A stretch of 64,000 nucleotides of DNA from Rheinheimera sp. 1928-s (GTDB lineage Bacteria; Pseudomonadota; Gammaproteobacteria; Enterobacterales; Alteromonadaceae): positions 436,641 to 500,640 of the forward strand of contig NZ_JARIXP010000003.1 in NCBI RefSeq assembly GCF_029269265.1, read 5' to 3'. Below the pieces are notes generated by a model that did no database searches, was not told the origin of the DNA, and saw nothing but the letters and a program-made list of their open reading frames with translations. The translations under genes and the position numbers were made by a program. Within the stretch, counting starts at the first letter, position 1. Every line of letters starts with the position of its first letter. Below, piece after piece: positions 1 to 64,000 of this stretch.

Positions 1-2
1 CT

Positions 3-623
3 GGCGTGATCGGCGGCCTGACCACGTTAAACGGCCAGTGGTGCCGTGCTTTGGGACGCTTAATTGTGCACAGTGCTGTCGCAGATGAATTACTCGACAA
101 AGTGAAACAGCGACTGGCGAAGCTGGTTATTGGTCCATCCACTTCACCCGACAGTCAGATGGGGCCTTTAGTGCATCAGGGCCATTGGCAGCATGTGCAG
201 CAACGCATCGCCGAATACGCCGAACTGGGCGCCGGACTGATCCGTCCAACTCCTGTACCAACAGAGCTGAAAGGCTGGTTTATGGCCCCAACACTGATCA
301 CCGGCTTACGCGGCGGGCAATGTCTGGAAGAAATTTTCGGCCCGGCCGCTACTGTGCATAACTTCAATAGCGCTGAGCAAGCCACACAACTGGCCAATCA
401 AACCCAGTATGGCCTGGCCGCTTATGTGTTTGGAGAAGAAAAACCCGCCTGGCAAATGGCCCGCACCCTGCGTGCTGGCGTGATCAAAATTAATGGGGTG
501 TCGCTGTTTGCACTGCGTGGAGATTTACCACGCGCCGCCTGGGGTAAAAGTGGCCTGGGTGACGAGGGCACAAGCGAAACCTTTGAGTTTTTCCGTGGCA
601 CCCGGGTTATTGGCGTTGCCTGA
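3..623 (+). CDS. Aldehyde dehydrogenase family protein (C-terminal part, cut by window start)
   Basis: This is the C-terminal part of an NAD(P)-dependent aldehyde dehydrogenase; the reading frame is open to the left edge, so the cofactor-binding half and the true start lie outside the window. The catalytic cysteine is visible in the motif NGQWCRALGR near the first visible residues, matching the family GQxC pattern. Further on are the conserved EEIFGPAATV stretch, the NQTQYGLAAYVF stretch and a C-terminal GDEGTSETFEFF region. A second aldehyde dehydrogenase starts 15 bases downstream on the same strand, so both probably belong to one operon running to 4785. The substrate cannot be told from sequence; the context suggests oxidation of a semialdehyde formed during ring breakdown. 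The family is certain, the substrate is not. Confidence 0.9.
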   Translation, partial: GVIGGLTTLNGQWCRALGRLIVHSAVADELLDKVKQRLAKLVIGPSTSPDSQMGPLVHQGHWQHVQQRIAEYAELGAGLIRPTPVPTELKGWFMAPTLITGLRGGQCLEEIFGPAATVHNFNSAEQATQLANQTQYGLAAYVFGEEKPAWQMARTLRAGVIKINGVSLFALRGDLPRAAWGKSGLGDEGTSETFEFFRGTRVIGVA

Positions 624-638
624 GCGAAGAGAGAACCC

Positions 639-2099
639 ATGATCAAACAAACAGAACTTTTAATTGGCGGCCTTGATGTCCCCCCGCAGAGTGGCCGCTA
701 TTTTGACGTACTGGCCCCAGCAACAGAGCAGCTGTTTGCCCGCGCTGCTCAGGCAAGCGCGCCGGATGTGGAGCTGGCCGTCAGCACAGCCCGTCGCGGC
801 TTTAAAACCTGGTCGGCACTAGCACCTAAACAACGCGAAGCGGCGCTGCTTAAAGCCGCCGATATTGTTGCAACCCAGGGCATGACCCGCTTACTGGATC
901 TGCTGATTGACGAAAGTGGCTCCTCCTTGACCAAAGCCAGCTTTGAAATTAACTACACAGTGGATTTATTGCGCACCGCCGCTGGTGAAGCCAGACGGTT
1001 GTACGGCGATACCTTCCCGAATGACAACCCAGAGCGACTGTCTATGGTGTTTCGTCATCCGGTTGGCATAGTAGCTGTGGTATCGCCTTACAATGCGCCC
1101 CTGTCGCTGCTGACCAAAATGGCTGCCTTTCCGTTGGCGGCAGGCAACGCTGTGGTGATTAAACCCTCAGAACAAACCCCGACTATTGCCATTGAGTTTG
1201 GCAAAATTCTGATCGAAGCCGGAGTACCAGCCGATACGGTGAATGTGGTGACCGGCTTTGGCGTCGAATGTGGCGCGCCGCTGGTAGAACACCCGGACGT
1301 GAACTGTATAGCACTGACTGGCTCAACCCAAACCGGTATTCATATTGGTGCTATGGCGATGAAACGTATGGTGCGCGCTCAGCTGGAACTGGGCGGTAAA
1401 AGTGCCGCTCTGGTGCTGGATGATGTCGATCCGGCCAAAGCTGCCACGATTGTGGCACAGGGCATTTTTACTCACGGTGGCCAGATTTGTATGGCCAACA
1501 GCAGGGTGATAGTCACTAAAGCCATTTATGCCGATTTTATCGCCGCGTTAAAAACGGCAGCGGAACAGTTGCCAATTGGCGATTTGCGTGACCCAAAAAC
1601 CCTGTACGGCCCGCTGATTAACCGCGCTGCGGTGAATAAAATCAGCCAACATATTGCCGAAGCTGTGGCGGCAGGGGCTGAAATTCTGACGGGCGGTAAA
1701 GCCTTGCCTTATGCCAATGGCGAACCCAGCCTGGTGTTTCAGCCGACAGTACTGCTGAATTCCCCTTTGAGTTGCAGCGCCTGGCGCGACGAATCCTTTG
1801 GTCCTTTAACTAACGTGGTAATGGCGGAGGATTTGGACCATGCGATACAACTGGCCAATGACTCACAGTTTGGTCTGTCCGCCTCTGTGCTGACCAAAAA
1901 CATTTATGCGGCGATGCGCGCCGCCAAAGAAATTGACGCCGGCTCAGTGCATATTGGTATGCATTCGTTTCAGAGTAACGCGTTGGCCCCTATTGGCGGC
2001 AGTAAGCTGTCAGGCCTTGGCCGCAGTGGCGGTGCCTATTCCACCGAAGAATTTACTGAACTGAAATGGGTCAGTATCGAACTGAATGCGGTGCTTTAA
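639..2099 (+). CDS. NAD(P)-dependent aldehyde dehydrogenase
   Basis: This 486-residue aldehyde dehydrogenase oxidises an aldehyde to an acid with NAD(P). Landmarks are Asn152 in SPYNAPL, the cofactor lysine Lys175 in IKPSEQ, the general base Glu250 in LELGGKS, the nucleophile Cys284 in GGQICMANSR, and the ESFGPL block near residue 387. The length is normal for the family. The start codon follows AGAGAGAACCC, a reasonable ribosome site. It is the second aldehyde dehydrogenase in the operon, ahead of an alpha/beta hydrolase, an amidohydrolase and an FAD monooxygenase. This suggests that one of the two handles a pathway semialdehyde and the other a related intermediate. I cannot say which enzyme uses which substrate. 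Benzaldehyde- or vanillin-type and semialdehyde-type enzymes are both possible. Confidence 0.93.
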   Translation: MIKQTELLIGGLDVPPQSGRYFDVLAPATEQLFARAAQASAPDVELAVSTARRGFKTWSALAPKQREAALLKAADIVATQGMTRLLDLLIDESGSSLTKASFEINYTVDLLRTAAGEARRLYGDTFPNDNPERLSMVFRHPVGIVAVVSPYNAPLSLLTKMAAFPLAAGNAVVIKPSEQTPTIAIEFGKILIEAGVPADTVNVVTGFGVECGAPLVEHPDVNCIALTGSTQTGIHIGAMAMKRMVRAQLELGGKSAALVLDDVDPAKAATIVAQGIFTHGGQICMANSRVIVTKAIYADFIAALKTAAEQLPIGDLRDPKTLYGPLINRAAVNKISQHIAEAVAAGAEILTGGKALPYANGEPSLVFQPTVLLNSPLSCSAWRDESFGPLTNVVMAEDLDHAIQLANDSQFGLSASVLTKNIYAAMRAAKEIDAGSVHIGMHSFQSNALAPIGGSKLSGLGRSGGAYSTEEFTELKWVSIELNAVL

Positions 2100-2100
2100 C

Positions 2101-2931
2101 ATGCTTCACCAAAACAGTATCACTAAAGGCTATGCTCAAACCCAACTGGGGCAGATCCATTACCTGCACACCCCGGCAAGCGCCGGGCTCCCCACTTTAG
2201 TACTGCTGCACCAAACTCCCAGCAGCGGCGAAATGTTCCGGCCACTGATGCAACTGCTGGCCAACGACTTTTATTGCATAGCACCGGATTTTATTGGCTT
2301 TGGTAACAGCGACCCTGTGCCTGACCAATACGGCGGTACACACAGCGTCGCGCTGTACGCCAACAGCGTCTGGCTTTGTTTGCAGCAATTGCAGGTGCAG
2401 GCACCAGTGTTGTTTGGCCACCACACAGGCGTCGCAGTAGCAGCCCAGCTGGAACACGAGCATCCGGGCTTTTGCCACCAGCTGATTTTTTCCGGCCCAA
2501 CTCTGCTGAGCGACACGCAAAAACAGGCGTTACCCGCTGCTGTGGTGGATGCCAGTCTGGATGAACAAGGCGATTTTATGCAACGCTACTGGCAAAAAAT
2601 TCGTGGCAAAGACAGCAATGTACCGCTGCAGCTTAGCCTGCGTGAATGTCTGTTAGCGCTGCGTTTAGGCGACAGTTACAAAAAGGCCTATCAGGCGGTA
2701 GCCAAGCAGGATTTTGCTGCACAAATCGCGGCGATTCAGTGTCCGACTCTGGTGTTTGCCGGTGAGCGAGACGTGCTGCACGCTATGGTCGCGCCCACTG
2801 TCGCGCTGTTACCCCTGGGTCAGGCGGCAAACATTGGCGACGCTTCCACTTATGTCTGTGAAACCCACAGCAAGCAGTTAGCGCAACTGATCAGGCAGTT
2901 TTGCAACACAGCCAACCCGGCTATTCAGTAA
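2101..2931 (+). CDS. Alpha/beta-fold hydrolase with His at the nucleophile position
   Basis: This 276-residue protein has the alpha/beta-hydrolase layout: an N-terminal LVLLHQTP strand with oxyanion-hole turn, the APDFIGFGNS strand and turn, the nucleophile elbow, an acid at FAGERD and a late His in CETHSKQ. The elbow reads GHHTG (residues 106-110), so the usual Ser/Asp/Cys nucleophile is His108. This is either a non-hydrolytic or atypical member, or an enzyme using a different mechanism. In related heterocycle pathways, alpha/beta hydrolases act on open-chain enamides, for example NicD in nicotinate breakdown and RutD in pyrimidine breakdown. That role fits the neighbouring isochorismatase-like gene but is inference. 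I chose ATG 2101, one base after the previous stop. An in-frame ATG at 2086 would overlap the upstream gene and has no better ribosome site. Confidence 0.85.
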   Translation: MLHQNSITKGYAQTQLGQIHYLHTPASAGLPTLVLLHQTPSSGEMFRPLMQLLANDFYCIAPDFIGFGNSDPVPDQYGGTHSVALYANSVWLCLQQLQVQAPVLFGHHTGVAVAAQLEHEHPGFCHQLIFSGPTLLSDTQKQALPAAVVDASLDEQGDFMQRYWQKIRGKDSNVPLQLSLRECLLALRLGDSYKKAYQAVAKQDFAAQIAAIQCPTLVFAGERDVLHAMVAPTVALLPLGQAANIGDASTYVCETHSKQLAQLIRQFCNTANPAIQ

Positions 2932-2941
2932 GGCGGATTTA

Positions 2942-3541
2942 ATGGATTTACAACGAAACTCTATAGGCTTAGGCCACAGACCCGCCCTTATTCTGGTGGA
3001 TATGATTAACGGCTTTACCGACCCAAACTGCCCACTAGGTGCAGAATGTGAAGCTGTGGTGGCGCATAACAAACTGCTGCTTGATGCCTTTCGCTCTGCA
3101 GGCTTGCCGGTGATTTTTACCACTGTGGTGTACCACGGCCCGGCACAGGCCAGCATATTCAGGGCCCGCATCAATGCCCTGAACCTGCTGACGCCGGATT
3201 CACACTGGGTCAAAGTTGATGCACGGCTGGCGCCACGGCCCGACGAAATGCTGCTGGAGAAACGCTGGGCCAGTGCCTTTTTTGGCACAGATTTAGCCCA
3301 GCAGTTGCTGGCATTAAAAGTGGATTCTTTAGTAGTGACAGGTCTCACTACCAGCGGTTGTGTGCGCGCTACAGTGGTAGATGGCCTGCAGCATAACTAC
3401 CCAGTGGTCGTGGCGGAAGAAGCGGTTGGCGATCGCAATCCGGAGGCCCACAAAGCCAATTTGCATGATATGCACGCCAAGTACGCCGACGTGCAGCAGT
3501 GCAGCCAAATCCTTAACTTTTTACAACAACCTTCAGCTTAA
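2942..3541 (+). CDS. Isochorismatase-family cysteine amidohydrolase
   Basis: This 199-residue protein belongs to the isochorismatase-like cysteine hydrolases, which cleave C-N bonds in amides such as N-carbamoylsarcosine, nicotinamide, maleamate or ureidoacrylate. The triad is intact: Asp20 in ILVDMINGF, Lys107 in LEKRWASAFF, and Cys140 in TTSGCVRATVVD. The Thr-Thr-Ser-Gly-Cys-Val-Arg segment is typical of the carbamoylsarcosine-amidase and maleamate-amidase branch. ATG 2942 follows AAGGCGG at good spacing. The gene sits between an alpha/beta hydrolase and an FAD monooxygenase. That trio recalls nicotinate-type (NicC/NicD/NicF) ring-breakdown sets. A second member of the family lies at 8065-8754. 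The substrate is probably an open-chain amide, but this is not shown by sequence. Confidence 0.92.
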   Translation: MDLQRNSIGLGHRPALILVDMINGFTDPNCPLGAECEAVVAHNKLLLDAFRSAGLPVIFTTVVYHGPAQASIFRARINALNLLTPDSHWVKVDARLAPRPDEMLLEKRWASAFFGTDLAQQLLALKVDSLVVTGLTTSGCVRATVVDGLQHNYPVVVAEEAVGDRNPEAHKANLHDMHAKYADVQQCSQILNFLQQPSA

Positions 3542-3561
3542 CCCTACAGGACAGCAGTATT

Positions 3562-4785
3562 ATGGCAACTTCTTCTGCAAGCAGCTCCAAAGACCCCATT
3601 ATTATTGCCGGGGCTGGCCCGGCTGGCTCCTTATTGGCTTTGTATTTAGGCCAGCGCCATATTCCAGTGGTATTGCTGGAAAAAGAAGCCAGCTTACCTA
3701 TAGATCTGCGCGCATCAACCTTTCATCCGCCTTCGCTGGAAATGCTGGACGAAGTAGGTCTTGCCGGAACCATGATCGCCAAAGGCCTGGTAGTAGACCG
3801 TTATCAGTACCGCGACCGCAAAACCAATGAAGTGGCAGAATTTAATATGCAGCTGATTGCCGACGAAACCCGCTTTCCGTTTCGTTTGCAGTTAGAACAA
3901 TACGAAATGACCCATCTGGCACAGGAAAAACTCAAAGAATGCCCCAGCGTCACTATGCTGTTTTCACATCAGTTGATGAGCTTTGAGCAGGATGAAAATG
4001 GTGTCACTGCTATAGTCCAGAGCCCCAATGGCGAACTGCGGATTGCCGGTAGTTTTGTCGTCGGCTGTGAGGGTGCATCCAGCAATGTGCGTAAATCGGC
4101 CGGCATAGGTTTTGGTGGCTTTACCTACGACGAAAAGTTTCTGGTCGCCAGCACCTCCTTCCCGTTTGAGACGGTGTTCGACAATTTATCTTATGTTAAC
4201 TACGTGGCCGACCCAGACGAGTGGTGTGTGATTTTACGCACCGAAAAACTCTGGCGCGTATTGTGGCCCACAGATCCACAAGAAACCAAGCAAGATAAAT
4301 ACCTGACCGACGACTATATCCAGCAGCGGCTGCAGCACCTGTATGCTAAAGAAGGTGATTACCATATTGGCCACCGCACCTTGTACAACGTGCACCAGCG
4401 CGTCGCTGAAACCTACTTTAACGGCCGCGCCATTCTGGCTGGTGATTCCTGCCATCTGAATAACCCACTGGGTGGCATGGGCATGAACGGCGGCTTGCAC
4501 GACGCCTTTAATCTGGCGCAAAAGCTGACTGCCATCATGCTGGAAGGCGCGGCTTACACGCCGCTGTTTGAACAATACAACCGCCAGCGCAAAGACTTAG
4601 CGGTGCGTTTTGTGCAGGAACACACCATAGCCAATAAAAAGCTGATGGAGTCAACAGATCCTGATATTCAGCACCAGCGCCAGCAGCACTTTATGCAAAC
4701 CGCCGCCGACCCGATCAAAGCCAAAGCCTTTATCATGGAACGCGGCATGCTGAATTGTGTACGGGAATCTTTGTTGGTGGAGTGA
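3562..4785 (+). CDS. FAD-dependent aromatic monooxygenase (class A, PHBH-like)
   Basis: This 407-residue flavoprotein is a single-component aromatic hydroxylase of the p-hydroxybenzoate-hydroxylase type. It shows the N-terminal dinucleotide fold GAGPAGSLLALYLG (about residues 16-29), followed by a Glu-ending second strand (VVLLEKE). The second motif is GCEGASSNVRK, with Glu where Asp is usual, and the FAD ribityl motif is GDSCHLNNPLGGMGMNGG. Enzymes of this class hydroxylate an aromatic or pyridine ring with NAD(P)H and O2, and some also open the ring (2-methyl-3-hydroxypyridine-5-carboxylate oxygenase). It is the last gene of the plus-strand operon, 20 bases after the amidohydrolase, with CAGGA upstream. 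It is the only clear oxygenase of the island and probably makes the first committed oxidation. The ring substrate is unknown. Confidence 0.92.
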   Translation: MATSSASSSKDPIIIAGAGPAGSLLALYLGQRHIPVVLLEKEASLPIDLRASTFHPPSLEMLDEVGLAGTMIAKGLVVDRYQYRDRKTNEVAEFNMQLIADETRFPFRLQLEQYEMTHLAQEKLKECPSVTMLFSHQLMSFEQDENGVTAIVQSPNGELRIAGSFVVGCEGASSNVRKSAGIGFGGFTYDEKFLVASTSFPFETVFDNLSYVNYVADPDEWCVILRTEKLWRVLWPTDPQETKQDKYLTDDYIQQRLQHLYAKEGDYHIGHRTLYNVHQRVAETYFNGRAILAGDSCHLNNPLGGMGMNGGLHDAFNLAQKLTAIMLEGAAYTPLFEQYNRQRKDLAVRFVQEHTIANKKLMESTDPDIQHQRQQHFMQTAADPIKAKAFIMERGMLNCVRESLLVE

Positions 4786-4796
4786 TTGATTTAAGA

Positions 4797-4821
4797 GGGG
4801 CTGGTTGGCCCCATTCTTTCT
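4797..4821 (+). terminator. Candidate terminator after the plus-strand catabolic operon
   Basis: Twelve bases after the monooxygenase stop, GGGGC and GCCCC form a short hairpin with a 6-base loop, followed by ATTCTTTCT. The stem is short and the T-tract imperfect, so this is a moderate candidate. The rest of 4822-5056 shows no gene. Confidence 0.4.
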
Positions 4822-5056
4822 GCAAAATACGGCTGAAAGTACTGAGTCAACTTGCTGCTGCCTGTTAAAGCAACTGATATTATCAAGCTAGTCGATGTGA
4901 TAGTCGTAAAAACTATTCATTCCGTTATCCATTCACGACAAGGCCACTTTTACCGCTATGCAGTGAATGCCCCACCAACACATGATCAATTTATGACTCA
5001 TGGAGCCTGACATCGCATGAAAATCACAACATCAATGACTGATGTTGGCTCTCAAC

Positions 5057-6010
5057 CTACACCACCCTATTTAACCTCTCACCCGCGGTAAAACTCTGCA
5101 TATTGCGGCCAATGATAGTGATTAAATCCTGCTGGGCTTCCTGACAGGCCCAGGCGATATGGGCGGTGATTTTCAGGTTGGACAGGCCGGTATTCAACAG
5201 AATATGGTCGGCTGGGGGTGGTTCTTGCTCTAAAACATCCAGCACAGCGTAGCCAATTTGGTTGGTTTTTAATGCATGCAGTAACGCCTGGTTATCCACC
5301 AAAGCGCCGCGGGCTGTGTTAATCAGCATGGCGTTTGGCTTCATTTTGGCAAGTGCTGCAGCATTGATTAACCCCACAGTGTCCGGGGTTTGTGGGCAGT
5401 GCAGGCTGATCATGTCGGAGCTGGCCAGCAGCTCGTCAAAGCTGACACGGCCGGGGCGAATGTGGCTGGCGCCGGCATGTTCGCTGATGATCACTTTCAT
5501 CCCAAAGGCGAAAGCAATTTTTTCTACCCCTTTGGCCAAAGCACCGTAGCCGACTACACCCAGAGTTTTATCCGCCAGTTGGTACATCGGATTGCCCAGT
5601 ACACAAAAGCTGGAGCTTTGTGGCCACAAGCCCTGTGCTGTGTTTTGGTTATGGTGTTCGGTTTGGTTGTAGTACGCCAGTATTTGCGCAAACACATATT
5701 GCGGCACTGTATGGCGCGCGTAGCCTGCCACATTGGTTACTGCTATGCCCAATTCCTGCGCTGCTTTTAAGTCGATATTATTGGTACCAGTAGCGGCGAT
5801 ACAAACCAGTTTCAGCGCTGGTAACTGCTTTAAAGTATCGGCACTCAGCAGCACTTTATTGGAAATCACCACTTCGGCATCGCGGCAGCGCTCTGCTACC
5901 TGATGAGGCTGAGTCATACCAAAGCAGGTCAGGCTGCTGGCCTGCTGCTCGATAGCGGAAAAGTTGATGCCCGGGCTAAAGGTGTCGCGATCCAAAAATA
6001 CCGTTTTCAT
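5057..6010 (-). CDS. D-2-hydroxyacid dehydrogenase (NAD-dependent)
   Basis: This 317-residue protein is a D-isomer-specific 2-hydroxyacid dehydrogenase that interconverts a 2-keto acid and a D-2-hydroxy acid. The NAD-binding motif GVVGYGALAKG lies about residues 152-162. The catalytic Arg is in NTARGALVD, the Glu in LDVLEQEPP and the His in ITAHIAWA, so the set is complete. The closest general types are glycerate, hydroxypyruvate or lactate dehydrogenases. It is the last gene of the minus-strand operon that begins at 8754, 78 bases after the second PuuE-like gene. In context it could reduce or oxidise a hydroxy acid released after cyclic-amide opening. That assignment is inference. Confidence 0.92.
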   Translation of the reverse strand: MKTVFLDRDTFSPGINFSAIEQQASSLTCFGMTQPHQVAERCRDAEVVISNKVLLSADTLKQLPALKLVCIAATGTNNIDLKAAQELGIAVTNVAGYARHTVPQYVFAQILAYYNQTEHHNQNTAQGLWPQSSSFCVLGNPMYQLADKTLGVVGYGALAKGVEKIAFAFGMKVIISEHAGASHIRPGRVSFDELLASSDMISLHCPQTPDTVGLINAAALAKMKPNAMLINTARGALVDNQALLHALKTNQIGYAVLDVLEQEPPPADHILLNTGLSNLKITAHIAWACQEAQQDLITIIGRNMQSFTAGERLNRVV

Positions 6011-6057
6011 AAAACCTGTGCTCGCCTGAAAGTACTCGTCTGAAGATGAAAATAAAA

Positions 6058-6078
6058 GCCCCCTGGTACGGCAAGGGC
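6058..6078 (-). terminator. Weak hairpin between PuuE-like gene and hydroxyacid dehydrogenase
   Basis: Read on the minus strand, GCCC and GGGGGC arms pair around a short loop and are followed by TTTTATTTT. It could be a partial terminator that lowers expression of the downstream dehydrogenase gene. The stem is imperfect. Confidence 0.35.
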
Positions 6079-6088
6079 CTGCTGCAGT

Positions 6089-7048
6089 TTACTCTGACTG
6101 CCCGCTAAAGGCGGAATAAATCTCGCTGCCCGATGCCAGCCAGATCTCCGGTTTACTGCTGAGATAAGCCAGCAGCTGTTCGAAATAAGCGATGCGGTGC
6201 GGCTGCCCCAATAACCAGGGATGAATATTCAGTGCCAGCATACGGCCACCATAGTGCTCTGCTTCCGCCAGCAACAGGTCGCAAGCGTCACAGACTTGCT
6301 GCAAATAAGAGGTCTCAGAGTGCAGATTATTTTGCAGAATAAACTGATCGTCCAGCTCGGTAGAAAGCGGAATATTCAGCAGCGGCTTGCCATGTGGCCC
6401 CAGATGTTGCGGGTTAAAAGCATAAGGTAAATCATCATTCACCCAGTCGCCACAGTACTGAATACCGTTGTTCGCCAGATAAAGTGCGGTGTTTTCACTT
6501 TGATTTTGCGCCGGGCTAAGCCAACCGGTGACAGGCTGACCGGTGAATTCACGTAATACCGACAGTGATTTTTCAATTAAAGCCGCTTCGTTATTGGCTT
6601 CGGCCTGAGCACTATTGCCCCAGTGAATCGAATCCATATCCCAGCCGTGGCATAAAATTTCGTCGCCACGTTGTGCCAGTTTATGCAGTAACAAAGGGGC
6701 CTGTTCCGCCAGCCGGCTATTGACGGAAAAAGTCGGTTTGATGCCGTAGTGGTCCACTGCCTGTAACAAGCGGAATATACCCACACGGTTGCCATAGTCA
6801 CGCAAACTGTAATGGCGCAGGTCAGGGTATGGCATGGTCATGCCGCCCGGCACTTTGAAGGGTTTACCCTTTTGATCCATTGGGAAAAACTGCACACTGA
6901 TGTTCAGCCAGAGTGCCAGCTTTTTGCCTTGGGGCCAGACGATGTTTTTGCGTTGATGCAACATAGACCAGGGGTAAAAGCTATGGTCCATGCCATAGTG
7001 GCGTTCTGGGTATTGCATATAGTCTAGCGGCAGGCTTTTATCTGTCAT
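6089..7048 (-). CDS. PuuE-like cyclic-amide hydrolase (polysaccharide deacetylase superfamily), copy B
   Basis: This 319-residue protein belongs to the polysaccharide-deacetylase/CE4 superfamily, in the branch of PuuE allantoinase and cyclic-imide hydrolases. The hallmark is RDYGNRVG (about residues 83-90), shared with its neighbour, then a CHGWDMD segment carrying a metal-type His, and a LALNIHPW motif near the C terminus. The TFDDG motif of true sugar deacetylases is absent, which argues against a carbohydrate role. Its ATG overlaps the stop of copy A by one base, so the two are translationally coupled and may form a heteromer or act on successive cyclic amides. No signal peptide is visible, so it should be cytosolic. 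The reaction type is likely ring opening of a lactam or imide; the substrate is unknown. Confidence 0.85.
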   Translation of the reverse strand: MTDKSLPLDYMQYPERHYGMDHSFYPWSMLHQRKNIVWPQGKKLALWLNISVQFFPMDQKGKPFKVPGGMTMPYPDLRHYSLRDYGNRVGIFRLLQAVDHYGIKPTFSVNSRLAEQAPLLLHKLAQRGDEILCHGWDMDSIHWGNSAQAEANNEAALIEKSLSVLREFTGQPVTGWLSPAQNQSENTALYLANNGIQYCGDWVNDDLPYAFNPQHLGPHGKPLLNIPLSTELDDQFILQNNLHSETSYLQQVCDACDLLLAEAEHYGGRMLALNIHPWLLGQPHRIAYFEQLLAYLSSKPEIWLASGSEIYSAFSGQSE

Positions 7049-8031
7049 CAGGCTTTTACTCCTATAGCTGCATGCTGCTCAGCTATGTTGTGCACTGCTG
7101 CACCGTAATAATGCTGCAGGTAATAGTCGGCAATTTCGCGCCCCGTGGTCACCCACACATCAGGATGGCTGGTAATGTAGTCCAGCGCTTCTTCAAAAGC
7201 TTTTAACCTGTGTGGGCAACTCACCTGATAATTGTGAGTTGGAATACACATCACAGTGCCCGAGGTACTGCCTTCCTGATAGAGCCGATCAAAGTTTTGT
7301 TTCAGCATTTCACCGTAGCGGCGCGGCTCGACTTTATTCACCACATAGGCAATGGTGTCGTTCATTTCCAGCGAATAAGGAATAGAGACAAAACGTTTGC
7401 CGCTGCGGGTATGAATAGGGGTTGGCTGGTCGTCGTGGAATAAATCGCAGGTGTAAATGCCGCCGGTTTCTTTGCCCTGCCAGAGCCCGGATTCTTTGCC
7501 AAAGAGTTCAGTGCCTACTTCGGCAAATAAATCTAAGGTTTGTTCTGAATGCGACAGCGCCGGTGCCAGATAACCAGCGCAGTGCTGGCCTGTGTGCTGG
7601 TAGATGGTCAACATAGAGTCGCGGATCATCTCGCGTTCTCGCTGCTCCGTCATGCCGTAGGTGTAGCGGGTGTTGTAAATGCCGTGGCTGAAAAACTCCC
7701 AGTTGCGCTCTTTGCACATTTGGATAATTTCTGGGTGATGTTCACACAAGGCAGTCGACAGCGAAATGGATCCACGGATACCATATTTGTCCAGCAATTG
7801 CATCTGGCGAATATGCCCAACTCTGTTGCCATAATCGCGAATCCCATACCCCTGAATAGCAGGGTAAGGTTGTGGCCAGGCGGCCCGATACGGGTTCGCT
7901 GGTGGGTTAAGTTCATAAAACTCAATATTCGGCGCCAGCCAAAACGCCATTTTGGCGCCGTTGGGCCACTGAATTTTTGGCCGTCTTTCATCATAGGGCC
8001 AATAATCATAAAACTGAGGATTTGCTTTCAT
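7048..8031 (-). CDS. PuuE-like cyclic-amide hydrolase (polysaccharide deacetylase superfamily), copy A
   Basis: This 327-residue protein is a second PuuE-type member of the polysaccharide-deacetylase superfamily. It has the same signature IRDYGNRVGHIRQ, an SHGIYNTRYTYGM segment where PuuE-type enzymes carry metal or substrate ligands, and a CIPTHNYQVSCPHR motif near residue 270. The deacetylase TFDDG motif is lacking. It lies 33 bases downstream of the carbamoylsarcosine-amidase-like gene and overlaps copy B by one base. Ring opening followed by amide hydrolysis is a familiar order (cyclic imide hydrolase, then half-amidase), and the gene order here matches it. The protein is cytosolic with no membrane segment. 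Family placement is firm; the substrate is inferred only to be a cyclic amide, ureide or imide. Confidence 0.87.
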   Translation of the reverse strand: MKANPQFYDYWPYDERRPKIQWPNGAKMAFWLAPNIEFYELNPPANPYRAAWPQPYPAIQGYGIRDYGNRVGHIRQMQLLDKYGIRGSISLSTALCEHHPEIIQMCKERNWEFFSHGIYNTRYTYGMTEQREREMIRDSMLTIYQHTGQHCAGYLAPALSHSEQTLDLFAEVGTELFGKESGLWQGKETGGIYTCDLFHDDQPTPIHTRSGKRFVSIPYSLEMNDTIAYVVNKVEPRRYGEMLKQNFDRLYQEGSTSGTVMCIPTHNYQVSCPHRLKAFEEALDYITSHPDVWVTTGREIADYYLQHYYGAAVHNIAEQHAAIGVKA

Positions 8032-8064
8032 GGCTTGTGCTTTCCTGACCTGTGCTTCCGCGGC

Positions 8065-8754
8065 TTAATCGGCAACGTGATTGGACTCGTCTGCACTGCC
8101 ATTCAGCCAGGCAAACACAGTATCGACCTCTTCCACGTCAGCGTATTTGAGCAGCAAATCGGTCAGGTTAGCGAAGTGGTAGCTTTCGTGTTTATCGGCC
8201 ACACACTGCTCAGGCACTATGGTGCGATAACCACGGGATAAGGCATCGACAGCAGTGGCGCGGATACAACCTGAAGTAGAGCCGCCTGTCAGGATCACCG
8301 TATCCACCTGATGCCAGACCAACAAGGATTGCAGCTGGGTTTCAAAAAAAGCCGACGGCATTTTTTTCAGGTAAATCATATCTTTGCTTTTGTCTATTTC
8401 TAATCTGTCGTCGAATTCAGCGCGGCGTGAGCCAAATTTAATATTCTGCAGTGAATCTTCGGTATTAGTTCGGGTGCCCCAGATACCGGCGTCGCAGGCA
8501 TCGTCCATATAAGCTACATGAGTCCAGACCACGGGCCAGCCTTTATCGCGAAACAGTTTGGTCAGCTCGTTCACATAATGCAGCTGATGCGGGTCGGTTT
8601 CGTAGGCGGTTTTGTATTCACCGACACAGGTATAAGCTTTTTGCAGATCGATATTCACCAGCACGGCTTTTTTACCGAAACCAAACTTTTTGCGGGCAGG
8701 ATTACTTTTTACGTCCGCATAAATTTCTCTGGCAGTTTTTGATGACAGTTCCAT
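8065..8754 (-). CDS. Isochorismatase-family amidohydrolase (N-carbamoylsarcosine amidase-like)
   Basis: This 229-residue protein is the second isochorismatase-like cysteine hydrolase of the island. The triad is visible as Asp36 in VNIDLQKAY, Lys131 in LKKMPSAFF and Cys163 in STSGCIRATAVDA. The longer N terminus and the GIWGTRTNT segment resemble N-carbamoylsarcosine amidase relatives. I chose the ATG at 8754 because it has AGAGA eight bases upstream; an in-frame ATG at 8769 would give five extra residues and lacks a ribosome site. It is the first gene of the minus-strand operon with two PuuE-like hydrolases and a hydroxyacid dehydrogenase. Its divergent promoter holds the proposed LysR operator at 8831. 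The likely job is to release ammonia or carbamate from the open-chain product of the PuuE-like enzymes, which is inference. Confidence 0.9.
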   Translation of the reverse strand: MELSSKTAREIYADVKSNPARKKFGFGKKAVLVNIDLQKAYTCVGEYKTAYETDPHQLHYVNELTKLFRDKGWPVVWTHVAYMDDACDAGIWGTRTNTEDSLQNIKFGSRRAEFDDRLEIDKSKDMIYLKKMPSAFFETQLQSLLVWHQVDTVILTGGSTSGCIRATAVDALSRGYRTIVPEQCVADKHESYHFANLTDLLLKYADVEEVDTVFAWLNGSADESNHVAD

Positions 8755-8830
8755 GGTTATTCTCTCCATATGACGGCTCAGTCTGTATTAAACGCTGCAC
8801 TGACGGATAAATCAACACAAAAGAAGCATT

Positions 8831-8846
8831 GATATAGCATTATATC
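8831..8846. promoter_or_regulatory. Candidate LysR operator, copy 1
   Basis: GATATAGCATTATATC is a perfect 6-bp inverted repeat around a 4-base spacer in the divergent promoter between the amidohydrolase (8754) and the gene at 8996. Closely similar 16-mers occur at 12255 and 20355, also upstream of island genes. The T-N11-A geometry fits LysR-type sites. An AT-rich stretch with possible -10 boxes follows to 8862. Confidence 0.6.
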
Positions 8847-8995
8847 TAATATAGGATAATGACAACTTGAGGTGATGGCACTGCAGGCTGGGCCGGGAAG
8901 CACAAATTCTTTCGTCACGCACTGAAGTCAAAGCACAAAACCAGTACGGGCCTGTTCACAGGCTCAGGCAAAGACGGATAAACAGAGAACTCACT

Positions 8996-9985
8996 ATGCC
9001 AGACAATAAACACAGTAGCGAGCAACAACCCAGTAAATTTCAACAGGCTATTACTGGCGAATGGCATGGTTTGCCTTCAGTCTTTGACGCAAACGGCAGC
9101 CACACCGGATTTAATAAGGTAAACCGCGCCAGCGTGTTTGAAGGCGATAAAGTCACCTACTGGATGGAAACGGATTTTCAGAACGCCGGCCCTTTGCGTA
9201 ACCGCTTTGATACCGCAGGCGCCCGTTTTGAATTTGGCGTGATAGATTCCGACAAAGACCGGATTTATTGCGGCCCTGACTTTGTCGGGGCAGGTAAACC
9301 TTATGGTTTGCTGGTGGATTCCAACTATTATTCGCCCGGTTGGAATACAGACTTACGCACTGTGAATCTGATCCTGCCAGAGCATGGCCTGCAAGTGTAT
9401 TCCTCTCAGTTGTTCGAAGCCGATACGTTGGTTGCGGTATTTAACGGCCTTTATGTGGTCACTCAGGACCACGCCAATAACCCGAATGAACAACAAAAAG
9501 TGGCGGACTTTCTGGCCGCAGAGCGCAAAGCCGCGATAAAGCCTTTTATTCTGCCGGTAAAAGAAGCAGGACAATGGACAGGCACTTTTGAGGTCTACGA
9601 CAACAAACAGCAGCGTCTGGGTCAGACCTATATTGTGATCGACTACCAGCCGCTGAATCTGCGCAGCGCCGAAGTCACAGTCCGCATGACTGGCACCATT
9701 GAACGTACTTTCAGCTACAAACGATCGCGGGTGGATGCAGTTCATACCTTTGAAGGCCCGGACGTGTTCGGCAATGGCCGTGCCTATGGCCGTTATTTGT
9801 GGAGCACTCAGCACTTTTATGGTGAAGCATTTAAGCTGAAAAGCCGCGACACCCTGATTAACGACAAGTTCGATCTCTGTGGCATCTGGCAGTTTTACCA
9901 GTCCAACGATGAGCAATATACCTGCTTTGGTGTACTGGATTGGACGCCGGGTGCCAATGTATTAAGCGCTAAATACATTAAATAA
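8996..9985 (+). CDS. Conserved-looking protein of unknown function, beta-rich
   Basis: I do not recognise this 329-residue protein. It has no signal peptide and no membrane segment, and few cysteines. Composition is rich in aromatic residues, Gly and alternating hydrophobic positions, as in a beta-barrel; an N-terminal ITGEWHGL and a central AGQWTGTFEVYD look like two repeats of a lipocalin-like or fatty-acid-binding-like first strand. Two such half-domains of about 150 residues are plausible. It begins the plus-strand operon with a flavin reductase 26 bases downstream, and shares its promoter region with the amidohydrolase operon. A small-molecule-binding or isomerase or cyclase role in the pathway is possible. 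The CDS itself is well supported by an AGAGAAC ribosome site and full-length coding. Confidence 0.8.
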   Translation: MPDNKHSSEQQPSKFQQAITGEWHGLPSVFDANGSHTGFNKVNRASVFEGDKVTYWMETDFQNAGPLRNRFDTAGARFEFGVIDSDKDRIYCGPDFVGAGKPYGLLVDSNYYSPGWNTDLRTVNLILPEHGLQVYSSQLFEADTLVAVFNGLYVVTQDHANNPNEQQKVADFLAAERKAAIKPFILPVKEAGQWTGTFEVYDNKQQRLGQTYIVIDYQPLNLRSAEVTVRMTGTIERTFSYKRSRVDAVHTFEGPDVFGNGRAYGRYLWSTQHFYGEAFKLKSRDTLINDKFDLCGIWQFYQSNDEQYTCFGVLDWTPGANVLSAKYIK

Positions 9986-10011
9986 CTCTGTAGCTTTTTA
10001 TCGGAGCCCAT

Positions 10012-10503
10012 ATGAGCCAACTGCAATTTGACCCCAGTGATTTTCGACAGGCACTGAGTAAATTTCCGACCGGCGTTACCATAGTGACCACCAAAAATAC
10101 TCAAGGTGAAAAAATTGGAGTAACGGCCAGCAGCTTTAACTCGGTGTCGCTGGATCCGCCTCTGGTGCTGTGGAGCCTGAAGAAACAAGCCCGCTCCATA
10201 GATTCCTTTGGTGAAGGCAAACACTTTGCCGTGCATGTGCTGAGCGAGCATCAGCAGGAATTATCCAACCAATTTGCCCGGCAAGGGGTGGATAAGTTTG
10301 CCGATTTAGCGCTGGATGAAGGAGTGGCCGAAGTGCCACTGCTCACCGATTACAGTGTGCGTTTTCAGTGTGTCTGTCAGCATCAGTACGACGGAGGTGA
10401 CCATGTGATCCTGGTAGGCCGGGTGCTGCAGTATGAAATCAGTGAGTGTAATCAGCCACTGCTTTTCCACTCAGGCAGTTACGCCAAAGTGGTACAAACC
10501 TGA
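10012..10503 (+). CDS. Flavin reductase family protein (FMN-binding split barrel)
   Basis: This 163-residue protein matches the HpaC/RutF-type flavin reductases, which use NAD(P)H to make free reduced flavin. The typical features are the N-terminal FRQALSKFPTGVTIVTT block, GVTASSFNSVSLDPPLVLWSL at the flavin site, FAVHVLSEHQQELSNQFA, and HVILVGRVL near the C terminus. The length is normal. The start follows CGGAGCCC at good spacing, 26 bases after the unknown gene. Such reductases normally partner a two-component monooxygenase. No oxygenase of that class is in this window, so its partner is elsewhere, or it supports another flavin reaction. The nearby monooxygenase at 3562 is of the self-reducing class A type. 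Confidence 0.92.
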   Translation: MSQLQFDPSDFRQALSKFPTGVTIVTTKNTQGEKIGVTASSFNSVSLDPPLVLWSLKKQARSIDSFGEGKHFAVHVLSEHQQELSNQFARQGVDKFADLALDEGVAEVPLLTDYSVRFQCVCQHQYDGGDHVILVGRVLQYEISECNQPLLFHSGSYAKVVQT

Positions 10504-10580
10504 GCACAGAGCAAAAAATTATTTACGGCTACCTCTCGGGGCATGCCTTTCCTTTCATTTAAATATCAGTAGTTTATATT

Positions 10581-11255
10581 ATGGCCGAAACTTATTTACT
10601 GTTAAAACTGTTGCACATTGTGCTCTTTGTCTATTGGCTTGGCGGTGATTTAGGCACCTTTTACGCATCGCGTTTTGTAGCGAGGGAAGGCCATAGTGCC
10701 GAACAACGCTTAACCGCGTTGAAAATTATGATGGGTGTAGATCAGGGACCCCGTATTTGTATGGCACTGATCTTAGGGCCTGGCATTCAGATGGCTTATA
10801 ACACCGGCTTAATGCCTATTCCTGCCTGGGCTATGGTCGCCACCTGGCTGATCTGCCTGTATTGGCTGGCGATGGTACTGGCTATTCATTTTGGTCATGA
10901 CAAAAGTTATCTGCCCCTGCTGACCCGCATAGATTTTAGTTTCCGCCTGCTGGTGATTGTGGCCTGTCTGTATTTTGCCGTTCAGTCATTGCTCGGCGAC
11001 AAATCGCTGATACTGATGGACTATCTGGCCTGGAAACTCATTATATTTGCTGCACTGGTGGCCTGTGGTTTAGGGATCCGGATGGCGCTAAAGCCTTTTG
11101 GTCAGGCTTTTATGACCATGCTGCAGCAGGGGCCGAACCCGCAAGTGGACAGCGTGATTAATGGCTGTCTGGCCAGAGCCCGCCCTTTTGTCTACCTGAT
11201 CTGGCTTGGCTTGCTGCTCAATACCGCTTTGGGTATGCATTTAATTAATCCCTGA
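10581..11255 (+). CDS. Integral membrane protein of unknown function (CopD/DUF2269-like)
   Basis: This 224-residue inner-membrane protein has about five or six hydrophobic segments: residues 5-25, 60-75, 80-105, 117-137, 147-167 and 200-222. The N-terminal LLLKLLHIVLFVYWLGGDLG block, with a His in helix 1, resembles the heme- or copper-related CopD/DUF2269-type membrane proteins. A functional call would be a guess. It lies 77 bases after the flavin reductase and 25 bases before a GST gene. The ribosome site is weak. Possibilities include an electron-transfer or permeation role for the catabolic island. The coding call is firm, the function unknown. Confidence 0.82.
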   Translation: MAETYLLLKLLHIVLFVYWLGGDLGTFYASRFVAREGHSAEQRLTALKIMMGVDQGPRICMALILGPGIQMAYNTGLMPIPAWAMVATWLICLYWLAMVLAIHFGHDKSYLPLLTRIDFSFRLLVIVACLYFAVQSLLGDKSLILMDYLAWKLIIFAALVACGLGIRMALKPFGQAFMTMLQQGPNPQVDSVINGCLARARPFVYLIWLGLLLNTALGMHLINP

Positions 11256-11280
11256 ACAGGCTGACTAAAAGGAGCTTCTC

Positions 11281-11931
11281 ATGCAGTTATTAAGCAGCGA
11301 TTTTTCGCCTTACTCCACCAGAGTGCGAATTCAAATTCGCAAAAAGCAGCTGCTGATCAGCATAGCAGCACCTGTTAACCCGGCGCTGCGCACGCCGGAA
11401 TTTGGCGACAAATACCCCTTAGGCAAAATTCCTGTGCTGGTGCTGGATGATGGCAATAGTCTGAGTGAATCCTGGGCCATTATGGAGTATCTGGAAGCCA
11501 GCTTTCCCCAGATCAGTTTACGCCCGGCTGATGCCTTGGGCATTGCCCATATCAACATGCTGGCCCGTTATGCCGATCTGCATCTGTCACCGGCACTGTT
11601 TCCTATATTTATTGCTCTGCTCAGCAGCAAAACCATTGATACACAACAAGAAATAACCAGACTGCAACAAGAGCTGCAAAAAGGCGAACGACTGCTCACA
11701 GCACTGCCCCCCTTCCGGCAACGGAAGCTCACTATTGGTGACATTGCACTAGCAACCAATCTGTTTTTTGCCATTGAAACTCCGCGCTTATTTGGCTGCG
11801 AGCAGATTTTGCAGCCTTACCCTCTGTTATCTGACTGGTGGCAGTGGGTGAATGAAGATGCAGAGATCCGGCAAGGCATAGCCGAAATGAACACAGCCTT
11901 GCAGGGTTTTATCGCCAGTAAACAAGGTTAA
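11281..11931 (+). CDS. Glutathione S-transferase family protein
   Basis: This 216-residue protein has the two-domain GST layout. The N-terminal thioredoxin-like half starts MQLLSSDFSPYSTRVRI, with Ser or Tyr in the usual activating position, then the cis-Pro block GKIPVLVLDDG and the SESWAIMEYLE glutathione-binding motif. The C-terminal all-helical half contains KLTIGDIALATNL, the N-capping/hydrophobic staple region. The start follows AAAGGAGCTTCTC, a strong ribosome site. As last gene of the plus-strand operon it may perform glutathione-dependent isomerisation (maleylacetoacetate-isomerase type) or dehalogenation or conjugation. Isomerisation of a cis-enedioic intermediate would fit the island, but this is inference. 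Confidence 0.9.
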   Translation: MQLLSSDFSPYSTRVRIQIRKKQLLISIAAPVNPALRTPEFGDKYPLGKIPVLVLDDGNSLSESWAIMEYLEASFPQISLRPADALGIAHINMLARYADLHLSPALFPIFIALLSSKTIDTQQEITRLQQELQKGERLLTALPPFRQRKLTIGDIALATNLFFAIETPRLFGCEQILQPYPLLSDWWQWVNEDAEIRQGIAEMNTALQGFIASKQG

Positions 11932-12389
11932 TACCAGCTCTCGCCAAATCTTTGTCACAATACAACATGGCCTGCTACCAGCTGTTACATAAAATGGTTG
12001 TGACAGCTCTTTCTTTCGCTGTCAGTTTCCAGCATATTGGGTGCCGAATACGACCTGCATCAGACATCAGCGGATACGTCTCCTTCAGCTCGTATTTTGT
12101 CCAAAAACCACTCAATTCCTGCTTTTTGAAGCTCGCAAAAACCCTGCTTTTGCACTGCTCTTGAATTTTTTTTCAGAAAAAGTGATCTTTTTTTGAAAAT
12201 TTAATTCATTCAATTTCAATGAATTACAACAAAATTCAGTCGTTTTGATCTATTGGTATATCATTATATTTGTTTTAATATTGCATCAATATAACAAAGT
12301 ATGTAGATTAAAACGGCATCAGGTTGTTTATTGAGCAAACACATAAAAAAACGAGCCGAATGGGACATTTTCACTTCAGGAGTGGGAGC
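11932..12389 (+). promoter_or_regulatory. Long leader and promoter region of the island TonB receptor
   Basis: These 458 bases hold no convincing gene. From 12160 the sequence is strongly AT-rich and structured. There is an inverted repeat of 13-base arms with one mismatch (12170-12182 and 12187-12199), then a perfect 9-bp inverted repeat (TAATTCATT at 12202-12210, AATGAATTA at 12218-12226). These are followed by the candidate LysR operator at 12255-12270 and a further repeat ATATTG-CAT-CAATAT at 12278-12292. The ribosome site CAGGAG lies just before ATG 12390. The hairpins could be upstream transcription stops for the GST operon or regulatory structures. Confidence 0.5.
12255..12270. promoter_or_regulatory. 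Candidate LysR operator, copy 2
   Basis: GGTATATCATTATATT matches the copies at 8831 and 20355 at 13 of 16 positions each. It lies 120 bases before the TonB receptor start. A second short inverted repeat is centred about 23 bases downstream, a spacing of the kind seen between LysR recognition and activation sites. Confidence 0.55.
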
Positions 12390-15035
12390 ATGCACAACAA
12401 GAAAAAACTTAGTCTGGCGATAGCAGCCTTATTTGCTCAGGGAGTACATGGCACCGCCATGGCTCAGCAGGAGAGTGCAGAGGGGCAGGAAGCTACAATT
12501 GAACGGATCCAGGTGAAAACCCGGAAAATCGCTGAAACCATCGAAACCATTCCTTTAGCTATCTCTGCGGTCACATCACAACAAATTGAAGAAAAAGGCA
12601 TTCAGGATACTGCAGATGTCGCCAAACTGATTAACGGTTTAACCTTCGACATTGGTGCTGGCCCTAACGACACTCGTCCTACTATTCGTGGCCTGACCAT
12701 AGACCGTGGTCGTCCGAACGTTGCAGTACTGATTGACGGTATTGACGTCTCTTCCGAAACCATGACGCTGTCTGGTGGTGGTATGACAGCAAATATGAAA
12801 CTGCTGGATATGCAGCAGGTGGAAGTGGTCAAAGGCCCGCAAAGTGTTAACTATGGCCGCAGTGCTTTTGCCGGAGCTATCAACTATGTGACCAAAAGAC
12901 CTGGTTTTGATACTCAAACCAAAGTGGATGTACATCTGGCACAAGATAACACCCGCGATCTGGCTGTGGCCTTAGAAGGTGGGCTCACCGACAAGTTGGC
13001 GGCAAAAATCAAATTGATTGATTCCAACAGCGACGGCCAGTATTCCAACCCAAACAGCGGTGATCGGCTTGGAGGTTCTGAATCTCAGGGTGCTGCGCTT
13101 TCGGCCTTTTACCTGCCAACCGATGAAATTTCTGTGTATTTCCGCGCAGAGCATTCAGATGAACATTATGGTCAGCGCCCGACTTTTAGCATCCGCAGTA
13201 TGCTGCCGGAAAATACGCCAGGTAACATCTTTGGCACAGGTTCAGTGAACACTGCCCAGGGCGCGGTGATGTTGCCTTACGCCTGGGATGCAAATGGCCA
13301 GGGTGTTGACTGCGCATCAGCCTACGATTATCCCTACTGGAACTCTTTTAACAGTATTATCACCCGCATGGGTTATGCAGTGCAGCCAGACTGCCGCGCT
13401 ATGGTCAGAGGCACCATCACAGGTGATGCCAGCCTGATCGACCTTTCGCTGAACCCTTTAACAGGGGAAGATTACACAGGCACTGACATTAAAAACAGCC
13501 GTGCTTCACTGGAGTATATCTGGTCAAGCGATGGCATAGAGTTCAGCTCTGTGACAGGCTATACCAAAAGCAAGTCGGATATTCAGGAAGACTTCGACAA
13601 AACCAATTATTCTTTGTATGCAGCGCCAAATCTGGGGCCTGGTTCCTGGTCGCAATACGGCTTCCAGGCTGATGTCAATACCGCCTTTGAATTGGAACAG
13701 TACAGTCAGGAGTTTCGCTTAAGTGGTGAAACAGGATCCGTCAATTGGGTCACCTCGGCTCTGCTCTGGCAAGAAGACATGAAAACAGCTTTTGGCACCC
13801 AATTCTGGTTACGGGAAGGTGCACACGAGCCCACTGTGATAAGTACTTTAGCCCGCTCCCCTTTCACCAGTTTTATCAAAGACATCAAAAATGCGCCTCT
13901 GCCTGACGGACAAAATGTGGTCACCCCTTTGACCAGGGATACTAACCACTGGTCTGTGGCCGCTTTGGTGAATTGGGCTATCACTGACGACCTGAATCTG
14001 GGCTTTGAAGGCCGTTATCTTGATGAAACCATCGACTACACAGGTAATTCCGACAACCGTACTTACGATGCCTTTATGATGGATAACAGTGTGATGTTCG
14101 ACCCGGTCACCCAGACGATGGTGCCAAATCCGGCTTATCACACCTCAAACAGCATTGGTAATACAGCTTTCCTGCCACGCGCCAGTATCGACTATCAGGT
14201 GAATGAAACCGTCTTTACCTACGCCTCTGTCTCCAAAGGCTTCAAACCCAGTGGCGTTGCAACCACTGATGCCAACGGCGACGTGAGTGATGGTGTGTAC
14301 AAACCAGAAAAACTCATTGCCTATGAAGTAGGTGCCAAAGCCTATTCACTGGAGAACAATGCCAGCGTCAATCTGTCTGCGTTTTACTGGAAATACTCGG
14401 ATCAACAAACTCCCTTTACCCTGACCAATGCGATGGGACTGGCGGTTGTGTCGGTGATTAACGCCGGCGAAAGTCAGGTCAAAGGTATAGAGATGGAATC
14501 AGTATGGCAGGTCAGCCATAACTTCCGTCTGTCCATGGCGTATTTGTACTCGGATGCCAAATACACTGACTTTAACCTGACCACTATTCTGGCAAACGCT
14601 GATCTGGCTGGCGCCAAAGTCAGTGACGTCGACAAGATGATTGCCGGTAATGCAGAAGCAGATTTTTCTGGTCAGCCTTTACCTTTGTCGTCTAAACACT
14701 CCGGAACCATCACAGGCCGTTACTCCTTTGATGTGGGCGGAGCCGCCAGCTTTGTTGAATTGTTTGGTCAGTACCGCTCTGAGCGTAACGTGGAGCGTGC
14801 CCAGCATTCTCAGTTACCCGCTTACTGGGAATGGGATCTGTCCGCAGGTACCCAATATCAGTCCTGGCTCGTCACCGCTTACGTCGAAAACCTGTTTGAT
14901 GATGACAAGATTAAATCTGCGGTCGGTAACGTAGACTTTGGTTTCTTCCCGAATGGCCAGTCTGTGCCTTATGCCGTAGTGGCAACTTTGCCACAGCGCA
15001 GAACTGCTGGTATCCGTATCAGCTACAAGTTCTGA
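12390..15035 (+). CDS. TonB-dependent outer-membrane receptor
   Basis: This 881-residue receptor imports a ligand across the outer membrane using TonB energy. It has an N-terminal signal peptide (MHNKKKLSLAIAALFAQGVHG, cleavage near AMAQQ), a TonB-box-like segment IERIQVKTRK, and a plug domain with LINGLTFDIGAGPNDTR and VEVVKGPQSVNYGRSAFAGAIN. A long 22-strand barrel follows, ending in a terminal aromatic, ISYKF. I chose ATG 12390 because CAGGAG precedes it and the signal peptide then begins properly; an in-frame start at 12324 would add 22 non-signal residues. The plug resembles the large receptor group of sphingomonads and Alteromonadales used for aromatic or bulky organic substrates. Its position beside the LysR gene and a shared operator suggests it imports the island substrate. 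Confidence 0.93.
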   Translation: MHNKKKLSLAIAALFAQGVHGTAMAQQESAEGQEATIERIQVKTRKIAETIETIPLAISAVTSQQIEEKGIQDTADVAKLINGLTFDIGAGPNDTRPTIRGLTIDRGRPNVAVLIDGIDVSSETMTLSGGGMTANMKLLDMQQVEVVKGPQSVNYGRSAFAGAINYVTKRPGFDTQTKVDVHLAQDNTRDLAVALEGGLTDKLAAKIKLIDSNSDGQYSNPNSGDRLGGSESQGAALSAFYLPTDEISVYFRAEHSDEHYGQRPTFSIRSMLPENTPGNIFGTGSVNTAQGAVMLPYAWDANGQGVDCASAYDYPYWNSFNSIITRMGYAVQPDCRAMVRGTITGDASLIDLSLNPLTGEDYTGTDIKNSRASLEYIWSSDGIEFSSVTGYTKSKSDIQEDFDKTNYSLYAAPNLGPGSWSQYGFQADVNTAFELEQYSQEFRLSGETGSVNWVTSALLWQEDMKTAFGTQFWLREGAHEPTVISTLARSPFTSFIKDIKNAPLPDGQNVVTPLTRDTNHWSVAALVNWAITDDLNLGFEGRYLDETIDYTGNSDNRTYDAFMMDNSVMFDPVTQTMVPNPAYHTSNSIGNTAFLPRASIDYQVNETVFTYASVSKGFKPSGVATTDANGDVSDGVYKPEKLIAYEVGAKAYSLENNASVNLSAFYWKYSDQQTPFTLTNAMGLAVVSVINAGESQVKGIEMESVWQVSHNFRLSMAYLYSDAKYTDFNLTTILANADLAGAKVSDVDKMIAGNAEADFSGQPLPLSSKHSGTITGRYSFDVGGAASFVELFGQYRSERNVERAQHSQLPAYWEWDLSAGTQYQSWLVTAYVENLFDDDKIKSAVGNVDFGFFPNGQSVPYAVVATLPQRRTAGIRISYKF

Positions 15036-15074
15036 TCCAGTATTTCGTGACTGTGTGACTGTGGCATTCCCTCT

Positions 15075-15105
15075 GAGCACCAATACTAATTGGTGCTCTT
15101 TTTTT
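15075..15105 (+). terminator. Rho-independent terminator of the TonB receptor gene
   Basis: GAGCACCAAT and ATTGGTGCTC form a perfect 10-bp stem with a 4-base loop, followed by seven T residues. It lies 40 bases after the receptor stop and is a strong terminator. Confidence 0.9.
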
Positions 15106-15180
15106 ACATTAAATCGTTGATTTTCAGGTAAGTTTTATGGTTGAAATGGTTAAAAAACCGACACTGCTGTGTAGGCTCAG

Positions 15181-16164
15181 ATGACCCCTCTGTTTCCAAA
15201 AGGCCGGTTAGCCTCCCGCATCGGCACCTTTCGCCAACTGGAAATTCTGTTGGCTGTTGCAGAAACCGGCGGTATTGTCGCTGCAGCCGAACGCCTGCAT
15301 CTGAGTCAGCCCAGTGTCTCAATGCAAATGCGTAAGCTGTCTGACGGCATTGGCCTGCCGCTTTACGAAATGGCGGGCAGACGCATTACGCTGACCCATG
15401 CCGGTGAAATGGTAGTGGCACATGCCAAAGAAATTTTTGAGTGTACGGATCGCTTAGAGACATCGTTACGCCAACTGCAGGGCGCGCTGATCGGCAAGCT
15501 CAGTATCGGCATAGTCACTGCCGCCGAGTATTTAAGCCCACATTTGCTTGGCCCTTTCTGTCGCCGTTACCCGCACATCGAGCTGTCACTGCAATTTGGC
15601 AATCGCAAAGAGATCCTTGAACGTATGCAGCACAATCTGGATGACCTGTATATTTCTGGTTACCCGCCCGAAGAACAGGGCATGGCAGTGACCTCTATGG
15701 GCGTCAATCATCTGGTGGCTATTGCTGCCCAATCACACCCACTGGCCGCCAGAGCAACGTTAAGCTGGCAAGACGTTGCCAATGAGCTATTTATTCTGCG
15801 TGAAGCTGTATCCGGCACACGCATAGCCACAGAAAAGCAATTAGCCGCGCTAGGCTACAGCATTGATAAACACATTGTTATAGCCAGCAACGAAGGCATT
15901 AAACATGCGGTGTTGGCCCGCATGGGCATTGCGATAGTCCCGGCTTTAAGCTTGGACCATGGCCAGCAAAAAGATTTGGTGCAACTGCCCATAGCAGGGT
16001 TTCCGCTAACAGACTACTGGTATGTGGTACACAGGCAGCACAAAGATTTTTCGGTCATAGCTCAACTGTGCCGGGATTATTTGCTGGGTGAGGGTAAAAA
16101 TATGGTGGAGGACGCTACCCGTTACTGGGAAGACCATCAGACACCTAAATTACCGACCCGTTAG
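15181..16164 (+). CDS. LysR-family transcriptional regulator
   Basis: This 327-residue protein is a LysR-type regulator. The winged helix-turn-helix spans about residues 15-75 (FRQLEILLAVAETGG, AAAERLHLSQPSVSMQMRKL), and the effector-binding domain covers about residues 100-310, with the usual GKLSIGIVTAAEY first strand. The HTH is similar in style to the CbbR group. No strong ribosome site precedes ATG 15181, so translation may be modest. Nearby are the TonB receptor (upstream, same strand) and enzyme operons on both sides. The three GRTATANNATTATATY sites in island promoters are its likely targets, acting as activator with a pathway intermediate as co-inducer. That link is inference from the location and the LysR-type T-N11-A geometry. 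Confidence 0.92.
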   Translation: MTPLFPKGRLASRIGTFRQLEILLAVAETGGIVAAAERLHLSQPSVSMQMRKLSDGIGLPLYEMAGRRITLTHAGEMVVAHAKEIFECTDRLETSLRQLQGALIGKLSIGIVTAAEYLSPHLLGPFCRRYPHIELSLQFGNRKEILERMQHNLDDLYISGYPPEEQGMAVTSMGVNHLVAIAAQSHPLAARATLSWQDVANELFILREAVSGTRIATEKQLAALGYSIDKHIVIASNEGIKHAVLARMGIAIVPALSLDHGQQKDLVQLPIAGFPLTDYWYVVHRQHKDFSVIAQLCRDYLLGEGKNMVEDATRYWEDHQTPKLPTR

Positions 16165-16197
16165 CCCGCTCCGTTGAAGGAAGCTAACCAAAAGCCG

Positions 16198-16310
16198 GTT
16201 CTATACTCAAGTAACCTGAAGTTGCAGAGCGGCGACACGTGCGTGAGAACCTGGGCATAGTAGCCCCGCCGCAGTCAACAAGGCTGCGGCTTTAGGTACT
16301 ATGGGTGTAT
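16198..16310. repeat. Possible intergenic repeat element with terminator-like hairpin
   Basis: The stretch beginning TATACTCAAGTAACCTGAAG and ending in the GCCGCAG/CTGCGGC hairpin (16268-16290) looks like the short repeated intergenic elements of Alteromonadales-type genomes. Only one copy is in this window, so this rests on recollection of style. The hairpin may also end the convergent LysR and cupin transcripts. Confidence 0.25.
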
Positions 16311-17200
16311 TAGGTGTAATAGGGATCTTTCATCGGGCCCACTGAACGCGAGCGTACAGGCTGCAGTGGTACCGGAGCCTGAGTACCAGGGTAAGCAGGA
16401 CCCCAGTTTACCGGGTCTCCGTGCATTTCCATCCTGGCATTGTCGGTATACCAATCCACCAGGCGGCCATCACAACGTAACAACCAAGTGGTGCCTTCCG
16501 GACCAGAGCGGAAATCACCGTGACGCACCAATGCAGGCCGGAAGAAATACACACCAGGCCACTGCTGACCAAAGTTAAACTCAAAAGAACCTTGTAAAGT
16601 GTAAGCCTCTTCATACACAGGGTGATGCGCTAATGGATGCTCCACCCAACCTGGCTTGGCCCGGATCAAACGGGTATAAAAATCGGTTTTTTCGTCGCGG
16701 AACAGCAATTTGATAAAAAGCCCCGCCACTGGGGTTCCTCCGGCGGAAAAGTCCATCGGGCTGCCAATTTCAACAGGGATCCAGTCCATTTTGTCACTGT
16801 GTTTGATCACCAGTTTTTGATCTGGTCGCACTGTGTCTTTGCTTTTGTCCGCAACGTCAAACTGCCAGTCACCAAACTCGCGGAAATACAGAATTTCGGT
16901 GCCGGCTTTCACCGACAATTCAGGGCACAGCACACCCACAGGGGTGCACCAGTAGCCACCTTCCGTCAGCAGCTCATCACCAATACGAACTTCGCCGCTA
17001 AGCACATACCATTCGGTTTGCGCTACATGCACACCAGCGGGTCTGGTCCAGTCTGTGTCAAATAATACCTTGGCAGAGACAGAGCCATCCTCTTCGTCAT
17101 AACTTAAGTGACGCTGGCGTGCTGAACCAGTACCACCCACCAGTTCCGACGGATGCCAGATCAAATCTTTTTCATCAACCATTTCTACATGCGGACGCAT
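16310..17200 (-). CDS. Bicupin-domain protein (DUF4437-like)
   Basis: This 296-residue protein carries two cupin domains. The first (about residues 40-115) holds GVHVAQTEWYVLSGEV and a Gly-rich turn. The second (about 190-260) holds HPLAHHPVYEEAYTLQGSF with His and Glu in metal-ligand positions, and VRHGDF with the second-motif His. The layout matches DUF4437-type bicupins. It lies between the LysR gene and leuD-like gene, in the direction of the latter, but with a 115-base gap that could contain its own promoter. Cupins include ring-cleaving dioxygenases, isomerases and sugar-binding proteins. A dioxygenase or isomerase in the island pathway would be logical, but no sequence feature proves it. 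Confidence 0.8.
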   Translation of the reverse strand: MRPHVEMVDEKDLIWHPSELVGGTGSARQRHLSYDEEDGSVSAKVLFDTDWTRPAGVHVAQTEWYVLSGEVRIGDELLTEGGYWCTPVGVLCPELSVKAGTEILYFREFGDWQFDVADKSKDTVRPDQKLVIKHSDKMDWIPVEIGSPMDFSAGGTPVAGLFIKLLFRDEKTDFYTRLIRAKPGWVEHPLAHHPVYEEAYTLQGSFEFNFGQQWPGVYFFRPALVRHGDFRSGPEGTTWLLRCDGRLVDWYTDNARMEMHGDPVNWGPAYPGTQAPVPLQPVRSRSVGPMKDPYYT

Positions 17201-17315
17201 ACCCTTCCCCTTAAACTTATTGCCCTATCTATTAGCTTCTATACTAACCACAGCAGTAAGCTGTGGAAAAATAGTGAGTTTTTATTACTCATATAGCCAA
17301 ATCTCTATGTATTGC

Positions 17316-17954
17316 TTACCCGGCCACATCAGTTGGCAACTCAAACAACCAGTGGCGGCGCTTTTGATAGTCCGACTCAAATGCTGCAATACTGTCAGCA
17401 CGTTTCAGCGTTAAACCTATCTGATCCAAGCCGTCCAGTAACATGTGCTGACATGCCTTGGCGATGACAAATTCATACACTGTGCCATCCACGCCGATCA
17501 CCTGACGGTGCGCCAAATCAATGCGGATTTGATGCTGTTGCGGGTCCTGAATTTGTGCTGCCATCGCTGCTATCACTTCGTCAGGCAGGGACAGCGGCAG
17601 AATGCCGTTGCGAATACAATTGCCATAAAAAATGGCACCAAAGCTGGGCGCGATAATGGCGCGGATTCCATATTCGGCCAAAGCCCACACCGCATGTTCA
17701 CGCGACGAACCACAGCCAAAATTTTTTCCCGCTAATAAGATACTGGTGCCCTGATAAGCTGATTGGTTCAGAATAAAATCCGGGTTGGGTTCACGGCCGC
17801 CCACCTGGGTATAACGCCAGCCCGCAAACAAACCTTCACCCAGACCTTGTTTGGACACCAGTTTCATTTCCCGCGATGGAATAATAGCGTCGGTGTCAAT
17901 ATTGGTACGCAGCAGGGCCGCAGCAACTCCGGTATGAGTTATAAAAGGTGTCAT
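17316..17954 (-). CDS. leuD: 3-isopropylmalate dehydratase small-subunit-like protein (LeuD family)
   Basis: This 212-residue protein is the swivelling small subunit of an aconitase-family hydro-lyase. It shows the LeuD features NIDTDAIIPSREMK near the N terminus, GKNFGCGSSREHAVWAL in the middle (substrate-specificity loop) and FGAIFYGNCIRNGILP. Its ATG overlaps the leuC-like stop as ATGA, so the subunits are coupled. The usual role is leucine synthesis. Here no leuA or leuB is nearby; instead an HMG-CoA-lyase-like gene is upstream. A catabolic paralogue that hydrates an unsaturated dicarboxylic acid such as citraconate, mesaconate or dimethylmaleate is equally possible. The family is certain; the use of the leu name is by homology only. 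Confidence 0.9.
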   Translation of the reverse strand: MTPFITHTGVAAALLRTNIDTDAIIPSREMKLVSKQGLGEGLFAGWRYTQVGGREPNPDFILNQSAYQGTSILLAGKNFGCGSSREHAVWALAEYGIRAIIAPSFGAIFYGNCIRNGILPLSLPDEVIAAMAAQIQDPQQHQIRIDLAHRQVIGVDGTVYEFVIAKACQHMLLDGLDQIGLTLKRADSIAAFESDYQKRRHWLFELPTDVAG

Positions 17955-19357
17955 GGCAAATAGTCCCTTGGGTCCGCTATCCGGCCCGCAATGGCCGAAG
18001 CTGCTACTGTGACAGGGCTGGCTAAATGAGTTCGGGTTTCCGGCCCTTGCCGGCCCTCAAAATTGCGATTGGTACTGCTAATGACACGTTTTTGAAAACC
18101 AAAATTTTCGCCACCGGCAAAAAAGCACATAGAACAACCAGGTTCACGCCATTCAAAGCCAGCGGCGATAAAGATCTGATCCAGCCCTTCGGCCTCCGCC
18201 ACACGTTTGACCGCTTTGGAACCGGGCACACAAATGGCTTTCACCCCAGCAGCCACTTTGCGCCCTCGCAAAATAGCTGCGGCTTCGCGCAAATCGCTGA
18301 TGCGGCTGTTAGTGCAGGAGCCAATAAAGGCGGCATCAATAACCAGACTGGTCAGCGCCTGACCTGGCTGCAGATCCATATACTGATAAGCACGCTGATA
18401 ACTGCTCTGGTCGCTGCTGGCTGATTGTTCCGGCATCACAGGTACAGTGCCTGTGACAGCGCAGGAATGCTGTGGACTGGTGCCCCAACTGACGACAGGT
18501 GCCAGTTGGCTGCAATCCAGACTCAGTTCTTTGTCAAAACGGGCATCGTGATCACTGAACAACGTATCCCAGTGCTGTTTCGCCTGCAGCCAACTATCGC
18601 CTTGTGGCGCATAAGGTTTGCCTTCGATGTAGTCTAATGTTTTGTGATCAGGCGCAATCAGGGCGGTAAAGGCGGAGAACTCCACCGCCATATTGCACAA
18701 GGTCAGACGCGCTTCAATACCCATTGCATCAATAACCTCACCGGCAAATTCAATGGCATAACCTGTGCCACCTGCAGCGCCATACTGCGCAATCAGCTGC
18801 AGTATCACATCTTTAGCTGTGACTCCGGGCTCGAGTACTCCTGTCAGGTTCACCCTCATGGTTTTTGGTTTTTTCACCACCAGCGTATTGGTTGCCAGTG
18901 CATGTTCGGCTTCACTGGAACCGACGCCCCAGGCCAAAGCCCCTAAGGCACCTTGTGAACAGGTATGGCTGTCAGGGCAAATCAGGGTGCAGCCTGGTTG
19001 CACTATGCCTAATTCAGGCGAAATCACATGCACTATGCCTTGCATAGGATCATCGATATCAAAGAGCCTGATACCTGCGGCCTGACTGGCTTTGCGGGTC
19101 GACTGGATAAATTGCTTACCACTGGGCACTAGCGTCTCGTCGGTTCTACCGCTGTGGGTGTCCACTATATGGTCCATGCTGCAGAACACTTTTTCCGGAT
19201 TAAGCACAGGACGGCCTGCGGCCACCAGACTTTCCAGAGCAACGGAGCCGGTGCGTTCATGCAAAAAGATACGGTCGATATACAGCAGTGACAGACTGTC
19301 TTCTAACACTGTCACTTCGTGATCGGCCCATAATTTATCGAATAAGGTTTGTGCCAT
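17951..19357 (-). CDS. leuC: 3-isopropylmalate dehydratase large-subunit-like protein (LeuC family)
   Basis: This 468-residue protein is the iron-sulfur large subunit of the LeuCD/aconitase family. The three cluster cysteines are visible in AAFIGSCTNSR and in REPGCSMCFF. Further family blocks are the CPDSHTCSQGALGALAWGVGSSE active-site region and the FEGRQGPETRTHLASPVTVAASAIAGRI C-terminal region. I chose ATG 19357: it shares one base with the upstream gene's TGA stop and gives the normal LeuC length. The longer in-frame reading from 19456 lies inside the upstream gene. It is coupled to the LeuD-like gene downstream. The genes flanking it (lyase and CoA-transferase) suggest a catabolic hydro-lyase, perhaps for methyl-substituted malate or maleate, rather than leucine synthesis. 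Confidence 0.9.
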   Translation of the reverse strand: MAQTLFDKLWADHEVTVLEDSLSLLYIDRIFLHERTGSVALESLVAAGRPVLNPEKVFCSMDHIVDTHSGRTDETLVPSGKQFIQSTRKASQAAGIRLFDIDDPMQGIVHVISPELGIVQPGCTLICPDSHTCSQGALGALAWGVGSSEAEHALATNTLVVKKPKTMRVNLTGVLEPGVTAKDVILQLIAQYGAAGGTGYAIEFAGEVIDAMGIEARLTLCNMAVEFSAFTALIAPDHKTLDYIEGKPYAPQGDSWLQAKQHWDTLFSDHDARFDKELSLDCSQLAPVVSWGTSPQHSCAVTGTVPVMPEQSASSDQSSYQRAYQYMDLQPGQALTSLVIDAAFIGSCTNSRISDLREAAAILRGRKVAAGVKAICVPGSKAVKRVAEAEGLDQIFIAAGFEWREPGCSMCFFAGGENFGFQKRVISSTNRNFEGRQGPETRTHLASPVTVAASAIAGRIADPRDYLP

Positions 19358-20286
19358 CAGGTGATCTCCAATCCTTTGGGTAAACCAGCCAATGGGGTAA
19401 AACCGTACAGTTCTGTGCCTGGCATGGCATAGGCAAACAACTCGCGGGCGGCACATAAAGCAGCAAAGTTAATACCGGTTTCCAGTCCCATAGACTCCAG
19501 CAAAAACACCAGGTCTTCGGTCACAATATTGCCACTGGCACCAGGCGCTGCCGGACAGCCACCAATGCCGCCCATAGATGCATCCACTGTGCTAATGCCC
19601 ATATCGATGGCTGCCAGTGCGTTAGCTAAACCCTGGCCACGGGTATTGTGCAGATGCACACCGCAGAGCTTGTCCTTGCCTACGGCAGACCACACCTTAG
19701 TGATCAGGCGGCGCAGCTGAACCGGATGGGCACTGCCGGTGGTATCCGACAGCCCCACTTCGTGACAACCGGCGGCAAGCGCCGCTTCAGCCAGTTGCAC
19801 CACCAAAGATTCAGAGACCGGCCCTTCGAGGCTACAGCCAAAGGCGGTCGACAGGCCCACTTCAAAATGCGGGCGCTTAGCAACAGGCAGGGCATTCACC
19901 AATTGCGCAATACGGGCAATTTCTTCAAGCATTTGTGCATGGCTGCGTTTCACATTACGCAGACTGTGGGTTTCGCTGACCGACAGCGGAATGCTGATTT
20001 TATGCGCGCCTGCGGCAATGGCATGTTCAGCGCCGCGAAAATTGGGCACCAGCACCGCTATCTGTAAGCCGTCAATAGTAAGGCCGTGAGCTACCAGTTC
20101 AGCCGTGTCAGCCAGTTGCGGCAGCACAGTGGCAGGCACAAAAGAGCCAACTTCAATTTCCCGGATACCTGCTGCGGCCAGTGCCGTGATCCACTGTTTT
20201 TTCGCAGCAGTTGGCATAATGGTGGCAATACTTTGCAAGCCATCGCGTGGCCCCACTTCACTGATCAAAATGTCTACGCCACTCAT
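19357..20286 (-). CDS. Hydroxymethylglutaryl-CoA lyase-like enzyme
   Basis: This 309-residue TIM-barrel enzyme is of the HMG-CoA-lyase/DRE-TIM metallolyase family, which cleaves 3-hydroxyacyl-CoA compounds to acetyl-CoA or propionyl-CoA plus a keto acid. It shows EVGPRDGLQ at residues 10-18 with catalytic Arg14 and metal ligand Asp15, a metal-binding HLHNT, the active-site loop GGIGGCPAAPGASGN with the conserved Cys, and VTEDLVFLLESMG. It is the first gene of the minus-strand operon with leuC-like and leuD-like genes, and is divergent from a CaiB-type CoA-transferase, with the candidate LysR operator between. The substrate may be HMG-CoA, or a citramalyl-CoA-like thioester made by the CoA-transferase. 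The latter fits the neighbours better but is unproven. Confidence 0.9.
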   Translation of the reverse strand: MSGVDILISEVGPRDGLQSIATIMPTAAKKQWITALAAAGIREIEVGSFVPATVLPQLADTAELVAHGLTIDGLQIAVLVPNFRGAEHAIAAGAHKISIPLSVSETHSLRNVKRSHAQMLEEIARIAQLVNALPVAKRPHFEVGLSTAFGCSLEGPVSESLVVQLAEAALAAGCHEVGLSDTTGSAHPVQLRRLITKVWSAVGKDKLCGVHLHNTRGQGLANALAAIDMGISTVDASMGGIGGCPAAPGASGNIVTEDLVFLLESMGLETGINFAALCAARELFAYAMPGTELYGFTPLAGLPKGLEIT

Positions 20287-20354
20287 GTATTTTCTTCACC
20301 CCTGCAGCAAAACACATCGTCCGGACAAATAGGACTTACAACCAAACACTATTT

Positions 20355-20370
20355 GGTATAATATTATATC
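20355..20370. promoter_or_regulatory. Candidate LysR operator, copy 3
   Basis: GGTATAATATTATATC lies midway in the 137-base divergent region between the lyase gene (start 20286) and the CoA-transferase gene (start 20424). It is a near-perfect inverted repeat and matches the copies at 8831 and 12255 at 13 of 16 positions each. Confidence 0.6.
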
Positions 20371-20423
20371 ATTAAACCATTGGTAACCAGCTTTATTTAG
20401 TACACAGCAACGGACGGACAGAG

Positions 20424-21605
20424 ATGCAGAACAGCCTTCAACCCTTACGAGGGATTAAAGTCGTCGAGTTTAGCCATATGGTGATGGGCCCTGCGACTGG
20501 CCTGATTTTGGCCGATTTGGGTGCAGAAGTGATCAAAGTGGAACCGCTGAAAGGCGACAATACCAGACGCCTGAAAGGCTCTGGTGCTGGCTATTTCACT
20601 ATGTATAACCGCAATAAAAAAAGCCTCTGCGTGGATTTGGATACAGCGCAGGGATTGCAGTTAGTCAAAGAGCTGGTGGCCACAGCGGATGTGGTGATTG
20701 AAAACTTTCGCCCCGACGCACTGGAGAAATATGGCCTGGACTACGATAGCCTGTCGGCTAAACACCCTGGCATTGTCTACTGTTCATTAAAAGGTTTTTT
20801 AAGCGGGCCTTATCAGCACCGTACCGCGCTGGATGAAGTGGCGCAAATGATGGGGGGCTTAGCCTATATGACCGGCTTGCCGGACAAACCCATGCGTGCC
20901 GGCGCTTCAGTGATTGACATTACAGGCGCCATGTTTGGTGTCATTGGTATTCTTGCCGCGCTGCAGGAAAGGCAGCGCAGCGGCCTTGGTAAAAAGGTGC
21001 AAAGTGCGCTGTTTGAAACGACCGCCTTTCTGGTAGGGCAGCATATTGCGCAAGGGGCTATCAGTGGTGTTGAACCGCCACCTATGTCAGTACGCCAGTC
21101 GGCCTGGGGAGTGTATGACTCTTTTACCACAGCAGATAACGAAAAAGTCTTTGTCGCTGTGGTGAGTGATACCCAGTGGCGCAAATTTTGTGAAGCTTTT
21201 GAGCTGACCGACTTCGCCGGCGATACCAGACTGGACACCAATAGCGGACGTTTTGATCACCGCACTATGATCATACCCAAACTCACGCTGGTGTTTGCAC
21301 AAATGCCAACTGACAGCCTGATGCAAAAACTCGATGCCATAGGCCTGCCTTACGCCCCGGTGAACAAGCCGATGGACCTGGTCAGCGATCCACACCTGAA
21401 TGCAGGTGGTTTAGTGGATATCCATCTGGAGAATGGCTCTCATATCAAACTGCCGGCCTTGCCCATAGAGATGAACCAGCAAAAATTCGGCCTGCGTTGC
21501 AACCCGCCCAAAGAAAGCGAAAACGTTCAGCAGCTGCTGTCCACGCTGGGCTATTCTGACGCACAAATTACACAATTGATTGCCTATCATGTGGTACGCG
21601 GCTAG
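20424..21605 (+). CDS. CaiB/BaiF family CoA-transferase
   Basis: This 393-residue protein is a class III CoA-transferase, which moves CoA between carboxylic acids through an Asp-acyl intermediate. The N terminus LRGIKVVEFSHMVMGPATGLILADLGAEVIKVE is highly typical, and the catalytic Asp137 lies in RTALDEVAQMMGG. NFRPDALEKYGLDY and the C-terminal LGYSDAQITQL are further family marks. It is divergent from the lyase/LeuCD-like operon. Class III enzymes activate citramalate, itaconate, formate, carnitine or benzylsuccinate. A transferase next to a lyase and a hydro-lyase matches the logic of citramalate or methylmalate degradation. The exact acid is unknown. Confidence 0.92.
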   Translation: MQNSLQPLRGIKVVEFSHMVMGPATGLILADLGAEVIKVEPLKGDNTRRLKGSGAGYFTMYNRNKKSLCVDLDTAQGLQLVKELVATADVVIENFRPDALEKYGLDYDSLSAKHPGIVYCSLKGFLSGPYQHRTALDEVAQMMGGLAYMTGLPDKPMRAGASVIDITGAMFGVIGILAALQERQRSGLGKKVQSALFETTAFLVGQHIAQGAISGVEPPPMSVRQSAWGVYDSFTTADNEKVFVAVVSDTQWRKFCEAFELTDFAGDTRLDTNSGRFDHRTMIIPKLTLVFAQMPTDSLMQKLDAIGLPYAPVNKPMDLVSDPHLNAGGLVDIHLENGSHIKLPALPIEMNQQKFGLRCNPPKESENVQQLLSTLGYSDAQITQLIAYHVVRG

Positions 21606-22008
21606 GTTTTTCTATTAAACCGCCACTCAAACACGATCCCTGCCGGGGCAGGTTCAGGGATCGCACCAATGACCATTTTACTGACAAGAATCATTCCCAA
21701 CTCACATTACTACCCGCGACAGCAGCTCCATAAAGGGCAAACCTCGGTGCTGCAGGCTGACGGAGGAATCCGGGGAATGGCCGGTTTTGGCCATAATGCT
21801 TTCTTCGGGCCAGTACTGCATTTACCCTGCAAACTGGCTAAATGTTTCGCCACATTTTCAGCATGGCACTTTGCCGCTGTGGCTCATCATATGCAGCAGT
21901 TGCACTGCGACCTGACCAAACAAGGTGACTGGTGCTGAATCTTTGGAACGGAAAATAACTAACCTAAGCAGACCCCTGGCCACAGAAACCTAGCTTTTAA
22001 GTACAGAT
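21606..22008. other. Gene-poor gap with a strong inverted repeat
   Basis: No convincing gene is visible in these 403 bases. An 89-codon open frame at 21669-21938 has no family resemblance and no ribosome site. After the CoA-transferase stop there is a perfect 9-bp inverted repeat (CGATCCCTG at 21634-21642, CAGGGATCG at 21655-21663) that also contains an alternative CCTGCC-GG-GGCAGG hairpin. There is no T-tract. It may act as a transcript end or be a trace of a mobile repeat. Confidence 0.45.
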
Positions 22009-22326
22009 CTACTCCCAGCTTACGCCTTTTTTCTCGCGTATCGCTGCCTGCAATAGTGCAATTAAAGGCACGGCGCGGTGTTTTAGCGGAATCGCATTGG
22101 GTTTTTCCTGGTCTTTATCTGCTGAATCATCAGGTAATTCAGCCTGTTCCCGGGCTTCCAGTTCTGATAAGCCTTGTTGCAACAAAGCTAAAGCTTCAGC
22201 GACGTCTTCGGCAAATAAAGCACCTGGCGCTTTAGGTAAACGCCCCATCAGCTCTAGCAACTTCAAAGCGATATTGCCAAACATCTGCACCGGCGCTGCG
22301 GCTATGGATTTAAAAGTGATTAACAT
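22009..22326 (-). CDS. DUF1840 family protein
   Basis: This 105-residue cytosolic protein matches the small DUF1840 family. The N terminus MLITFKSIAAAPVQMFGNIALKLLELMGR is the conserved core, followed by a GALFAEDVAEALALLQQGL helix, an acidic linker (about residues 60-76) and a C-terminal block HRAVPLIALLQAAIREKKGVSWE. The function of the family is not known to me. It stands alone, convergent with the gap after the CoA-transferase and divergent from the lipoprotein gene. It is probably part of the core genome and marks the right limit of the catabolic island. Confidence 0.88.
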   Translation of the reverse strand: MLITFKSIAAAPVQMFGNIALKLLELMGRLPKAPGALFAEDVAEALALLQQGLSELEAREQAELPDDSADKDQEKPNAIPLKHRAVPLIALLQAAIREKKGVSWE

Positions 22327-22511
22327 AACAATCTGATATTCCGGATAAATGAAGATTCAGCATGCGCTGTTCTGCAACAAACCACAAGCAAACAACAAAT
22401 GACGACTGAAGAACTCGACTGACGTCTATACAAAAGCGGCATACCTCTTTAGAATTCAGTAAAATCTGCAAAATTTTACATAAGCTAACGATCTGGTTAC
22501 AAGGATGATGT

Positions 22512-24383
22512 ATGACAGTGTTGCCACGTTTTTTTCATAGTCTGGTTTTAGCCTTACCTCTGCTGCTATTGGCAGCCTGTGGTGGTTCAGATAAAACCGA
22601 AGACGCGACAGCTGTGACTGTCAGCGCCAGCAACGCCAGTCTGGATATTGGTTTTCCAGAGCGTTTTACCACTATTTCCGCCACGGTCAGGGATACAAAT
22701 GGCGCATTGTTGCGTAACGCCACAGTTCAATTCAGTACCAATTTGGGTAGTTTTAGTGCCACAGAAGTGATGACACGCACTACAGCTGAAACAGGCCGGG
22801 GTGGCTCTAATGACGCAGGGGATGGTGTAGCAGCTGTTCGCTTATACCCGGGCCAAAGTGCAGGTTCCGCTACTGTCACTGCTTATGTCAATGGTGTGCA
22901 GACCACTACTACTGTCACTATCGCCGGTACTGCTGTAGAACCTGAACGGCCAGTACCTGCCAGTATCAGCATTGCCGCCAGCGAACGTGCCATTTATGTG
23001 GCCGGTGTAGGTCAAATGGAAAGCAGCACTATTACGGTGCGTTTACTCACATCCACTGGTGGCGCTGCGCAAGATGCTCCGGCCGGAGTAAATAATGTGC
23101 GGGTTAGTTTTACAACTCAACCAAACGGCGGAGAAATGCTGTTGGGCACTCAGGCCTCTGGCCAACTGGTACAAAATACTAAAACTCTGGATGTTGCCAC
23201 CACCAATGGTGTGGCTACTTTAACTCTGAGTTCAGGCCAGTTACCCGGCGTGATCGAATTACGGGCAGAAGCGTTAAATGCTTCAGGGCAAAGTTACGAT
23301 CCAGTGATTCAAACCACTGCGTCAGCACTTAGCATAGCTTCTGGCCCAGCTCACTCTATTGTGTTCAGTTATCCGGTCGCTGCAAGTATTCAAAATATGA
23401 ACAACGGTACTTACCGCCGCGAAGGTGGTTTGCTAGTCACCGACAGATACGGTAATCCTGTGGCAGATGGCACTGTGATCAACCTGGGTGTTATTGACAG
23501 TGTGTTATTGTCTAACAGAACACCACAAATTAACTATGGTTTTGGCACTACCGTCATTGATGGCAATGCATCCACTACGGCCAATTCGACAGTATTCACA
23601 GATTTAAGCAATGCGTTGTTTCAAAGCGCTGTCATTACCCGAAACAATACCTCTCGTTTTATTGAGGCTCAGGACAGGGTGCTTATTTTTAACGCCCAAG
23701 CTGAAGATAAAAGTCGTTTTGTCGCCGCCTTACCTAATCAGGCCACTACAGTGACAGTGAACAAAAACTACCTGAATACAGAAACTGGACTGGAATATCT
23801 GGTTGGAGCTTCATTGTTAGGTATGCAGGTTTCAGGTGTAGACCCAGCTAAAGAAGGTCTGGTCAGTGGTCAGGCGGTTACCCAGGACGGAGCGGCCAGC
23901 TTTTTTCTGACTTATCCTGCTAATCAGGACACCCTTTTAACCAGCTGTGTTTCATCCAGTTTAGACACACGCCACTCCCCCCGGGGTTCGGCTCAGGTGT
24001 GGGTTGTTGCAGAAGCCAGCGGCAGCAGCGCTACAACCATTGATGATAGGGCCTGTTTTTCCTACATCAGCCCAGCAGTTATTACATCGGGTATAACCAA
24101 TATCAGCGGAAATACCATTCTGAGTCTGGAAATCCGGGATCAGGGCTTAGTGCGCTTACCTTTCCTGAATTTTGAAGCGGGTATTAGTTACGATGACGAC
24201 AATATAGGTAATCTGCTGGTGTCTGTTGGTAGCTGCTTAGTCACAGGCAGCCGCCGCACAGATTTAAATGGTCAATGTGAATTAAGCATAACGACCACGG
24301 GTGGAGTTTCAGGGGATAGAGCGACTATCACCTTAGGCGTCACAAATGGCACGCCTTTAGCTATAACTGTTACTGTGCCTTAA
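22512..24383 (+). CDS. Lipoprotein with bacterial Ig-like domains
   Basis: This 623-residue protein has a lipoprotein signal: a hydrophobic helix ending LLLLAACGG, with the acylated Cys at residue 23. The mature part is Ser/Thr/Ala/Gly-rich. It has a first invasin/Big_1-like domain from about residue 35 (VTVSASNASLDIG, ISATVRDTNGALLRNATVQFST, GVAAVRLYPGQSAGSATVTAYV) and at least one more from about residue 145 (SISIAASERAIYVAG). The C-terminal 200 residues look like further beta domains without a clear name. It should sit on the outer-membrane periplasmic or surface side. Such proteins act in adhesion or as structural surface elements. It is a single-gene unit with AAGGATG before the start. 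Confidence 0.85.
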   Translation: MTVLPRFFHSLVLALPLLLLAACGGSDKTEDATAVTVSASNASLDIGFPERFTTISATVRDTNGALLRNATVQFSTNLGSFSATEVMTRTTAETGRGGSNDAGDGVAAVRLYPGQSAGSATVTAYVNGVQTTTTVTIAGTAVEPERPVPASISIAASERAIYVAGVGQMESSTITVRLLTSTGGAAQDAPAGVNNVRVSFTTQPNGGEMLLGTQASGQLVQNTKTLDVATTNGVATLTLSSGQLPGVIELRAEALNASGQSYDPVIQTTASALSIASGPAHSIVFSYPVAASIQNMNNGTYRREGGLLVTDRYGNPVADGTVINLGVIDSVLLSNRTPQINYGFGTTVIDGNASTTANSTVFTDLSNALFQSAVITRNNTSRFIEAQDRVLIFNAQAEDKSRFVAALPNQATTVTVNKNYLNTETGLEYLVGASLLGMQVSGVDPAKEGLVSGQAVTQDGAASFFLTYPANQDTLLTSCVSSSLDTRHSPRGSAQVWVVAEASGSSATTIDDRACFSYISPAVITSGITNISGNTILSLEIRDQGLVRLPFLNFEAGISYDDDNIGNLLVSVGSCLVTGSRRTDLNGQCELSITTTGGVSGDRATITLGVTNGTPLAITVTVP

Positions 24384-24433
24384 ACATCCGACGCCTGCCG
24401 TGCGGGGCTTTTTAGGCGTTAGGGTTGTTCCTG

Positions 24434-25945
24434 TTATTTCAGCGGTAAGCTAATCACCGCCTGAAAACCACAGGCTATACCGGAAGCTGCATAAAGGTTA
24501 TGCAGCTTCAATTCTCCGCCACAGCTTTCCACTGATCGTTTAGCAATACTTAAACCTAACCCCACACCGTCTTTTTTGCTTTGACCACGAAAAAAGGGAG
24601 TAAAAAGTTTGGCTACATCATCATGCGCCACACCAGGCCCCTGATCAGAAATTTTAATCTGTACCTGCTGTTCCTGCCGCAGTAGTTCTACAGTCACTTG
24701 TGTGTCTGCCGGGGTAAATTTAATGGCATTACGGATCAGGTTTTCCAAAGCCCGATAAAGTAAGTCCGGGTCAGCTTGTACCTGCACTGCAGCATCAGCT
24801 TTTACCAGCAATTGTTTATGCTGCGACAAAGCTTCAAGTCTGCCATCTTCAGCTACCGACTCCAAAAGCTCCAGCAAGTCCACTTGCTGCAACTTGACTG
24901 CGGCGGCACCGCTTTCCAGTCGCGAATAGGTCAGAATTTCTTCCACCAACGCATTGAGTTTCTGAGTTTCTGCTTCCACCTTGTCCAATACCATGGCACT
25001 TTCTGACGGAGTTTGCCGCGCCAGCCCAACCAGTATTTGTAACCGGGCCAAAGGCGAACGGAATTCGTGAGAGACATCATGCAACAAGCGACGCTGACCA
25101 CTAATGGCTTGCTCGACACTTTGAGCCATCTGATTAAAACTGCGGGCAACAGCACCAAATTCATCACGCCGCCCTGTGACTTTGGGACCCAACTGAGTCA
25201 GCCAGTGATCGGATGCCAGCGACTGCAAAGCTTGTTTTAATTGGCGTACCGGAGAGGCGAAATACCAGGCCAGCCAGAAACTGACCAATAAACTGGCCCC
25301 CAAAATAGCAGCCAGTAAAAATGCCGGGTGAAACCAGACTGGTGGCCTAGGCATAGTGGCCCTGACAGCGACACCCTGCATTTCAGGGGGCGGTCCTTTG
25401 TCACCAAAACCAGTGGGGCCAAAAGGTTGCACTGCCTCACCAGGAGGAGGACCATGGGGTCTGGCAGCTTGTGAATGTTGAATATCAATATGCTGCGCCG
25501 GTATAGATCGGCTGGACATAATACCTCTGCCACTGCGCAGCCAGTCCAATAAAAACTCATGGCGGGGTACAGCTAACAAAAACCAGCTCTGGCCAGCTTT
25601 GTCCTGCACTTTGTATTCGGGGTGTTCTTGCAATAATTCTGCCCAGTTTTCGGGCACGCCACGCTGTAAGTAATCTTCGCCCCGGTGATTCAGCAGCAAA
25701 ATTTTGTCGCGGGACATAGGATCTTCTTCCCAGCGCTGCAACACGTCGCCGAGCAATTGAATACCACCAGAGTCCATCATCAGTTGAGCTGAACCTAACA
25801 CCAAACGCAGCTGCGGGCCTATCCAGACAGGTTTGGGTTCATCGTCCGCAGAACGGCTGACTTCGTTAACAGCCCAGACCAAAGTGCCCGCCAGAATTAA
25901 CGCGCCCCAAAAGGCCAATAGAAACTTCCAGAACACCTGCCCCAT
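24434..25945 (-). CDS. Sensor histidine kinase (CpxA-like)
   Basis: This 503-residue inner-membrane kinase has TM1 at about residues 8-27 and a periplasmic sensor at about 30-203. TM2 is at about 206-228, HAMP at 229-282, a HisKA domain with the phospho-accepting His293 in DVSHEFRSPLARLQ, and a HATPase domain with NLIRNAIKFTP, DQGPGV and GVGLGLSIAKR. The architecture is that of the CpxA/EnvZ class. The periplasmic part contains a Pro/Gly-rich stretch at about residues 161-190 (PHGPPPGE, DKGPPPEM) that I do not expect in CpxA. The gene follows the response regulator by 2 bases and is surely co-expressed. Envelope stress is the likely signal by analogy. The stimulus is not known. Confidence 0.92.
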   Translation of the reverse strand: MGQVFWKFLLAFWGALILAGTLVWAVNEVSRSADDEPKPVWIGPQLRLVLGSAQLMMDSGGIQLLGDVLQRWEEDPMSRDKILLLNHRGEDYLQRGVPENWAELLQEHPEYKVQDKAGQSWFLLAVPRHEFLLDWLRSGRGIMSSRSIPAQHIDIQHSQAARPHGPPPGEAVQPFGPTGFGDKGPPPEMQGVAVRATMPRPPVWFHPAFLLAAILGASLLVSFWLAWYFASPVRQLKQALQSLASDHWLTQLGPKVTGRRDEFGAVARSFNQMAQSVEQAISGQRRLLHDVSHEFRSPLARLQILVGLARQTPSESAMVLDKVEAETQKLNALVEEILTYSRLESGAAAVKLQQVDLLELLESVAEDGRLEALSQHKQLLVKADAAVQVQADPDLLYRALENLIRNAIKFTPADTQVTVELLRQEQQVQIKISDQGPGVAHDDVAKLFTPFFRGQSKKDGVGLGLSIAKRSVESCGGELKLHNLYAASGIACGFQAVISLPLK

Positions 25946-25947
25946 GA

Positions 25948-26631
25948 TTAGTATCGCTGCATCAGTTGATAACCTTTGCCACGCACGGCTTCAATCCAGG
26001 CTTGTTGGTCTTCTCTTTTGCCCAGTTTTTGCCGAATATTGCTGATATGCACATCCAGACTGCGATCATATTGAGTTAAGGTTTTACCCAAAGCCTGTAG
26101 CGATAATTCGGCTTTACTGACCAGTCGCCCGGCATGACAAGCCAAAACCCAGAGCACACTGAATTCAGCACCAGTCAACTGAATCAACTGACCATTGACC
26201 CAGGCTTTACGTGCACCAGGTTCAAGTGTTAAAGGCCCGACCTTCACTTCGGTTGGCTCAGTCTGCTGCTGTTGTATACGGCGCAAAATAGCCCGAATAC
26301 GAGCCACTAATTCGCGCGGCAAACAAGGTTTGGCGACATAGTCATCAGCCCCCAGTTCCAGCCCCAGCACTTTGTCGATGTCATCGCCTTTAGCTGTAAG
26401 CATGATGACCGGTACTTTGGAATGCTGACGTATTTGGCGCAGCAAAGAGATACCGTCTAAGCCTGGCATCATCACATCCAGCACCAATAATTCATACTGC
26501 CCCGAAATGGCTTGCCGCAAGCCCAGCTGGCTGTCGTTTGCAACCTGCACCACAAAGCCCTCACGCTGTAAGTAAGTGCTTAATATGGAGGTCAGTTCAC
26601 GATCATCGTCAATCAGCAGTAGTGGGTTCAA
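25948..26631 (-). CDS. OmpR-family response regulator (CpxR-like)
   Basis: This 227-residue regulator has an N-terminal receiver (acidic pocket DDD at residues 8-10, phospho-accepting Asp52 in LLVLDVMMPG, conserved Lys101 in VAKP). Its C-terminal winged-helix DNA-binding domain spans about residues 130-225 and ends with the typical SLDVHISNIRQKLG and VRGKGYQL motifs. It is the first gene of a two-gene operon with the histidine kinase. Sequence style is closest to CpxR. Targets cannot be seen in this window. The start follows a GTACCAGCCTTG region without a strong ribosome site. Confidence 0.93.
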   Translation of the reverse strand: MNPLLLIDDDRELTSILSTYLQREGFVVQVANDSQLGLRQAISGQYELLVLDVMMPGLDGISLLRQIRQHSKVPVIMLTAKGDDIDKVLGLELGADDYVAKPCLPRELVARIRAILRRIQQQQTEPTEVKVGPLTLEPGARKAWVNGQLIQLTGAEFSVLWVLACHAGRLVSKAELSLQALGKTLTQYDRSLDVHISNIRQKLGKREDQQAWIEAVRGKGYQLMQRY

Positions 26632-26670
26632 GGCTGGTACTCCGGGTTCAATAAACCCTAGTTTAACCTT

Positions 26671-26695
26671 AAGCTGCTCCGTTTCTGAGCAGCTT
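26671..26695 (-). terminator. Hairpin after the SMP-30-like gene
   Basis: AAGCTGCTC and GAGCAGCTT form a perfect 9-bp stem with a 7-base loop between the SMP-30 gene and the response regulator gene. T-rich sequence lies on both sides. It probably ends the SMP-30 transcript. Confidence 0.65.
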
Positions 26696-26712
26696 TACAT
26701 TTCTATACACAG

Positions 26713-27711
26713 TCAGGCTGCTGTTTTCAGTTTAATCCGCAGTAAGTAGCTCGAGGCGGTAATGTATAAATACTGTTTATCCAAACTCAATGCCACATTG
26801 GCTGCTGCTACTCCGGTTTGAATAGTGCCTAAATGTTCACCTTTAGCGTTAAACACCAGCACACCACCAGGACCAGTCGCCAGCAAGTGGCCAGATGGCA
26901 GTACTTTTAACCCATCTGGTAAGCCGGGCTTACTGTTCACCCAGGCTGTCGCATCAAAAAACAGCTGACCTTCACCTGCCGTGCCATCTGCTGTTAGAGG
27001 GTATTTCCACCACTGTGCAGCTTGTGGATCTGAGTTGGCAACATAAAGCCATTGTTCATCCGGCGATAACGCCAAACCGTTAGGGCGGGTTAGTTTCTCT
27101 GTGACGACAGTTACATCACTGCCCTTAAGCCAATAGACACCGTTAAAGGTCTGCTGCTTTTGTTTGGAGTTGTCCGCATCTTTTAAGCCATAAGGCGGGT
27201 CGGTGAATAAATAGCTGCCATTACTGTGTTGCACCAGATCATTAGGGCTGTTAAACAACTTGCCCTGATAACTGGTGGTCAGGCTCTGGTATACCGGGCC
27301 TTTGGCATCGATTGACGTCAATACAGCCAGTCTTCTGTCACCATGCTGTGCCAGCACCAGCTGATTGTTCTGATTAAAAATTAAGCCATTAGAACCTTCT
27401 TTGATAGAAGGTTCGTCAATATAAGCTGTATGGCCTGAAGGGCTGAGATACAAGGTTAAACCGTCTTTTTTATTCCAGCGCCAGACTTTGTTTTCCGGTA
27501 CATCGGAAAACAAAATATCACCTGTTTTGGGTTCGGCCACAGGGCCTTCAGCCCAGCGAAAACCTTCAGCTAATATCTCTAACTGAGCATCGGCAGCAAT
27601 CACCTGAGCAAGCTCTGGTTTTAGTTGTTGTACCGGGTTGGCTGGAATAGGGGATGGATTGGCAAAAGCCAGTGAAGATGTAAAAAAAAGCAGCGTTAAA
27701 CTATGTCGCAT
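26713..27711 (-). CDS. Secreted SMP-30/gluconolactonase-like protein
   Basis: This 332-residue protein is a six-bladed beta-propeller of the SMP-30/gluconolactonase/LRE family, which hydrolyse sugar or related lactones with a divalent metal. Visible blocks are EGPVAEPKTGDILFSDV (metal Glu), EGSNGLIF, NSPNDLVQHSNGSYLFTDPPYGL (metal Asn/Asp) and RPNGLALSPDEQWLYVANSD. An N-terminal signal peptide (MRHSLTLLFFTSSLAFA) directs it to the periplasm. I chose ATG 27711, which has AAGG upstream and starts the signal peptide; the longer in-frame reading to 27903 would place 64 odd residues before it. It is a single gene between a TonB receptor gene and a two-component operon. The substrate is probably an aldonolactone. 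Confidence 0.9.
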   Translation of the reverse strand: MRHSLTLLFFTSSLAFANPSPIPANPVQQLKPELAQVIAADAQLEILAEGFRWAEGPVAEPKTGDILFSDVPENKVWRWNKKDGLTLYLSPSGHTAYIDEPSIKEGSNGLIFNQNNQLVLAQHGDRRLAVLTSIDAKGPVYQSLTTSYQGKLFNSPNDLVQHSNGSYLFTDPPYGLKDADNSKQKQQTFNGVYWLKGSDVTVVTEKLTRPNGLALSPDEQWLYVANSDPQAAQWWKYPLTADGTAGEGQLFFDATAWVNSKPGLPDGLKVLPSGHLLATGPGGVLVFNAKGEHLGTIQTGVAAANVALSLDKQYLYITASSYLLRIKLKTAA

Positions 27712-27886
27712 CCTTGTCACCTTTGTTGGGTTGGAAAAGCAACAATGTAGCATTGTTAGCGCAACCAAAGCACTGCAGATGGCAGATAAACTTAGTTTCA
27801 GTTTTACTTTTTTTCTGACATTGTGCTGCTGAGCTTCCACACTAAGAATCAAATCAGCATCTACAACTAATGCCGGTAGGCAAATA

Positions 27887-27913
27887 AAAACCGCAGAGAT
27901 CATCTGCGGTTTT
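27887..27913 (-). terminator. Rho-independent terminator of the iron-type TonB receptor gene
   Basis: AAAACCGCAGA and TCTGCGGTTTT form a perfect 11-bp stem with a 5-base loop, 24 bases after the receptor stop on the minus strand. The T-run belongs to the stem end and continues into TTATTTG. Confidence 0.85.
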
Positions 27914-27936
27914 CTGTGGTTAGCCTGCGGATAAGC

Positions 27937-30363
27937 TTAGAAGCGAACGTTTACACTCACCCATAAGTTACGGGCTTTGTCTTTGTTGTTGTAATGGTCA
28001 GTGTAGCTGCCTATGTAGCCATTTTCGCCATTGGCATCAAACACACAGTTAGTGCCGCTGTCACATTCAACAAAGTTCAGGTCGTAGGTGGTGAAGTCTT
28101 TATCCATTAAGTTATTGATCCGAGCCGTGAAGGTGACAGTGTCACTGGCTTCATAGCTGGCACCTAAGTGGAGCACTTCATAGGCTTTAAAGTACAGAGC
28201 TTCGTCTTTAATAGTGTCCCAGGTGCGGTAGCGTTTAGTACGGATTTCTGAGGTCAGAAACACTTTTAAATCGTCAGTCGCAGCCCAGTCCAGTGTCAGG
28301 TTGGCCATATGTTTGGCGGTGTTGGTCAGGGGTTGTCCTGCATTAGCACCACTTTTTTGCTCACTGTCGGTGTAAGTGTAGTTAGCACGGAAAGCGACAT
28401 TGTCGATAATCTGCCAGCGTCCTGCCAGCTCAGCGCCTTGTATCGTCACTTTGTCTATATTGACCGTTTTGCTGCTGGTGGCATAACCCAATTCAGCATA
28501 TTCACCTGTTTCAGTACAGACCAACGTTGTGCCTGTACCACAAGGCTGAGAGGCGATCTTGTCTTCAAATTCATTATTGAAAATAGTGATGTTGAAGTTA
28601 TGGTTATCCGGGTGTTCCCAATAGGCCGCAATTTCAGTGGAGGTACTGGTTTCTGGTTTCAGATCCGGGTTACCAAACATTGGGGATGTACCCTGGCCAC
28701 CAAAACCAACTACACCGTCATACAGCTGAGTGGTTTTTGGCGTTTTATAACCAGTACTGACACCGCCTTTGATAGTCCATTCCGGGCTTAAGGTATAAAC
28801 ACCGTACAAACGTGGACTCATCTCACTGCCAAAGACTTCGTGGTCGTCACGACGTAAGCCTGCAGTTAATGCGAATTCCTGAGTAGCGTCCCAGGTATCT
28901 TCCGCAAAAATGGACCACATATTGTGTTCCTGCACTTCACCTGGAGTGCCGCTTTCCATACCAAATACGCCATCTTCCAGTTCACCACGGATCACTTGCG
29001 TACCCACTATGGCTGTATGCTGGCCCGCCAGTTCAAATGGCATATCCATTTTGGCGTCAAAAGTATATTGATTGCTGGCCATTTTACGTTTGGCTCTTGG
29101 CAGGAAGGTTTGTGCTGCTAATTCTCTGCGATCATCCACTGACAAACCTGCATAAGCCCCAGTGCCATCGATCATTGTCAATAACTGGGCACGTTCAGCC
29201 AAAGTAAAAGGTAAAGTACGGCCATGGTTTTGTGTATCGACATAAGATAACGACATAAAACTGTTACCCAGATCCCATTTACCTTCGTGACTTAAAGACC
29301 AGGTATCACGACTAAATTCCTGAGTTGGGCTATAACCGACTCTTGGGTTAGCGCGACGGGTCCAGGTGCCGCCATTAGTGGCACAAGCGTTAGCATTGGT
29401 GCCAGCTGCGCCCCGGCAAAAGTTACCAGCGGCCCAGATACTGTCGATGTTATCCACAGTGCCGACAGGATATTCGCGGCTACCATCGTCGTTGATGATG
29501 GGGCTGTTATCGTATTCCTGAGTAGAGGTTTCGATATCAAACCAAATCGCCTGATTATTAACCGGAGTCCAGCTCAGACGCCCCCCTAATACAGAACTTT
29601 TATTGTCTACTGTTTTACCGCCAGAACCAAAGCCTAAAGAGCGATTCAGCACTTGGCCATTGGGATAAACCACAGGAGCAAAAGTTGGAGTAGAAGCCAT
29701 GCGGTCATAAGCACTGCCACGAACAGACATGCCCAAAACATTAGGGATTAACGGCCCCATGACGTTGAAGTCTGTCGTGACCTCTTCACCAAATCTGTCA
29801 TCTGTTTGTGCGGTGCGGCTATGACTGACCGAACCAGCCCATTCATTCGTAACTTTTTTGGTAATGATGTTGATGACACCACCTAAAGCGTCGGCACCAT
29901 ACAAGGTAGAAGCCGGGCCACGCACCACTTCAATACGTTCTATGGTATCCAGTGGTGGCATATGACCAAACTGGTTACCACCAAAGTTATTTGGATAAAT
30001 ATCACCATGGTTATTCTGACGTTTACCATCCACCAAAATCAGTGTGTAGTCCGAGCCCATGCCACGCATACTGATAGTGCCCTGGCCTGTTTTATCGCGG
30101 GTTTCTCCAATATCAACACCTTCCAGATCTCGTACCGCATCCAGCAAAGTGGTATAAGGACGAGAGCGCAGCTCTTCTGCCGTAATCACTGAAATACTGG
30201 CAGGTGCATCCACCAGCTTTTGCTCAAAACCTGAAGCCGTGACGACAATGCGTTCAATATTGTTATCTCTGGTTACCGCTGCATCTTCTGCCTGCACTGT
30301 AGCAATCAGACCTAAAGCAAGCTGAGTGGCGACTACCAGTTTGGCCGGACGGGACTTGAACAT
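27937..30363 (-). CDS. TonB-dependent receptor, iron-siderophore type
   Basis: This 808-residue outer-membrane receptor has a signal peptide (MFKSRPAKLVVATQLALGLIATVQA), a TonB-box-like stretch IERIVVTASG, and a plug with LRSRPYTTLLDAVRDLEGVDIG, GQGTISMRGMGSDYTLILVDG and IERIEVVRGPASTLYGADALGGVINII. A barrel follows, ending in VRF. The plug resembles the FepA/colicin-receptor group used for catecholate siderophores. A Fur box lies in the divergent promoter (30460-30478), and the PepSY/DUF2271/DUF4198 operon on the other side supports a role in iron uptake. A strong terminator follows. The ligand class is inferred. Confidence 0.93.
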   Translation of the reverse strand: MFKSRPAKLVVATQLALGLIATVQAEDAAVTRDNNIERIVVTASGFEQKLVDAPASISVITAEELRSRPYTTLLDAVRDLEGVDIGETRDKTGQGTISMRGMGSDYTLILVDGKRQNNHGDIYPNNFGGNQFGHMPPLDTIERIEVVRGPASTLYGADALGGVINIITKKVTNEWAGSVSHSRTAQTDDRFGEEVTTDFNVMGPLIPNVLGMSVRGSAYDRMASTPTFAPVVYPNGQVLNRSLGFGSGGKTVDNKSSVLGGRLSWTPVNNQAIWFDIETSTQEYDNSPIINDDGSREYPVGTVDNIDSIWAAGNFCRGAAGTNANACATNGGTWTRRANPRVGYSPTQEFSRDTWSLSHEGKWDLGNSFMSLSYVDTQNHGRTLPFTLAERAQLLTMIDGTGAYAGLSVDDRRELAAQTFLPRAKRKMASNQYTFDAKMDMPFELAGQHTAIVGTQVIRGELEDGVFGMESGTPGEVQEHNMWSIFAEDTWDATQEFALTAGLRRDDHEVFGSEMSPRLYGVYTLSPEWTIKGGVSTGYKTPKTTQLYDGVVGFGGQGTSPMFGNPDLKPETSTSTEIAAYWEHPDNHNFNITIFNNEFEDKIASQPCGTGTTLVCTETGEYAELGYATSSKTVNIDKVTIQGAELAGRWQIIDNVAFRANYTYTDSEQKSGANAGQPLTNTAKHMANLTLDWAATDDLKVFLTSEIRTKRYRTWDTIKDEALYFKAYEVLHLGASYEASDTVTFTARINNLMDKDFTTYDLNFVECDSGTNCVFDANGENGYIGSYTDHYNNKDKARNLWVSVNVRF

Positions 30364-30459
30364 AAAAACTCCTGTTATTCGGGCAGCTCACCACAACAAA
30401 GTGGATAAAACCAACACCCGGACTATGTAAAGAAACGTAATGAAAGGGCAATGGCCGCC

Positions 30460-30478
30460 AATGATAGTGATTCTCATT
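30460..30478. promoter_or_regulatory. Fur box in the divergent TonB receptor / PepSY promoter
   Basis: AATGATAGTGATTCTCATT matches the Fur consensus GATAATGATAATCATTATC closely, including the NAT-type triplets on both sides of the centre. It sits about 97 bases before the receptor start and upstream of the PepSY operon, so iron-replete repression of both is expected. Confidence 0.8.
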
Positions 30479-30490
30479 AAAAGATCAATA

Positions 30491-30515
30491 GCAATTGCGA
30501 ACTATTTGCAATTGC
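30491..30515. repeat. Pair of GCAATTGC palindromes next to the Fur box
   Basis: Two identical 8-bp palindromes, GCAATTGC at 30491-30498 and 30508-30515, are spaced 17 bases centre to centre, downstream of the Fur box towards the PepSY gene. They could be a binding site for a second regulator. No known consensus comes to mind. Confidence 0.35.
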
Positions 30516-30637
30516 AGTTGTCGTGATAAGCCATGCAAGAGCATTTTTGCGACGAACAGCAAAATCAATCACTTGTAGATCGCTTGCAAACAAGAACAAT
30601 TCTCAGTAGCATGGCGGCAGTTTTTTATGGGGGTGTT

Positions 30638-31246
30638 GTGAAGAGTTCAGCTTTAGCTCGTTGGATGCGTTGGTTACATACCTACAGCGCTATGTTGGTA
30701 TTGTTACTGCTGTTATTTTTTGCCATCACAGGTATCACCTTAAACCACCCCGAACTCAGCAGCAGTCTGGGCAAAACCAGCCAGCAGCTGCAGTTGGAAC
30801 TGCCTGAACAGTTACCTGATTTGTTGAATACTCCTGAAGATCAGCAACAAGCAGCTATAGCCTTGTATGTCGATTGGTTAAAGCAGGAGCACCAATTACA
30901 AGGCGGCTATAACCTGAGTTTTTCGCCAGAAGATGAGCTATTGGAAGTTGATTTTAAACGCCCTGCCGGTTATGCCGCTGTGGTGATTGATTTAGCAGAG
31001 CGCACTGCAGAGCTTGACGCTGAATTTGGTGGTTACCTGGCTTTGGCCAACGATTTACATAAAGGCCGTTATGCAGGCAGCAGCTGGAAATGGCTGATTG
31101 ATATTACTGCAGTGTTTTGTGTGTTGTTTGCGTTGTCCGGTTTTTACTTATTGTGGCGTCAGCCCAACAGAAGAGATTTTGGCAATGCCACGGCTGTAGC
31201 TGGTTTGGTATTAGCTTTGTTGGCTTATATAGCTTCGTTTCATTAA
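30638..31246 (+). CDS. PepSY-associated transmembrane protein
   Basis: This protein of about 202 residues is a PepSY-type inner-membrane protein, usually found with ferric-siderophore receptors and thought to help iron release or reduction. TM1 spans about residues 16-35 (SAMLVLLLLLFFAITGITLNHP), a periplasmic domain contains YAAVVIDLAERTAELDAEFGGYLALANDLHKGRY, and two C-terminal helices include WLIDITAVFCVLFALSGFYLLWR. I chose GTG 30638 because GGGGG lies 5 bases upstream and the reading then starts with a short basic leader. In-frame ATGs at 30533 and 30611 lack a ribosome site. It is the first gene of a three-gene operon with DUF2271 and DUF4198 proteins. Confidence 0.85.
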   Translation: MKSSALARWMRWLHTYSAMLVLLLLLFFAITGITLNHPELSSSLGKTSQQLQLELPEQLPDLLNTPEDQQQAAIALYVDWLKQEHQLQGGYNLSFSPEDELLEVDFKRPAGYAAVVIDLAERTAELDAEFGGYLALANDLHKGRYAGSSWKWLIDITAVFCVLFALSGFYLLWRQPNRRDFGNATAVAGLVLALLAYIASFH

Positions 31247-31257
31247 GAGGGAAAATT

Positions 31258-31752
31258 ATGCACAAGTATTTAGTCGCTGTGATGCTGTTTTGCTGCGGCA
31301 CTGTTATGGCTCAATCAGAACTGGAAGTTCAGGTTGAGCTGCCAAAAATTGAGACAGGAACTTACCACAGACCTTATGTAGCTGTATGGATTGAAAATGA
31401 ACAACAGCAACCAGTGCGTTTAGTGGAAGCCTGGTTGGAAAAACCGGACTGGATTAAAGACTTACGCCGTTTCTGGCGCAAAATCGGCCGTAGTGAGCCG
31501 CAATTAGTGGATGCAAAAACAGGTGCCACCAAAGGTCCTGGCAGCTACAAAGTACGCTGGGATGGCAAAGACGAACAAGGTAAAGCCGTGGCTGCAGGTA
31601 ACTACGTTCTTTTTGTCGAAGCGGCCCGTGAACAAGGCGGACGCAATCTGGCGAAGCAAGCATTCACCTGGGACGGCAGCGCTGTTCAGATCGAAATAAA
31701 AGCCAGCACTGAGCTGGGAAAAATTAAACTTACTTCAGTACAGGGAAACTAG
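31258..31752 (+). CDS. DUF2271 domain-containing periplasmic protein
   Basis: This 164-residue protein has a signal peptide (MHKYLVAVMLFCCGTVMA) and a beta-sandwich-like DUF2271 domain, with RPYVAVWIENEQQQPVRLVEAWLEKPDWIKDLRRFWRK-type conserved core and YKVRWDGKDEQGK near the end, like a FlgD/fibronectin-type ligand fold. I chose ATG 31258 with GAGGGA upstream; the open frame extends further up inside the PepSY gene without merit. It is the second gene of the PepSY operon and is probably a periplasmic partner in metal (iron) handling. Molecular function is unknown. Confidence 0.88.
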   Translation: MHKYLVAVMLFCCGTVMAQSELEVQVELPKIETGTYHRPYVAVWIENEQQQPVRLVEAWLEKPDWIKDLRRFWRKIGRSEPQLVDAKTGATKGPGSYKVRWDGKDEQGKAVAAGNYVLFVEAAREQGGRNLAKQAFTWDGSAVQIEIKASTELGKIKLTSVQGN

Positions 31753-31756
31753 TCCA

Positions 31757-32560
31757 ATGAAAAAATCTATTCTGGCTTCATTGCTGCTTGCCACAGCGGT
31801 TAGCGCTCCGGCTTTGGCTCATACCTTATGGGTAGTACCAAGTCACTTTGTATTATCTAAAACTGGTAGCTGGGTGTCTGCTGATATCAGTGCCGCCAAT
31901 ATGACTTTTGTGGCAGACAAAGGTATTCCGGTAGACAACGTAGCATTGTATACGCCAGACGGCAAAAAACAGGCGATTGAACATAAATACCAAGGCAAAC
32001 GTAAATCTCAGGTCGATGCAGAGCTGAATGCTGAAGGTACTTACAAGCTTGAACTGGGTGGTCCTGTACGTTTTGGCACTATGTACAAAGTTGGTGATGA
32101 ACGTAAACGCCTGATGGCCGATAAAAAGAGCCGCGCTAAAGAACTACCGGCTAATGCGACTGACGTCGTAACCAGTCAAAGCCGCAGCCGCTCTGTTGCT
32201 TTTATCACAGTCAACAAACCAACCTCAGAAGTGCTGGCACTGAAGAACGAAGGTTTGGAATTTAAAAGTTCAGTTCATCCAGCTGACATAGTTGCAGGCG
32301 AGCCGGTCACTTTTACCTTTTTAGTTAACGGTAAAGCCCAGGCTGGTGTTGAACTGGAAGTGTCCTATGAAGGTGAGCGTTACCGTGATGAAGCAGGCCG
32401 TGTGCAACATAAAACTGATGCCACTGGCCAGTTTACGTACACCCCTGTTGAAGCAGGCGTATTTTTAATTGAAGCTTCGTATTCTGCGAAAGCCGACTCT
32501 GAGTTAGCGGATCAAATCCGTGAGGGTTTAACTTTAACTTTAGAAGCGACTTTACCTTAA
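31757..32560 (+). CDS. DUF4198 domain-containing periplasmic protein
   Basis: This 267-residue protein has a signal peptide (MKKSILASLLLATAVSAPALA) followed at once by HTLWVVPSHFVLSKTGSWV, the hallmark of DUF4198 proteins, which often lie near metal-uptake receptors. The N-terminal His after cleavage may bind a metal. The C-terminal half resembles an Ig-like or carboxypeptidase-regulatory-like domain (GEPVTFTFLVNGKAQAGVELEV). It is the third gene of the PepSY operon, 4 bases after DUF2271, and ends at a strong hairpin. The gene set is Fur-linked, so iron is the most likely metal. Confidence 0.9.
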   Translation: MKKSILASLLLATAVSAPALAHTLWVVPSHFVLSKTGSWVSADISAANMTFVADKGIPVDNVALYTPDGKKQAIEHKYQGKRKSQVDAELNAEGTYKLELGGPVRFGTMYKVGDERKRLMADKKSRAKELPANATDVVTSQSRSRSVAFITVNKPTSEVLALKNEGLEFKSSVHPADIVAGEPVTFTFLVNGKAQAGVELEVSYEGERYRDEAGRVQHKTDATGQFTYTPVEAGVFLIEASYSAKADSELADQIREGLTLTLEATLP

Positions 32561-32572
32561 GTCTGTGACTGG

Positions 32573-32597
32573 GCCTCTGTGTTTTTGGCACAGAGGC
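32573..32597 (+). terminator. Convergent terminator hairpin
   Basis: GCCTCTGTG and CACAGAGGC form a perfect 9-bp stem with a 7-base loop between the DUF4198 gene and the convergent LacI gene. T-rich runs are short, but it can serve both directions. Confidence 0.65.
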
Positions 32598-32612
32598 TGT
32601 TCTTCCTCACCG

Positions 32613-33608
32613 TTAGATCGGGATAGCTGAGTTACGCACCACCAGTTCTGGTTCAAAAACATTGGCTACTTCAACATCCTTTTTATACAGATTCTTCAGT
32701 AACCACAAAGCAGCCATTTTGCCCATTTCGTGGATAGGGTTGTTCACTGTGGTCAGTTTAGGTGAAACATAACGGGCAAAAGGAATATTATCGTAGCCGA
32801 CAAAAGACAACTCCTGCGGAATTTTCATACCCCGTTCCAGGCAGACTGAAATAGCGCCTGACACCATCTGGTCATTGGCGCAGACCACAGCAGTAAAAGT
32901 TTTGTTTTGACTAAACAGGTAGTTCATCCCATCCACGCCACTGTCTTCTTTGTAGTCACCTTCAAAACACAAAGCCGGATCGTAAGAAATACCCACTTCG
33001 GCCAAAGCTCTTTTATGACCTTCAAGCCGCTCTATTGCATCGTGTTTTTTTGATGGGCCTGAAATATAGGCAATCTCTCTGTGGCCTAAATCAAGCAGAT
33101 GCCGGGTCGCCATATAACCCCCTAGCTCATTGTTCAAATAAATACAGCAGTCACTGATTTCAGCAATGTATCTATTGATCAGCACTATAGGGGTAGAACT
33201 TTGGCTGAGTTTGATCAGGTAGTCATCGGAGATAGCTTCCACATCCAAAATCAGCGCGTCACAGCCTTTACTCAGCAAAAACTCTACGCTGTCTATTTCC
33301 TGAGCGGCGTCGCTGTGTCCTACAGCAATAATGACATGACGATTATCGGCTCGCAGTGCAGCTTCTATTTCCGCCATCATAGGACCGTAATAAGGACCAT
33401 CCAGCTGAGAAACCAAAACCCCAACACTATTCGAGCAATTTGACGCCAAAGACTGAGCAAAAGTGTTAGGCCTGTAGCCCAGTTCAGCCATAGCGGCCAG
33501 CACTTTTTGTTTGGTCTTTTCACTGACATTGGTGTTTTTATTCATCACTCTGGATACAGTCGCCAGAGATACACCTGCAAGCTGAGAAACGTCGTAAATA
33601 GTCGCCAT
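32613..33608 (-). CDS. LacI-family transcriptional regulator
   Basis: This 331-residue regulator has the LacI/GalR headpiece (TIYDVSQLAGVSLATVSRVMN, hinge helix near GYRPNTFAQSLA) and a periplasmic-binding-protein-like effector domain (SVGVLVSQLDGPYYGPMM, EIAYISGPSKKHDAIERLEGHKRAL, GYDNIPFARYVSPKLTTV). I chose ATG 33608, which gives the normal MATIYDV start; a GTG in frame at 33623 is less likely. It is the third gene of a GH1/GPH-transporter/LacI run on the minus strand. Sites of the form TGWAANCGNTTWCA in front of GH1 and between the TonB receptor and GH3 are probable operators. A beta-glucoside or glucose derivative is the likely inducer. Confidence 0.93.
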   Translation of the reverse strand: MATIYDVSQLAGVSLATVSRVMNKNTNVSEKTKQKVLAAMAELGYRPNTFAQSLASNCSNSVGVLVSQLDGPYYGPMMAEIEAALRADNRHVIIAVGHSDAAQEIDSVEFLLSKGCDALILDVEAISDDYLIKLSQSSTPIVLINRYIAEISDCCIYLNNELGGYMATRHLLDLGHREIAYISGPSKKHDAIERLEGHKRALAEVGISYDPALCFEGDYKEDSGVDGMNYLFSQNKTFTAVVCANDQMVSGAISVCLERGMKIPQELSFVGYDNIPFARYVSPKLTTVNNPIHEMGKMAALWLLKNLYKKDVEVANVFEPELVVRNSAIPI

Positions 33609-33660
33609 AAATAGTGCTGTCACTTCTGGTTAAGTCTAAGAAAGTCGGGAACTACAGAGT

Positions 33661-33692
33661 AATTCAGCAAAGACTGAATTGCTCTGCAGAGC
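33661..33692 (-). terminator. Adjacent hairpins after the GPH transporter gene
   Basis: AATTCAG/CTGAATT (33661-33680) and the palindrome GCTCTGCAGAGC (33681-33692) lie in tandem between the transporter and LacI genes. They may partly separate the two transcripts. No good T-tract is seen. Confidence 0.4.
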
Positions 33693-33708
33693 GCCATATT
33701 ATCAGCTT

Positions 33709-35040
33709 CTATTCTGCAGATCTCTTCAATTCCAGAGTGATTTCATCAACTTTTTGCGTATTGAGCTTATAAGCCCCCATGACAAAAGCTACAATCAACG
33801 ACCCTATAGCCGGATATAAACTGAATGCCAGCAACAAACCTGCTTTGGTTTCTTCGGTTTGAGCCACATCTGCCTGATAGCCCATACCTGCTAGCAACCA
33901 ACCGCCTAAAGCACCACCTATGGCTATGCCCATTTTGATAAAGAAGATAATAGAGGAATAGACCATGCCTGCACTACGAACCCCGGTACGCCATTGGCCA
34001 TAATCAACTGTGTCAGCCATTTTCGCCCAGAGCAGCGGTGTTCCAGTGTTGAATACCAAATTCCACAGTACATACAAACCTATGGCCAAAGTGACATTGT
34101 CTGCTGCAACAAAATAGCTACTGGCACAAAGGGCTGCGGCCAATATCTGTATGCCAATATAGAGCTTCACCTTGCAGTAGCGCTGGGCCAGAGGCTGCGC
34201 AATAATACAGCCCACCATACTGCCAAGCATACCCAAAGTGATAAACAAGGTGATGCTATCCGGCATTTCCAGATAGTACTTCACATAGTAAATAGCCAGC
34301 GTAGTACGCAGTACATAACCACTCAGCAGGCATAAAGCGACCAGCGCCAATACCCGCCACTGATCGTTTTTCCACAACTGACGGAAGTTGTCCATATAGC
34401 TGCGGCTAATGCTTTCTTTAGGTGGATTGATCCGCTCTTTGGTGCCATAAAAACAAGCTAGGAACATCAATACGCCCAGCACGCTCATCGCCATAATAGT
34501 CAGTTGATAACCTTTGGCTCTGTCGCCCTGACCAAAAAACTCAACCAAAGGCAAAGTTAAAGCGGTCACCATCAGACCACCGAGCATGGCAAAGACAAAA
34601 CGGTAAGACTGCACCGACACCCGCTCTTTTGGATCGGCAGTTAACACCGCCCCCAAAGCACAATACGGAATATTAATGGCGGTGTAGACCAGCATCAGCA
34701 AGGTGTAAGTGACAAAGGCATAGATCATTTTGCCTTCTTCGCCAAAATCCGGCGTAGTAAAGGCTAATACACTGATCAAACCAAAAGGTAAGGCAAACCA
34801 GAGCAAATAAGGCCGGAACTTGCCATATTTGCTTTGGGTGCGGTCAGCAAGAGCGCCCATCAGCGGGTCTGTTATCGCGTCTATGATACGCACAGCCAGA
34901 AACATGGTGCCAACAAAGGCCGGCGATATGCCATAAATGTCGGTATAAAAAAACGTCAGAAACAACATGACGGTTTGGAACACTATATTGCTTGCCGTAT
35001 CCCCGAGGCCGTAAGCAATTTTCTCCTTTACACTAACCAT
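33709..35040 (-). CDS. GPH-family sugar:cation symporter (MelB-like MFS)
   Basis: This 443-residue inner-membrane transporter belongs to the glycoside-pentoside-hexuronide (GPH) family. It starts with KEKIAYGLGDTASNIVFQ, the family N terminus, and has the conserved DAITDPLMGALADRTQSKYGKFRPYLLW block for cation and sugar binding. About 12 hydrophobic segments follow. It lies 51 bases after the GH1 gene. It should bring glucosides or oligosaccharides into the cytosol for the GH1 enzyme. The sugar is likely a beta-glucoside such as cellobiose or laminaribiose, judging by the neighbours. Confidence 0.92.
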   Translation of the reverse strand: MVSVKEKIAYGLGDTASNIVFQTVMLFLTFFYTDIYGISPAFVGTMFLAVRIIDAITDPLMGALADRTQSKYGKFRPYLLWFALPFGLISVLAFTTPDFGEEGKMIYAFVTYTLLMLVYTAINIPYCALGAVLTADPKERVSVQSYRFVFAMLGGLMVTALTLPLVEFFGQGDRAKGYQLTIMAMSVLGVLMFLACFYGTKERINPPKESISRSYMDNFRQLWKNDQWRVLALVALCLLSGYVLRTTLAIYYVKYYLEMPDSITLFITLGMLGSMVGCIIAQPLAQRYCKVKLYIGIQILAAALCASSYFVAADNVTLAIGLYVLWNLVFNTGTPLLWAKMADTVDYGQWRTGVRSAGMVYSSIIFFIKMGIAIGGALGGWLLAGMGYQADVAQTEETKAGLLLAFSLYPAIGSLIVAFVMGAYKLNTQKVDEITLELKRSAE

Positions 35041-35091
35041 GTCAGGCGCATCCTATAAATTGTTGATTTGAAATTATTATTTTTTTATTAG

Positions 35092-36420
35092 TTAACGATT
35101 ACTGATCAATCGTTTGTAAGCCAGACCGCTGTTTTTCACAGTTCTTTGCTGGCTGTCGTAGTCGACATAGACAATACCAAAACGCTTTAAGTAGCCTTCG
35201 GCCCACTCAAAGTTATCCATTAAACTCCAGGCAAAATAGCCCTGAATATCCACACCTTGCTCAACCGCCTGATGCACCGCATTTAAATGCAACTGATAAT
35301 AGGACAAGCGCAGTTGATCATCGACTTCAGCATTGTGCAGTTGATCGGCCGCAGCAGCACCATTTTCGGTAATGTAAACCGGCGGCAGTTTGTATTTCTG
35401 ATGCAAAGACACTAACAGATCGGTAAAGGCCTGTGGATAAATTTCCCAGCCAATATCTGTTTTAGGCGCATCGACCATGTCCACTTCGATAAAATCGCGG
35501 CCTTCTGTGGCTTTATACACAGTGCGGGTGTAGAAATTCACACCAAGGAAATCCAGTGGCGCTTTGATAATGTCAAAATCACCAGCTTCAATCACCGGCT
35601 TGTCTTCATCAGCCAGCAAGGCAAAAGAGTCAGGGTAGGCACCATCAAACACAGGTTTGATATACCACTGGTTAAAGTAGTCGTCGGCAAGCTGGGCCGC
35701 TCTTTTATCTGCCGCACTGTCGGTCAGTGGATAAGCTGGCGTGAAGTTCAGCACTAAACCATTCATGCTGTTGGGGCTATTTTTCTGCAGCACTTGCATG
35801 GCCAGACCGTGCGCCAACAGTAAATGATGCGCCGATTGTCGGCCATAGGCTTTTTTAGTCAGTCCAGGCGCATGAATACCAGCCTCATAACCTAAGTAAG
35901 AGCTGCAAAACGGTTCATTTAAAGTGGCATAAGAATAGACTCTGTCACCAAAAGCTTTGCTTAACTTGTCAGCATAATCCTGGAACAAATAGGCGGTGTT
36001 GCGGTTCAGCCAGCCGCCTTGATCTTCAATATGCTGAGGTAAATCCCAGTGATATAAGGTGACAAAAGACTTAATATTTTTTGCCTTGAGCTCATCCAGA
36101 ATATTGATATAGAAATCCACACCTTGTTGATTCAGGCTGCCGTCTTTATTCATTACCCTGGGCCAGGCGATAGAAAAACGATAAGCATCTACGCCCAGAG
36201 AGCTGATCAAGGCTATGTCGTCACGCCATAAGTTGTAGTGATCACAAGCCAAAGCGCCATTCGAGCCATCCTTCACTTTGCCCGGCGTGGCGCAAAACGT
36301 ATCCCAGATGCAAGGTAAGCGCTGTTCTATGCCACCTTCAATCTGAAAGGATGAGGTAGCGACCCCATAAGTAAATTGTTTTTTCAGCAATCTCGAGCCT
36401 TTCGGCAGTTCATAATTCAT
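35092..36420 (-). CDS. GH1 beta-glucosidase
   Basis: This 442-residue cytosolic enzyme is a family 1 glycoside hydrolase that cleaves beta-glucosides or beta-oligosaccharides. The acid/base Glu169 lies in ATLNEP and the nucleophile Glu352 in VYITENG, so it is catalytically complete. FTYGVATSSFQIEGG near the N terminus and GYFAWSLMDNFEWAEGYLKRFGIVYVDY near the C terminus are family marks. There is no signal peptide. It is the first gene of the GH1/GPH/LacI run, with a LacI-type operator 68 bases upstream of the start. It probably processes disaccharides imported by the neighbouring GPH transporter. Confidence 0.95.
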   Translation of the reverse strand: MNYELPKGSRLLKKQFTYGVATSSFQIEGGIEQRLPCIWDTFCATPGKVKDGSNGALACDHYNLWRDDIALISSLGVDAYRFSIAWPRVMNKDGSLNQQGVDFYINILDELKAKNIKSFVTLYHWDLPQHIEDQGGWLNRNTAYLFQDYADKLSKAFGDRVYSYATLNEPFCSSYLGYEAGIHAPGLTKKAYGRQSAHHLLLAHGLAMQVLQKNSPNSMNGLVLNFTPAYPLTDSAADKRAAQLADDYFNQWYIKPVFDGAYPDSFALLADEDKPVIEAGDFDIIKAPLDFLGVNFYTRTVYKATEGRDFIEVDMVDAPKTDIGWEIYPQAFTDLLVSLHQKYKLPPVYITENGAAAADQLHNAEVDDQLRLSYYQLHLNAVHQAVEQGVDIQGYFAWSLMDNFEWAEGYLKRFGIVYVDYDSQQRTVKNSGLAYKRLISNR

Positions 36421-36487
36421 CGTTATCTTCTTTTCATCTTTTTAAAATTAGAGGGTAAAAGTAGCTTGTTCAAAACTGGCCCAAACT

Positions 36488-36501
36488 TGTAATCGCTTTC
36501 A
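36488..36501. promoter_or_regulatory. LacI-type operator upstream of GH1
   Basis: TGTAATCGCTTTCA matches the LacI/GalR pattern TGWAANCGNTTWCA. Two further copies at 43826 and 43939 lie in the TonB/GH3 divergent promoter. It is well placed to repress the GH1-GPH-LacI operon. Confidence 0.7.
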
Positions 36502-36563
36502 TTTTTTGTGTTGTGCAGACCATACTCAAATCCTTGTTTGTTATTGTTCAGGGCTGTTTGGGC

Positions 36564-37277
36564 TTATACGAAATCAATAAACATATTGGCGGTTAAACGC
36601 CCAGTGACAGGCGAGCCATCTATGTCTGTTGTGTTGTCCACTAGTGAAGAATGCAACAAATTGCTGGGGTAAATAATCAGTCTGTTGGCCTGGTAAGGGA
36701 CTTGGTGGTACAGCTCATAATGCTCGTTGCTTTGCACCTGATAACGCTGGGGTGGAGCCCCCTGCTCGTCAATAAACTTTTGAGCAGACTGGAAATACTC
36801 TTGTCGTCTTTGATCGGTCACCCGTTCAAAACCTGTAGGTTTATGCCGGAAAAAGCCTGTGCTGCCATGAGGACTGTCATTGAGGTAATGCAAGAGTGCA
36901 AAATAATAAGGGGCACTGGTATCAAAATGTGGCATACATTGCAGCGGATGCAGGCTGTTTTCGGCCTGAGTGATCAGCGCATAAAACAGCATCTGTGGTT
37001 TTAATCGCAACTGTTCCGGCACCTGATAGACTTTATAAATCAACTGATACAACGCATTTAAACTGGCCGCTACATAGTCTTTTGGTAATACGGCGCGCTG
37101 TCCCGGGTAATAGGTTTGATTTTCCCGCATAAAATCGCTTTGCTGCGCATGCCGACGAATAGCAGACAAATCCACAGCAAAGTCATCAATCATGATCAAT
37201 GGCGTTTTTTCCTGCCCAAGATAAATAATTTCGGGCCGGATGCTGCTATTCACCTGATAATTCAGCGCGTCCATCAT
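36564..37277 (-). CDS. DUF6445 family protein (2OG-oxygenase-like)
   Basis: This protein of about 237 residues fits the DUF6445 family, which resembles Fe(II)/2-oxoglutarate oxygenases. It has a PLIMIDDFAVDL block, an iron-type HFD triad part (MPHFDTSAPYYF), a distal His in NLLHSSLV and a terminal GRLTANMFIDF with Arg in the 2OG-binding position. I chose ATG 37277, 7 bases past the halogenase stop with GAGCAGG upstream. An in-frame ATG at 37325 would overlap the halogenase gene by 41 bases. It is the last gene of the TonB/SapC/cupin/halogenase run. The substrate is unknown; a role in modifying a peptide, protein or small molecule in the same pathway is inference. Confidence 0.82.
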   Translation of the reverse strand: MMDALNYQVNSSIRPEIIYLGQEKTPLIMIDDFAVDLSAIRRHAQQSDFMRENQTYYPGQRAVLPKDYVAASLNALYQLIYKVYQVPEQLRLKPQMLFYALITQAENSLHPLQCMPHFDTSAPYYFALLHYLNDSPHGSTGFFRHKPTGFERVTDQRRQEYFQSAQKFIDEQGAPPQRYQVQSNEHYELYHQVPYQANRLIIYPSNLLHSSLVDNTTDIDGSPVTGRLTANMFIDFV

Positions 37278-37284
37278 CGCCTGC

Positions 37285-38778
37285 TCAGACCAAAGACGAC
37301 TTGCAGTAATGCTGAATAAACTCATGGTGAGTCGGGAACTGACTCACAGTGCGTTTCACATTGTGTTTAATGCTCATCAGGAAATCATTCAGCTCAGAAT
37401 CCGGCATTAAATCCACAATAGGATGATACTGCTGCGGCATTAAGCCCTGACCAATCAGCACCTGCAACCAGGAGCTTTCGCCAAATAATTCCTGTGCAAA
37501 CTTGTAAACTTTACCGGATTGTTTAAACAGCTCCATACGATGAGTCAAAGTGTCCGGGATTTGCATATCTTTGCAGTAACGCCAGAACTTGGTATCGGTG
37601 CGTTCGGTGGCTTTGTAATGCAGGATGATGAAATCGCGGATATTGTCCATTTCGATTTTGGTCTGGCGGTTAAACTCATCCACATCTGCAGAGGCTATGC
37701 CGTTTGACGGAAACATCTGCAGCAGACGAATAATACTGCGATGGATCAAATGAATACTGGTCGACTCCAGCGGTTCCAGAAAACCACTGGATAATCCAAT
37801 GGCCACACAGTTTTTATTCCAGTGCAGGCGACGGGTACCGGTTTTAAATTTAATCAGCCGTGGCTCAAACAGCATTTCACCTTCGACATTGTCGATCAAC
37901 CTTTGTTTGGCTTCAGCTTCTGTCATAAATTTGCTGCAGAACACCAGGCCATTGCCAACCCGGCTTTGCAACGGAATTTTCCATTGCCAGCCGGCATCAC
38001 GGGCTATAGCGCGGGTATAAGCCACCGGCTCCTGCGTGGTTTTAGTTTGCACTGCATAAGCGCTGTCGCAAGGTAACCAGTGACTCCAGTCTTCAAAGCC
38101 GGTATTCAGCGTTTGTTCTATTAATAAAGCGCGAAAACCCGTGCAATCAATAAATAAATCGCCTTCAATCAGCTCGCCGGACTCCAGCAATAAAGCACTG
38201 ATATTACCGTCCATATGCTGCTGCACTTCACGAATTTTGCCCTCAATACGTTTAATGCCATGCTGTTCTGACAAACGGCGCAAAAACTTAGCGTATAAAG
38301 ACGCATCCATATGATAAGCGTGGTTCAGATCCTGATTCGGCAGTACGGCAAAACGGCCCTGGCGGGCACCTAGATGCTCTACGCAATAATCACCAATTTC
38401 ACTGGCTATGCCTTTTTGTTTGCCTTTGACCCAGAAATGCTGAAAACCACAGGCCCAGCAGTCTTTGCCTAAAAAGCCAAAAGAGTGAATATAGTCTTCG
38501 CCCAGCGTTTTCCAGTTTTCAAACTGAATACCCAATTTAAAGGTGGCATTGGTGGCCGCCATCACTTCGGACTCTTTGATATTCAATAAACGGTGGAAAA
38601 TATGCATAGTGGGAATAGTAGCTTCACCCACACCTACAGTGCCAATGTCGTCCGACTCAACTAAGACTACTTCAAGGTTTTTGCCCAGTAATTTAGTCAG
38701 GCCTGCTGCAGTCATCCAGCCAGCTGTACCGCCACCTGCGATCACCACTTTTTTAATTCTGTGTTGTTCGTTATTCAT
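37285..38778 (-). CDS. Flavin-dependent tryptophan halogenase family protein
   Basis: This 497-residue protein is a flavin-dependent halogenase of the tryptophan/indole type. It shows the FAD fold VVIAGGGTAGWMTAAGL (about residues 11-27), the catalytic Lys81 in ATFKLGIQF, the hallmark WQWKIP at residues 265-270 and the FLEPLESTSIHLIHRSI region with the conserved Glu. These residues indicate a working halogenase rather than a monooxygenase. In Alteromonadales- and Caulobacterales-type genomes such genes often lie beside TonB receptors, SapC and cupin genes, with no secondary-metabolite cluster. That is the case here. The substrate is unknown. A conserved element ACAAACTATAACTA lies 29 bases before the start. 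Confidence 0.92.
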   Translation of the reverse strand: MNNEQHRIKKVVIAGGGTAGWMTAAGLTKLLGKNLEVVLVESDDIGTVGVGEATIPTMHIFHRLLNIKESEVMAATNATFKLGIQFENWKTLGEDYIHSFGFLGKDCWACGFQHFWVKGKQKGIASEIGDYCVEHLGARQGRFAVLPNQDLNHAYHMDASLYAKFLRRLSEQHGIKRIEGKIREVQQHMDGNISALLLESGELIEGDLFIDCTGFRALLIEQTLNTGFEDWSHWLPCDSAYAVQTKTTQEPVAYTRAIARDAGWQWKIPLQSRVGNGLVFCSKFMTEAEAKQRLIDNVEGEMLFEPRLIKFKTGTRRLHWNKNCVAIGLSSGFLEPLESTSIHLIHRSIIRLLQMFPSNGIASADVDEFNRQTKIEMDNIRDFIILHYKATERTDTKFWRYCKDMQIPDTLTHRMELFKQSGKVYKFAQELFGESSWLQVLIGQGLMPQQYHPIVDLMPDSELNDFLMSIKHNVKRTVSQFPTHHEFIQHYCKSSLV

Positions 38779-38806
38779 CTGTTCACCCTGTTGATTGGTG
38801 CTTTTA

Positions 38807-38820
38807 TAGTTATAGTTTGT
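38807..38820 (-). promoter_or_regulatory. Repeated promoter-like element upstream of the halogenase gene
   Basis: On the minus strand this is ACAAACTATAACTA, identical to the copy at 40613-40626 before the SapC gene, and at nearly the same distance from the start codon (29 and 30 bases). TATAAC could be a -10 box. Confidence 0.45.
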
Positions 38821-38822
38821 AC

Positions 38823-39851
38823 TCAGCGTTTTAATTTATTCAGTAAATCAGCTCTGATCTGACGCGCGTTCAGCTCATCCAGCGGCTTAGTTAACATTTT
38901 TAAAGCCTCTGGCTGAATATGCTGCTGGGATACATCATCATGTTCAAAAATGTAGTAATCAAAAATGGCCTTCCAGGCCTGACGCTGCGCTTTAGGTAAG
39001 CTGCGCAAACTCAACACCGCCATAGACAAGGCATTATTCGGCCGGCCTAAATAAGCTGGGGTGTCGCGCCACCAATGGCTGATCAGTACATTAAAAGCAT
39101 CTTTTGCTTCGACGTGGTGCCACCACATACTGGGAATAAATAACAGATCGCCAGGTTCAAGATGGGCTACCTGTGCATGCTGTAAAGCTTCAGCAAACTT
39201 AGGAAAACGCTCAAAGTCAGGCGCTGCAAAATCCACCATACTGACATCCTGGCCGCCAGGCGCAAATTCCATAGGGCCTGGATACAAATTGGCAATTTGT
39301 TCCGGCGGGAACAAGGTAAAAGTACGGTGTCCGACAGCGTTGCAGGCCAGATTCTGCGGAAAGTCATAATGAGCGGCTATTCTGGATTGATTGCCTAACC
39401 AGACACTGGTTAACGGGTTCACGCCCTCCAAAGCCAGACTGTTTTGTGCTGCTAAACCCGGAAACCAATGGTTGATTTCAGTAGAGCCCATGTAATATGT
39501 AGGTACTTCTTTTTGGCCATTCAGTGCAAATAAACGCTCAATCAGCTGATTAAAATCAATTTTTCCGCCCTGATAATTAAAGCCATTTTGCTCTGCGTTA
39601 TAAAATACCCGGCCTTGCTGATCGGGCTCGATATAACAGGCGCTGACAGGATTCCCCTGATAAAACTGTCGAATATAATCGGCGGCTGCAGAGGCTGAAA
39701 CCAAACCAGCCTGAACTAAAGGCCAGTCTTTACACAAGCCTTTAAACACCAGCGGTTGGTTGGCGTTTGTGATCAATGCCCATGCATCCGCTAAGTCGCA
39801 TCCTTCCAGCGTTTTTACTTCTGCTAATGGCTTAGTGGTCAGCGTATTCAT
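38823..39851 (-). CDS. Cupin-like/JmjC-type Fe(II)/2OG oxygenase
   Basis: This 342-residue protein belongs to the cupin_8/JmjC-like group that includes FIH-type asparaginyl hydroxylases. It shows the facial-triad pieces HYD in RIAAHYDFPQNL, GHRTFTLFPPEQIANLYPGP, LEPGDLLFIPSMWWHHVEA with the distal His, and SHWWRD. Its likely action is hydroxylation of a protein or peptide side chain or a small molecule. It lies between SapC and the halogenase gene in the receptor operon and ends at TGA 38823 only 44 bases before the halogenase start. The target is unknown. A TonB receptor or transported ligand is conceivable. Confidence 0.9.
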   Translation of the reverse strand: MNTLTTKPLAEVKTLEGCDLADAWALITNANQPLVFKGLCKDWPLVQAGLVSASAAADYIRQFYQGNPVSACYIEPDQQGRVFYNAEQNGFNYQGGKIDFNQLIERLFALNGQKEVPTYYMGSTEINHWFPGLAAQNSLALEGVNPLTSVWLGNQSRIAAHYDFPQNLACNAVGHRTFTLFPPEQIANLYPGPMEFAPGGQDVSMVDFAAPDFERFPKFAEALQHAQVAHLEPGDLLFIPSMWWHHVEAKDAFNVLISHWWRDTPAYLGRPNNALSMAVLSLRSLPKAQRQAWKAIFDYYIFEHDDVSQQHIQPEALKMLTKPLDELNARQIRADLLNKLKR

Positions 39852-39857
39852 CAGGCG

Positions 39858-40583
39858 TTACTCAAACTGCTTATTTTTTAACTGCAGCAAATGCCGGATA
39901 TTAGCCTGAGAAGCTATGGCCATATAAATCGCCTGCAGATAACCTTTTTGATGCAAGAGCGCCAACAGCTCTGGCGATAAAGTGGCAAGGTTTTCTTCGT
40001 GAATAGTATAAAAACCTGCCAGCTGCTGTTTTTGGCCATTGCTGAACGTCAGATCCAAAGTAAAAGATTCCAGCAATTGATGTTCAAGCAACAGGTCAAT
40101 AAAAGCCTTGCTGTCGAGCATGCCGAAATGAATGGTTTCCAGCATGCTGGCGACTTGATCCAGATAAGGGCTGTTGCCACCAAAAGGTAAAAATAAGCTT
40201 TCGCCTTCAGTACTGCTGACCCGCGGATTGTCTAAATCTATATGAATAACACGCTGTGCGGTTTCAATACCGTCTTCACGCACCAACTGCTGACCAATTA
40301 AAAACGGCTGACGTCTGAGCATCAGCGGCACATAGCAACCACGCCAGTTATCCTGCTGTAAAAACAGGTTTTCCTGATCCTGAAAACCAAAAAGAGTCAC
40401 GGCAAAAAACTGATTGCTGTGATTGTCTTTGTGGAAAAAAATCGGGTAATGGGTCTGAACGGTACGAAATTCTTGAGGAAAAGTGATGGCAAACCAGACT
40501 GCATCACCGTATTCAGCGCCTCTGGCCGTAATCACCTTCAGGTCTCGGTGTTCAACACTGTTCAGTAAAACATTGTGACTCAT
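39858..40583 (-). CDS. SapC family protein
   Basis: This 241-residue protein fits the SapC family, first named after S-layer-associated genes of Campylobacter but widespread in proteobacteria beside TonB receptors. The conserved N-terminal part contains HRDLKVITARGAEYGDA, then EFRTVQTHYPIFF and an AVTLFGFQDQENLF segment. The last 60 residues contain LEHQLLESFTLDLTF and GFYTIHEENLATLSPE. No signal peptide or membrane segment is visible, so cytosolic. It is the first gene after the TonB receptor, 180 bases downstream, separated by hairpins and preceded by the promoter-like element at 40613. The molecular function is not known. Confidence 0.92.
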   Translation of the reverse strand: MSHNVLLNSVEHRDLKVITARGAEYGDAVWFAITFPQEFRTVQTHYPIFFHKDNHSNQFFAVTLFGFQDQENLFLQQDNWRGCYVPLMLRRQPFLIGQQLVREDGIETAQRVIHIDLDNPRVSSTEGESLFLPFGGNSPYLDQVASMLETIHFGMLDSKAFIDLLLEHQLLESFTLDLTFSNGQKQQLAGFYTIHEENLATLSPELLALLHQKGYLQAIYMAIASQANIRHLLQLKNKQFE

Positions 40584-40612
40584 ACTGTATCCCGGTCTGT
40601 TATTTATATTTT

Positions 40613-40626
40613 TAGTTATAGTTTGT
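40613..40626 (-). promoter_or_regulatory. Repeated promoter-like element upstream of SapC
   Basis: ACAAACTATAACTA on the minus strand is the second copy of the element before the halogenase gene. A further ACAAACT lies just upstream. Together with the hairpins at 40698-40754 it suggests separate transcription of SapC and the genes after it. Confidence 0.45.
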
Positions 40627-40697
40627 CTGAAGTTTGTGAGCGGCCATCAAGGCTGCTGTTTATTACTTCTTTATAGGGCAGAATTCATCAAGATATA

Positions 40698-40754
40698 GCA
40701 TCTTCAATCCGGATTGAAGATGCCAGTAGAGATTGGGCCATATCCTTATGGCCC
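40698..40754 (-). terminator. Hairpin pair after the glucan-locus TonB receptor
   Basis: Read on the minus strand, an 8-bp GGGCCATA stem with a 4-base loop (40735-40754) comes first. Next comes a perfect 26-bp palindrome whose half is GCATCTTCAATCC (40698-40723). The first hairpin is followed by AATCTCT. The pair could end most receptor transcripts or protect their 3' ends. Confidence 0.6.
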
Positions 40755-40763
40755 TGGTCCAGC

Positions 40764-43730
40764 TTAGAAGCTGTAGCGAGCACCGATACTGTAACGAGCA
40801 CCGGACTCAATCAGGCTTAACACTTGCTCTTTGGCGCGGCCGTGAACACGGATATGCTCATCAGTCACGTTCAAAGCTTCAACATAAACTGTTAAACCTT
40901 CCACTTGTGGTAAGTCATAACTGACTGACATATCAATTTGGTGATAAGCCTCAGTATAACGTGGGTGAGCTCCTGTATCCTGACCTCTGGAGTTCAGGAA
41001 CTGATCACGCCAGTTATAGGCGATACGAGCCTGGAAACCATCCATTTCATAAAACAAAATGGCGTTGGCTGTGTCACTTAAACCAATTACAGCAGCCTGG
41101 TCCTGCAACAGGAAGTTGTTATAGCTTGTTTCACTATCCACCATAGTGTAGTTCGCTATAGCACCAAAACCTGTTTCACCAAAAGCATGCTGAATAGCGA
41201 ATTCCCAGCCATCGATCACTTCTGAATCAGTACCATTGGAAGGTGTATTGATATCAAATATCAAATCTTCATCTTCACCAGCAACACCATCAATAGTTCC
41301 AGCCGCTACATTCACGCCCGGAGCATTTGGATAGTTGGCAAAAATCCAGTCACGAATAGCACTGGCATCATTGCCAACTGCAGCTACTGCTTCATCGTAC
41401 TTCTTACCATCTACCGGGTTAGGAATGTTGTAGATAGTCGATTTAACAATAGAGTTGCTGATAAAGTTACTGGTGTCTTTACGGAAATAACCAATAGAGG
41501 CGTAGCTAGATGGTGAATAGTACCATTCAGCCGACAAGTCGATATTTTTGGATTCCAAAGGCAACAGACTTGGGTTACCAGCATTACCACCACCACCAGC
41601 ACGGTTGGCTATAGTAGCCACTACGGTACCGCCCTGAATGGCGACATAGTCCGGACGACCAATAGTTTCACTGTAGGCGGCACGTAACATCACGTCATCC
41701 ACTACTTCAATATTGAAGTTTAAGTTAGGCAAGATGTAATCGTAATCGCCACTTTTCGTTTGAAACTCACGTTGACCACTGGCTTGTAATACAATTTCAG
41801 TGTCCGCTACCCAACGAGCACCATTGTAGGCAGCGACGGCAGAAGTGGAAGTAACGTCTGTTTGTTCATAACGTACACCGACATGAACATCGTACGGCAT
41901 GCCAGAAATTTCATTTTCATAGTTGTACTGCACATAAGCAGAACGCGATTCTTCCTTCGTGTAACGGTTTACGTCGCTGTCATAGTCAGTGGAAGGGCAG
42001 AAGTTGGTGCCACAATCACCGGCGCCAACAAAACCAGCTGGGGTATAGAGCTGTTCAGCACGGGCACGTACTGTATTGAAATCCCAGAAGAAAATAGTAT
42101 CCAGAACTTCAAAATCGCGATCCGGCATTAAGGAGAAATCACCTTTGCCAGCGTTAAATTTGTCATGGATAGTACCAGCCGGGAAATACGAATCGTCAAA
42201 ATCGCCAGCTTGACCTACACCACCCCAGTCATTCCGTTGCACGTTGACTGATTTTGAATGGTTATCAACGTCTGTGATAGCAATACCAAAATCTATGCTG
42301 CCCGCGTTTTCAAATATATATTCGCCATCAAACTGGTACTGATCAATTTCAGACTTATTGGTCGCGTTACCAAATACGCTACCTGTTACTATCATGTCGG
42401 AAGGACGAACAGCATTACCACCTTCAACAGCCAGCAAAGGCAGTTCGCCGGTAAAGTCTGTCGCAGCACTCTGGCGAACAAAGGCGGCGGTACTTAAGGT
42501 GTTGTTTGAGCCTAAAGCATGGTTAGGTTTGAATTCAGCATCAGATTGGTGAGCATCAAAACTCAGTTTTAAATTCTCCGTGGCTTGCCATTCCAGATTC
42601 AAACCCAAAGAACCACTTTGGTTACGCACACCATAATCACCGGCCCCCATAGACAAATCGGCAAAGCTATTACCATAGTCTTCTGAATAAATCAGCGGTG
42701 AAGATACAGGGCCATCAGTCCAGACACTTTGTGACGGCACATAGGTATACCAGGCGGACACGTCATTGTATTGAGTGTCGATATCGTTGCGCATGTAGGT
42801 ATAGTCTAAGGATGCGGTCAGATTATCAGTAGGAGCATATTGCAGCACTAACTGGCCGTTGGTGCGGGCACGTTGCTGCTCTTCAAATTTGTAAATGGTG
42901 GTTTGTGGCACAGAATACACATCATTGGCACCAGGACGATTCACCTGATTATCATTTGGGATACTACCCCACTGACCAGAAGTGATATCGACAGAACCAG
43001 GGAAGCTGCGCCAACCTGTGCCTACGTTGGCTTGTTGACTACCACTTTCACGCTCCTGATAACTGGCAGAAACCAAGACACCAAATTTGTCATCGTTAAA
43101 AGTTGTAGAGTACAAACCTGCTAATTCCGGAGTAGCACCGCCTTCTTCGGTTGATCTGTCATCCACCATGGCCGCACTAAATACAGCTTTTTCGCCGCCA
43201 GCACTTAAAGGTTTTAAGGTTTGAACATCAATAACTGAGCCGATACCACCTGTTGGGTTTGAAGCAAAACTGGTTTTGTTTACTTCAACACCGCTGATGG
43301 TGTCAGCAGAAATATTAGCGAAATCAAAAGAACGCGAACCTGTAGTCACAGGCATTTGACGGCCGTTCAGCGTCACTAAGTTAAAGTCCGGACCAAAACC
43401 ACGGACCGATACTTTACTGCCTTCACCGTTGACACGGTCAATAGAAACACCGCTGATACGCTGCAGAGATTCTGCCAGGTTGGTATCAGGGAATTTACCT
43501 ATATCTTCAGCCGAAATTGCATCCACAATACCTGTAGAAGATCGTTTGGTATCCATGGATTTAATCAGACTACCGCGAATGCCGGTCACGCTGATCACTT
43601 CAATTTTTTCTTCAGCTTTAGCGTTTTGCTCTTGTGCGGCATCCGCAAAAGCAGGCATAGCAACGCCTACTCCAAGCACTAATGACAGACTGGTGGCGAG
43701 TCTGGTCTTTTTGAACGTTTTGGATTTCAT
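40764..43730 (-). CDS. TonB-dependent receptor, carbohydrate type
   Basis: This 988-residue receptor has a signal peptide (MKSKTFKKTRLATSLSLVLGVGVAMPAFA). A TonB-box-like IEVISVTGIRGSLIKS follows, then a plug with IGKFPDTNLAESLQRISGVSIDRVNGEGSKVSVRGFGPDFNLVTLNGRQMP. The barrel is large and ends in GARYSF. The plug is that of the big xanthomonad- and Alteromonadales-type receptors used for oligosaccharides. It is divergent from the GH3 exo-glucosidase gene, with two LacI-type operators between, and is followed by SapC and the modification genes. The ligand is probably a beta-glucan oligomer. AGGGAAC precedes the start. Confidence 0.94.
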   Translation of the reverse strand: MKSKTFKKTRLATSLSLVLGVGVAMPAFADAAQEQNAKAEEKIEVISVTGIRGSLIKSMDTKRSSTGIVDAISAEDIGKFPDTNLAESLQRISGVSIDRVNGEGSKVSVRGFGPDFNLVTLNGRQMPVTTGSRSFDFANISADTISGVEVNKTSFASNPTGGIGSVIDVQTLKPLSAGGEKAVFSAAMVDDRSTEEGGATPELAGLYSTTFNDDKFGVLVSASYQERESGSQQANVGTGWRSFPGSVDITSGQWGSIPNDNQVNRPGANDVYSVPQTTIYKFEEQQRARTNGQLVLQYAPTDNLTASLDYTYMRNDIDTQYNDVSAWYTYVPSQSVWTDGPVSSPLIYSEDYGNSFADLSMGAGDYGVRNQSGSLGLNLEWQATENLKLSFDAHQSDAEFKPNHALGSNNTLSTAAFVRQSAATDFTGELPLLAVEGGNAVRPSDMIVTGSVFGNATNKSEIDQYQFDGEYIFENAGSIDFGIAITDVDNHSKSVNVQRNDWGGVGQAGDFDDSYFPAGTIHDKFNAGKGDFSLMPDRDFEVLDTIFFWDFNTVRARAEQLYTPAGFVGAGDCGTNFCPSTDYDSDVNRYTKEESRSAYVQYNYENEISGMPYDVHVGVRYEQTDVTSTSAVAAYNGARWVADTEIVLQASGQREFQTKSGDYDYILPNLNFNIEVVDDVMLRAAYSETIGRPDYVAIQGGTVVATIANRAGGGGNAGNPSLLPLESKNIDLSAEWYYSPSSYASIGYFRKDTSNFISNSIVKSTIYNIPNPVDGKKYDEAVAAVGNDASAIRDWIFANYPNAPGVNVAAGTIDGVAGEDEDLIFDINTPSNGTDSEVIDGWEFAIQHAFGETGFGAIANYTMVDSETSYNNFLLQDQAAVIGLSDTANAILFYEMDGFQARIAYNWRDQFLNSRGQDTGAHPRYTEAYHQIDMSVSYDLPQVEGLTVYVEALNVTDEHIRVHGRAKEQVLSLIESGARYSIGARYSF

Positions 43731-43825
43731 CTTAGTTCCCTGTCGACTGTTTTTTTGGCTTTTTACTTTTATAAGAAAATTATTGTGACGCCGGACAGAT
43801 AGCTTAACTACTCCCCAAAACTAAC

Positions 43826-43839
43826 TGTAAGCGCTTTCA
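43826..43839. promoter_or_regulatory. LacI-type operator, receptor-proximal
   Basis: TGTAAGCGCTTTCA has the central palindrome AGCGCT typical of LacI/GalR sites. It lies 96 bases before the receptor start codon. Confidence 0.75.
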
Positions 43840-43938
43840 CAAACTTAGGTGATTTTTTTTAACTCGTCAATACTGAAAAACTAATTCTTACACTTTGGTT
43901 AAAAAACAGTTGGCAATACTGACTTTATCAGTTAAAAA

Positions 43939-43952
43939 TGAAACCGCTTACA
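43939..43952. promoter_or_regulatory. LacI-type operator, GH3-proximal
   Basis: TGAAACCGCTTACA is the reverse-style copy of the same pattern. The two sites are 113 bases apart centre to centre, close to eleven helical turns, which would allow DNA looping. Confidence 0.7.
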
Positions 43953-44251
43953 ATTGCATTCTAACCAAGCATATCAAGGTGTTGTGTTTTCCTTTGCTGA
44001 AAAAATGTGATGTAAATTTAAAACAATAATAAGCAAATCAAAGATTTGCATACCGGAGCTTTTAATAAGCCCGGAGGACACGGGGACAGAACACCAAGCA
44101 CCCATCAGGGTTTTTGTATGCTTTTGCTTAAACAAAAATGCTGATTTGCCTGCCAGCCCCGCCGATAAAAACTCTGTTGATACTTTGTTAAGGTCTGACT
44201 TTCCAACCAAAGCGGACACAAAGGCAAACAGAGCTCAACAGGATAATGATT

Positions 44252-46798
44252 ATGTCTCGACACACCCCATTGGCGTTGTTGTGCAGTGCTGCACTTTTCA
44301 CTACTTTGTCCGGTTGCGGTCAACAAAAGGCCACCACTGAAACAGCAACAGAAGTTAAAACAACAACTGCCGAAAGCCTTGCACTGTGGCCTGAATTAAA
44401 AAGCCCTTTAGCGAACACTGATACAGAACAAAAAGTACAGCAACTGCTGAGCACTTTAACTATTGAGCAAAAAGTAGCTCAGTTGATCCAGCCGGATATC
44501 CGCTGGATGACAGTGGAAGACATGCGCCAGTATGGTTTTGGTTCTTATTTAAATGGTGGTGGTGCTTATCCGAAGGACAATAAAAAATCCACAGCAGCAG
44601 ATTGGGTGGCCTTAGCTCAGGCTTATTACGATGCAGGCGTGGACTCAAGTAAAGATGGCAGCTCTATTCCACCTATCTGGGGCACAGATGCTGTGCATGG
44701 TCACAACAATGTGTTTGGCGCTACCGTCTTTCCGCACAATATAGGTTTAGGTGCCGCCAACAACACAGAATTAGTGGAAGCTATAGGCAAAGCCACAGCA
44801 GTGGAAGTGGCTGCCACTGGTATCAACTGGATATTTGCCCCAACAGTTGCTGTAGCCAGAGATGACCGCTGGGGCCGCAGTTATGAAAGTTATTCGGAAG
44901 ACCCGACTATTGTAAAAGAGTTAGGCGCAGCATTGGTCAAAGGTATTCAGGGCAATGTTGGATCTGACTTTATGCACAGCGGCCGCTTAATAGCCACAGC
45001 TAAACATTATCTGGGTGATGGCGGCACTGAAAATGGCAAAGATCAGGGCGACAACCTGAACACTGAAGCCGATTTAGTCCGCTTACATGCTCAGGGTTAT
45101 ATCAGCAGCCTGAATGCAGGTGTTCAAACCGTGATGGCCACCTTTAACAGCTGGCATGGCGAGAAAATACATGGCAGTCACTACCTGTTAACCAGCGTGC
45201 TGAAAGAACGTATGGGGTTTGATGGTTTAGTGGTAGGAGACTGGAACGGTCACGGCCAAATTCCGGGCTGCACCAATAATAACTGTGCCGCGGCAGTCAA
45301 TGCAGGTGTGGATATTTTAATGGCGCCGGAAGACTGGAAGCTGCTGTATCAAAATACCCTGGCTCAGGCCAAAGCAGGTGAAATATCAGCAGCTCGTTTG
45401 GATGACGCCGTCAGCCGCATTTTAAGAGTGAAAATCCGTGCGGGTTTATTTGAGCGTGGCAATCCGGCGCAGTCGGAGCTGGCAGGTAAATCAGAACTGA
45501 TAGGCCATGCTGATCATCAGGCTATTGCAGCCCAGGCCGTGCGTGAGTCTTTAGTGCTGTTGAAAAACAACAATCAGCTACTGCCACTGGCGCCAAAACA
45601 AAAAGTGCTGGTGACAGGCGATGGTGCTGACAATATTGGTAAACAAAGTGGTGGCTGGACTTTAACCTGGCAGGGTACAGGCAATACCAATGCCGATTTC
45701 CCGAATGGGCGCTCCATTTATTCAGGCATACAGCAACAGGTTGAAGCAGCTCAGGGCTCTGTCGAATTGAGCGTCGATGGCAGTTATCAGCAAAAGCCTG
45801 ACGTTGCTATTGTAGTGATAGGTGAAAACCCATATGCCGAATTTGACGGTGATATCCGCACTCTGGATTATCAGGCTGGCAAAAACACTGATCTGGAATT
45901 ACTGAAAAAACTCAAAGCGGACGGCATTCCTGTAGTCACTGTATTTTTAACAGGCCGGCCTTTATGGGTGAATCCTGAATTAAATCAGTCCGATGCTTTT
46001 GTTGCGGCCTGGTTACCTGGTACCGCAGGTCAGGCGGTGGCTGACGTTTTATTTAAAACTCAAACTGGTGAAGTTCAGTATGATTTTAAAGGCAAACTGC
46101 CATTCTCCTGGCCTAAAACAGCGGGTCAATCCCCGTTAAATCAAGGGGATAGCAACTACGATCCGCTTTTCTCCTTTGGTTATGGCCTGACCTATCAGGA
46201 CAACACCACTATCGCCAATGATTTATCCGAACAAATCAACAGTGCAACCGGCTCCAGCAACGAAAGCTTAAGTTTATTTGAGCGCCGCCCGGCTTCAGGT
46301 TACAGCCTGTTGCTGCAGGATGAACAAGGTCTGGTCACAGTCACAGGCAACAAAGCCAAGAGTGCCGACCAAAGCCTGAGCTTAGCTGCAGTGAACTGGC
46401 AAAAGCAGGAAGATGCCTTATTGCTCGACTGGGCTGCGAATTCCAAAGCTAAGTTGGTGCTGCAAGCTGCAGTGCCACTGGATGCCAGTGCTTATGGTCA
46501 ATTGGTGGTGGATATGAAATGGAGTTCATCGCCAACAGCTGCCGTTACATTAGCTCAATCCTGTGGTTCGGGCTGTGGTGGCACTTTGGATTTGGCTGAA
46601 CTGATCAACGGCAAAGCCGCAGGCCAGTGGCACAAAGTAGTGATTGATTTAAGCTGTTTTGCTGCCAAAGGCGCAGCACTGAATCATCTGCAGCAGCCTT
46701 TTGTATTACACAGCGAAGCAGCTTATCAGTTAAGTATTTCCAATATCCGACTGACCCCTGCCACAGCAACGGCCGATTTAAGTTGCCCGGCAGCTTAA
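44252..46798 (+). CDS. GH3 exo-beta-glucosidase lipoprotein (exo-1,3/1,4-beta-glucanase-like)
   Basis: This 848-residue glycoside hydrolase of family 3 has a lipoprotein signal (SAALFTTLSGCGQQ, acylated Cys22), so it is membrane-anchored in the periplasm or at the surface. Catalytic-domain blocks are IPPIWGTDAVHGHNNVFGATVFPHNIGLGA, KHYLGDGGT, and the nucleophile Asp330 in LVVGDWNGHG. The second GH3 domain (about residues 430-630) has ESLVLLKNNNQLLPL and FSFGYGLTY. A C-terminal galactose-binding-like domain (about 690-840) matches ExoP-type beta-glucanases. I chose ATG 44252 because AGGA lies 8 bases upstream; ATG 44246 is in frame. It should release glucose from beta-glucan oligomers, which the adjacent FHS transporter then takes up. 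Confidence 0.93.
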   Translation: MSRHTPLALLCSAALFTTLSGCGQQKATTETATEVKTTTAESLALWPELKSPLANTDTEQKVQQLLSTLTIEQKVAQLIQPDIRWMTVEDMRQYGFGSYLNGGGAYPKDNKKSTAADWVALAQAYYDAGVDSSKDGSSIPPIWGTDAVHGHNNVFGATVFPHNIGLGAANNTELVEAIGKATAVEVAATGINWIFAPTVAVARDDRWGRSYESYSEDPTIVKELGAALVKGIQGNVGSDFMHSGRLIATAKHYLGDGGTENGKDQGDNLNTEADLVRLHAQGYISSLNAGVQTVMATFNSWHGEKIHGSHYLLTSVLKERMGFDGLVVGDWNGHGQIPGCTNNNCAAAVNAGVDILMAPEDWKLLYQNTLAQAKAGEISAARLDDAVSRILRVKIRAGLFERGNPAQSELAGKSELIGHADHQAIAAQAVRESLVLLKNNNQLLPLAPKQKVLVTGDGADNIGKQSGGWTLTWQGTGNTNADFPNGRSIYSGIQQQVEAAQGSVELSVDGSYQQKPDVAIVVIGENPYAEFDGDIRTLDYQAGKNTDLELLKKLKADGIPVVTVFLTGRPLWVNPELNQSDAFVAAWLPGTAGQAVADVLFKTQTGEVQYDFKGKLPFSWPKTAGQSPLNQGDSNYDPLFSFGYGLTYQDNTTIANDLSEQINSATGSSNESLSLFERRPASGYSLLLQDEQGLVTVTGNKAKSADQSLSLAAVNWQKQEDALLLDWAANSKAKLVLQAAVPLDASAYGQLVVDMKWSSSPTAAVTLAQSCGSGCGGTLDLAELINGKAAGQWHKVVIDLSCFAAKGAALNHLQQPFVLHSEAAYQLSISNIRLTPATATADLSCPAA

Positions 46799-46862
46799 TA
46801 GTTTTTTAACCACAACCTGATAACAAGAAAGGCCGTCAAGCTGCGGCCTGATGAGGAATAGA

Positions 46863-48083
46863 ATGCAAACTGTTCAAAACGCCGAAGCGCAGGGTTCCGG
46901 CACACCAGTCAGTAGCTGGGCTTTACCTGCTCTTACTTTTTTGTTTTTTATCTGGGGTTTTATTACTTGTCTGAATGACATTTTAATTCCGCATTTAAAA
47001 GCCGTCTTCGATCTGACTTACACTCAGGCCATGTTGATCCAATTCTGCTTTTTTGGCGCTTATTTTGTGGTGTCTTTACCTGCAGGAGCCTTGATTAATA
47101 AGCTGGGTTACCAGAAAGGTATAGTCATAGGTTTAGCTATTGCTGGCTTTGGCACACTGAACTTTATTCCGGCAGCAAGCTTTCACAGTTATGCCTGGTT
47201 TTTAGCTGCTTTATTTGTGCTGGCATCCGGCATAACCATTTTACAGGTAGCAGCCAACCCTTATGTCACAGTGCTGGGTAATCCAAAAACCGCCTCCAGC
47301 CGCCTGACCATGACACAAGCCTTTAACTCTTTAGGTACTACGGTAGCGCCTCTGATTGGTGCAGCCTTGATCCTGAGCCAGCTCGACAGCACTGAAGGTG
47401 CTGATGCAGTACAACTACCTTATCTGGTGCTGACCATAGCCTTATTTGCCGTGGCTTTTGTATTTGCGCGCTTAAAATTACCTGAAGTTCAAAACACCAC
47501 AGCAGCAGAAAAAATCTCCATTAAAGCCCTGCTGCCATACAACCATTTATGGCTCGGTGCTTTAGGCATATTTATGTATGTTGGCGCTGAAGTGGCTATA
47601 GGTTCAGTGATGGTCAACTTTATTGCTTTACCTGAAATCACAGGGCTGGCGGAAGCTGAAGCAGCTCACTATGTCGCCTGGTATTGGGGTGGAGCTATGG
47701 TGGGCCGTTTTATCGGTGCTTTATTGATGCAGCGTATTAACGCAGGTTTATTACTGGCTATTCACGCTGCGGCCGCTATTGTGTTGCTGGTAATGGTGAT
47801 TACAGGTCAGGGTCAACTGGCCTTACTGGCACTGCTGGCCATAGGTATCGCCAACTCTATTATGTTCCCGACTATCTTCAGTCTGGCGTTACATGGTTTA
47901 GGAAAATATACCAGTCAGGGTGCTGGCTTATTGTGTCTGGCGATAGTCGGCGGGGCTTTAGTGCCGGTAGCTCAGGGCATGTTAGCCGACTCATTTGGTC
48001 TGGCTTTGTCTTTTATCTTGCCGGTATTTTGTTACATCTATATTTGCTACTTCGGTTTACGCAGTCGCAAAGTAACCAGTTAA
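46863..48083 (+). CDS. FHS-family glucose/galactose MFS transporter
   Basis: This 406-residue protein is a 12-helix major-facilitator sugar transporter of the fucose-galactose-glucose:H+ symporter family. It begins with [47 protein letters not shown], the strongly conserved N terminus, and has the [18 protein letters not shown] block. I chose ATG 46863 with AGGAA 5 bases upstream; the in-frame ATG at 46851 would place the ribosome site inside the gene. It is 64 bases after the GH3 gene, with a small AGGCCG/CGGCCT hairpin (46830-46849) just before the ribosome site. It probably imports glucose released by GH3. Confidence 0.94.
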
Positions 48084-48142
48084 GGCGCAAGCCGGGGCAA
48101 GGCAGTTGTTTTCCCGGTTTGGCCTTGCCTACTTTATGCCTC

Positions 48143-48170
48143 AGGCTGAGTTAAACCTCAGCCTTTTTTT
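48143..48170 (+). terminator. Strong terminator overlapping the 3' end of the convergent RND gene
   Basis: AGGCTGAG and CTCAGCCT form a perfect 8-bp stem with a 6-base loop followed by seven T residues. The right half lies within the last codons of the RND gene at 48151. It terminates the FHS transporter transcript. Confidence 0.88.
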
Positions 48171-51100
48171 CGTTGCTATGCTCAGGCATCAACAGGTCTT
48201 CTGCTGTTTTCCGGCGGAATTTACTTAATGCCAGATACACAGCTGGTGTGCTGTAGAGCGTCAGCAACTGACTGACCAGCAAACCACCTACTATGGTAAT
48301 ACCCAAAGGCTGGCGTAACTCTGAACCTTCGCCCATACCAAAGAGCAAAGGCACAGCGCCTAATAACGCAGCAAAGTTAGTCATTAAAATAGGACGCAAA
48401 CGTTGTGCTGCGGCCAAAGCGACCGCCTCTTTGGCTGATAAGCCGAGATCACGTTCAGCATGTAAGGCAAAATCGACCAGCAAGATGGCGTTTTTCATCA
48501 CTATGCCAATCAGCAAAAACAGCCCCAGCAAGGCTATCAGGTTAAAGTCGGTATTACTGACATACAGCGCAAGCAGAGCGCCTAAACCAGCACAAGGCAA
48601 GGTCGATAAAATAGTGATAGGCTGGATCGTACTTTCATACAACACGCCCAGCAGCAGATAGACAGTTAAAATCACGCCAATAATCAACCAAAGCTGATCG
48701 CCGGTTTTAAACATAGCGTTACGCTGATCTTCACCATTGATAGTATGAATACCGCTTGGCACCATAGCCATAGCCAGCACCCGATCTATAGCAGCTGATG
48801 CCTGTTGCAAAGTCACGCCTGGCGCTAAACCATAACCTATGCCCACAGAAGCAAACTGACCATCGCGGCGAATACGATCATTGGCCAGACTGTACTGATA
48901 ACTGGCAATACTGGACAAGGGTACCCGGCTGCCATCAGTCGTCACCAGTTGCAGTTGCTTTAATACTTCAGGCTGAGCTGTGTAGCCAGGAGTCAGCTCC
49001 ATCACTACCCGGTACTGGTTCATCTCATCATACAAAGTCGCGACCTGACGCTGCGAAAAGGAGTTATTCAGCAAAGTGGCAATAGTACGCATATCGACAC
49101 CTAACCGCTGCGCCGCTTCGCGGTCTATCGTCAACGAGATTTGCTGTGCATCTTCACCACTGGGCGTGTCTACATCCACCAGCTCTGGCAGTTCCTGCAT
49201 TTTTTCGGCAACTTGTTTGCTCCATTTACGCAGCAATTGCAGATCGCCGGATAACATCATCAGTTCGTAATCGCTACGGCCAAAAGGTGAAGACAACCGA
49301 ATATCCTGATCGACATTCAAAAACACCATGCCACCCGGCACTTTAGGTGCTGTGGCTCTGATCCGGTCGACCACTTGCTGCGCAGAAATCTTCCGCTCCG
49401 CTAAAGGCTTTAACCGCACCCGCATCCAACTGTTGCTAATGCCAGTATCACCGCCACTGGAGCCTGTTACGTCAGCTATGGCCGGGTCTTTTAAGATATG
49501 CTGGCGAAAAGCCTCAATTTTGGGCTGCATAATCTGAAACGAAAAGCCATCGTCGCCACGAACAAAACCATTTAACTGGCCTGTATCCTGATTCGGTAAT
49601 AAACCAGTAGGAACCTGTTTGTACAGCCAGGCATTAGCCGCAAACAACAGCACCAATGCAGCCAAAAACCAGCGGTAATGACTTAAGCTCCAATTCACAC
49701 TCTGATGGTACTTGTGCTGAAATTTATGGAAAGCTCCGGTTTCACCTTCCCCCGGCTTTTTTGCTTTTAGCAACAGCGCGGACAGGCTGGGAGTCAGAGT
49801 TAAAGACACCACCAGGCTAATCGTCATAGCTGCAGCCAGGGTGATAGAGAATTCGCGGAATAAACGCTCAACCAAACCGCCCATAAATAAAATCGACAGA
49901 AAAATAACCACTAATGCCAGATTCATAGCCAGTAAGGTAAAACCCACTTCAGATGCGCCTAGCCTCGCCGCCGCTAAAGGCGTTAAACCGCGCTCTATAT
50001 GGCGCTTAATGTTTTCGACCACCACTATGGCGTCATCCACCACTAAACCTGTCGCAACAATGAGTGCCATCACCGACAAATTATTCAGCGAAAAATCACA
50101 GAGATACATCACGGTAAAGGAGCCAACCAAAGACACAGGAATAGCCAGACTTGGAATTAATGCGCTGCGCAGGCTACCTAAAAAAGCCCAAACCACCAAC
50201 ACCACCAACACCACAGCAATCAACAAGCTGATTTGAGCTTCAGTTAAAGTTGCGCGGATCACTGGACTTCGGTCCATCACCACAGCTAAATCAGCGTCTG
50301 CTGGTATCAGCGCCTGCAACAGCGGCATTTGCTGATAAATGGCATCTATGGTTTCAACAATATTGGCGCCAGTACGACGACTCACCAGCAATATCACTGC
50401 GTTTTTATCGTTATGAAAACCTGCGCTGTAGCGATTCTCCGTAGAGTCGGTAACCAAAGCCACATCCGATAAACGAATAGGAGCACCGTTGACATACTTC
50501 ACGACTAAAGACTGATAATCCGAAGCCTGCCGCAAGGTTTGACTGGTTGCCAGTTGCCAGCGCTGATCGTCGCTTTCCAGCACACCCAAAGGCACAGCCG
50601 CATTAGCACCACTGATAGCAGCGCGCACCTCATCCAAAGCCACACCATATTGAGTCAACATGCCAGGATTGAGTTGCACCCGTACAGCAGGCAATGAAGC
50701 CCCTGTCACTTCCACTTCGCCCACACCATTAATAGCGGCAAGTTTCTGCGCCAGCACAGTAGAGGCCGCATCGTATAAAGCACTGGACGCTAAATGTTCT
50801 GAACTTAAGGCCAATGCCATCACAGGAGCTTGTGACGGGTTGAATTTACGGTAACTTGGATTACGGGGCATACCGGATGGCAACTGGCTGCGGGCTGCAT
50901 TAATAGCTGCCTGCACTTCACGAGCCGCTTCATCTACATTGCGGTCCAAATCAAACTCCAGTCTGATCTGCGCTGAGCCTTGATTACTGCTGGAGCTGAT
51001 ACGGTTGATACCAGCAATACTACCCAAAGCCCGCTCCAGCGGAGTTGCCACAGTAGAGGCCATACTTTCAGGGCTGGCACCGGGCAAACTGGCGGTAACC

Positions 51101-51237
51101 ACTATCATAGGGAAATCGACAGCGGGCAAAGGAGATACCGGCAATAAGCGCCAGCACAACATGCCCAGCAACAATATGGCAGTGGCAATTAAGCCGCTGG
51201 CTACAGGGCGCTGAATAAAGGGCTGAGCTAAATTCAT
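48151..51237 (-). CDS. RND multidrug efflux permease (MdtC-like)
   Basis: This 1028-residue RND/HAE1 inner-membrane pump has the N-terminal [21 protein letters not shown] helix, large periplasmic loops, and the TM4 proton-relay block [20 protein letters not shown] with the Asp pair. A second half contains the TM10 Lys-type region and [17 protein letters not shown]. The length is normal for the family. Its start overlaps the preceding RND gene by 4 bases (ATGA). Tandem non-identical RND permeases after one adaptor are the arrangement of MdtABC, in which MdtB and MdtC form a mixed trimer. Drugs or bile-salt-like amphiphiles are probable substrates. Confidence 0.92.
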
Positions 51238-54200
51238 AGCGCTTTCGCCTCAGTAGCCGCCACACTTTCTTTGCTACTTTCTGTACCGCTGAAATGGCGA
51301 TCAAACCATAAATACACCACAGGAGTGGTAAAGAGTGTCAGCACCTGACTGACCAATAAACCACCGACCATGACCAAACCTAAAGGCTGGCGTAGCTCAG
51401 CACCTGAACCGCTGGCCAACAACAATGGCACTGCACCAAATAACGCCGCCAGAGTAGTCATTAAAATAGGTCGGAAACGCATTAAAGCCGCCTGATAAAT
51501 AGCATCTCGTGGTGACAAGCCCTGATTACGCTGTGCATCCAACGCAAAGTCGACCATCATAATGCCGTTTTTCTTCACCAAACCTATCAGCAGCACTATG
51601 CCGATCACCGCTATTAAATCCAGCGGCTGATCAGCAATCAACAACGCCAGCAAAGCGCCCACAGTAGCTGAAGGCAAAGTCGATAATATGGTGACCGGGT
51701 GAATTAAGCTTTCGTACAAAATGCCCAGCACTATATACATAGTGACCACAGCGGCCAGCACCAGCCAGAGTGTATTACTCAAAGACGCCCTAAAGGCTTC
51801 AGCAGCGCCCTGGAAGGTCAGTTCCACTTCGGCAGGCAGCTGTAATTGCTGCTGCACTTCTTCAATAGCGGCCACAGCTTCACCCAGCGAATAACCTTCT
51901 GCCAGATTAAAAGACAAAGTCACAGACGGGAACTGGCCCTGGTGGTTAATCAGTAACTTAGCAGGTCGTTGTGTCACTTTGGCCACAGCGGATAAAGGCA
52001 CAGGAGTACCAGAGCCAGAGCTGATATAGAGTTTATTCAGCGCATCGACACCGTTAATTTGATCCGGATCCACTTCCAAAATCACACGATACTGGTTGGC
52101 CTGAGTAAATAAGGTGGTTACCTGGCGCTGGCTATAAGCACTTTGCAGCACAGTACTGATTTGCGACACATTAATACCCAAACGGGCTGCGGCTGTGCGG
52201 TCTATGTCGATATAAGCCTGCAGGCCCTGTTGCTGTAAATCATGGGCTACTTCAGATAATTCAGGCCGTTGTTGCAAGGCTTCGACTAAATCCGGTAGCC
52301 ACTGATTCAGTACCTCCTGATCCGGCGTGGTTAAGCTGAACTGATACTGAGTCCGGCTGACTCTATCTTCAATACTCAATTCCTGTACTGGCTGGAACCA
52401 GCCTTTAATGCCAGGCACAACCAAGACTTGTTGCTCCAGCTGGCGGATCACCTCCATAGCCGACAACTCACGTTCGCCATGTTGTTTCAGATTGATCTGA
52501 ATACGGCCACTGTTGATGCTGGTATTGCTGCCATCCACCCCAATAAAAGACGACAAACTGCTGACATCCGGATGCTGCAGAATATTTTCTGCCAGTTCCT
52601 GCTGGCGTGAAGCCATAGCCTTGAACGAGATGTCCTGCGGTGCTTCTGTCACCACCTGGATCACACCACTGTCTTGCAACGGGAAAAAGCCCTTAGGTAC
52701 AGCAAGATACAACAGAGCTGTTAAAGCTACAGTAGCCAACATACTGAACATAGCTAAGGTTTGATGGCGTAACACCCACTGCAAACCCCGGCCATAAGAA
52801 GCAATAATGCGGTCCATCAGACCATTTTGATCATGATGTTCCGGCAGAGTTTTTAATAAACGTGCGCAGAGCATAGGAGTGAGCGTTAAAGACACCACCA
52901 GCGAAATTAAAATAGCGACTGCTAATGTGACGGCGAATTCAAAAAACAACCTGCCTACGACATCGGCCATAAACAGCAGAGGGATCAGCACTGCGATCAG
53001 CGAAAAGGTCAGTGAAATCAGCGTAAAACCTATTTCTTTGGCACCTTTGAGTGCCGCTTCCATAGGAGAAGCACCTTGTTCACGGTGCCGCGCCACGTTT
53101 TCCAGCATCACTATGGCGTCATCCACCACAAAGCCAGTGGCTATGGTCAGCGCCATTAAGGTCAGGTTATTGACGGAAAAGTCCAGCAACACCATCACAG
53201 CAAAAGTACCAATCAAGGATAAAGGCACGGCCAGACTGGGGATAATAGTGGCAGGAATACTGCGTAAAAATGCAAAGGTGACCAAGACCACCAGCACTAT
53301 GGCAAAAACTAATTCTTTTTGTACGTCACGCACTGAAGCTCTAATACTGTGGGTACGGTCTGTTAAGACTTCGACCTTCACAGCCGCCGGCATAGTGGCT
53401 GTCAGTTGTGGTAACAACTCCTGCACTCTGTCGGCTACATCAATAACGTTAGCACCAGGTTGGCGCTGAATATTGACCAATACCGCAGCTTGCTGATTGG
53501 CCCAGGCGGCGAGAAAACGGTCTTCAGCACCATCTTCGATTTTAGCCACATCTTTTAAGCGGATAGGCGCACCTTCGCGGTAGGCAACTATTAACTCTTT
53601 GTATTCCTCTGTACTGCGGATTTGATCATTGGCTTCAAGCATAGTGGAGCGAAATGCTCCATCAAAGCTGCCTTTGGGCTGGTTGGTATTGGCTGCGGCT
53701 ATAGCAGAACGCAAACTTTCCACACTTAAATCCAGACTGGCTAAAGCCGCTGGATTGGCTTTGATCCGAATAGCCGGACGCTGGCCACCCGCTAAGCTCA
53801 CCATACCTACACCAGTCAGCTGAGCTAACTTTTGCGCCATGCGGGTGTCCACTAAATCGTAAACCGCAGGCAAAGGCAGAGTATCGGAGCTGACAGCTAA
53901 GGTCAGAATTGGCGCGTCAGCCGGATTGACCTTGCGGTAGACAGGAGGCGTAGGTAAGTCATTGGGTAGTAATGAAGAGGCTGTATTAATAGCGGCTTGT
54001 ACTTCCTGCTCTGCCACGCCCATATCTACCACTAAGGCAAACTGCAAGGTAATCACAGAAGCACCAGCAGAGCTGTTGGACGACATTTGTTTTAAGCCGG
54101 GAATTTGGCCTAAACGCCGCTCCAAAGGCGCTGTGACAGTTCGCGCCATAATGTCTGGGCTTGCCCCTGGGTTAAAGCTAAATACCTGAATAATAGGGTA

Positions 54201-54326
54201 ATCCACCTGAGGCAAAGCAGCCACAGGCAATAAACGCCAGCTTAAAATACCGGCAATTAAAATAGCCAGCATCAATAATGAGGTGGCAACAGGGCGTAAT
54301 ATAAAAGGCTGGGACAGGTTCATCAT
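51234..54326 (-). CDS. RND multidrug efflux permease (MdtB-like)
   Basis: This 1030-residue RND permease starts [22 protein letters not shown] and carries [20 protein letters not shown] in TM4 and [20 protein letters not shown] in TM11, typical of MdtB-like members. It begins directly after the adaptor stop: the TAA is followed at once by ATGATG. It overlaps the second permease by 4 bases, so all three genes are tightly coupled. With the downstream MdtC-like gene it likely forms a heterotrimeric pump. An outer-membrane TolC partner is not encoded here and must be elsewhere. Confidence 0.93.
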
Positions 54327-55523
54327 TTACCCCTTAGACGCGTCCTGGATCACCTCAACTTCACGGTCAGGCCGTAAGCGATCTAAGCCTTCCAGCACCA
54401 CCTTATCGCCTGCGTTTAAGCCTTCCTCCACCGCGACTAAACCGTTATCCACAGCACCTAGTTTCAGCACGCGAATTTGCGCTTTGTTGTTGTCGTCTAC
54501 CATATACACATAAGTACCCTGTGCACCATATTGCACTGCGTCTTGCGGAATGGTCACTGCCGCATTTTGCACCGCCACATTTAAACGCACATTGACGAAT
54601 TGATTCGGGAATAACTCTTCATTCTGATTGGCAAATTCTGCCTTTAACTTCAAAGTACCAGTGGCTATATCAATCTGGTTATCCAGGGTCGTTAAAGTCC
54701 CCTTGGCCAGCGGCATTTGCTCTGCTCTGTCCCAGGCTTCCACCGACAAAGCAACTCCTGCACGAAATGCTGTACGCACTTGCTGCAACTGAGTTTCAGG
54801 AATAGTGAATACCACAGCTATGGGCGAGCTTTGAGTGATAGTGATTAAACCTTCAGCGCTGTTCGCCTGAATTAAATTACCGGGGTCGACAGCACGCAAA
54901 CCTAAACGGCCACTGATAGGCGCTTTAATCTGGGTATAAGACAGTTGCAAAGAGGCAGCATCAATAGCAGCCTGATTCGACTTAATGGCGCCTTTCAGTT
55001 GATTCACTAAGGCTTGCTGCGCATTCATTTGCTGGGCAGCTATGGTATTTTGCTCTTTGAGTTTGGCAAAACGCTCTAAATCCTGCTCCGCACTTTTCAG
55101 CAGCGCGACATTTTGCTCTTTCTGACCTTGAACCTGAGCCAGTTCTGTTTTGTAATCGGCCGGGTCAATCTGAGCCAACAGCTGACCGGCTTCCACTTTT
55201 TCACCTTCTTTGAAATGCACTTGCTGCAATGGCCCAGACACCCGGCTTTGCACCAACACACTATTCAGTGGGGTTACTGTACCAATGGCTTTAATCTGCA
55301 CTTTTAAATCTGTGGATCCAGCTTCAATCACCCTTACAGGCACAGGCATAGCCCATGGATTATTGGCAGCACCAGCCCCTGCAGGACGCGCGCCGCCAGG
55401 TCTTTGCCCAGCGCCAGGTTTGCCCGCAGCAGCAGATTCAGCACCAGGCCAGAACCAATACACAGCAGCAATGGCGACAGCCAAACCAGCAGCTAAAACA
55501 AAAGGCTTTTTAAGCAAAGACAT
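54327..55523 (-). CDS. RND efflux periplasmic adaptor (MdtA-like membrane-fusion protein)
   Basis: This 398-residue adaptor has an N-terminal membrane anchor or uncleaved signal (FVLAAGLAVAIAAVYWFWPG) and an unusual Gly/Pro/Ala-rich linker (about residues 30-57). Next come the lipoyl and hairpin parts (SVLVQSRVSGPLQQVHFKEGEKVEAGQLLAQID, then a long Gln/Leu-rich helical hairpin at about 105-185) and the beta-barrel and membrane-proximal domains. It is the first gene of the three-gene efflux operon. The order adaptor, MdtB-like, MdtC-like equals that of mdtABC. The promoter must lie in 55524-55830. Confidence 0.93.
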   Translation of the reverse strand: MSLLKKPFVLAAGLAVAIAAVYWFWPGAESAAAGKPGAGQRPGGARPAGAGAANNPWAMPVPVRVIEAGSTDLKVQIKAIGTVTPLNSVLVQSRVSGPLQQVHFKEGEKVEAGQLLAQIDPADYKTELAQVQGQKEQNVALLKSAEQDLERFAKLKEQNTIAAQQMNAQQALVNQLKGAIKSNQAAIDAASLQLSYTQIKAPISGRLGLRAVDPGNLIQANSAEGLITITQSSPIAVVFTIPETQLQQVRTAFRAGVALSVEAWDRAEQMPLAKGTLTTLDNQIDIATGTLKLKAEFANQNEELFPNQFVNVRLNVAVQNAAVTIPQDAVQYGAQGTYVYMVDDNNKAQIRVLKLGAVDNGLVAVEEGLNAGDKVVLEGLDRLRPDREVEVIQDASKG

Positions 55524-55830
55524 ACGATAAATCCCTGTAACAAAATTTAGGTTTAGTAAAACGAGCCTACTCTAATTCAGCCTGTGAAGCGCTGCAACGA
55601 AGTGAATGTCAAGATTGAGTAAAGATGGCCTGACATTCGGTCAGAAGTATTTTTACTGCGATGAAAGGCAAAAGGATCAACTGAATAACTACTGACATCA
55701 GGTTTTTAACCCAAAGCAGCTAACGGCGTATCTGCTAACAGATTTTTTCTGCATTCAGCAATCAGGCTACTGACATACAGTTGTCAGTCTGGGTTGCTAA
55801 CCTCAAGCGGTCAAGTAAAAGGAGCGCATC
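55524..55830. promoter_or_regulatory. Divergent control region of the efflux and SnoaL/WYL operons
   Basis: These 307 bases contain no gene. The main feature is the palindrome at 55769-55788, described separately. A second TGACAT half-site lies near 55696. A good ribosome site (AAGGAG) precedes ATG 55831. Promoter elements for the efflux operon are expected at the left end, but I cannot point to a clear one. Confidence 0.5.
55769..55788. promoter_or_regulatory. Palindromic operator upstream of the SnoaL/WYL operon
   Basis: ACTGACATACAGTTGTCAGT has perfect 7-base arms with a 6-base spacer, 43 bases before the SnoaL-like gene. Autoregulation by the WYL regulator at 56190 is the simplest reading. 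Confidence 0.6.
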
Positions 55831-56154
55831 ATGACTATGTTAGATACTGCAATTGATCGTTATTTTTCAGCGACTAATACCAGAAATAATCAACTGGCGG
55901 CTGAGTGCTTTGATCCAGACGCTTGTGTGTTTGACGAAGGCCAGCAATTGACAGGGCTGGAGTCTATCAGGCATTGGTTACAACATACCCAACAAAAATA
56001 TCAGCCCGTGGTGCAGGTGCTGGCAACACAACGCAGTTACGGTGAAGTCTGGGTAAAAACACAAGTATCAGGCCAGTTTCAGGGTAGCCCAATACAGCTA
56101 AACTATGTATTTGCCTTGCAAGATGGCAAAATCAGCCGTCTGATGATCCGTTAA
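55831..56154 (+). CDS. SnoaL/NTF2-like small protein
   Basis: This 107-residue protein has the NTF2/SnoaL-like cone fold pattern: an N-terminal helix IDRYFSATNTRNNQLAAECFDPDACVFDEGQQLTGLESIRHWL, then strands ending VWVKTQVSGQFQGSPIQLNYVFALQDGKISRLMI. Such proteins bind or isomerise small molecules, but most have no known role. AAGGAG lies at good spacing before the start. It is followed after 35 bases by a WYL-type regulator. A YafY/WYL regulator paired with a SnoaL or VOC protein is a common two-gene unit. Confidence 0.9.
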   Translation: MTMLDTAIDRYFSATNTRNNQLAAECFDPDACVFDEGQQLTGLESIRHWLQHTQQKYQPVVQVLATQRSYGEVWVKTQVSGQFQGSPIQLNYVFALQDGKISRLMIR

Positions 56155-56189
56155 TTTTTCCTGTTCTGAGCCCATAGAATGAGAGTCCG

Positions 56190-57125
56190 ATGAACCGAAT
56201 TGATCGCCTGCTGGCGCTGATATTGTATTTACAAAGTCGCCGAACCTGCACAGCCGAAGCCATGGCAGAACACTTTGGGTTAAGTGTTCGAACTATTTAC
56301 CGTGATATTGCTGCTTTGGGTGAAGCTGGAGTGCCTATTCTGGCTGAAGCCGGGGTTGGCTATAGCCTGATGAAAGGTTATTTGCTGCCACCGGTGAATT
56401 TCTCCGAACAAGAAGCTTATGCACTGTCGACGGGCGTAATGCTGGCGCAGCGCATGACCACCCATAGCTATAACGAAAAAATGCAGTCCGCTTTGGACAA
56501 AATTAAAGCCGTATTACCTGGTGAAGCTAAACATCGGCTGGAAGTTCTGGCCAAAGGCATGGCAACACCCCATACAGAACATCCGCAACAGGCCGATTTG
56601 TCAGTGTTGCAACAAGCCATAGCACGGCAACAGCTGTTGAGTTTTGACTACCAGAACGTCAGCCAAACCCCAAGCAGCCGACAAGTGGAAGCGGCAGGTT
56701 TAGTGTTTTACCTTGGTCGCTGGCATCTGATTGCCTGGTGCAGACTGCGACAGGACTACCGCGATTTTCGCACCGACCGTATGCAAAACCTGCGAATACA
56801 CAGCGACAAGTTTCAGGCCAGAACCAACTTTGATGCCAAAGACTTTTTACAGCATGGCACAGCCCCAGCCCAACTGACTGCGCAAGTGCTATTTGCCCAT
56901 ACAGCAGCAGACAGAGCCAGGCGAGAGTGGTGGCAAGGTATTACCACAGAGCAACAAAGCGCAGAAGGCGTAGTGATGACGCTGAACTGCAGCAACTGGC
57001 TTTCATTAGCCTGTTGGTTGCTGTCCCTTGGCATAGCCGCAAAAGTATTGGCTCCGGAAGCACTAAAACTAGAAATGCGCCAACAAAGTCAGGCCATTTT
57101 AGCTTTGTATTCCAGCTTGTCTTAA
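56190..57125 (+). CDS. YafY-type HTH/WYL-domain transcriptional regulator
   Basis: This 311-residue regulator has an N-terminal HTH of the DeoR-like HTH_11 type (RIDRLLALILYLQSRRTCTAEAMAEHFGLSVRTIYRDIAAL) followed by GEAGVPILAEAGVGYSLMKGYLLPPVNFSEQEAYAL, the standard linker of YafY proteins. A WYL domain starts about residue 135, with YLGRWHLIAWCRLRQDYRDFRTDRM. WYL domains can sense ligands such as oligonucleotides or small molecules. It follows the SnoaL-like gene, and the palindrome at 55769 is the likely operator. The stop overlaps the convergent response-regulator stop by two of three bases. Confidence 0.92.
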   Translation: MNRIDRLLALILYLQSRRTCTAEAMAEHFGLSVRTIYRDIAALGEAGVPILAEAGVGYSLMKGYLLPPVNFSEQEAYALSTGVMLAQRMTTHSYNEKMQSALDKIKAVLPGEAKHRLEVLAKGMATPHTEHPQQADLSVLQQAIARQQLLSFDYQNVSQTPSSRQVEAAGLVFYLGRWHLIAWCRLRQDYRDFRTDRMQNLRIHSDKFQARTNFDAKDFLQHGTAPAQLTAQVLFAHTAADRARREWWQGITTEQQSAEGVVMTLNCSNWLSLACWLLSLGIAAKVLAPEALKLEMRQQSQAILALYSSLS

Positions 57126-57556
57126 GTGGGGGTATTGCTTTTCAGTTGCCGTAACAGGTCGTCTTGTTGCTTCAGTTTTAGCTGAGTTTTTATTCTGTGT
57201 TGTAAAGTAACCCTATTCACTGGCTTGATCACAAAGTCAGCACCTCCAGCTTCCCAGCACTGCGTTTCTTCTTCCTGACTTTGTAAGCCAGTGACAAAAA
57301 TCACCGGAATTTGCATCAGTTCAGGCTGCTGTTTCAGTAAGCGGCAGGTGGCTAAACCATCCAGATCTGGCATCACCACATCCAGCAGAATTACATCCGG
57401 GGGATTACTTTGACAAAGGCTGATCGCCTGAGCACCAGAAGTGGCCATAAAAATCTGGTAGTCGGCATTCAACATTTGATGAATGATTTGGATATTCACC
57501 GGCTGATCATCCACCACCAGCACTTTTGCTTTGGGTTGTAACGGCTCAGGACTCAT
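57122..57556 (-). CDS. Single-domain response regulator
   Basis: This 144-residue protein is a receiver domain only. It has the acidic pocket [14 protein letters not shown], the phospho-accepting Asp in [14 protein letters not shown] and the conserved Lys in [16 protein letters not shown], so it is functional. I chose ATG 57556, which overlaps the last codons of the hybrid kinase gene with TGTCTG upstream; an in-frame start at 57565 is also possible. It is the last gene of the HPt/kinase/regulator operon. It may take the phosphoryl group from one of the HPt domains, or act as a sink. No output domain exists. Confidence 0.9.
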
Positions 57557-60500
57557 CAGACACACCTTTTAGTTGAGCGGAATACTGTTCAGTGTACAGC
57601 AGCGCTTGGGCAAAATTTAATTGCTCTAAAGCGCTTTCCAGTTGGGTTGAAAGCCTTGGATCGATGTTTTGCAGCATATTTTTCAGCACAGCAAACTGAT
57701 CCAAAGCACTCATATTAAAGCTGTGTAGCGACTGTTGCAGTTGCTCTAGTTGCACAGTCAGCTCTGTTTCTGTCAGCATCACAGCAACTGAAGATGCTTC
57801 TGTTGCTGGTGCTGTTTCTGCTAATAACACAGGAGCAAAAGCAGCAAAAGCTTGCGCGTCAGCAACAAACTTCGACAGCACTCTGGGTAAATCCAGCGCC
57901 GTTTTTTGTTTAATGGATTGCTCAATAGCTGCTGCGGGTTCAGATAAACAGACAATACCTAAAGCACTGGCAGAGCCTTTCAGCGAATGCGCCAGCAAGT
58001 ACAGTTCTTTTTCTGTCAAAGCAGACGCTTCAGCCTGCAGTTTGACCAGCGCGGCATCCAGCTCCATCACAAAGGATTTCAGCGTTTTATGATACACAGC
58101 CACCGAATTACCTAAGCGGTTTAACGCCGAAGTCAGTTGCACACCTTGTTGTAAAGCCGCATCAACCAAAGCCGGACTGAGCAATTGCTGTTGTTTTTCC
58201 TCGACAGGCAAATTAGCGTCAACAGGAGCTTTTGACCATTTTAAAATGGTGTTAACCAAGGTATCTATGGCAAAGGGCTTGGCCACATGATCGTTCATCC
58301 CAGCATCCAGGCAAGCCTGCTTATCCGATTGCATCGCATTGGCGGTCATGGCTACTATAGGCAAAGTCAGCATAGTGGCTTTGCTGCGAATACGTCTGGT
58401 GGTTTCATAACCATCCATATCCGGCATCTGAATATCCATCAGTACCAGATCGTATTTATCCGGCTGTTGCTCCAACATCGCCAGGGCAAAAGTGCCACCC
58501 GGCGCTATATCCACTAAAGCGCCTTCATGGGCCAATAACTCGGAGGCCACAATCTGATTGGTTGGGTTATCTTCCACCAGCAGCAGTTGCAATCCGTTTA
58601 AACGGCTTTGCCGTGGTGCAGCATCCTGCAGCGCATTGGAAAACATTTGTTTGCCCGCCAGCGCATCCAGCACAGCATCCAATAAACGACTTGGGGTGAC
58701 AGGTTTGACAATAAAACCATTCAGCAGATGCTGACTGTGTTCATCCAGCTGTTTTTGCGCCAGACATTCGCGACCATGAGCAGTGACCATAATCACCACT
58801 GGCATATCCGGACCTTGCACAATCTGGCGAATTTTTTCTGCCGTTTGCCAACCATCCAGGCCCGGCATCAGCCAATCCAGCAACACCAGTTTGTAGCTGT
58901 TGTTCTGTTGCAGCAGCTCCAGCGCCTGCCCGCCGCTGTGGGCTAAATCCACCTCACAGCCATAATGCCGCATCACTTCAGAGAGGATCTGCCGTGACTG
59001 CTGGTTATCATCCACCACCAGCACTTTTAGATCCTGTAATAAAGATAAATCAGCCTGAGCAGCGTTCAGGCTGAGGCAGTTAAACCAAAGTTCAAACTCA
59101 AAACTGCTGCCAGCGCCCTGCTTGCTATCCACCGACAGTTGGCCTCCCATCAGCTCTACCAGACCTTTACTGATCGCCAGACCTAAACCTGTGCCACCAT
59201 AACGACGGCTAATCGAAGATTCTGCCTGACTGAAGCTCTGGAAAATCAACGACAGCTGTTGTTCTGTCATGCCAATGCCTGTGTCCTGCACTTTAAACTT
59301 AATTTTGGCCGCTTCCGCCGTGCGCTCCGTGACTTCCAGACTAATAACCACTTCGCCTTTTTCGGTGAACTTGATGGCATTGCCTGTCAGGTTCAGCAGC
59401 ACCTGCTTCAGCCTCAGGCTGTCACCTACCACTAATTGGGGTAAATCCTCGTCAAACTGATACAGCACTTCCAAATCTTTACTGCCCAGATTAGCCGACA
59501 AAATGGTGCCTAAATCTTCCATCAAAACAGCCAACTCAAAACTGTGACTGTCCATTTCCAGCTTGCCGGCTTCTACTTTGGAGAAATCCAGAATATCGTT
59601 CAGAATGGCCAGTAAAGACTTAGCCGCTATTTCGGTCTGACGAATATAATCTTCCTGCCGACGGGTTAAGCTGGTTTGCTGCACCAGTTGTAACATGCCC
59701 AAAATAGCATTCATTGGCGTACGGATTTCATGGCTCATAGTGGCCAAAAAAGCGGACTTCGCATTATTAGCCGCATCAGCCTGCTGCCGTGCCTGCGCCA
59801 GTTCCTGCTCTCTTTTATGCTGTTCAGAGCGATCCCGCGCCACCAGATAAAAATAATCCTGCTGCTCAAAACGGATCCAGGACAAATTTACGGACAAAGG
59901 TATAGTGACGCCTTCTGTATTTTCAAATTGGGTTTCAAACTGCACACTGCGTTTTTTCTCCTCACTTTGAGTCAGCTGCAGTTGCCTGTCACCCACTAAC
60001 TGCATGGCTAAATCAGCCAGGCTTAACTGGCCGGCACAGCAAGCCAAAGCGGCCGGATTGGCTTTAATTACATCGGCCTTGTCGTTTAACCAGAAGACTA
60101 AATCCGTACTTTGTTCTGTTGACACTTTTGCCAGCGCCAACTCAAATTCCAGCTCTTTTTGCAGCGTTAAATCCCGGGCTATACCTAAATACCCCACCAC
60201 CTGTTTTTGCTGATCCAGTAAAGCCGTGACCGCAACTTGCACAGGGCAACGACTGCCATCTTTACGAATATAAGTCCACTCTCTGTTATCGGTTTGGCCT
60301 TGTTTGGTTTTTTCAACCAACACAGTTAAATCCGCCTCAACCTGATGACCCAGCTGTGCTGTCAGTTGCTGAGAATACTCCGCCATTTCAACAGGGTCAT
60401 GAATGATGGCAGGGCCATAACGACCAATAACTTCAGCTTCTTTATACTGCAACATAGCTTCTGCTGCAGGGTTAAAAGAGGTAATCATGCCATTCAGATC

Positions 60501-62030
60501 CGTGGTGATAATGGCATAGTTGGCGTTTTGTAAAATGCTTCGTTGTAAGGTAGATACGCGCTCAATTTCAGCGGTTCGCAATTCCACCTGATGTTCCAGC
60601 TCTTCGTTGGCTTGTTGCAGTTTTTGTTCAGCCAGTTTGATATGACTAATATCGTTAACCGTCAAAGCCGAACCTATAAATTGACCTGTTTCGTCCAGAA
60701 TGGGCGAAAGATTAAGCGACACCGGATACAGCAAGCCGGATTGATGCTGACGTACACTTTGGATATACCGGATCTTCTGGCCTTTACGGACCTCTTGTTC
60801 CAAATGCCGTTGTTCGTCCAGATGAGTGGCCGGCACTATAAGCTCGCTGATAGTGCGCCCCATAGCCTGAGATTCGGTGTAACCAAACATTTGTTCTGCC
60901 GCAGGGTTCCAACTGCTGATCAATCCCAGCTGATCCGTACCTATCACCGCCTCATTGGCATTCTCTACTATGGCCGCCAACACTGCTCTGTGCCTGGTAA
61001 GCTGTAAACGCCTCGAGAGAGTGAGCTGTACAAAAGCAAAGATGACAATCAGCAAAGCAGTAATACTCAGGCTGGTGTAATACAAATTTAGTGGTTTTGG
61101 CAGCTTCAGTCCGCTGACAAACTGAGGCGTTGCCTGTAACCGTACCTGCCAGTTACGACCAAAAAGCGACAATGTATGTTCGGCCTGATAATCAGGTAAA
61201 ACAGCATCTGTTACGGTTTTTGTATAAAAGGCCTGCTGAGGATCAAAAGCAATATCAATCACCTCCAGTTGCACTTCCTCTGCTCCCGCCATTTTTATAC
61301 TGGATAAGATTTCATCTATGGTTAAAGGCGCATAAGCCAGCCCATATAACTGCTGATAGCGAGCTTCAGCAGTTTCAGGTGCTTTACCTTGCAGATAAAT
61401 CGGCATCAACAACAAAAAGCCCTGAGACTTCTTGTTTTGCGCCTGCACCAACGTCACTGGCTCTGTAATTACAGCTTTGTTTTCCCGTACAGCTTTTAAC
61501 GCAGTTTGGTAACGCAATTGTTCTGAGGCAATATCAAAACCTATAGCTTCCTCGTTGTCAGCCATAGGTTCTATGTACTGGATCACAAACAAATCATGGT
61601 TATGGCTATTTTGCTGACGAAAGCTAAAAGCATCGCCATTTTCAGCTTCAGCCTTTAGTAAAAACTGCGGCAACTCGGCCGGTGTCACTTTACGGATAAT
61701 GCCAAAACCACGGGCTCCGGGAAACTCCAGGGTCAAATCTCGGCTTTGGCTGTAAGACAGTATATTCGGATAGCTAAAATGCTCAGCACCGGCACTCAGC
61801 ACAGCGCCACGTACCCCACGTAAACCATATTGGTAAATGGTCATCTTTTCGACTATCGCATCCGCCAGCTGATTGGCTTTTACCTCTAAGCTTTGCTGAA
61901 TTCGCTGCTGGTTTTGCTCCTGCAGGCGCTGTTGCAAATAGTCAGAGACCCAAAATCCTGTTCCTGCAAACAACAGCATCGGCAATAAAGTTGCAATCAG
62001 CTGTTTCAGGTTGCGTTTCAGCCAGACCAT
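57546..62030 (-). CDS. Hybrid sensor histidine kinase (CHASE-PAS-HisKA-HATPase-REC-REC-HPt)
   Basis: This 1494-residue inner-membrane hybrid kinase has TM1 (about residues 12-30), a periplasmic CHASE domain (about 70-270, with [13 protein letters not shown] and [20 protein letters not shown]) and TM2 (about 320-340). Three PAS domains follow (about 350-460, 500-620, 640-760), then HisKA with the phospho-His in [16 protein letters not shown] and a HATPase domain with [19 protein letters not shown] and [12 protein letters not shown]. Two receivers ([12 protein letters not shown] with [20 protein letters not shown] with [11 protein letters not shown]) and a C-terminal HPt with [14 protein letters not shown] complete it. 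All key residues are present. It overlaps the HPt gene by one base. It is probably the input of a multistep phosphorelay; CHASE ligands are extracytoplasmic small molecules, here unknown. Confidence 0.95.
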
Positions 62031-62599
62031 TATCCGGGTTCCTTGTGATTTATTTTGTGTATTAAACGCTTTGCCACAGCGATAAAATCCAACGCCATCA
62101 TATCCTGCTCCATCAGTACAAACTCATCAGGTCCCAGATAACGGATCCAGCCCGCTCTTTGTTGCTGAAATAAGCTATAGGCCTGCATATCACAATTTTC
62201 AAGGTGTTGAATATACAGCTGAACATCAGGCAAGCTGCTGTCTGTGGCCTGTTCAAACTGGCTCATCCATAACTTTAATGCGACAGAAGTTTGTTCCAGA
62301 CAATCCAGATACAAAGCAAAGTCAGTGGCAGAGGGCAACTCACCACTTTGCTGCAAAGCCAGCTCCAGCGGTCGTGATAATTCAGGTAAATCTATGGCGC
62401 CTAAAGTTGCATAACTGCCCCGCAACTTGTGCAAGGTATGTTCCACAGCTTTATGATTTTGTTGCTGGTATGCCTGGGTAAGTTGCTGTATTTCAACAGG
62501 GGTTGAGGCAATTAATTGAGCTACAGCCGGAGACAAATGCAAAAAGGCATCATTAGAAAAGCCGATCAACTGTTCCAGCACACTAAAATTAAACAACAT
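62030..62599 (-). CDS. HPt (histidine phosphotransfer) domain protein
   Basis: This 189-residue protein has an N-terminal HPt domain whose His lies in [15 protein letters not shown], as in phosphotransfer proteins, within the first 110 residues. The C-terminal 80 residues (ILQ-rich, with [29 protein letters not shown]) have no family I can name. It is the first gene of the operon, and its TAA overlaps the kinase ATG by one base. The kinase also has its own HPt, so two phosphotransfer routes exist. The protein may pass phosphate to the single-domain regulator or the divergent REC-GGDEF protein. Confidence 0.87.
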
Positions 62600-62732
62600 A
62601 TTGAGCTACTCTGACGCTTTCTCACAGCATAATGGGCTTTGGCTGAAAAATCCCGCGCTTTGTCCAGTTAATTTTGTCTGGTTAATTTTTCCGTCTACAC
62701 TCAAAAGTGGGCATAAAACAGGGAAGTACCAG

Positions 62733-64000
62733 ATGCAGACCACTCAATCCGACTTGGTAGCAGCAAAAATTTTACTCGTTGATGATCAGGCTTCATCTCT
62801 GATGTTGCTGCGCGAACTGCTACAAGGCATGGCGACTTTATACTTTGCAACCGATGGCGCTACAGCTTTGGAGCTGGCGCGTCAGCATCATCCTGAACTG
62901 ATCATACTGGATATCGAAATGCCAGGTATGGATGGCATTGCAGTATGCAGAGCTTTAAAAGCAGACCCAGCAACCCGTGATATTGCCATTGTATTTATTA
63001 CCTCCCATATAGATACAGAACACGAGTTATCCTCGTTATCCGAAGGCGGCATCGACTTCTTACGTAAACCTTTGCATGCGGCAACCAGCCGTATTCGCAT
63101 CAAAAATCTGCTGGATTTAAGCCGTTACAGCCGACAAGTTGAAGCAGAAAAAGAATGGCTGCGGGTGACGCTCTGCTCTATAGGTGACGCCGTCATCGCC
63201 ACAGACTTGAATGGAAAAATCAGCTTTATGAACCCCATAGCCGAACGAATGACAGGCTGGTTCGCTAAAGATGCCCTGAGTCGTCCTATAGAAGAAGTGA
63301 TGCAATTACGTGATGCCCATACACTGCAACCACATTGGAACCCGATTTATTTTGCGCTGAAAGAACAGCGTGTGGTGGCCATGGCTCTCAATTGCCAATT
63401 GGTATCACGTACAGGCCAGCTATTTCAGGTCGAAGACTCAGCTGCACCTATTATTGACCAAAATGGTCAGTGCCTCGGCAGCATAGTGGTATTTCATGAC
63501 GTCAGTGAAAGTACGGCGTTGGCGCTGAAAATGAGCCATCTGGCCAATCATGACCCTTTAACCAACTTACCCAACAGAGTGCTTTTATACGACCGTATCG
63601 AACAAGCCATTAAAAGAGCAGAGCAGTTGCATCACAAATCGGCCTTGTTACTGATCGATCTGGACCACTTTAAATACATCAACGACTCAATAGGCCACAA
63701 CCTCGGCGATTTGCTGATCAAACAAGCTTCTGAGCGGTTACTGTCAATTTGTGGTACAGGCACTACGCTGGCCCGTTTAGGCGGAGATGAATTTGTGCTG
63801 GTGTTACCCGAACTTTGGTCTATCGACGAAGTGGGTTTGTTCAGCAGTCAGGTGCATAGCCAGTTCCAGCAGCCTTTTGTATTGGAACACAAAAAGTACC
63901 AGATAGCCGTCAGTATTGGCGTCAGTATTTATCCGGACGATGCCCAAACCATAGAAATGTTTATGCGCCATGCCGATGTCGCCATGTTTAAAGCAAAATC
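62733..64000 (+). CDS. Response regulator with PAS and GGDEF domains (cut by window end)
   Basis: The reading frame starts at ATG 62733 with GGGAAG upstream and stays open to the window edge (422 complete codons). It encodes an N-terminal receiver (LLVDDQASS, phospho-accepting Asp60 in IILDIEMPGMDG, FLRKP), a linker and PAS domain (about residues 140-260) and a diguanylate-cyclase domain with DHFKYINDSIGHNLGD and the intact active-site GGDEF at residues 350-354. It synthesises cyclic-di-GMP if active. The RxxD inhibitory site expected just before GGDEF is missing. An EAL domain may follow beyond the window. It is divergent from the HPt/hybrid-kinase operon, so it may be the output of the phosphorelay. 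Confidence 0.92.
   Translation, partial: MQTTQSDLVAAKILLVDDQASSLMLLRELLQGMATLYFATDGATALELARQHHPELIILDIEMPGMDGIAVCRALKADPATRDIAIVFITSHIDTEHELSSLSEGGIDFLRKPLHAATSRIRIKNLLDLSRYSRQVEAEKEWLRVTLCSIGDAVIATDLNGKISFMNPIAERMTGWFAKDALSRPIEEVMQLRDAHTLQPHWNPIYFALKEQRVVAMALNCQLVSRTGQLFQVEDSAAPIIDQNGQCLGSIVVFHDVSESTALALKMSHLANHDPLTNLPNRVLLYDRIEQAIKRAEQLHHKSALLLIDLDHFKYINDSIGHNLGDLLIKQASERLLSICGTGTTLARLGGDEFVLVLPELWSIDEVGLFSSQVHSQFQQPFVLEHKKYQIAVSIGVSIYPDDAQTIEMFMRHADVAMFKAK

Follow-up and report, generated by a model that had tools for sequence, protein, structure and literature searches.

A TonB-dependent receptor gene linked to a flavin-dependent halogenase and putative oxygenases in a beta-glucan locus of Rheinheimera sp. 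1928-s: a possible receptor-maturation cassette

The window, the whole 64,000-nucleotide stretch of DNA analyzed here, contains a five-gene co-directional unit on the minus strand (43730 to 36564) within a beta-glucan locus, in the order TIGR01782 TonB receptor, SapC, FIH-like JmjC oxygenase, halogenase and DUF6445. The association of receptor and halogenase is more than chance, and the comparative evidence suggests that the receptor, or something bound to the receptor, is the target. We tentatively propose, while regarding it as somewhat short of probable, that the unit is a receptor-maturation cassette whose halogenase and oxygenases modify the receptor itself. More tentatively still, this could represent a system widespread in proteobacteria: enzymes encoded in the operon of an outer-membrane nutrient receptor would halogenate and hydroxylate that receptor once it is translated, altering its ligand-binding or exposed surface, with class A and class B halogenases, SapC, JmjC, DUF6445 and TPR-2OG proteins used in modular combinations. 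The features of the locus are as follows.

32613..33623, minus strand: LacI-family regulator (PF00356 plus Peripla_BP domains)
33709..35040, minus strand: GPH-family sugar symporter (TIGR00792)
35092..36420, minus strand: GH1 beta-glucosidase (TIGR03356)
36488..36501, unstranded: LacI-type operator-like site upstream of GH1, the sole further match to the pattern in the window
36564..37325, minus strand: DUF6445 protein, 253 aa, probable 2OG-Fe(II) oxygenase (PF20043, 232 bits)
37285..38778, minus strand: class A flavin-dependent halogenase, 497 aa (PF04820, 636 bits)
38823..39851, minus strand: JmjC/Cupin_8 2OG-Fe(II) oxygenase, 342 aa (PF13621, 230 bits)
39858..40583, minus strand: SapC family protein, 241 aa (PF07277, 234 bits)
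40696..40725, minus strand: hairpin with a 13-pair stem, between the receptor stop and SapC
40764..43730, minus strand: TonB-dependent receptor of 988 aa that opens the unit (TIGR01782, 655 bits)
43826..43839, unstranded: LacI-type operator-like site upstream of the receptor, spotted by eye
43939..43952, unstranded: LacI-type operator-like site upstream of the receptor, spotted by eye
44246..46798, plus strand: GH3 glycoside hydrolase with Exop_C domain, divergent
46851..48083, plus strand: glucose/galactose-type MFS permease (TIGR01272)

A sequence-only reading of the window had described five same-direction genes that combine a sugar-type receptor with SapC, a JmjC-like 2OG oxygenase, a halogenase with all catalytic residues (Lys81, WQWKIP) and a second 2OG-oxygenase-like protein. 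All of these ORFs are present on one strand and their families were borne out by profile matches, the second oxygenase-like protein being a probable oxygenase by its motif; the receptor scores well above the curated TIGR01782 cut-off of 310, and the DUF6445 and halogenase ORFs overlap by 41 bp. The unit is larger than first described, since the GH1, GPH symporter and LacI genes continue on the same strand, with the GH3 and sugar MFS genes divergent. The reported absence of a biosynthetic cluster agrees with our scan of 30 of the 49 window ORFs of at least 150 aa, in which no NRPS/PKS or similar scaffold domain was found. There was no Rfam match at 30000–50000 of the window, and the cassette enzymes carry no obvious signal peptide (by eye).

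Apart from the cassette, the locus is similar to the Bgl pathway of Shewanella (OmpBgl, BglT, BglA and BglR), which according to the available text likewise comprises a TonB receptor, a GPH symporter, beta-glucosidases and a LacI-type regulator whose sites precede both units (PMC2996990). However, the words halogenase and SapC are absent from the main text of that paper, and the word halogenase is also absent from a carbohydrate-uptake paper on Xanthomonas (PMC1790865). Because the search pattern was written from both receptor-upstream sites, the operator-like site at 36488..36501 alone is independent. Hairpins below -15 kcal/mol follow 100 of 103 linked and 80 of 92 unlinked receptors (36 and 23, respectively, in shuffled sequence). 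The hairpin as a sign of different receptor and enzyme expression was dropped, as it is common after unlinked receptors as well.

The linkage of receptor and halogenase was surveyed in 12 related genomes picked for having halogenases. Among the matches listed, a TIGR01782 receptor lies upstream (within 12 kb, same strand) of 56 of 66 halogenases (E<=1e-80), and a halogenase is found within 6 kb downstream of 38 of 109 TIGR01782 receptors. Up to 10 halogenase and up to 36 receptor candidates were scored per genome, and 5 partial entries among 114 receptor rows were excluded. Halogenase matches at E<=1e-80 occur in 36 of 148 sampled genomes. Where halogenase and receptor share one gene string, the receptor is usually first, and several halogenases are found per genome, behind different receptors. 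The remaining 10 of the 66 halogenases have no upstream TIGR01782 receptor, and some of them have another receptor or receptor unit nearby (L275, L200 and L203); in loci L276, L277, L278 and L279 there is no receptor in the stretch examined. The named loci, at least 80 in number, were found by their halogenase and are therefore linked by selection. The earlier statement that the association is known holds insofar as the neighborhood is visible in NCBI product names, but no paper describing the association of receptor and cassette was found in the open-licence PMC literature.

Halogenase-linked receptors are not confined to one glycan. In beta-glucan loci their neighbors include GH3, GH16, GH1 and CBM56 (main-clade loci among L056–L135, at most two picks per locus, 79 of 118 picks scanned, 25 of 64 families listed). 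Halogenases of the same two classes, A and B, are also found behind receptors of alpha-glucan, chitin, alpha-/beta-galactoside and agar-type loci (68 of 70 picks scanned, 25 of 62 families listed), as well as in a sucrose-type locus and an alpha-N-acetylglucosaminidase/GH95 locus. Almost all occurrences of the full SapC-JmjC-halogenase set fall in a single receptor clade with mainly beta-glucan genes as neighbors. Glycan independence therefore holds for the halogenase and receptor and not for the JmjC part, which could serve that ligand, a point against the receptor as target.

Which halogenase is nearest follows from the receptor group and not from the genome. Leaving out units whose receptor group is "other", the nearest halogenase has a same-group receptor in 21 of 21 cases for class A and 23 of 23 for class B, compared with 0 of 21 and 2 of 23 for the same genome. 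Among 55 main-clade units with SapC, JmjC and class A, the distances of receptor and class A halogenase correlate at 0.85, the top value of six pairs. This pattern of co-inheritance is equally expected of any stable operon.

The window halogenase carries G15–G17, Lys81, W264-Q-W266-K-I268-P269 and E335-P-L-E-S-T-S341 and, by these motifs, is a flavin-dependent halogenase of the Xcc4156/BrvH type. Its nearest solved proteins are Xcc4156 (6y1w), 9luq and BrvH (6frl); Xcc4156 and BrvH are full-length matches (658 and 484 bits) that share the Lys, WxWxIP and EP(L/I)EST in the alignment. Both were studied as single enzymes rather than as part of a cassette, and neither paper contains the word TonB (PMC5945002, PMC7336383). 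According to the available text of these papers, the active site of both enzymes is open, bromide is preferred and free Trp is not halogenated; peptide or larger substrates are suggested by the authors (PMC5945002, PMC7336383). Profile matches to QhpG and LodB are weak, at 35 and 21 bits against curated thresholds of 240 and 400 bits, respectively, so the window halogenase is not a member of either family. QhpG and LodB act in the maturation of proteins with Trp-derived cofactors.

For the window JmjC protein, the nearest solved proteins are FIH, an asparaginyl hydroxylase, and then JMJD5, both protein hydroxylases. Its H161/D163/H245 triad and WWHH region align with theirs, but the alignment is limited to residues 152–266, the window protein is receptor-linked, and Arg replaces the FIH Lys. 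The iron ligands H161, D163 and H245 are each present in 74 of 74 relatives, as is R176, which we take to be the basic residue at the 2OG-binding place. The protein appears FIH-like by its HxD...H triad and basic residue, making it a putative protein hydroxylase. DUF6445 is probably a 2OG-Fe(II) oxygenase, judging from an HxD...H...R pattern (H133, D135, H225 and R243) invariant in 25 of 25 members; weak Pfam 2OG-FeII_Oxy_3 matches occur in 3 of the 25 (best E 0.008), and no convincing PDB match was obtained by sequence or profile. A natural DUF6445-halogenase fusion is found at one locus (L103). The AF2 model of SapC (pLDDT 97.3) has no PDB match at E<=0.001 in Foldseek. Both genes also occur apart from halogenases, 10 of 37 SapC and 5 of 13 DUF6445 genes having none within 3 kb. 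A third family of probable oxygenases, TPR/2OG-FeII_Oxy_5 or "putative 2OG-Fe(II) oxygenase", accompanies halogenase and receptor in two loci (L041 and Catenovulum).

To look for receptor residues that mark linkage, column enrichment was compared between 100 linked and 89 unlinked receptors; of 198 distinct sequences, 6 whose scores were low or off-family were excluded, and 3 accompanied by SapC or JmjC alone were assigned to neither group. L063, L192 and L198 were counted as unlinked though a halogenase lies shortly downstream in the same locus. Close comparisons, linked versus unlinked, covered the main clade (72 versus 10), the class-A-only clade (11 versus 6) and the class-B/SapC group (9 versus 8). 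A receptor Trp as linkage marker was rejected, as no Trp separates linked from unlinked receptors in close comparison. Every member of the main linked clade has W502 and W907, but so does each of its 10 unlinked sisters; the class-B/SapC-linked group lacks W502. W240 and W327 reach 0.80–1.00 in four linked groups, yet also 0.63 and 0.48 in unlinked receptors, and are fixed in the unlinked sister clade. Eleven residues, two of them Trp, are at 0.75 or above in each of the four linked groups and below 0.75 in unlinked receptors. P345, F525, G503 and F825 are present in 86–93% of the main clade and in 0 of 10 unlinked sisters, and are in or bordering extracellular loops of the AF2 model (pLDDT 88.3; loops assigned by hand). 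A total of 19 residues differ by more than 0.4 between main clade and sisters, several of them in the plug, outside the loops. Because no residue, Trp or other, was found to mark halogenase-linked receptors across groups, the receptor as substrate is something that we infer.

In the proposed maturation cassette, the LacI-type regulator would induce receptor, cassette and beta-glucan genes together, as the operator-like sites suggest. The receptor would be synthesized with its signal peptide in the cytoplasm, where the halogenase would also reside and, prior to or in the course of export, modify side chains of the unfolded chain, bromination being preferred by analogy with BrvH and Xcc4156. The FIH-like and DUF6445 oxygenases would likewise modify side chains of the unfolded receptor, which SapC might hold as an adaptor or chaperone. 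The likeliest site would be the extracellular glycan-binding face with its carbohydrate-stacking aromatics, and the benefit could be tuned ligand binding or protected loops. Besides the linkage and the co-inheritance with receptor group, this reading draws on the range of glycans, the three families of probable 2OG oxygenases, the kinship of the JmjC protein to protein hydroxylases, the substrates suggested for BrvH and Xcc4156, the four loop residues and the weak QhpG and LodB matches; against it count the absence of a linkage-specific Trp, the differing residues in the plug, the halogenases that lack an upstream TIGR01782 receptor, and the SapC and DUF6445 genes that lie apart from halogenases. 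Should the receptor prove to be the target, it would be the natural substrate for a large class of orphan halogenases, among them BrvH and Xcc4156, which have been expressed and crystallized without a known natural substrate. It would also provide a role for SapC and DUF6445, and would add a level to the way in which carbohydrate-degrading bacteria mature their outer-membrane receptors.

Among the alternatives, the cassette may instead modify another ribosomal peptide or secreted partner of the receptor, RiPP-like and encoded elsewhere, which we consider unlikely. The absence of a marked receptor residue is consistent with this. So is the likening of BrvH by its authors to its structural analogue MibH, a peptide-Trp chlorinase acting on the lantibiotic NAI-107; the same idea is stated in the available text for Xcc4156 (PMC7336383). 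As a peptide-directed Trp halogenase MibH offers a parallel, but it is 26% identical to Xcc4156 and lies outside its cluster (PMC7336383). However, the halogenases track receptor group, and in the post-receptor gap no small ORF looks conserved: ATG ORFs of at least 20 aa lie wholly inside 14 of 101 gaps, and the 12 listed of 15 such ORFs look unrelated to each other (by eye).

It is rather unlikely that the enzymes act on an aromatic part of the glycan taken up, or on a phenolic or indolic compound imported along with it. The earlier reading had named a peptide, the receptor or an imported ligand as targets; side-chain modification is plausible, but the same two halogenase classes follow receptors of loci for different glycans, which makes an imported ligand the less likely target. 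Moreover, beta-glucan and sucrose contain no aromatic ring. The adjoining uptake and hydrolysis genes, the operator-like sites and the near confinement of JmjC to one receptor clade would fit this alternative. BrvH brominates free indole in vitro, but in the available text turnover is low and the authors doubt indole as natural substrate (PMC5945002).

A halogenated indole-type signal or antimicrobial, with the receptor importing or sensing the product, is quite unlikely: the halogenase resembles tryptophan halogenases of secondary metabolism, but the ORFs scanned held no biosynthetic genes and several halogenases occur per genome behind different receptors.

TonB receptors are entry points for phages and bacteriocins, and four cassette-clade residues are in or bordering surface loops; nevertheless, receptor decoration mainly for defence, with changed loops blocking such agents, is very unlikely, given that phage halogenases are distant (29–34% identity in 13 of the best 15 of 60 records). 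Phage-borne cassettes were set aside, the phage halogenases among the matches listed being mostly distant. The remaining two of the 15 records are unannotated and faecal, with 44 and 50% identity.

Two viral contigs (L292 and L293) contain halogenase matches at 45–50%.

The five genes lie where the sequence-only reading had placed them, in the following surroundings.

43730 to 36564, minus strand: the cassette, encoding a TIGR01782 TonB receptor, SapC, a JmjC protein, a class A halogenase and DUF6445
Next after the cassette, same strand: GH1 beta-glucosidase, GPH symporter and LacI regulator (profile matches)
Divergent from the cassette: GH3 and a glucose-type MFS permease (profile matches)
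27937-30363: a further TonB receptor, from a different subfamily, with an SMP-30/gluconolactonase-type gene beside it and a histidine kinase gene near
54327-55523 and 48151-54326: two adjoining AcrB-type RND pump genes and one membrane-fusion gene

Profile matches bear out the proposed family identities (TIGR01782, SapC, Cupin_8/JmjC, Trp_halogenase and DUF6445), and the halogenase does carry its full set of catalytic residues: the FAD motif, Lys81, WQWKIP and EPLESTS. The solved proteins nearest to it are Xcc4156 (6y1w, 658 bits), 9luq (580 bits) and BrvH (6frl, 484 bits). The JmjC protein best matches human FIH, followed by JMJD5, and its iron ligands are invariant in 74/74 relatives; it differs from FIH in having Arg at the position of the FIH Lys. 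DUF6445, previously described as 2OG-oxygenase-like, is likely to be so because HxD...H...R is invariant in 25/25 members; no solved relative was found by sequence. For SapC, Foldseek retrieved nothing from the PDB at E<=0.001 with the predicted structure (pLDDT 97.3); as modelled, it is a well-folded protein with no detected solved relative.

No biosynthetic cluster was found among the 30 window ORFs scanned, in agreement with the initial impression. Two LacI-type palindromes, putative sites spotted by eye, precede the receptor, and a search pattern derived from them occurs at only one additional place in the window, before GH1. The beta-glucan genes and LacI-type sites of the window resemble the Shewanella Bgl regulon as presented in passages of PMC2996990; however, halogenase and SapC are absent from the main text of that paper.

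Within the order, 36 of 148 genomes have halogenase matches at E<=1e-80, which fall into two score classes (scoring was limited to 10 candidates per genome). Alignment of 207 halogenases gave 120 of class A (WxWxIP, EST), 77 of class B (WxWxI without a following P, mostly WxWDIG; EAS or EAT), 6 between the two and 4 without the Lys or a motif Trp. In 12 of these 36 genomes, chosen for having halogenases, a halogenase lies downstream of 38/109 TIGR01782 receptors, and such a receptor lies upstream of 56/66 halogenases. The commonest unit in the main clade, that of the window receptor, is receptor, class B, SapC, JmjC, class A (28/72 receptors); six further units add a trailing DUF6445 to this order, and the window's arrangement, with DUF6445 and no class B, accounts for 9/72. 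Outside this clade, receptors with a halogenase downstream (linked receptors) are mostly followed by class A only, by class A plus an intermediate type, or by class B and SapC; JmjC is rare among them.

The Rheinheimera genome contains seven PF04820 matches and 19 TIGR01782 receptors above cut-off, four of which head halogenase units: the window receptor and those of loci L039, L038 and L040. The window and L039 share SapC-JmjC-halogenase-DUF6445 behind the receptor, L038 has three halogenase-like genes and then DUF6445, and L040 has a halogenase only. A fifth unit, L041 (L041:7863-13463), has a receptor outside the 19 and, behind it, genes for a TPR/2OG-FeII_Oxy_5 protein and a halogenase; the order receptor, 2OG-Fe(II) oxygenase, halogenase is also seen in Catenovulum, at L373:4834-10512. 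The remaining 15/19 receptors have no halogenase after them; among these, that of L047 is closest to the window receptor, and that of L045 has SapC alone. At L038:11444-12877 and L183:4430-5800, behind a receptor, two intact class A genes flank a gene for a halogenase-like protein in which the alignment shows no catalytic Lys; these proteins are possibly non-catalytic partners.

Receptor and halogenase are inherited together. By manual count in this genome and the 12 survey genomes, 11/11 main-clade receptors and 0/10 of the sister clade are linked, which is one contrast on the tree rather than many. In the same genomes, across all receptor groups except those labelled 'other', the nearest class A halogenase belonged to the same receptor group in 21/21 cases (shuffled mean 10.1, maximum 19) and to the same genome in 0/21; for class B the values were 23/23 (mean 7.4, maximum 18) and 2/23. 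Receptor and class A distances correlate at 0.85 over 55 main-clade units, against 0.64-0.76 for the other five pairs. Operon inheritance or a functional bond would account for this equally well.

Neighbours of main-clade receptors (79 picked and scanned) are mainly beta-glucan genes, with GH3 11, GH16 5, GH1 4 and CBM56 2 among the families listed. The 68 neighbours scanned for other halogenase-linked receptors include, among the families listed, GH13 9, GH20 5, melibiase 3, GH42 2, GH31 2, agarase-type domain 2 and GH77 1. Annotated plasmid records hold the sucrose-type Catenovulum locus, in which a putative 2OG-Fe(II) oxygenase and a halogenase follow the receptor and the unit is flanked by GH32 and amylosucrase genes, an alpha-N-acetylglucosaminidase/GH95 locus with a halogenase, a receptor-SapC-cupin-halogenase unit, and a GH3 locus that has both receptor and halogenase. 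The pairing of halogenase and receptor is thus kept while the glycan changes; comparable variation across glycans is not seen for the full SapC-JmjC set.

If a single receptor Trp were the target, it should be commoner in linked than in unlinked receptors. Close comparison revealed no such excess, and one Trp marking linkage was rejected. W502 and W907 are invariant both in the linked main clade and in its unlinked sisters, and the class-B/SapC group has no W502; W240 and W327 come nearest to being common in linked receptors, yet they occur frequently in unlinked receptors too, and in the sister clade they are fixed. Another type of residue may be the target, as may a Trp kept for ligand binding anyway. 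P345, F525, G503 and F825 occur in 86-93% of the main clade and 0/10 sisters; they sit within extracellular loops or at loop margins (AF2 model, pLDDT 88.3; strands counted manually), and may reflect glycan specificity. Further residue differences between the two clades sit in the plug.

The most economical reading, to which we give somewhat less than even odds, is that the cassette serves receptor maturation. It would account for the receptor linkage, the changing glycan around halogenase and receptor, the kinship of JmjC with protein hydroxylases, the pairing of the halogenase with differing 2OG oxygenases, and the fact that the active site is open in solved halogenases. On this tentative reading the modified residue itself is hypothetical. 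Searches of open-licence PMC papers, which leave out subscription journals, found no published account of the cassette; the halogenase passages of PMC11337851 do not describe it, and the word TonB has 0 occurrences in PMC8269204.

In 13 genomes, 27/37 SapC genes lie <=3 kb from a same-strand halogenase. No halogenase was found near 7 of the 10 others in stretches of about 8.5-13 kb, and SapC could also function apart from the cassette. These SapC genes without a halogenase nearby are at L282-L288, and the neighbours in L282 and L284 look MraZ-like by their first letters. At L279:7715-12595, a stretch with no receptor match, class B, SapC and DUF6445 precede genes that look, by eye, like those of an ECF sigma factor and a FecR-like regulator. 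DUF6445 genes lie <=3 kb from a same-strand halogenase in 8/13 cases (13 genomes), and at L103:9989-12214 a class A halogenase and DUF6445 are naturally fused in one open frame.
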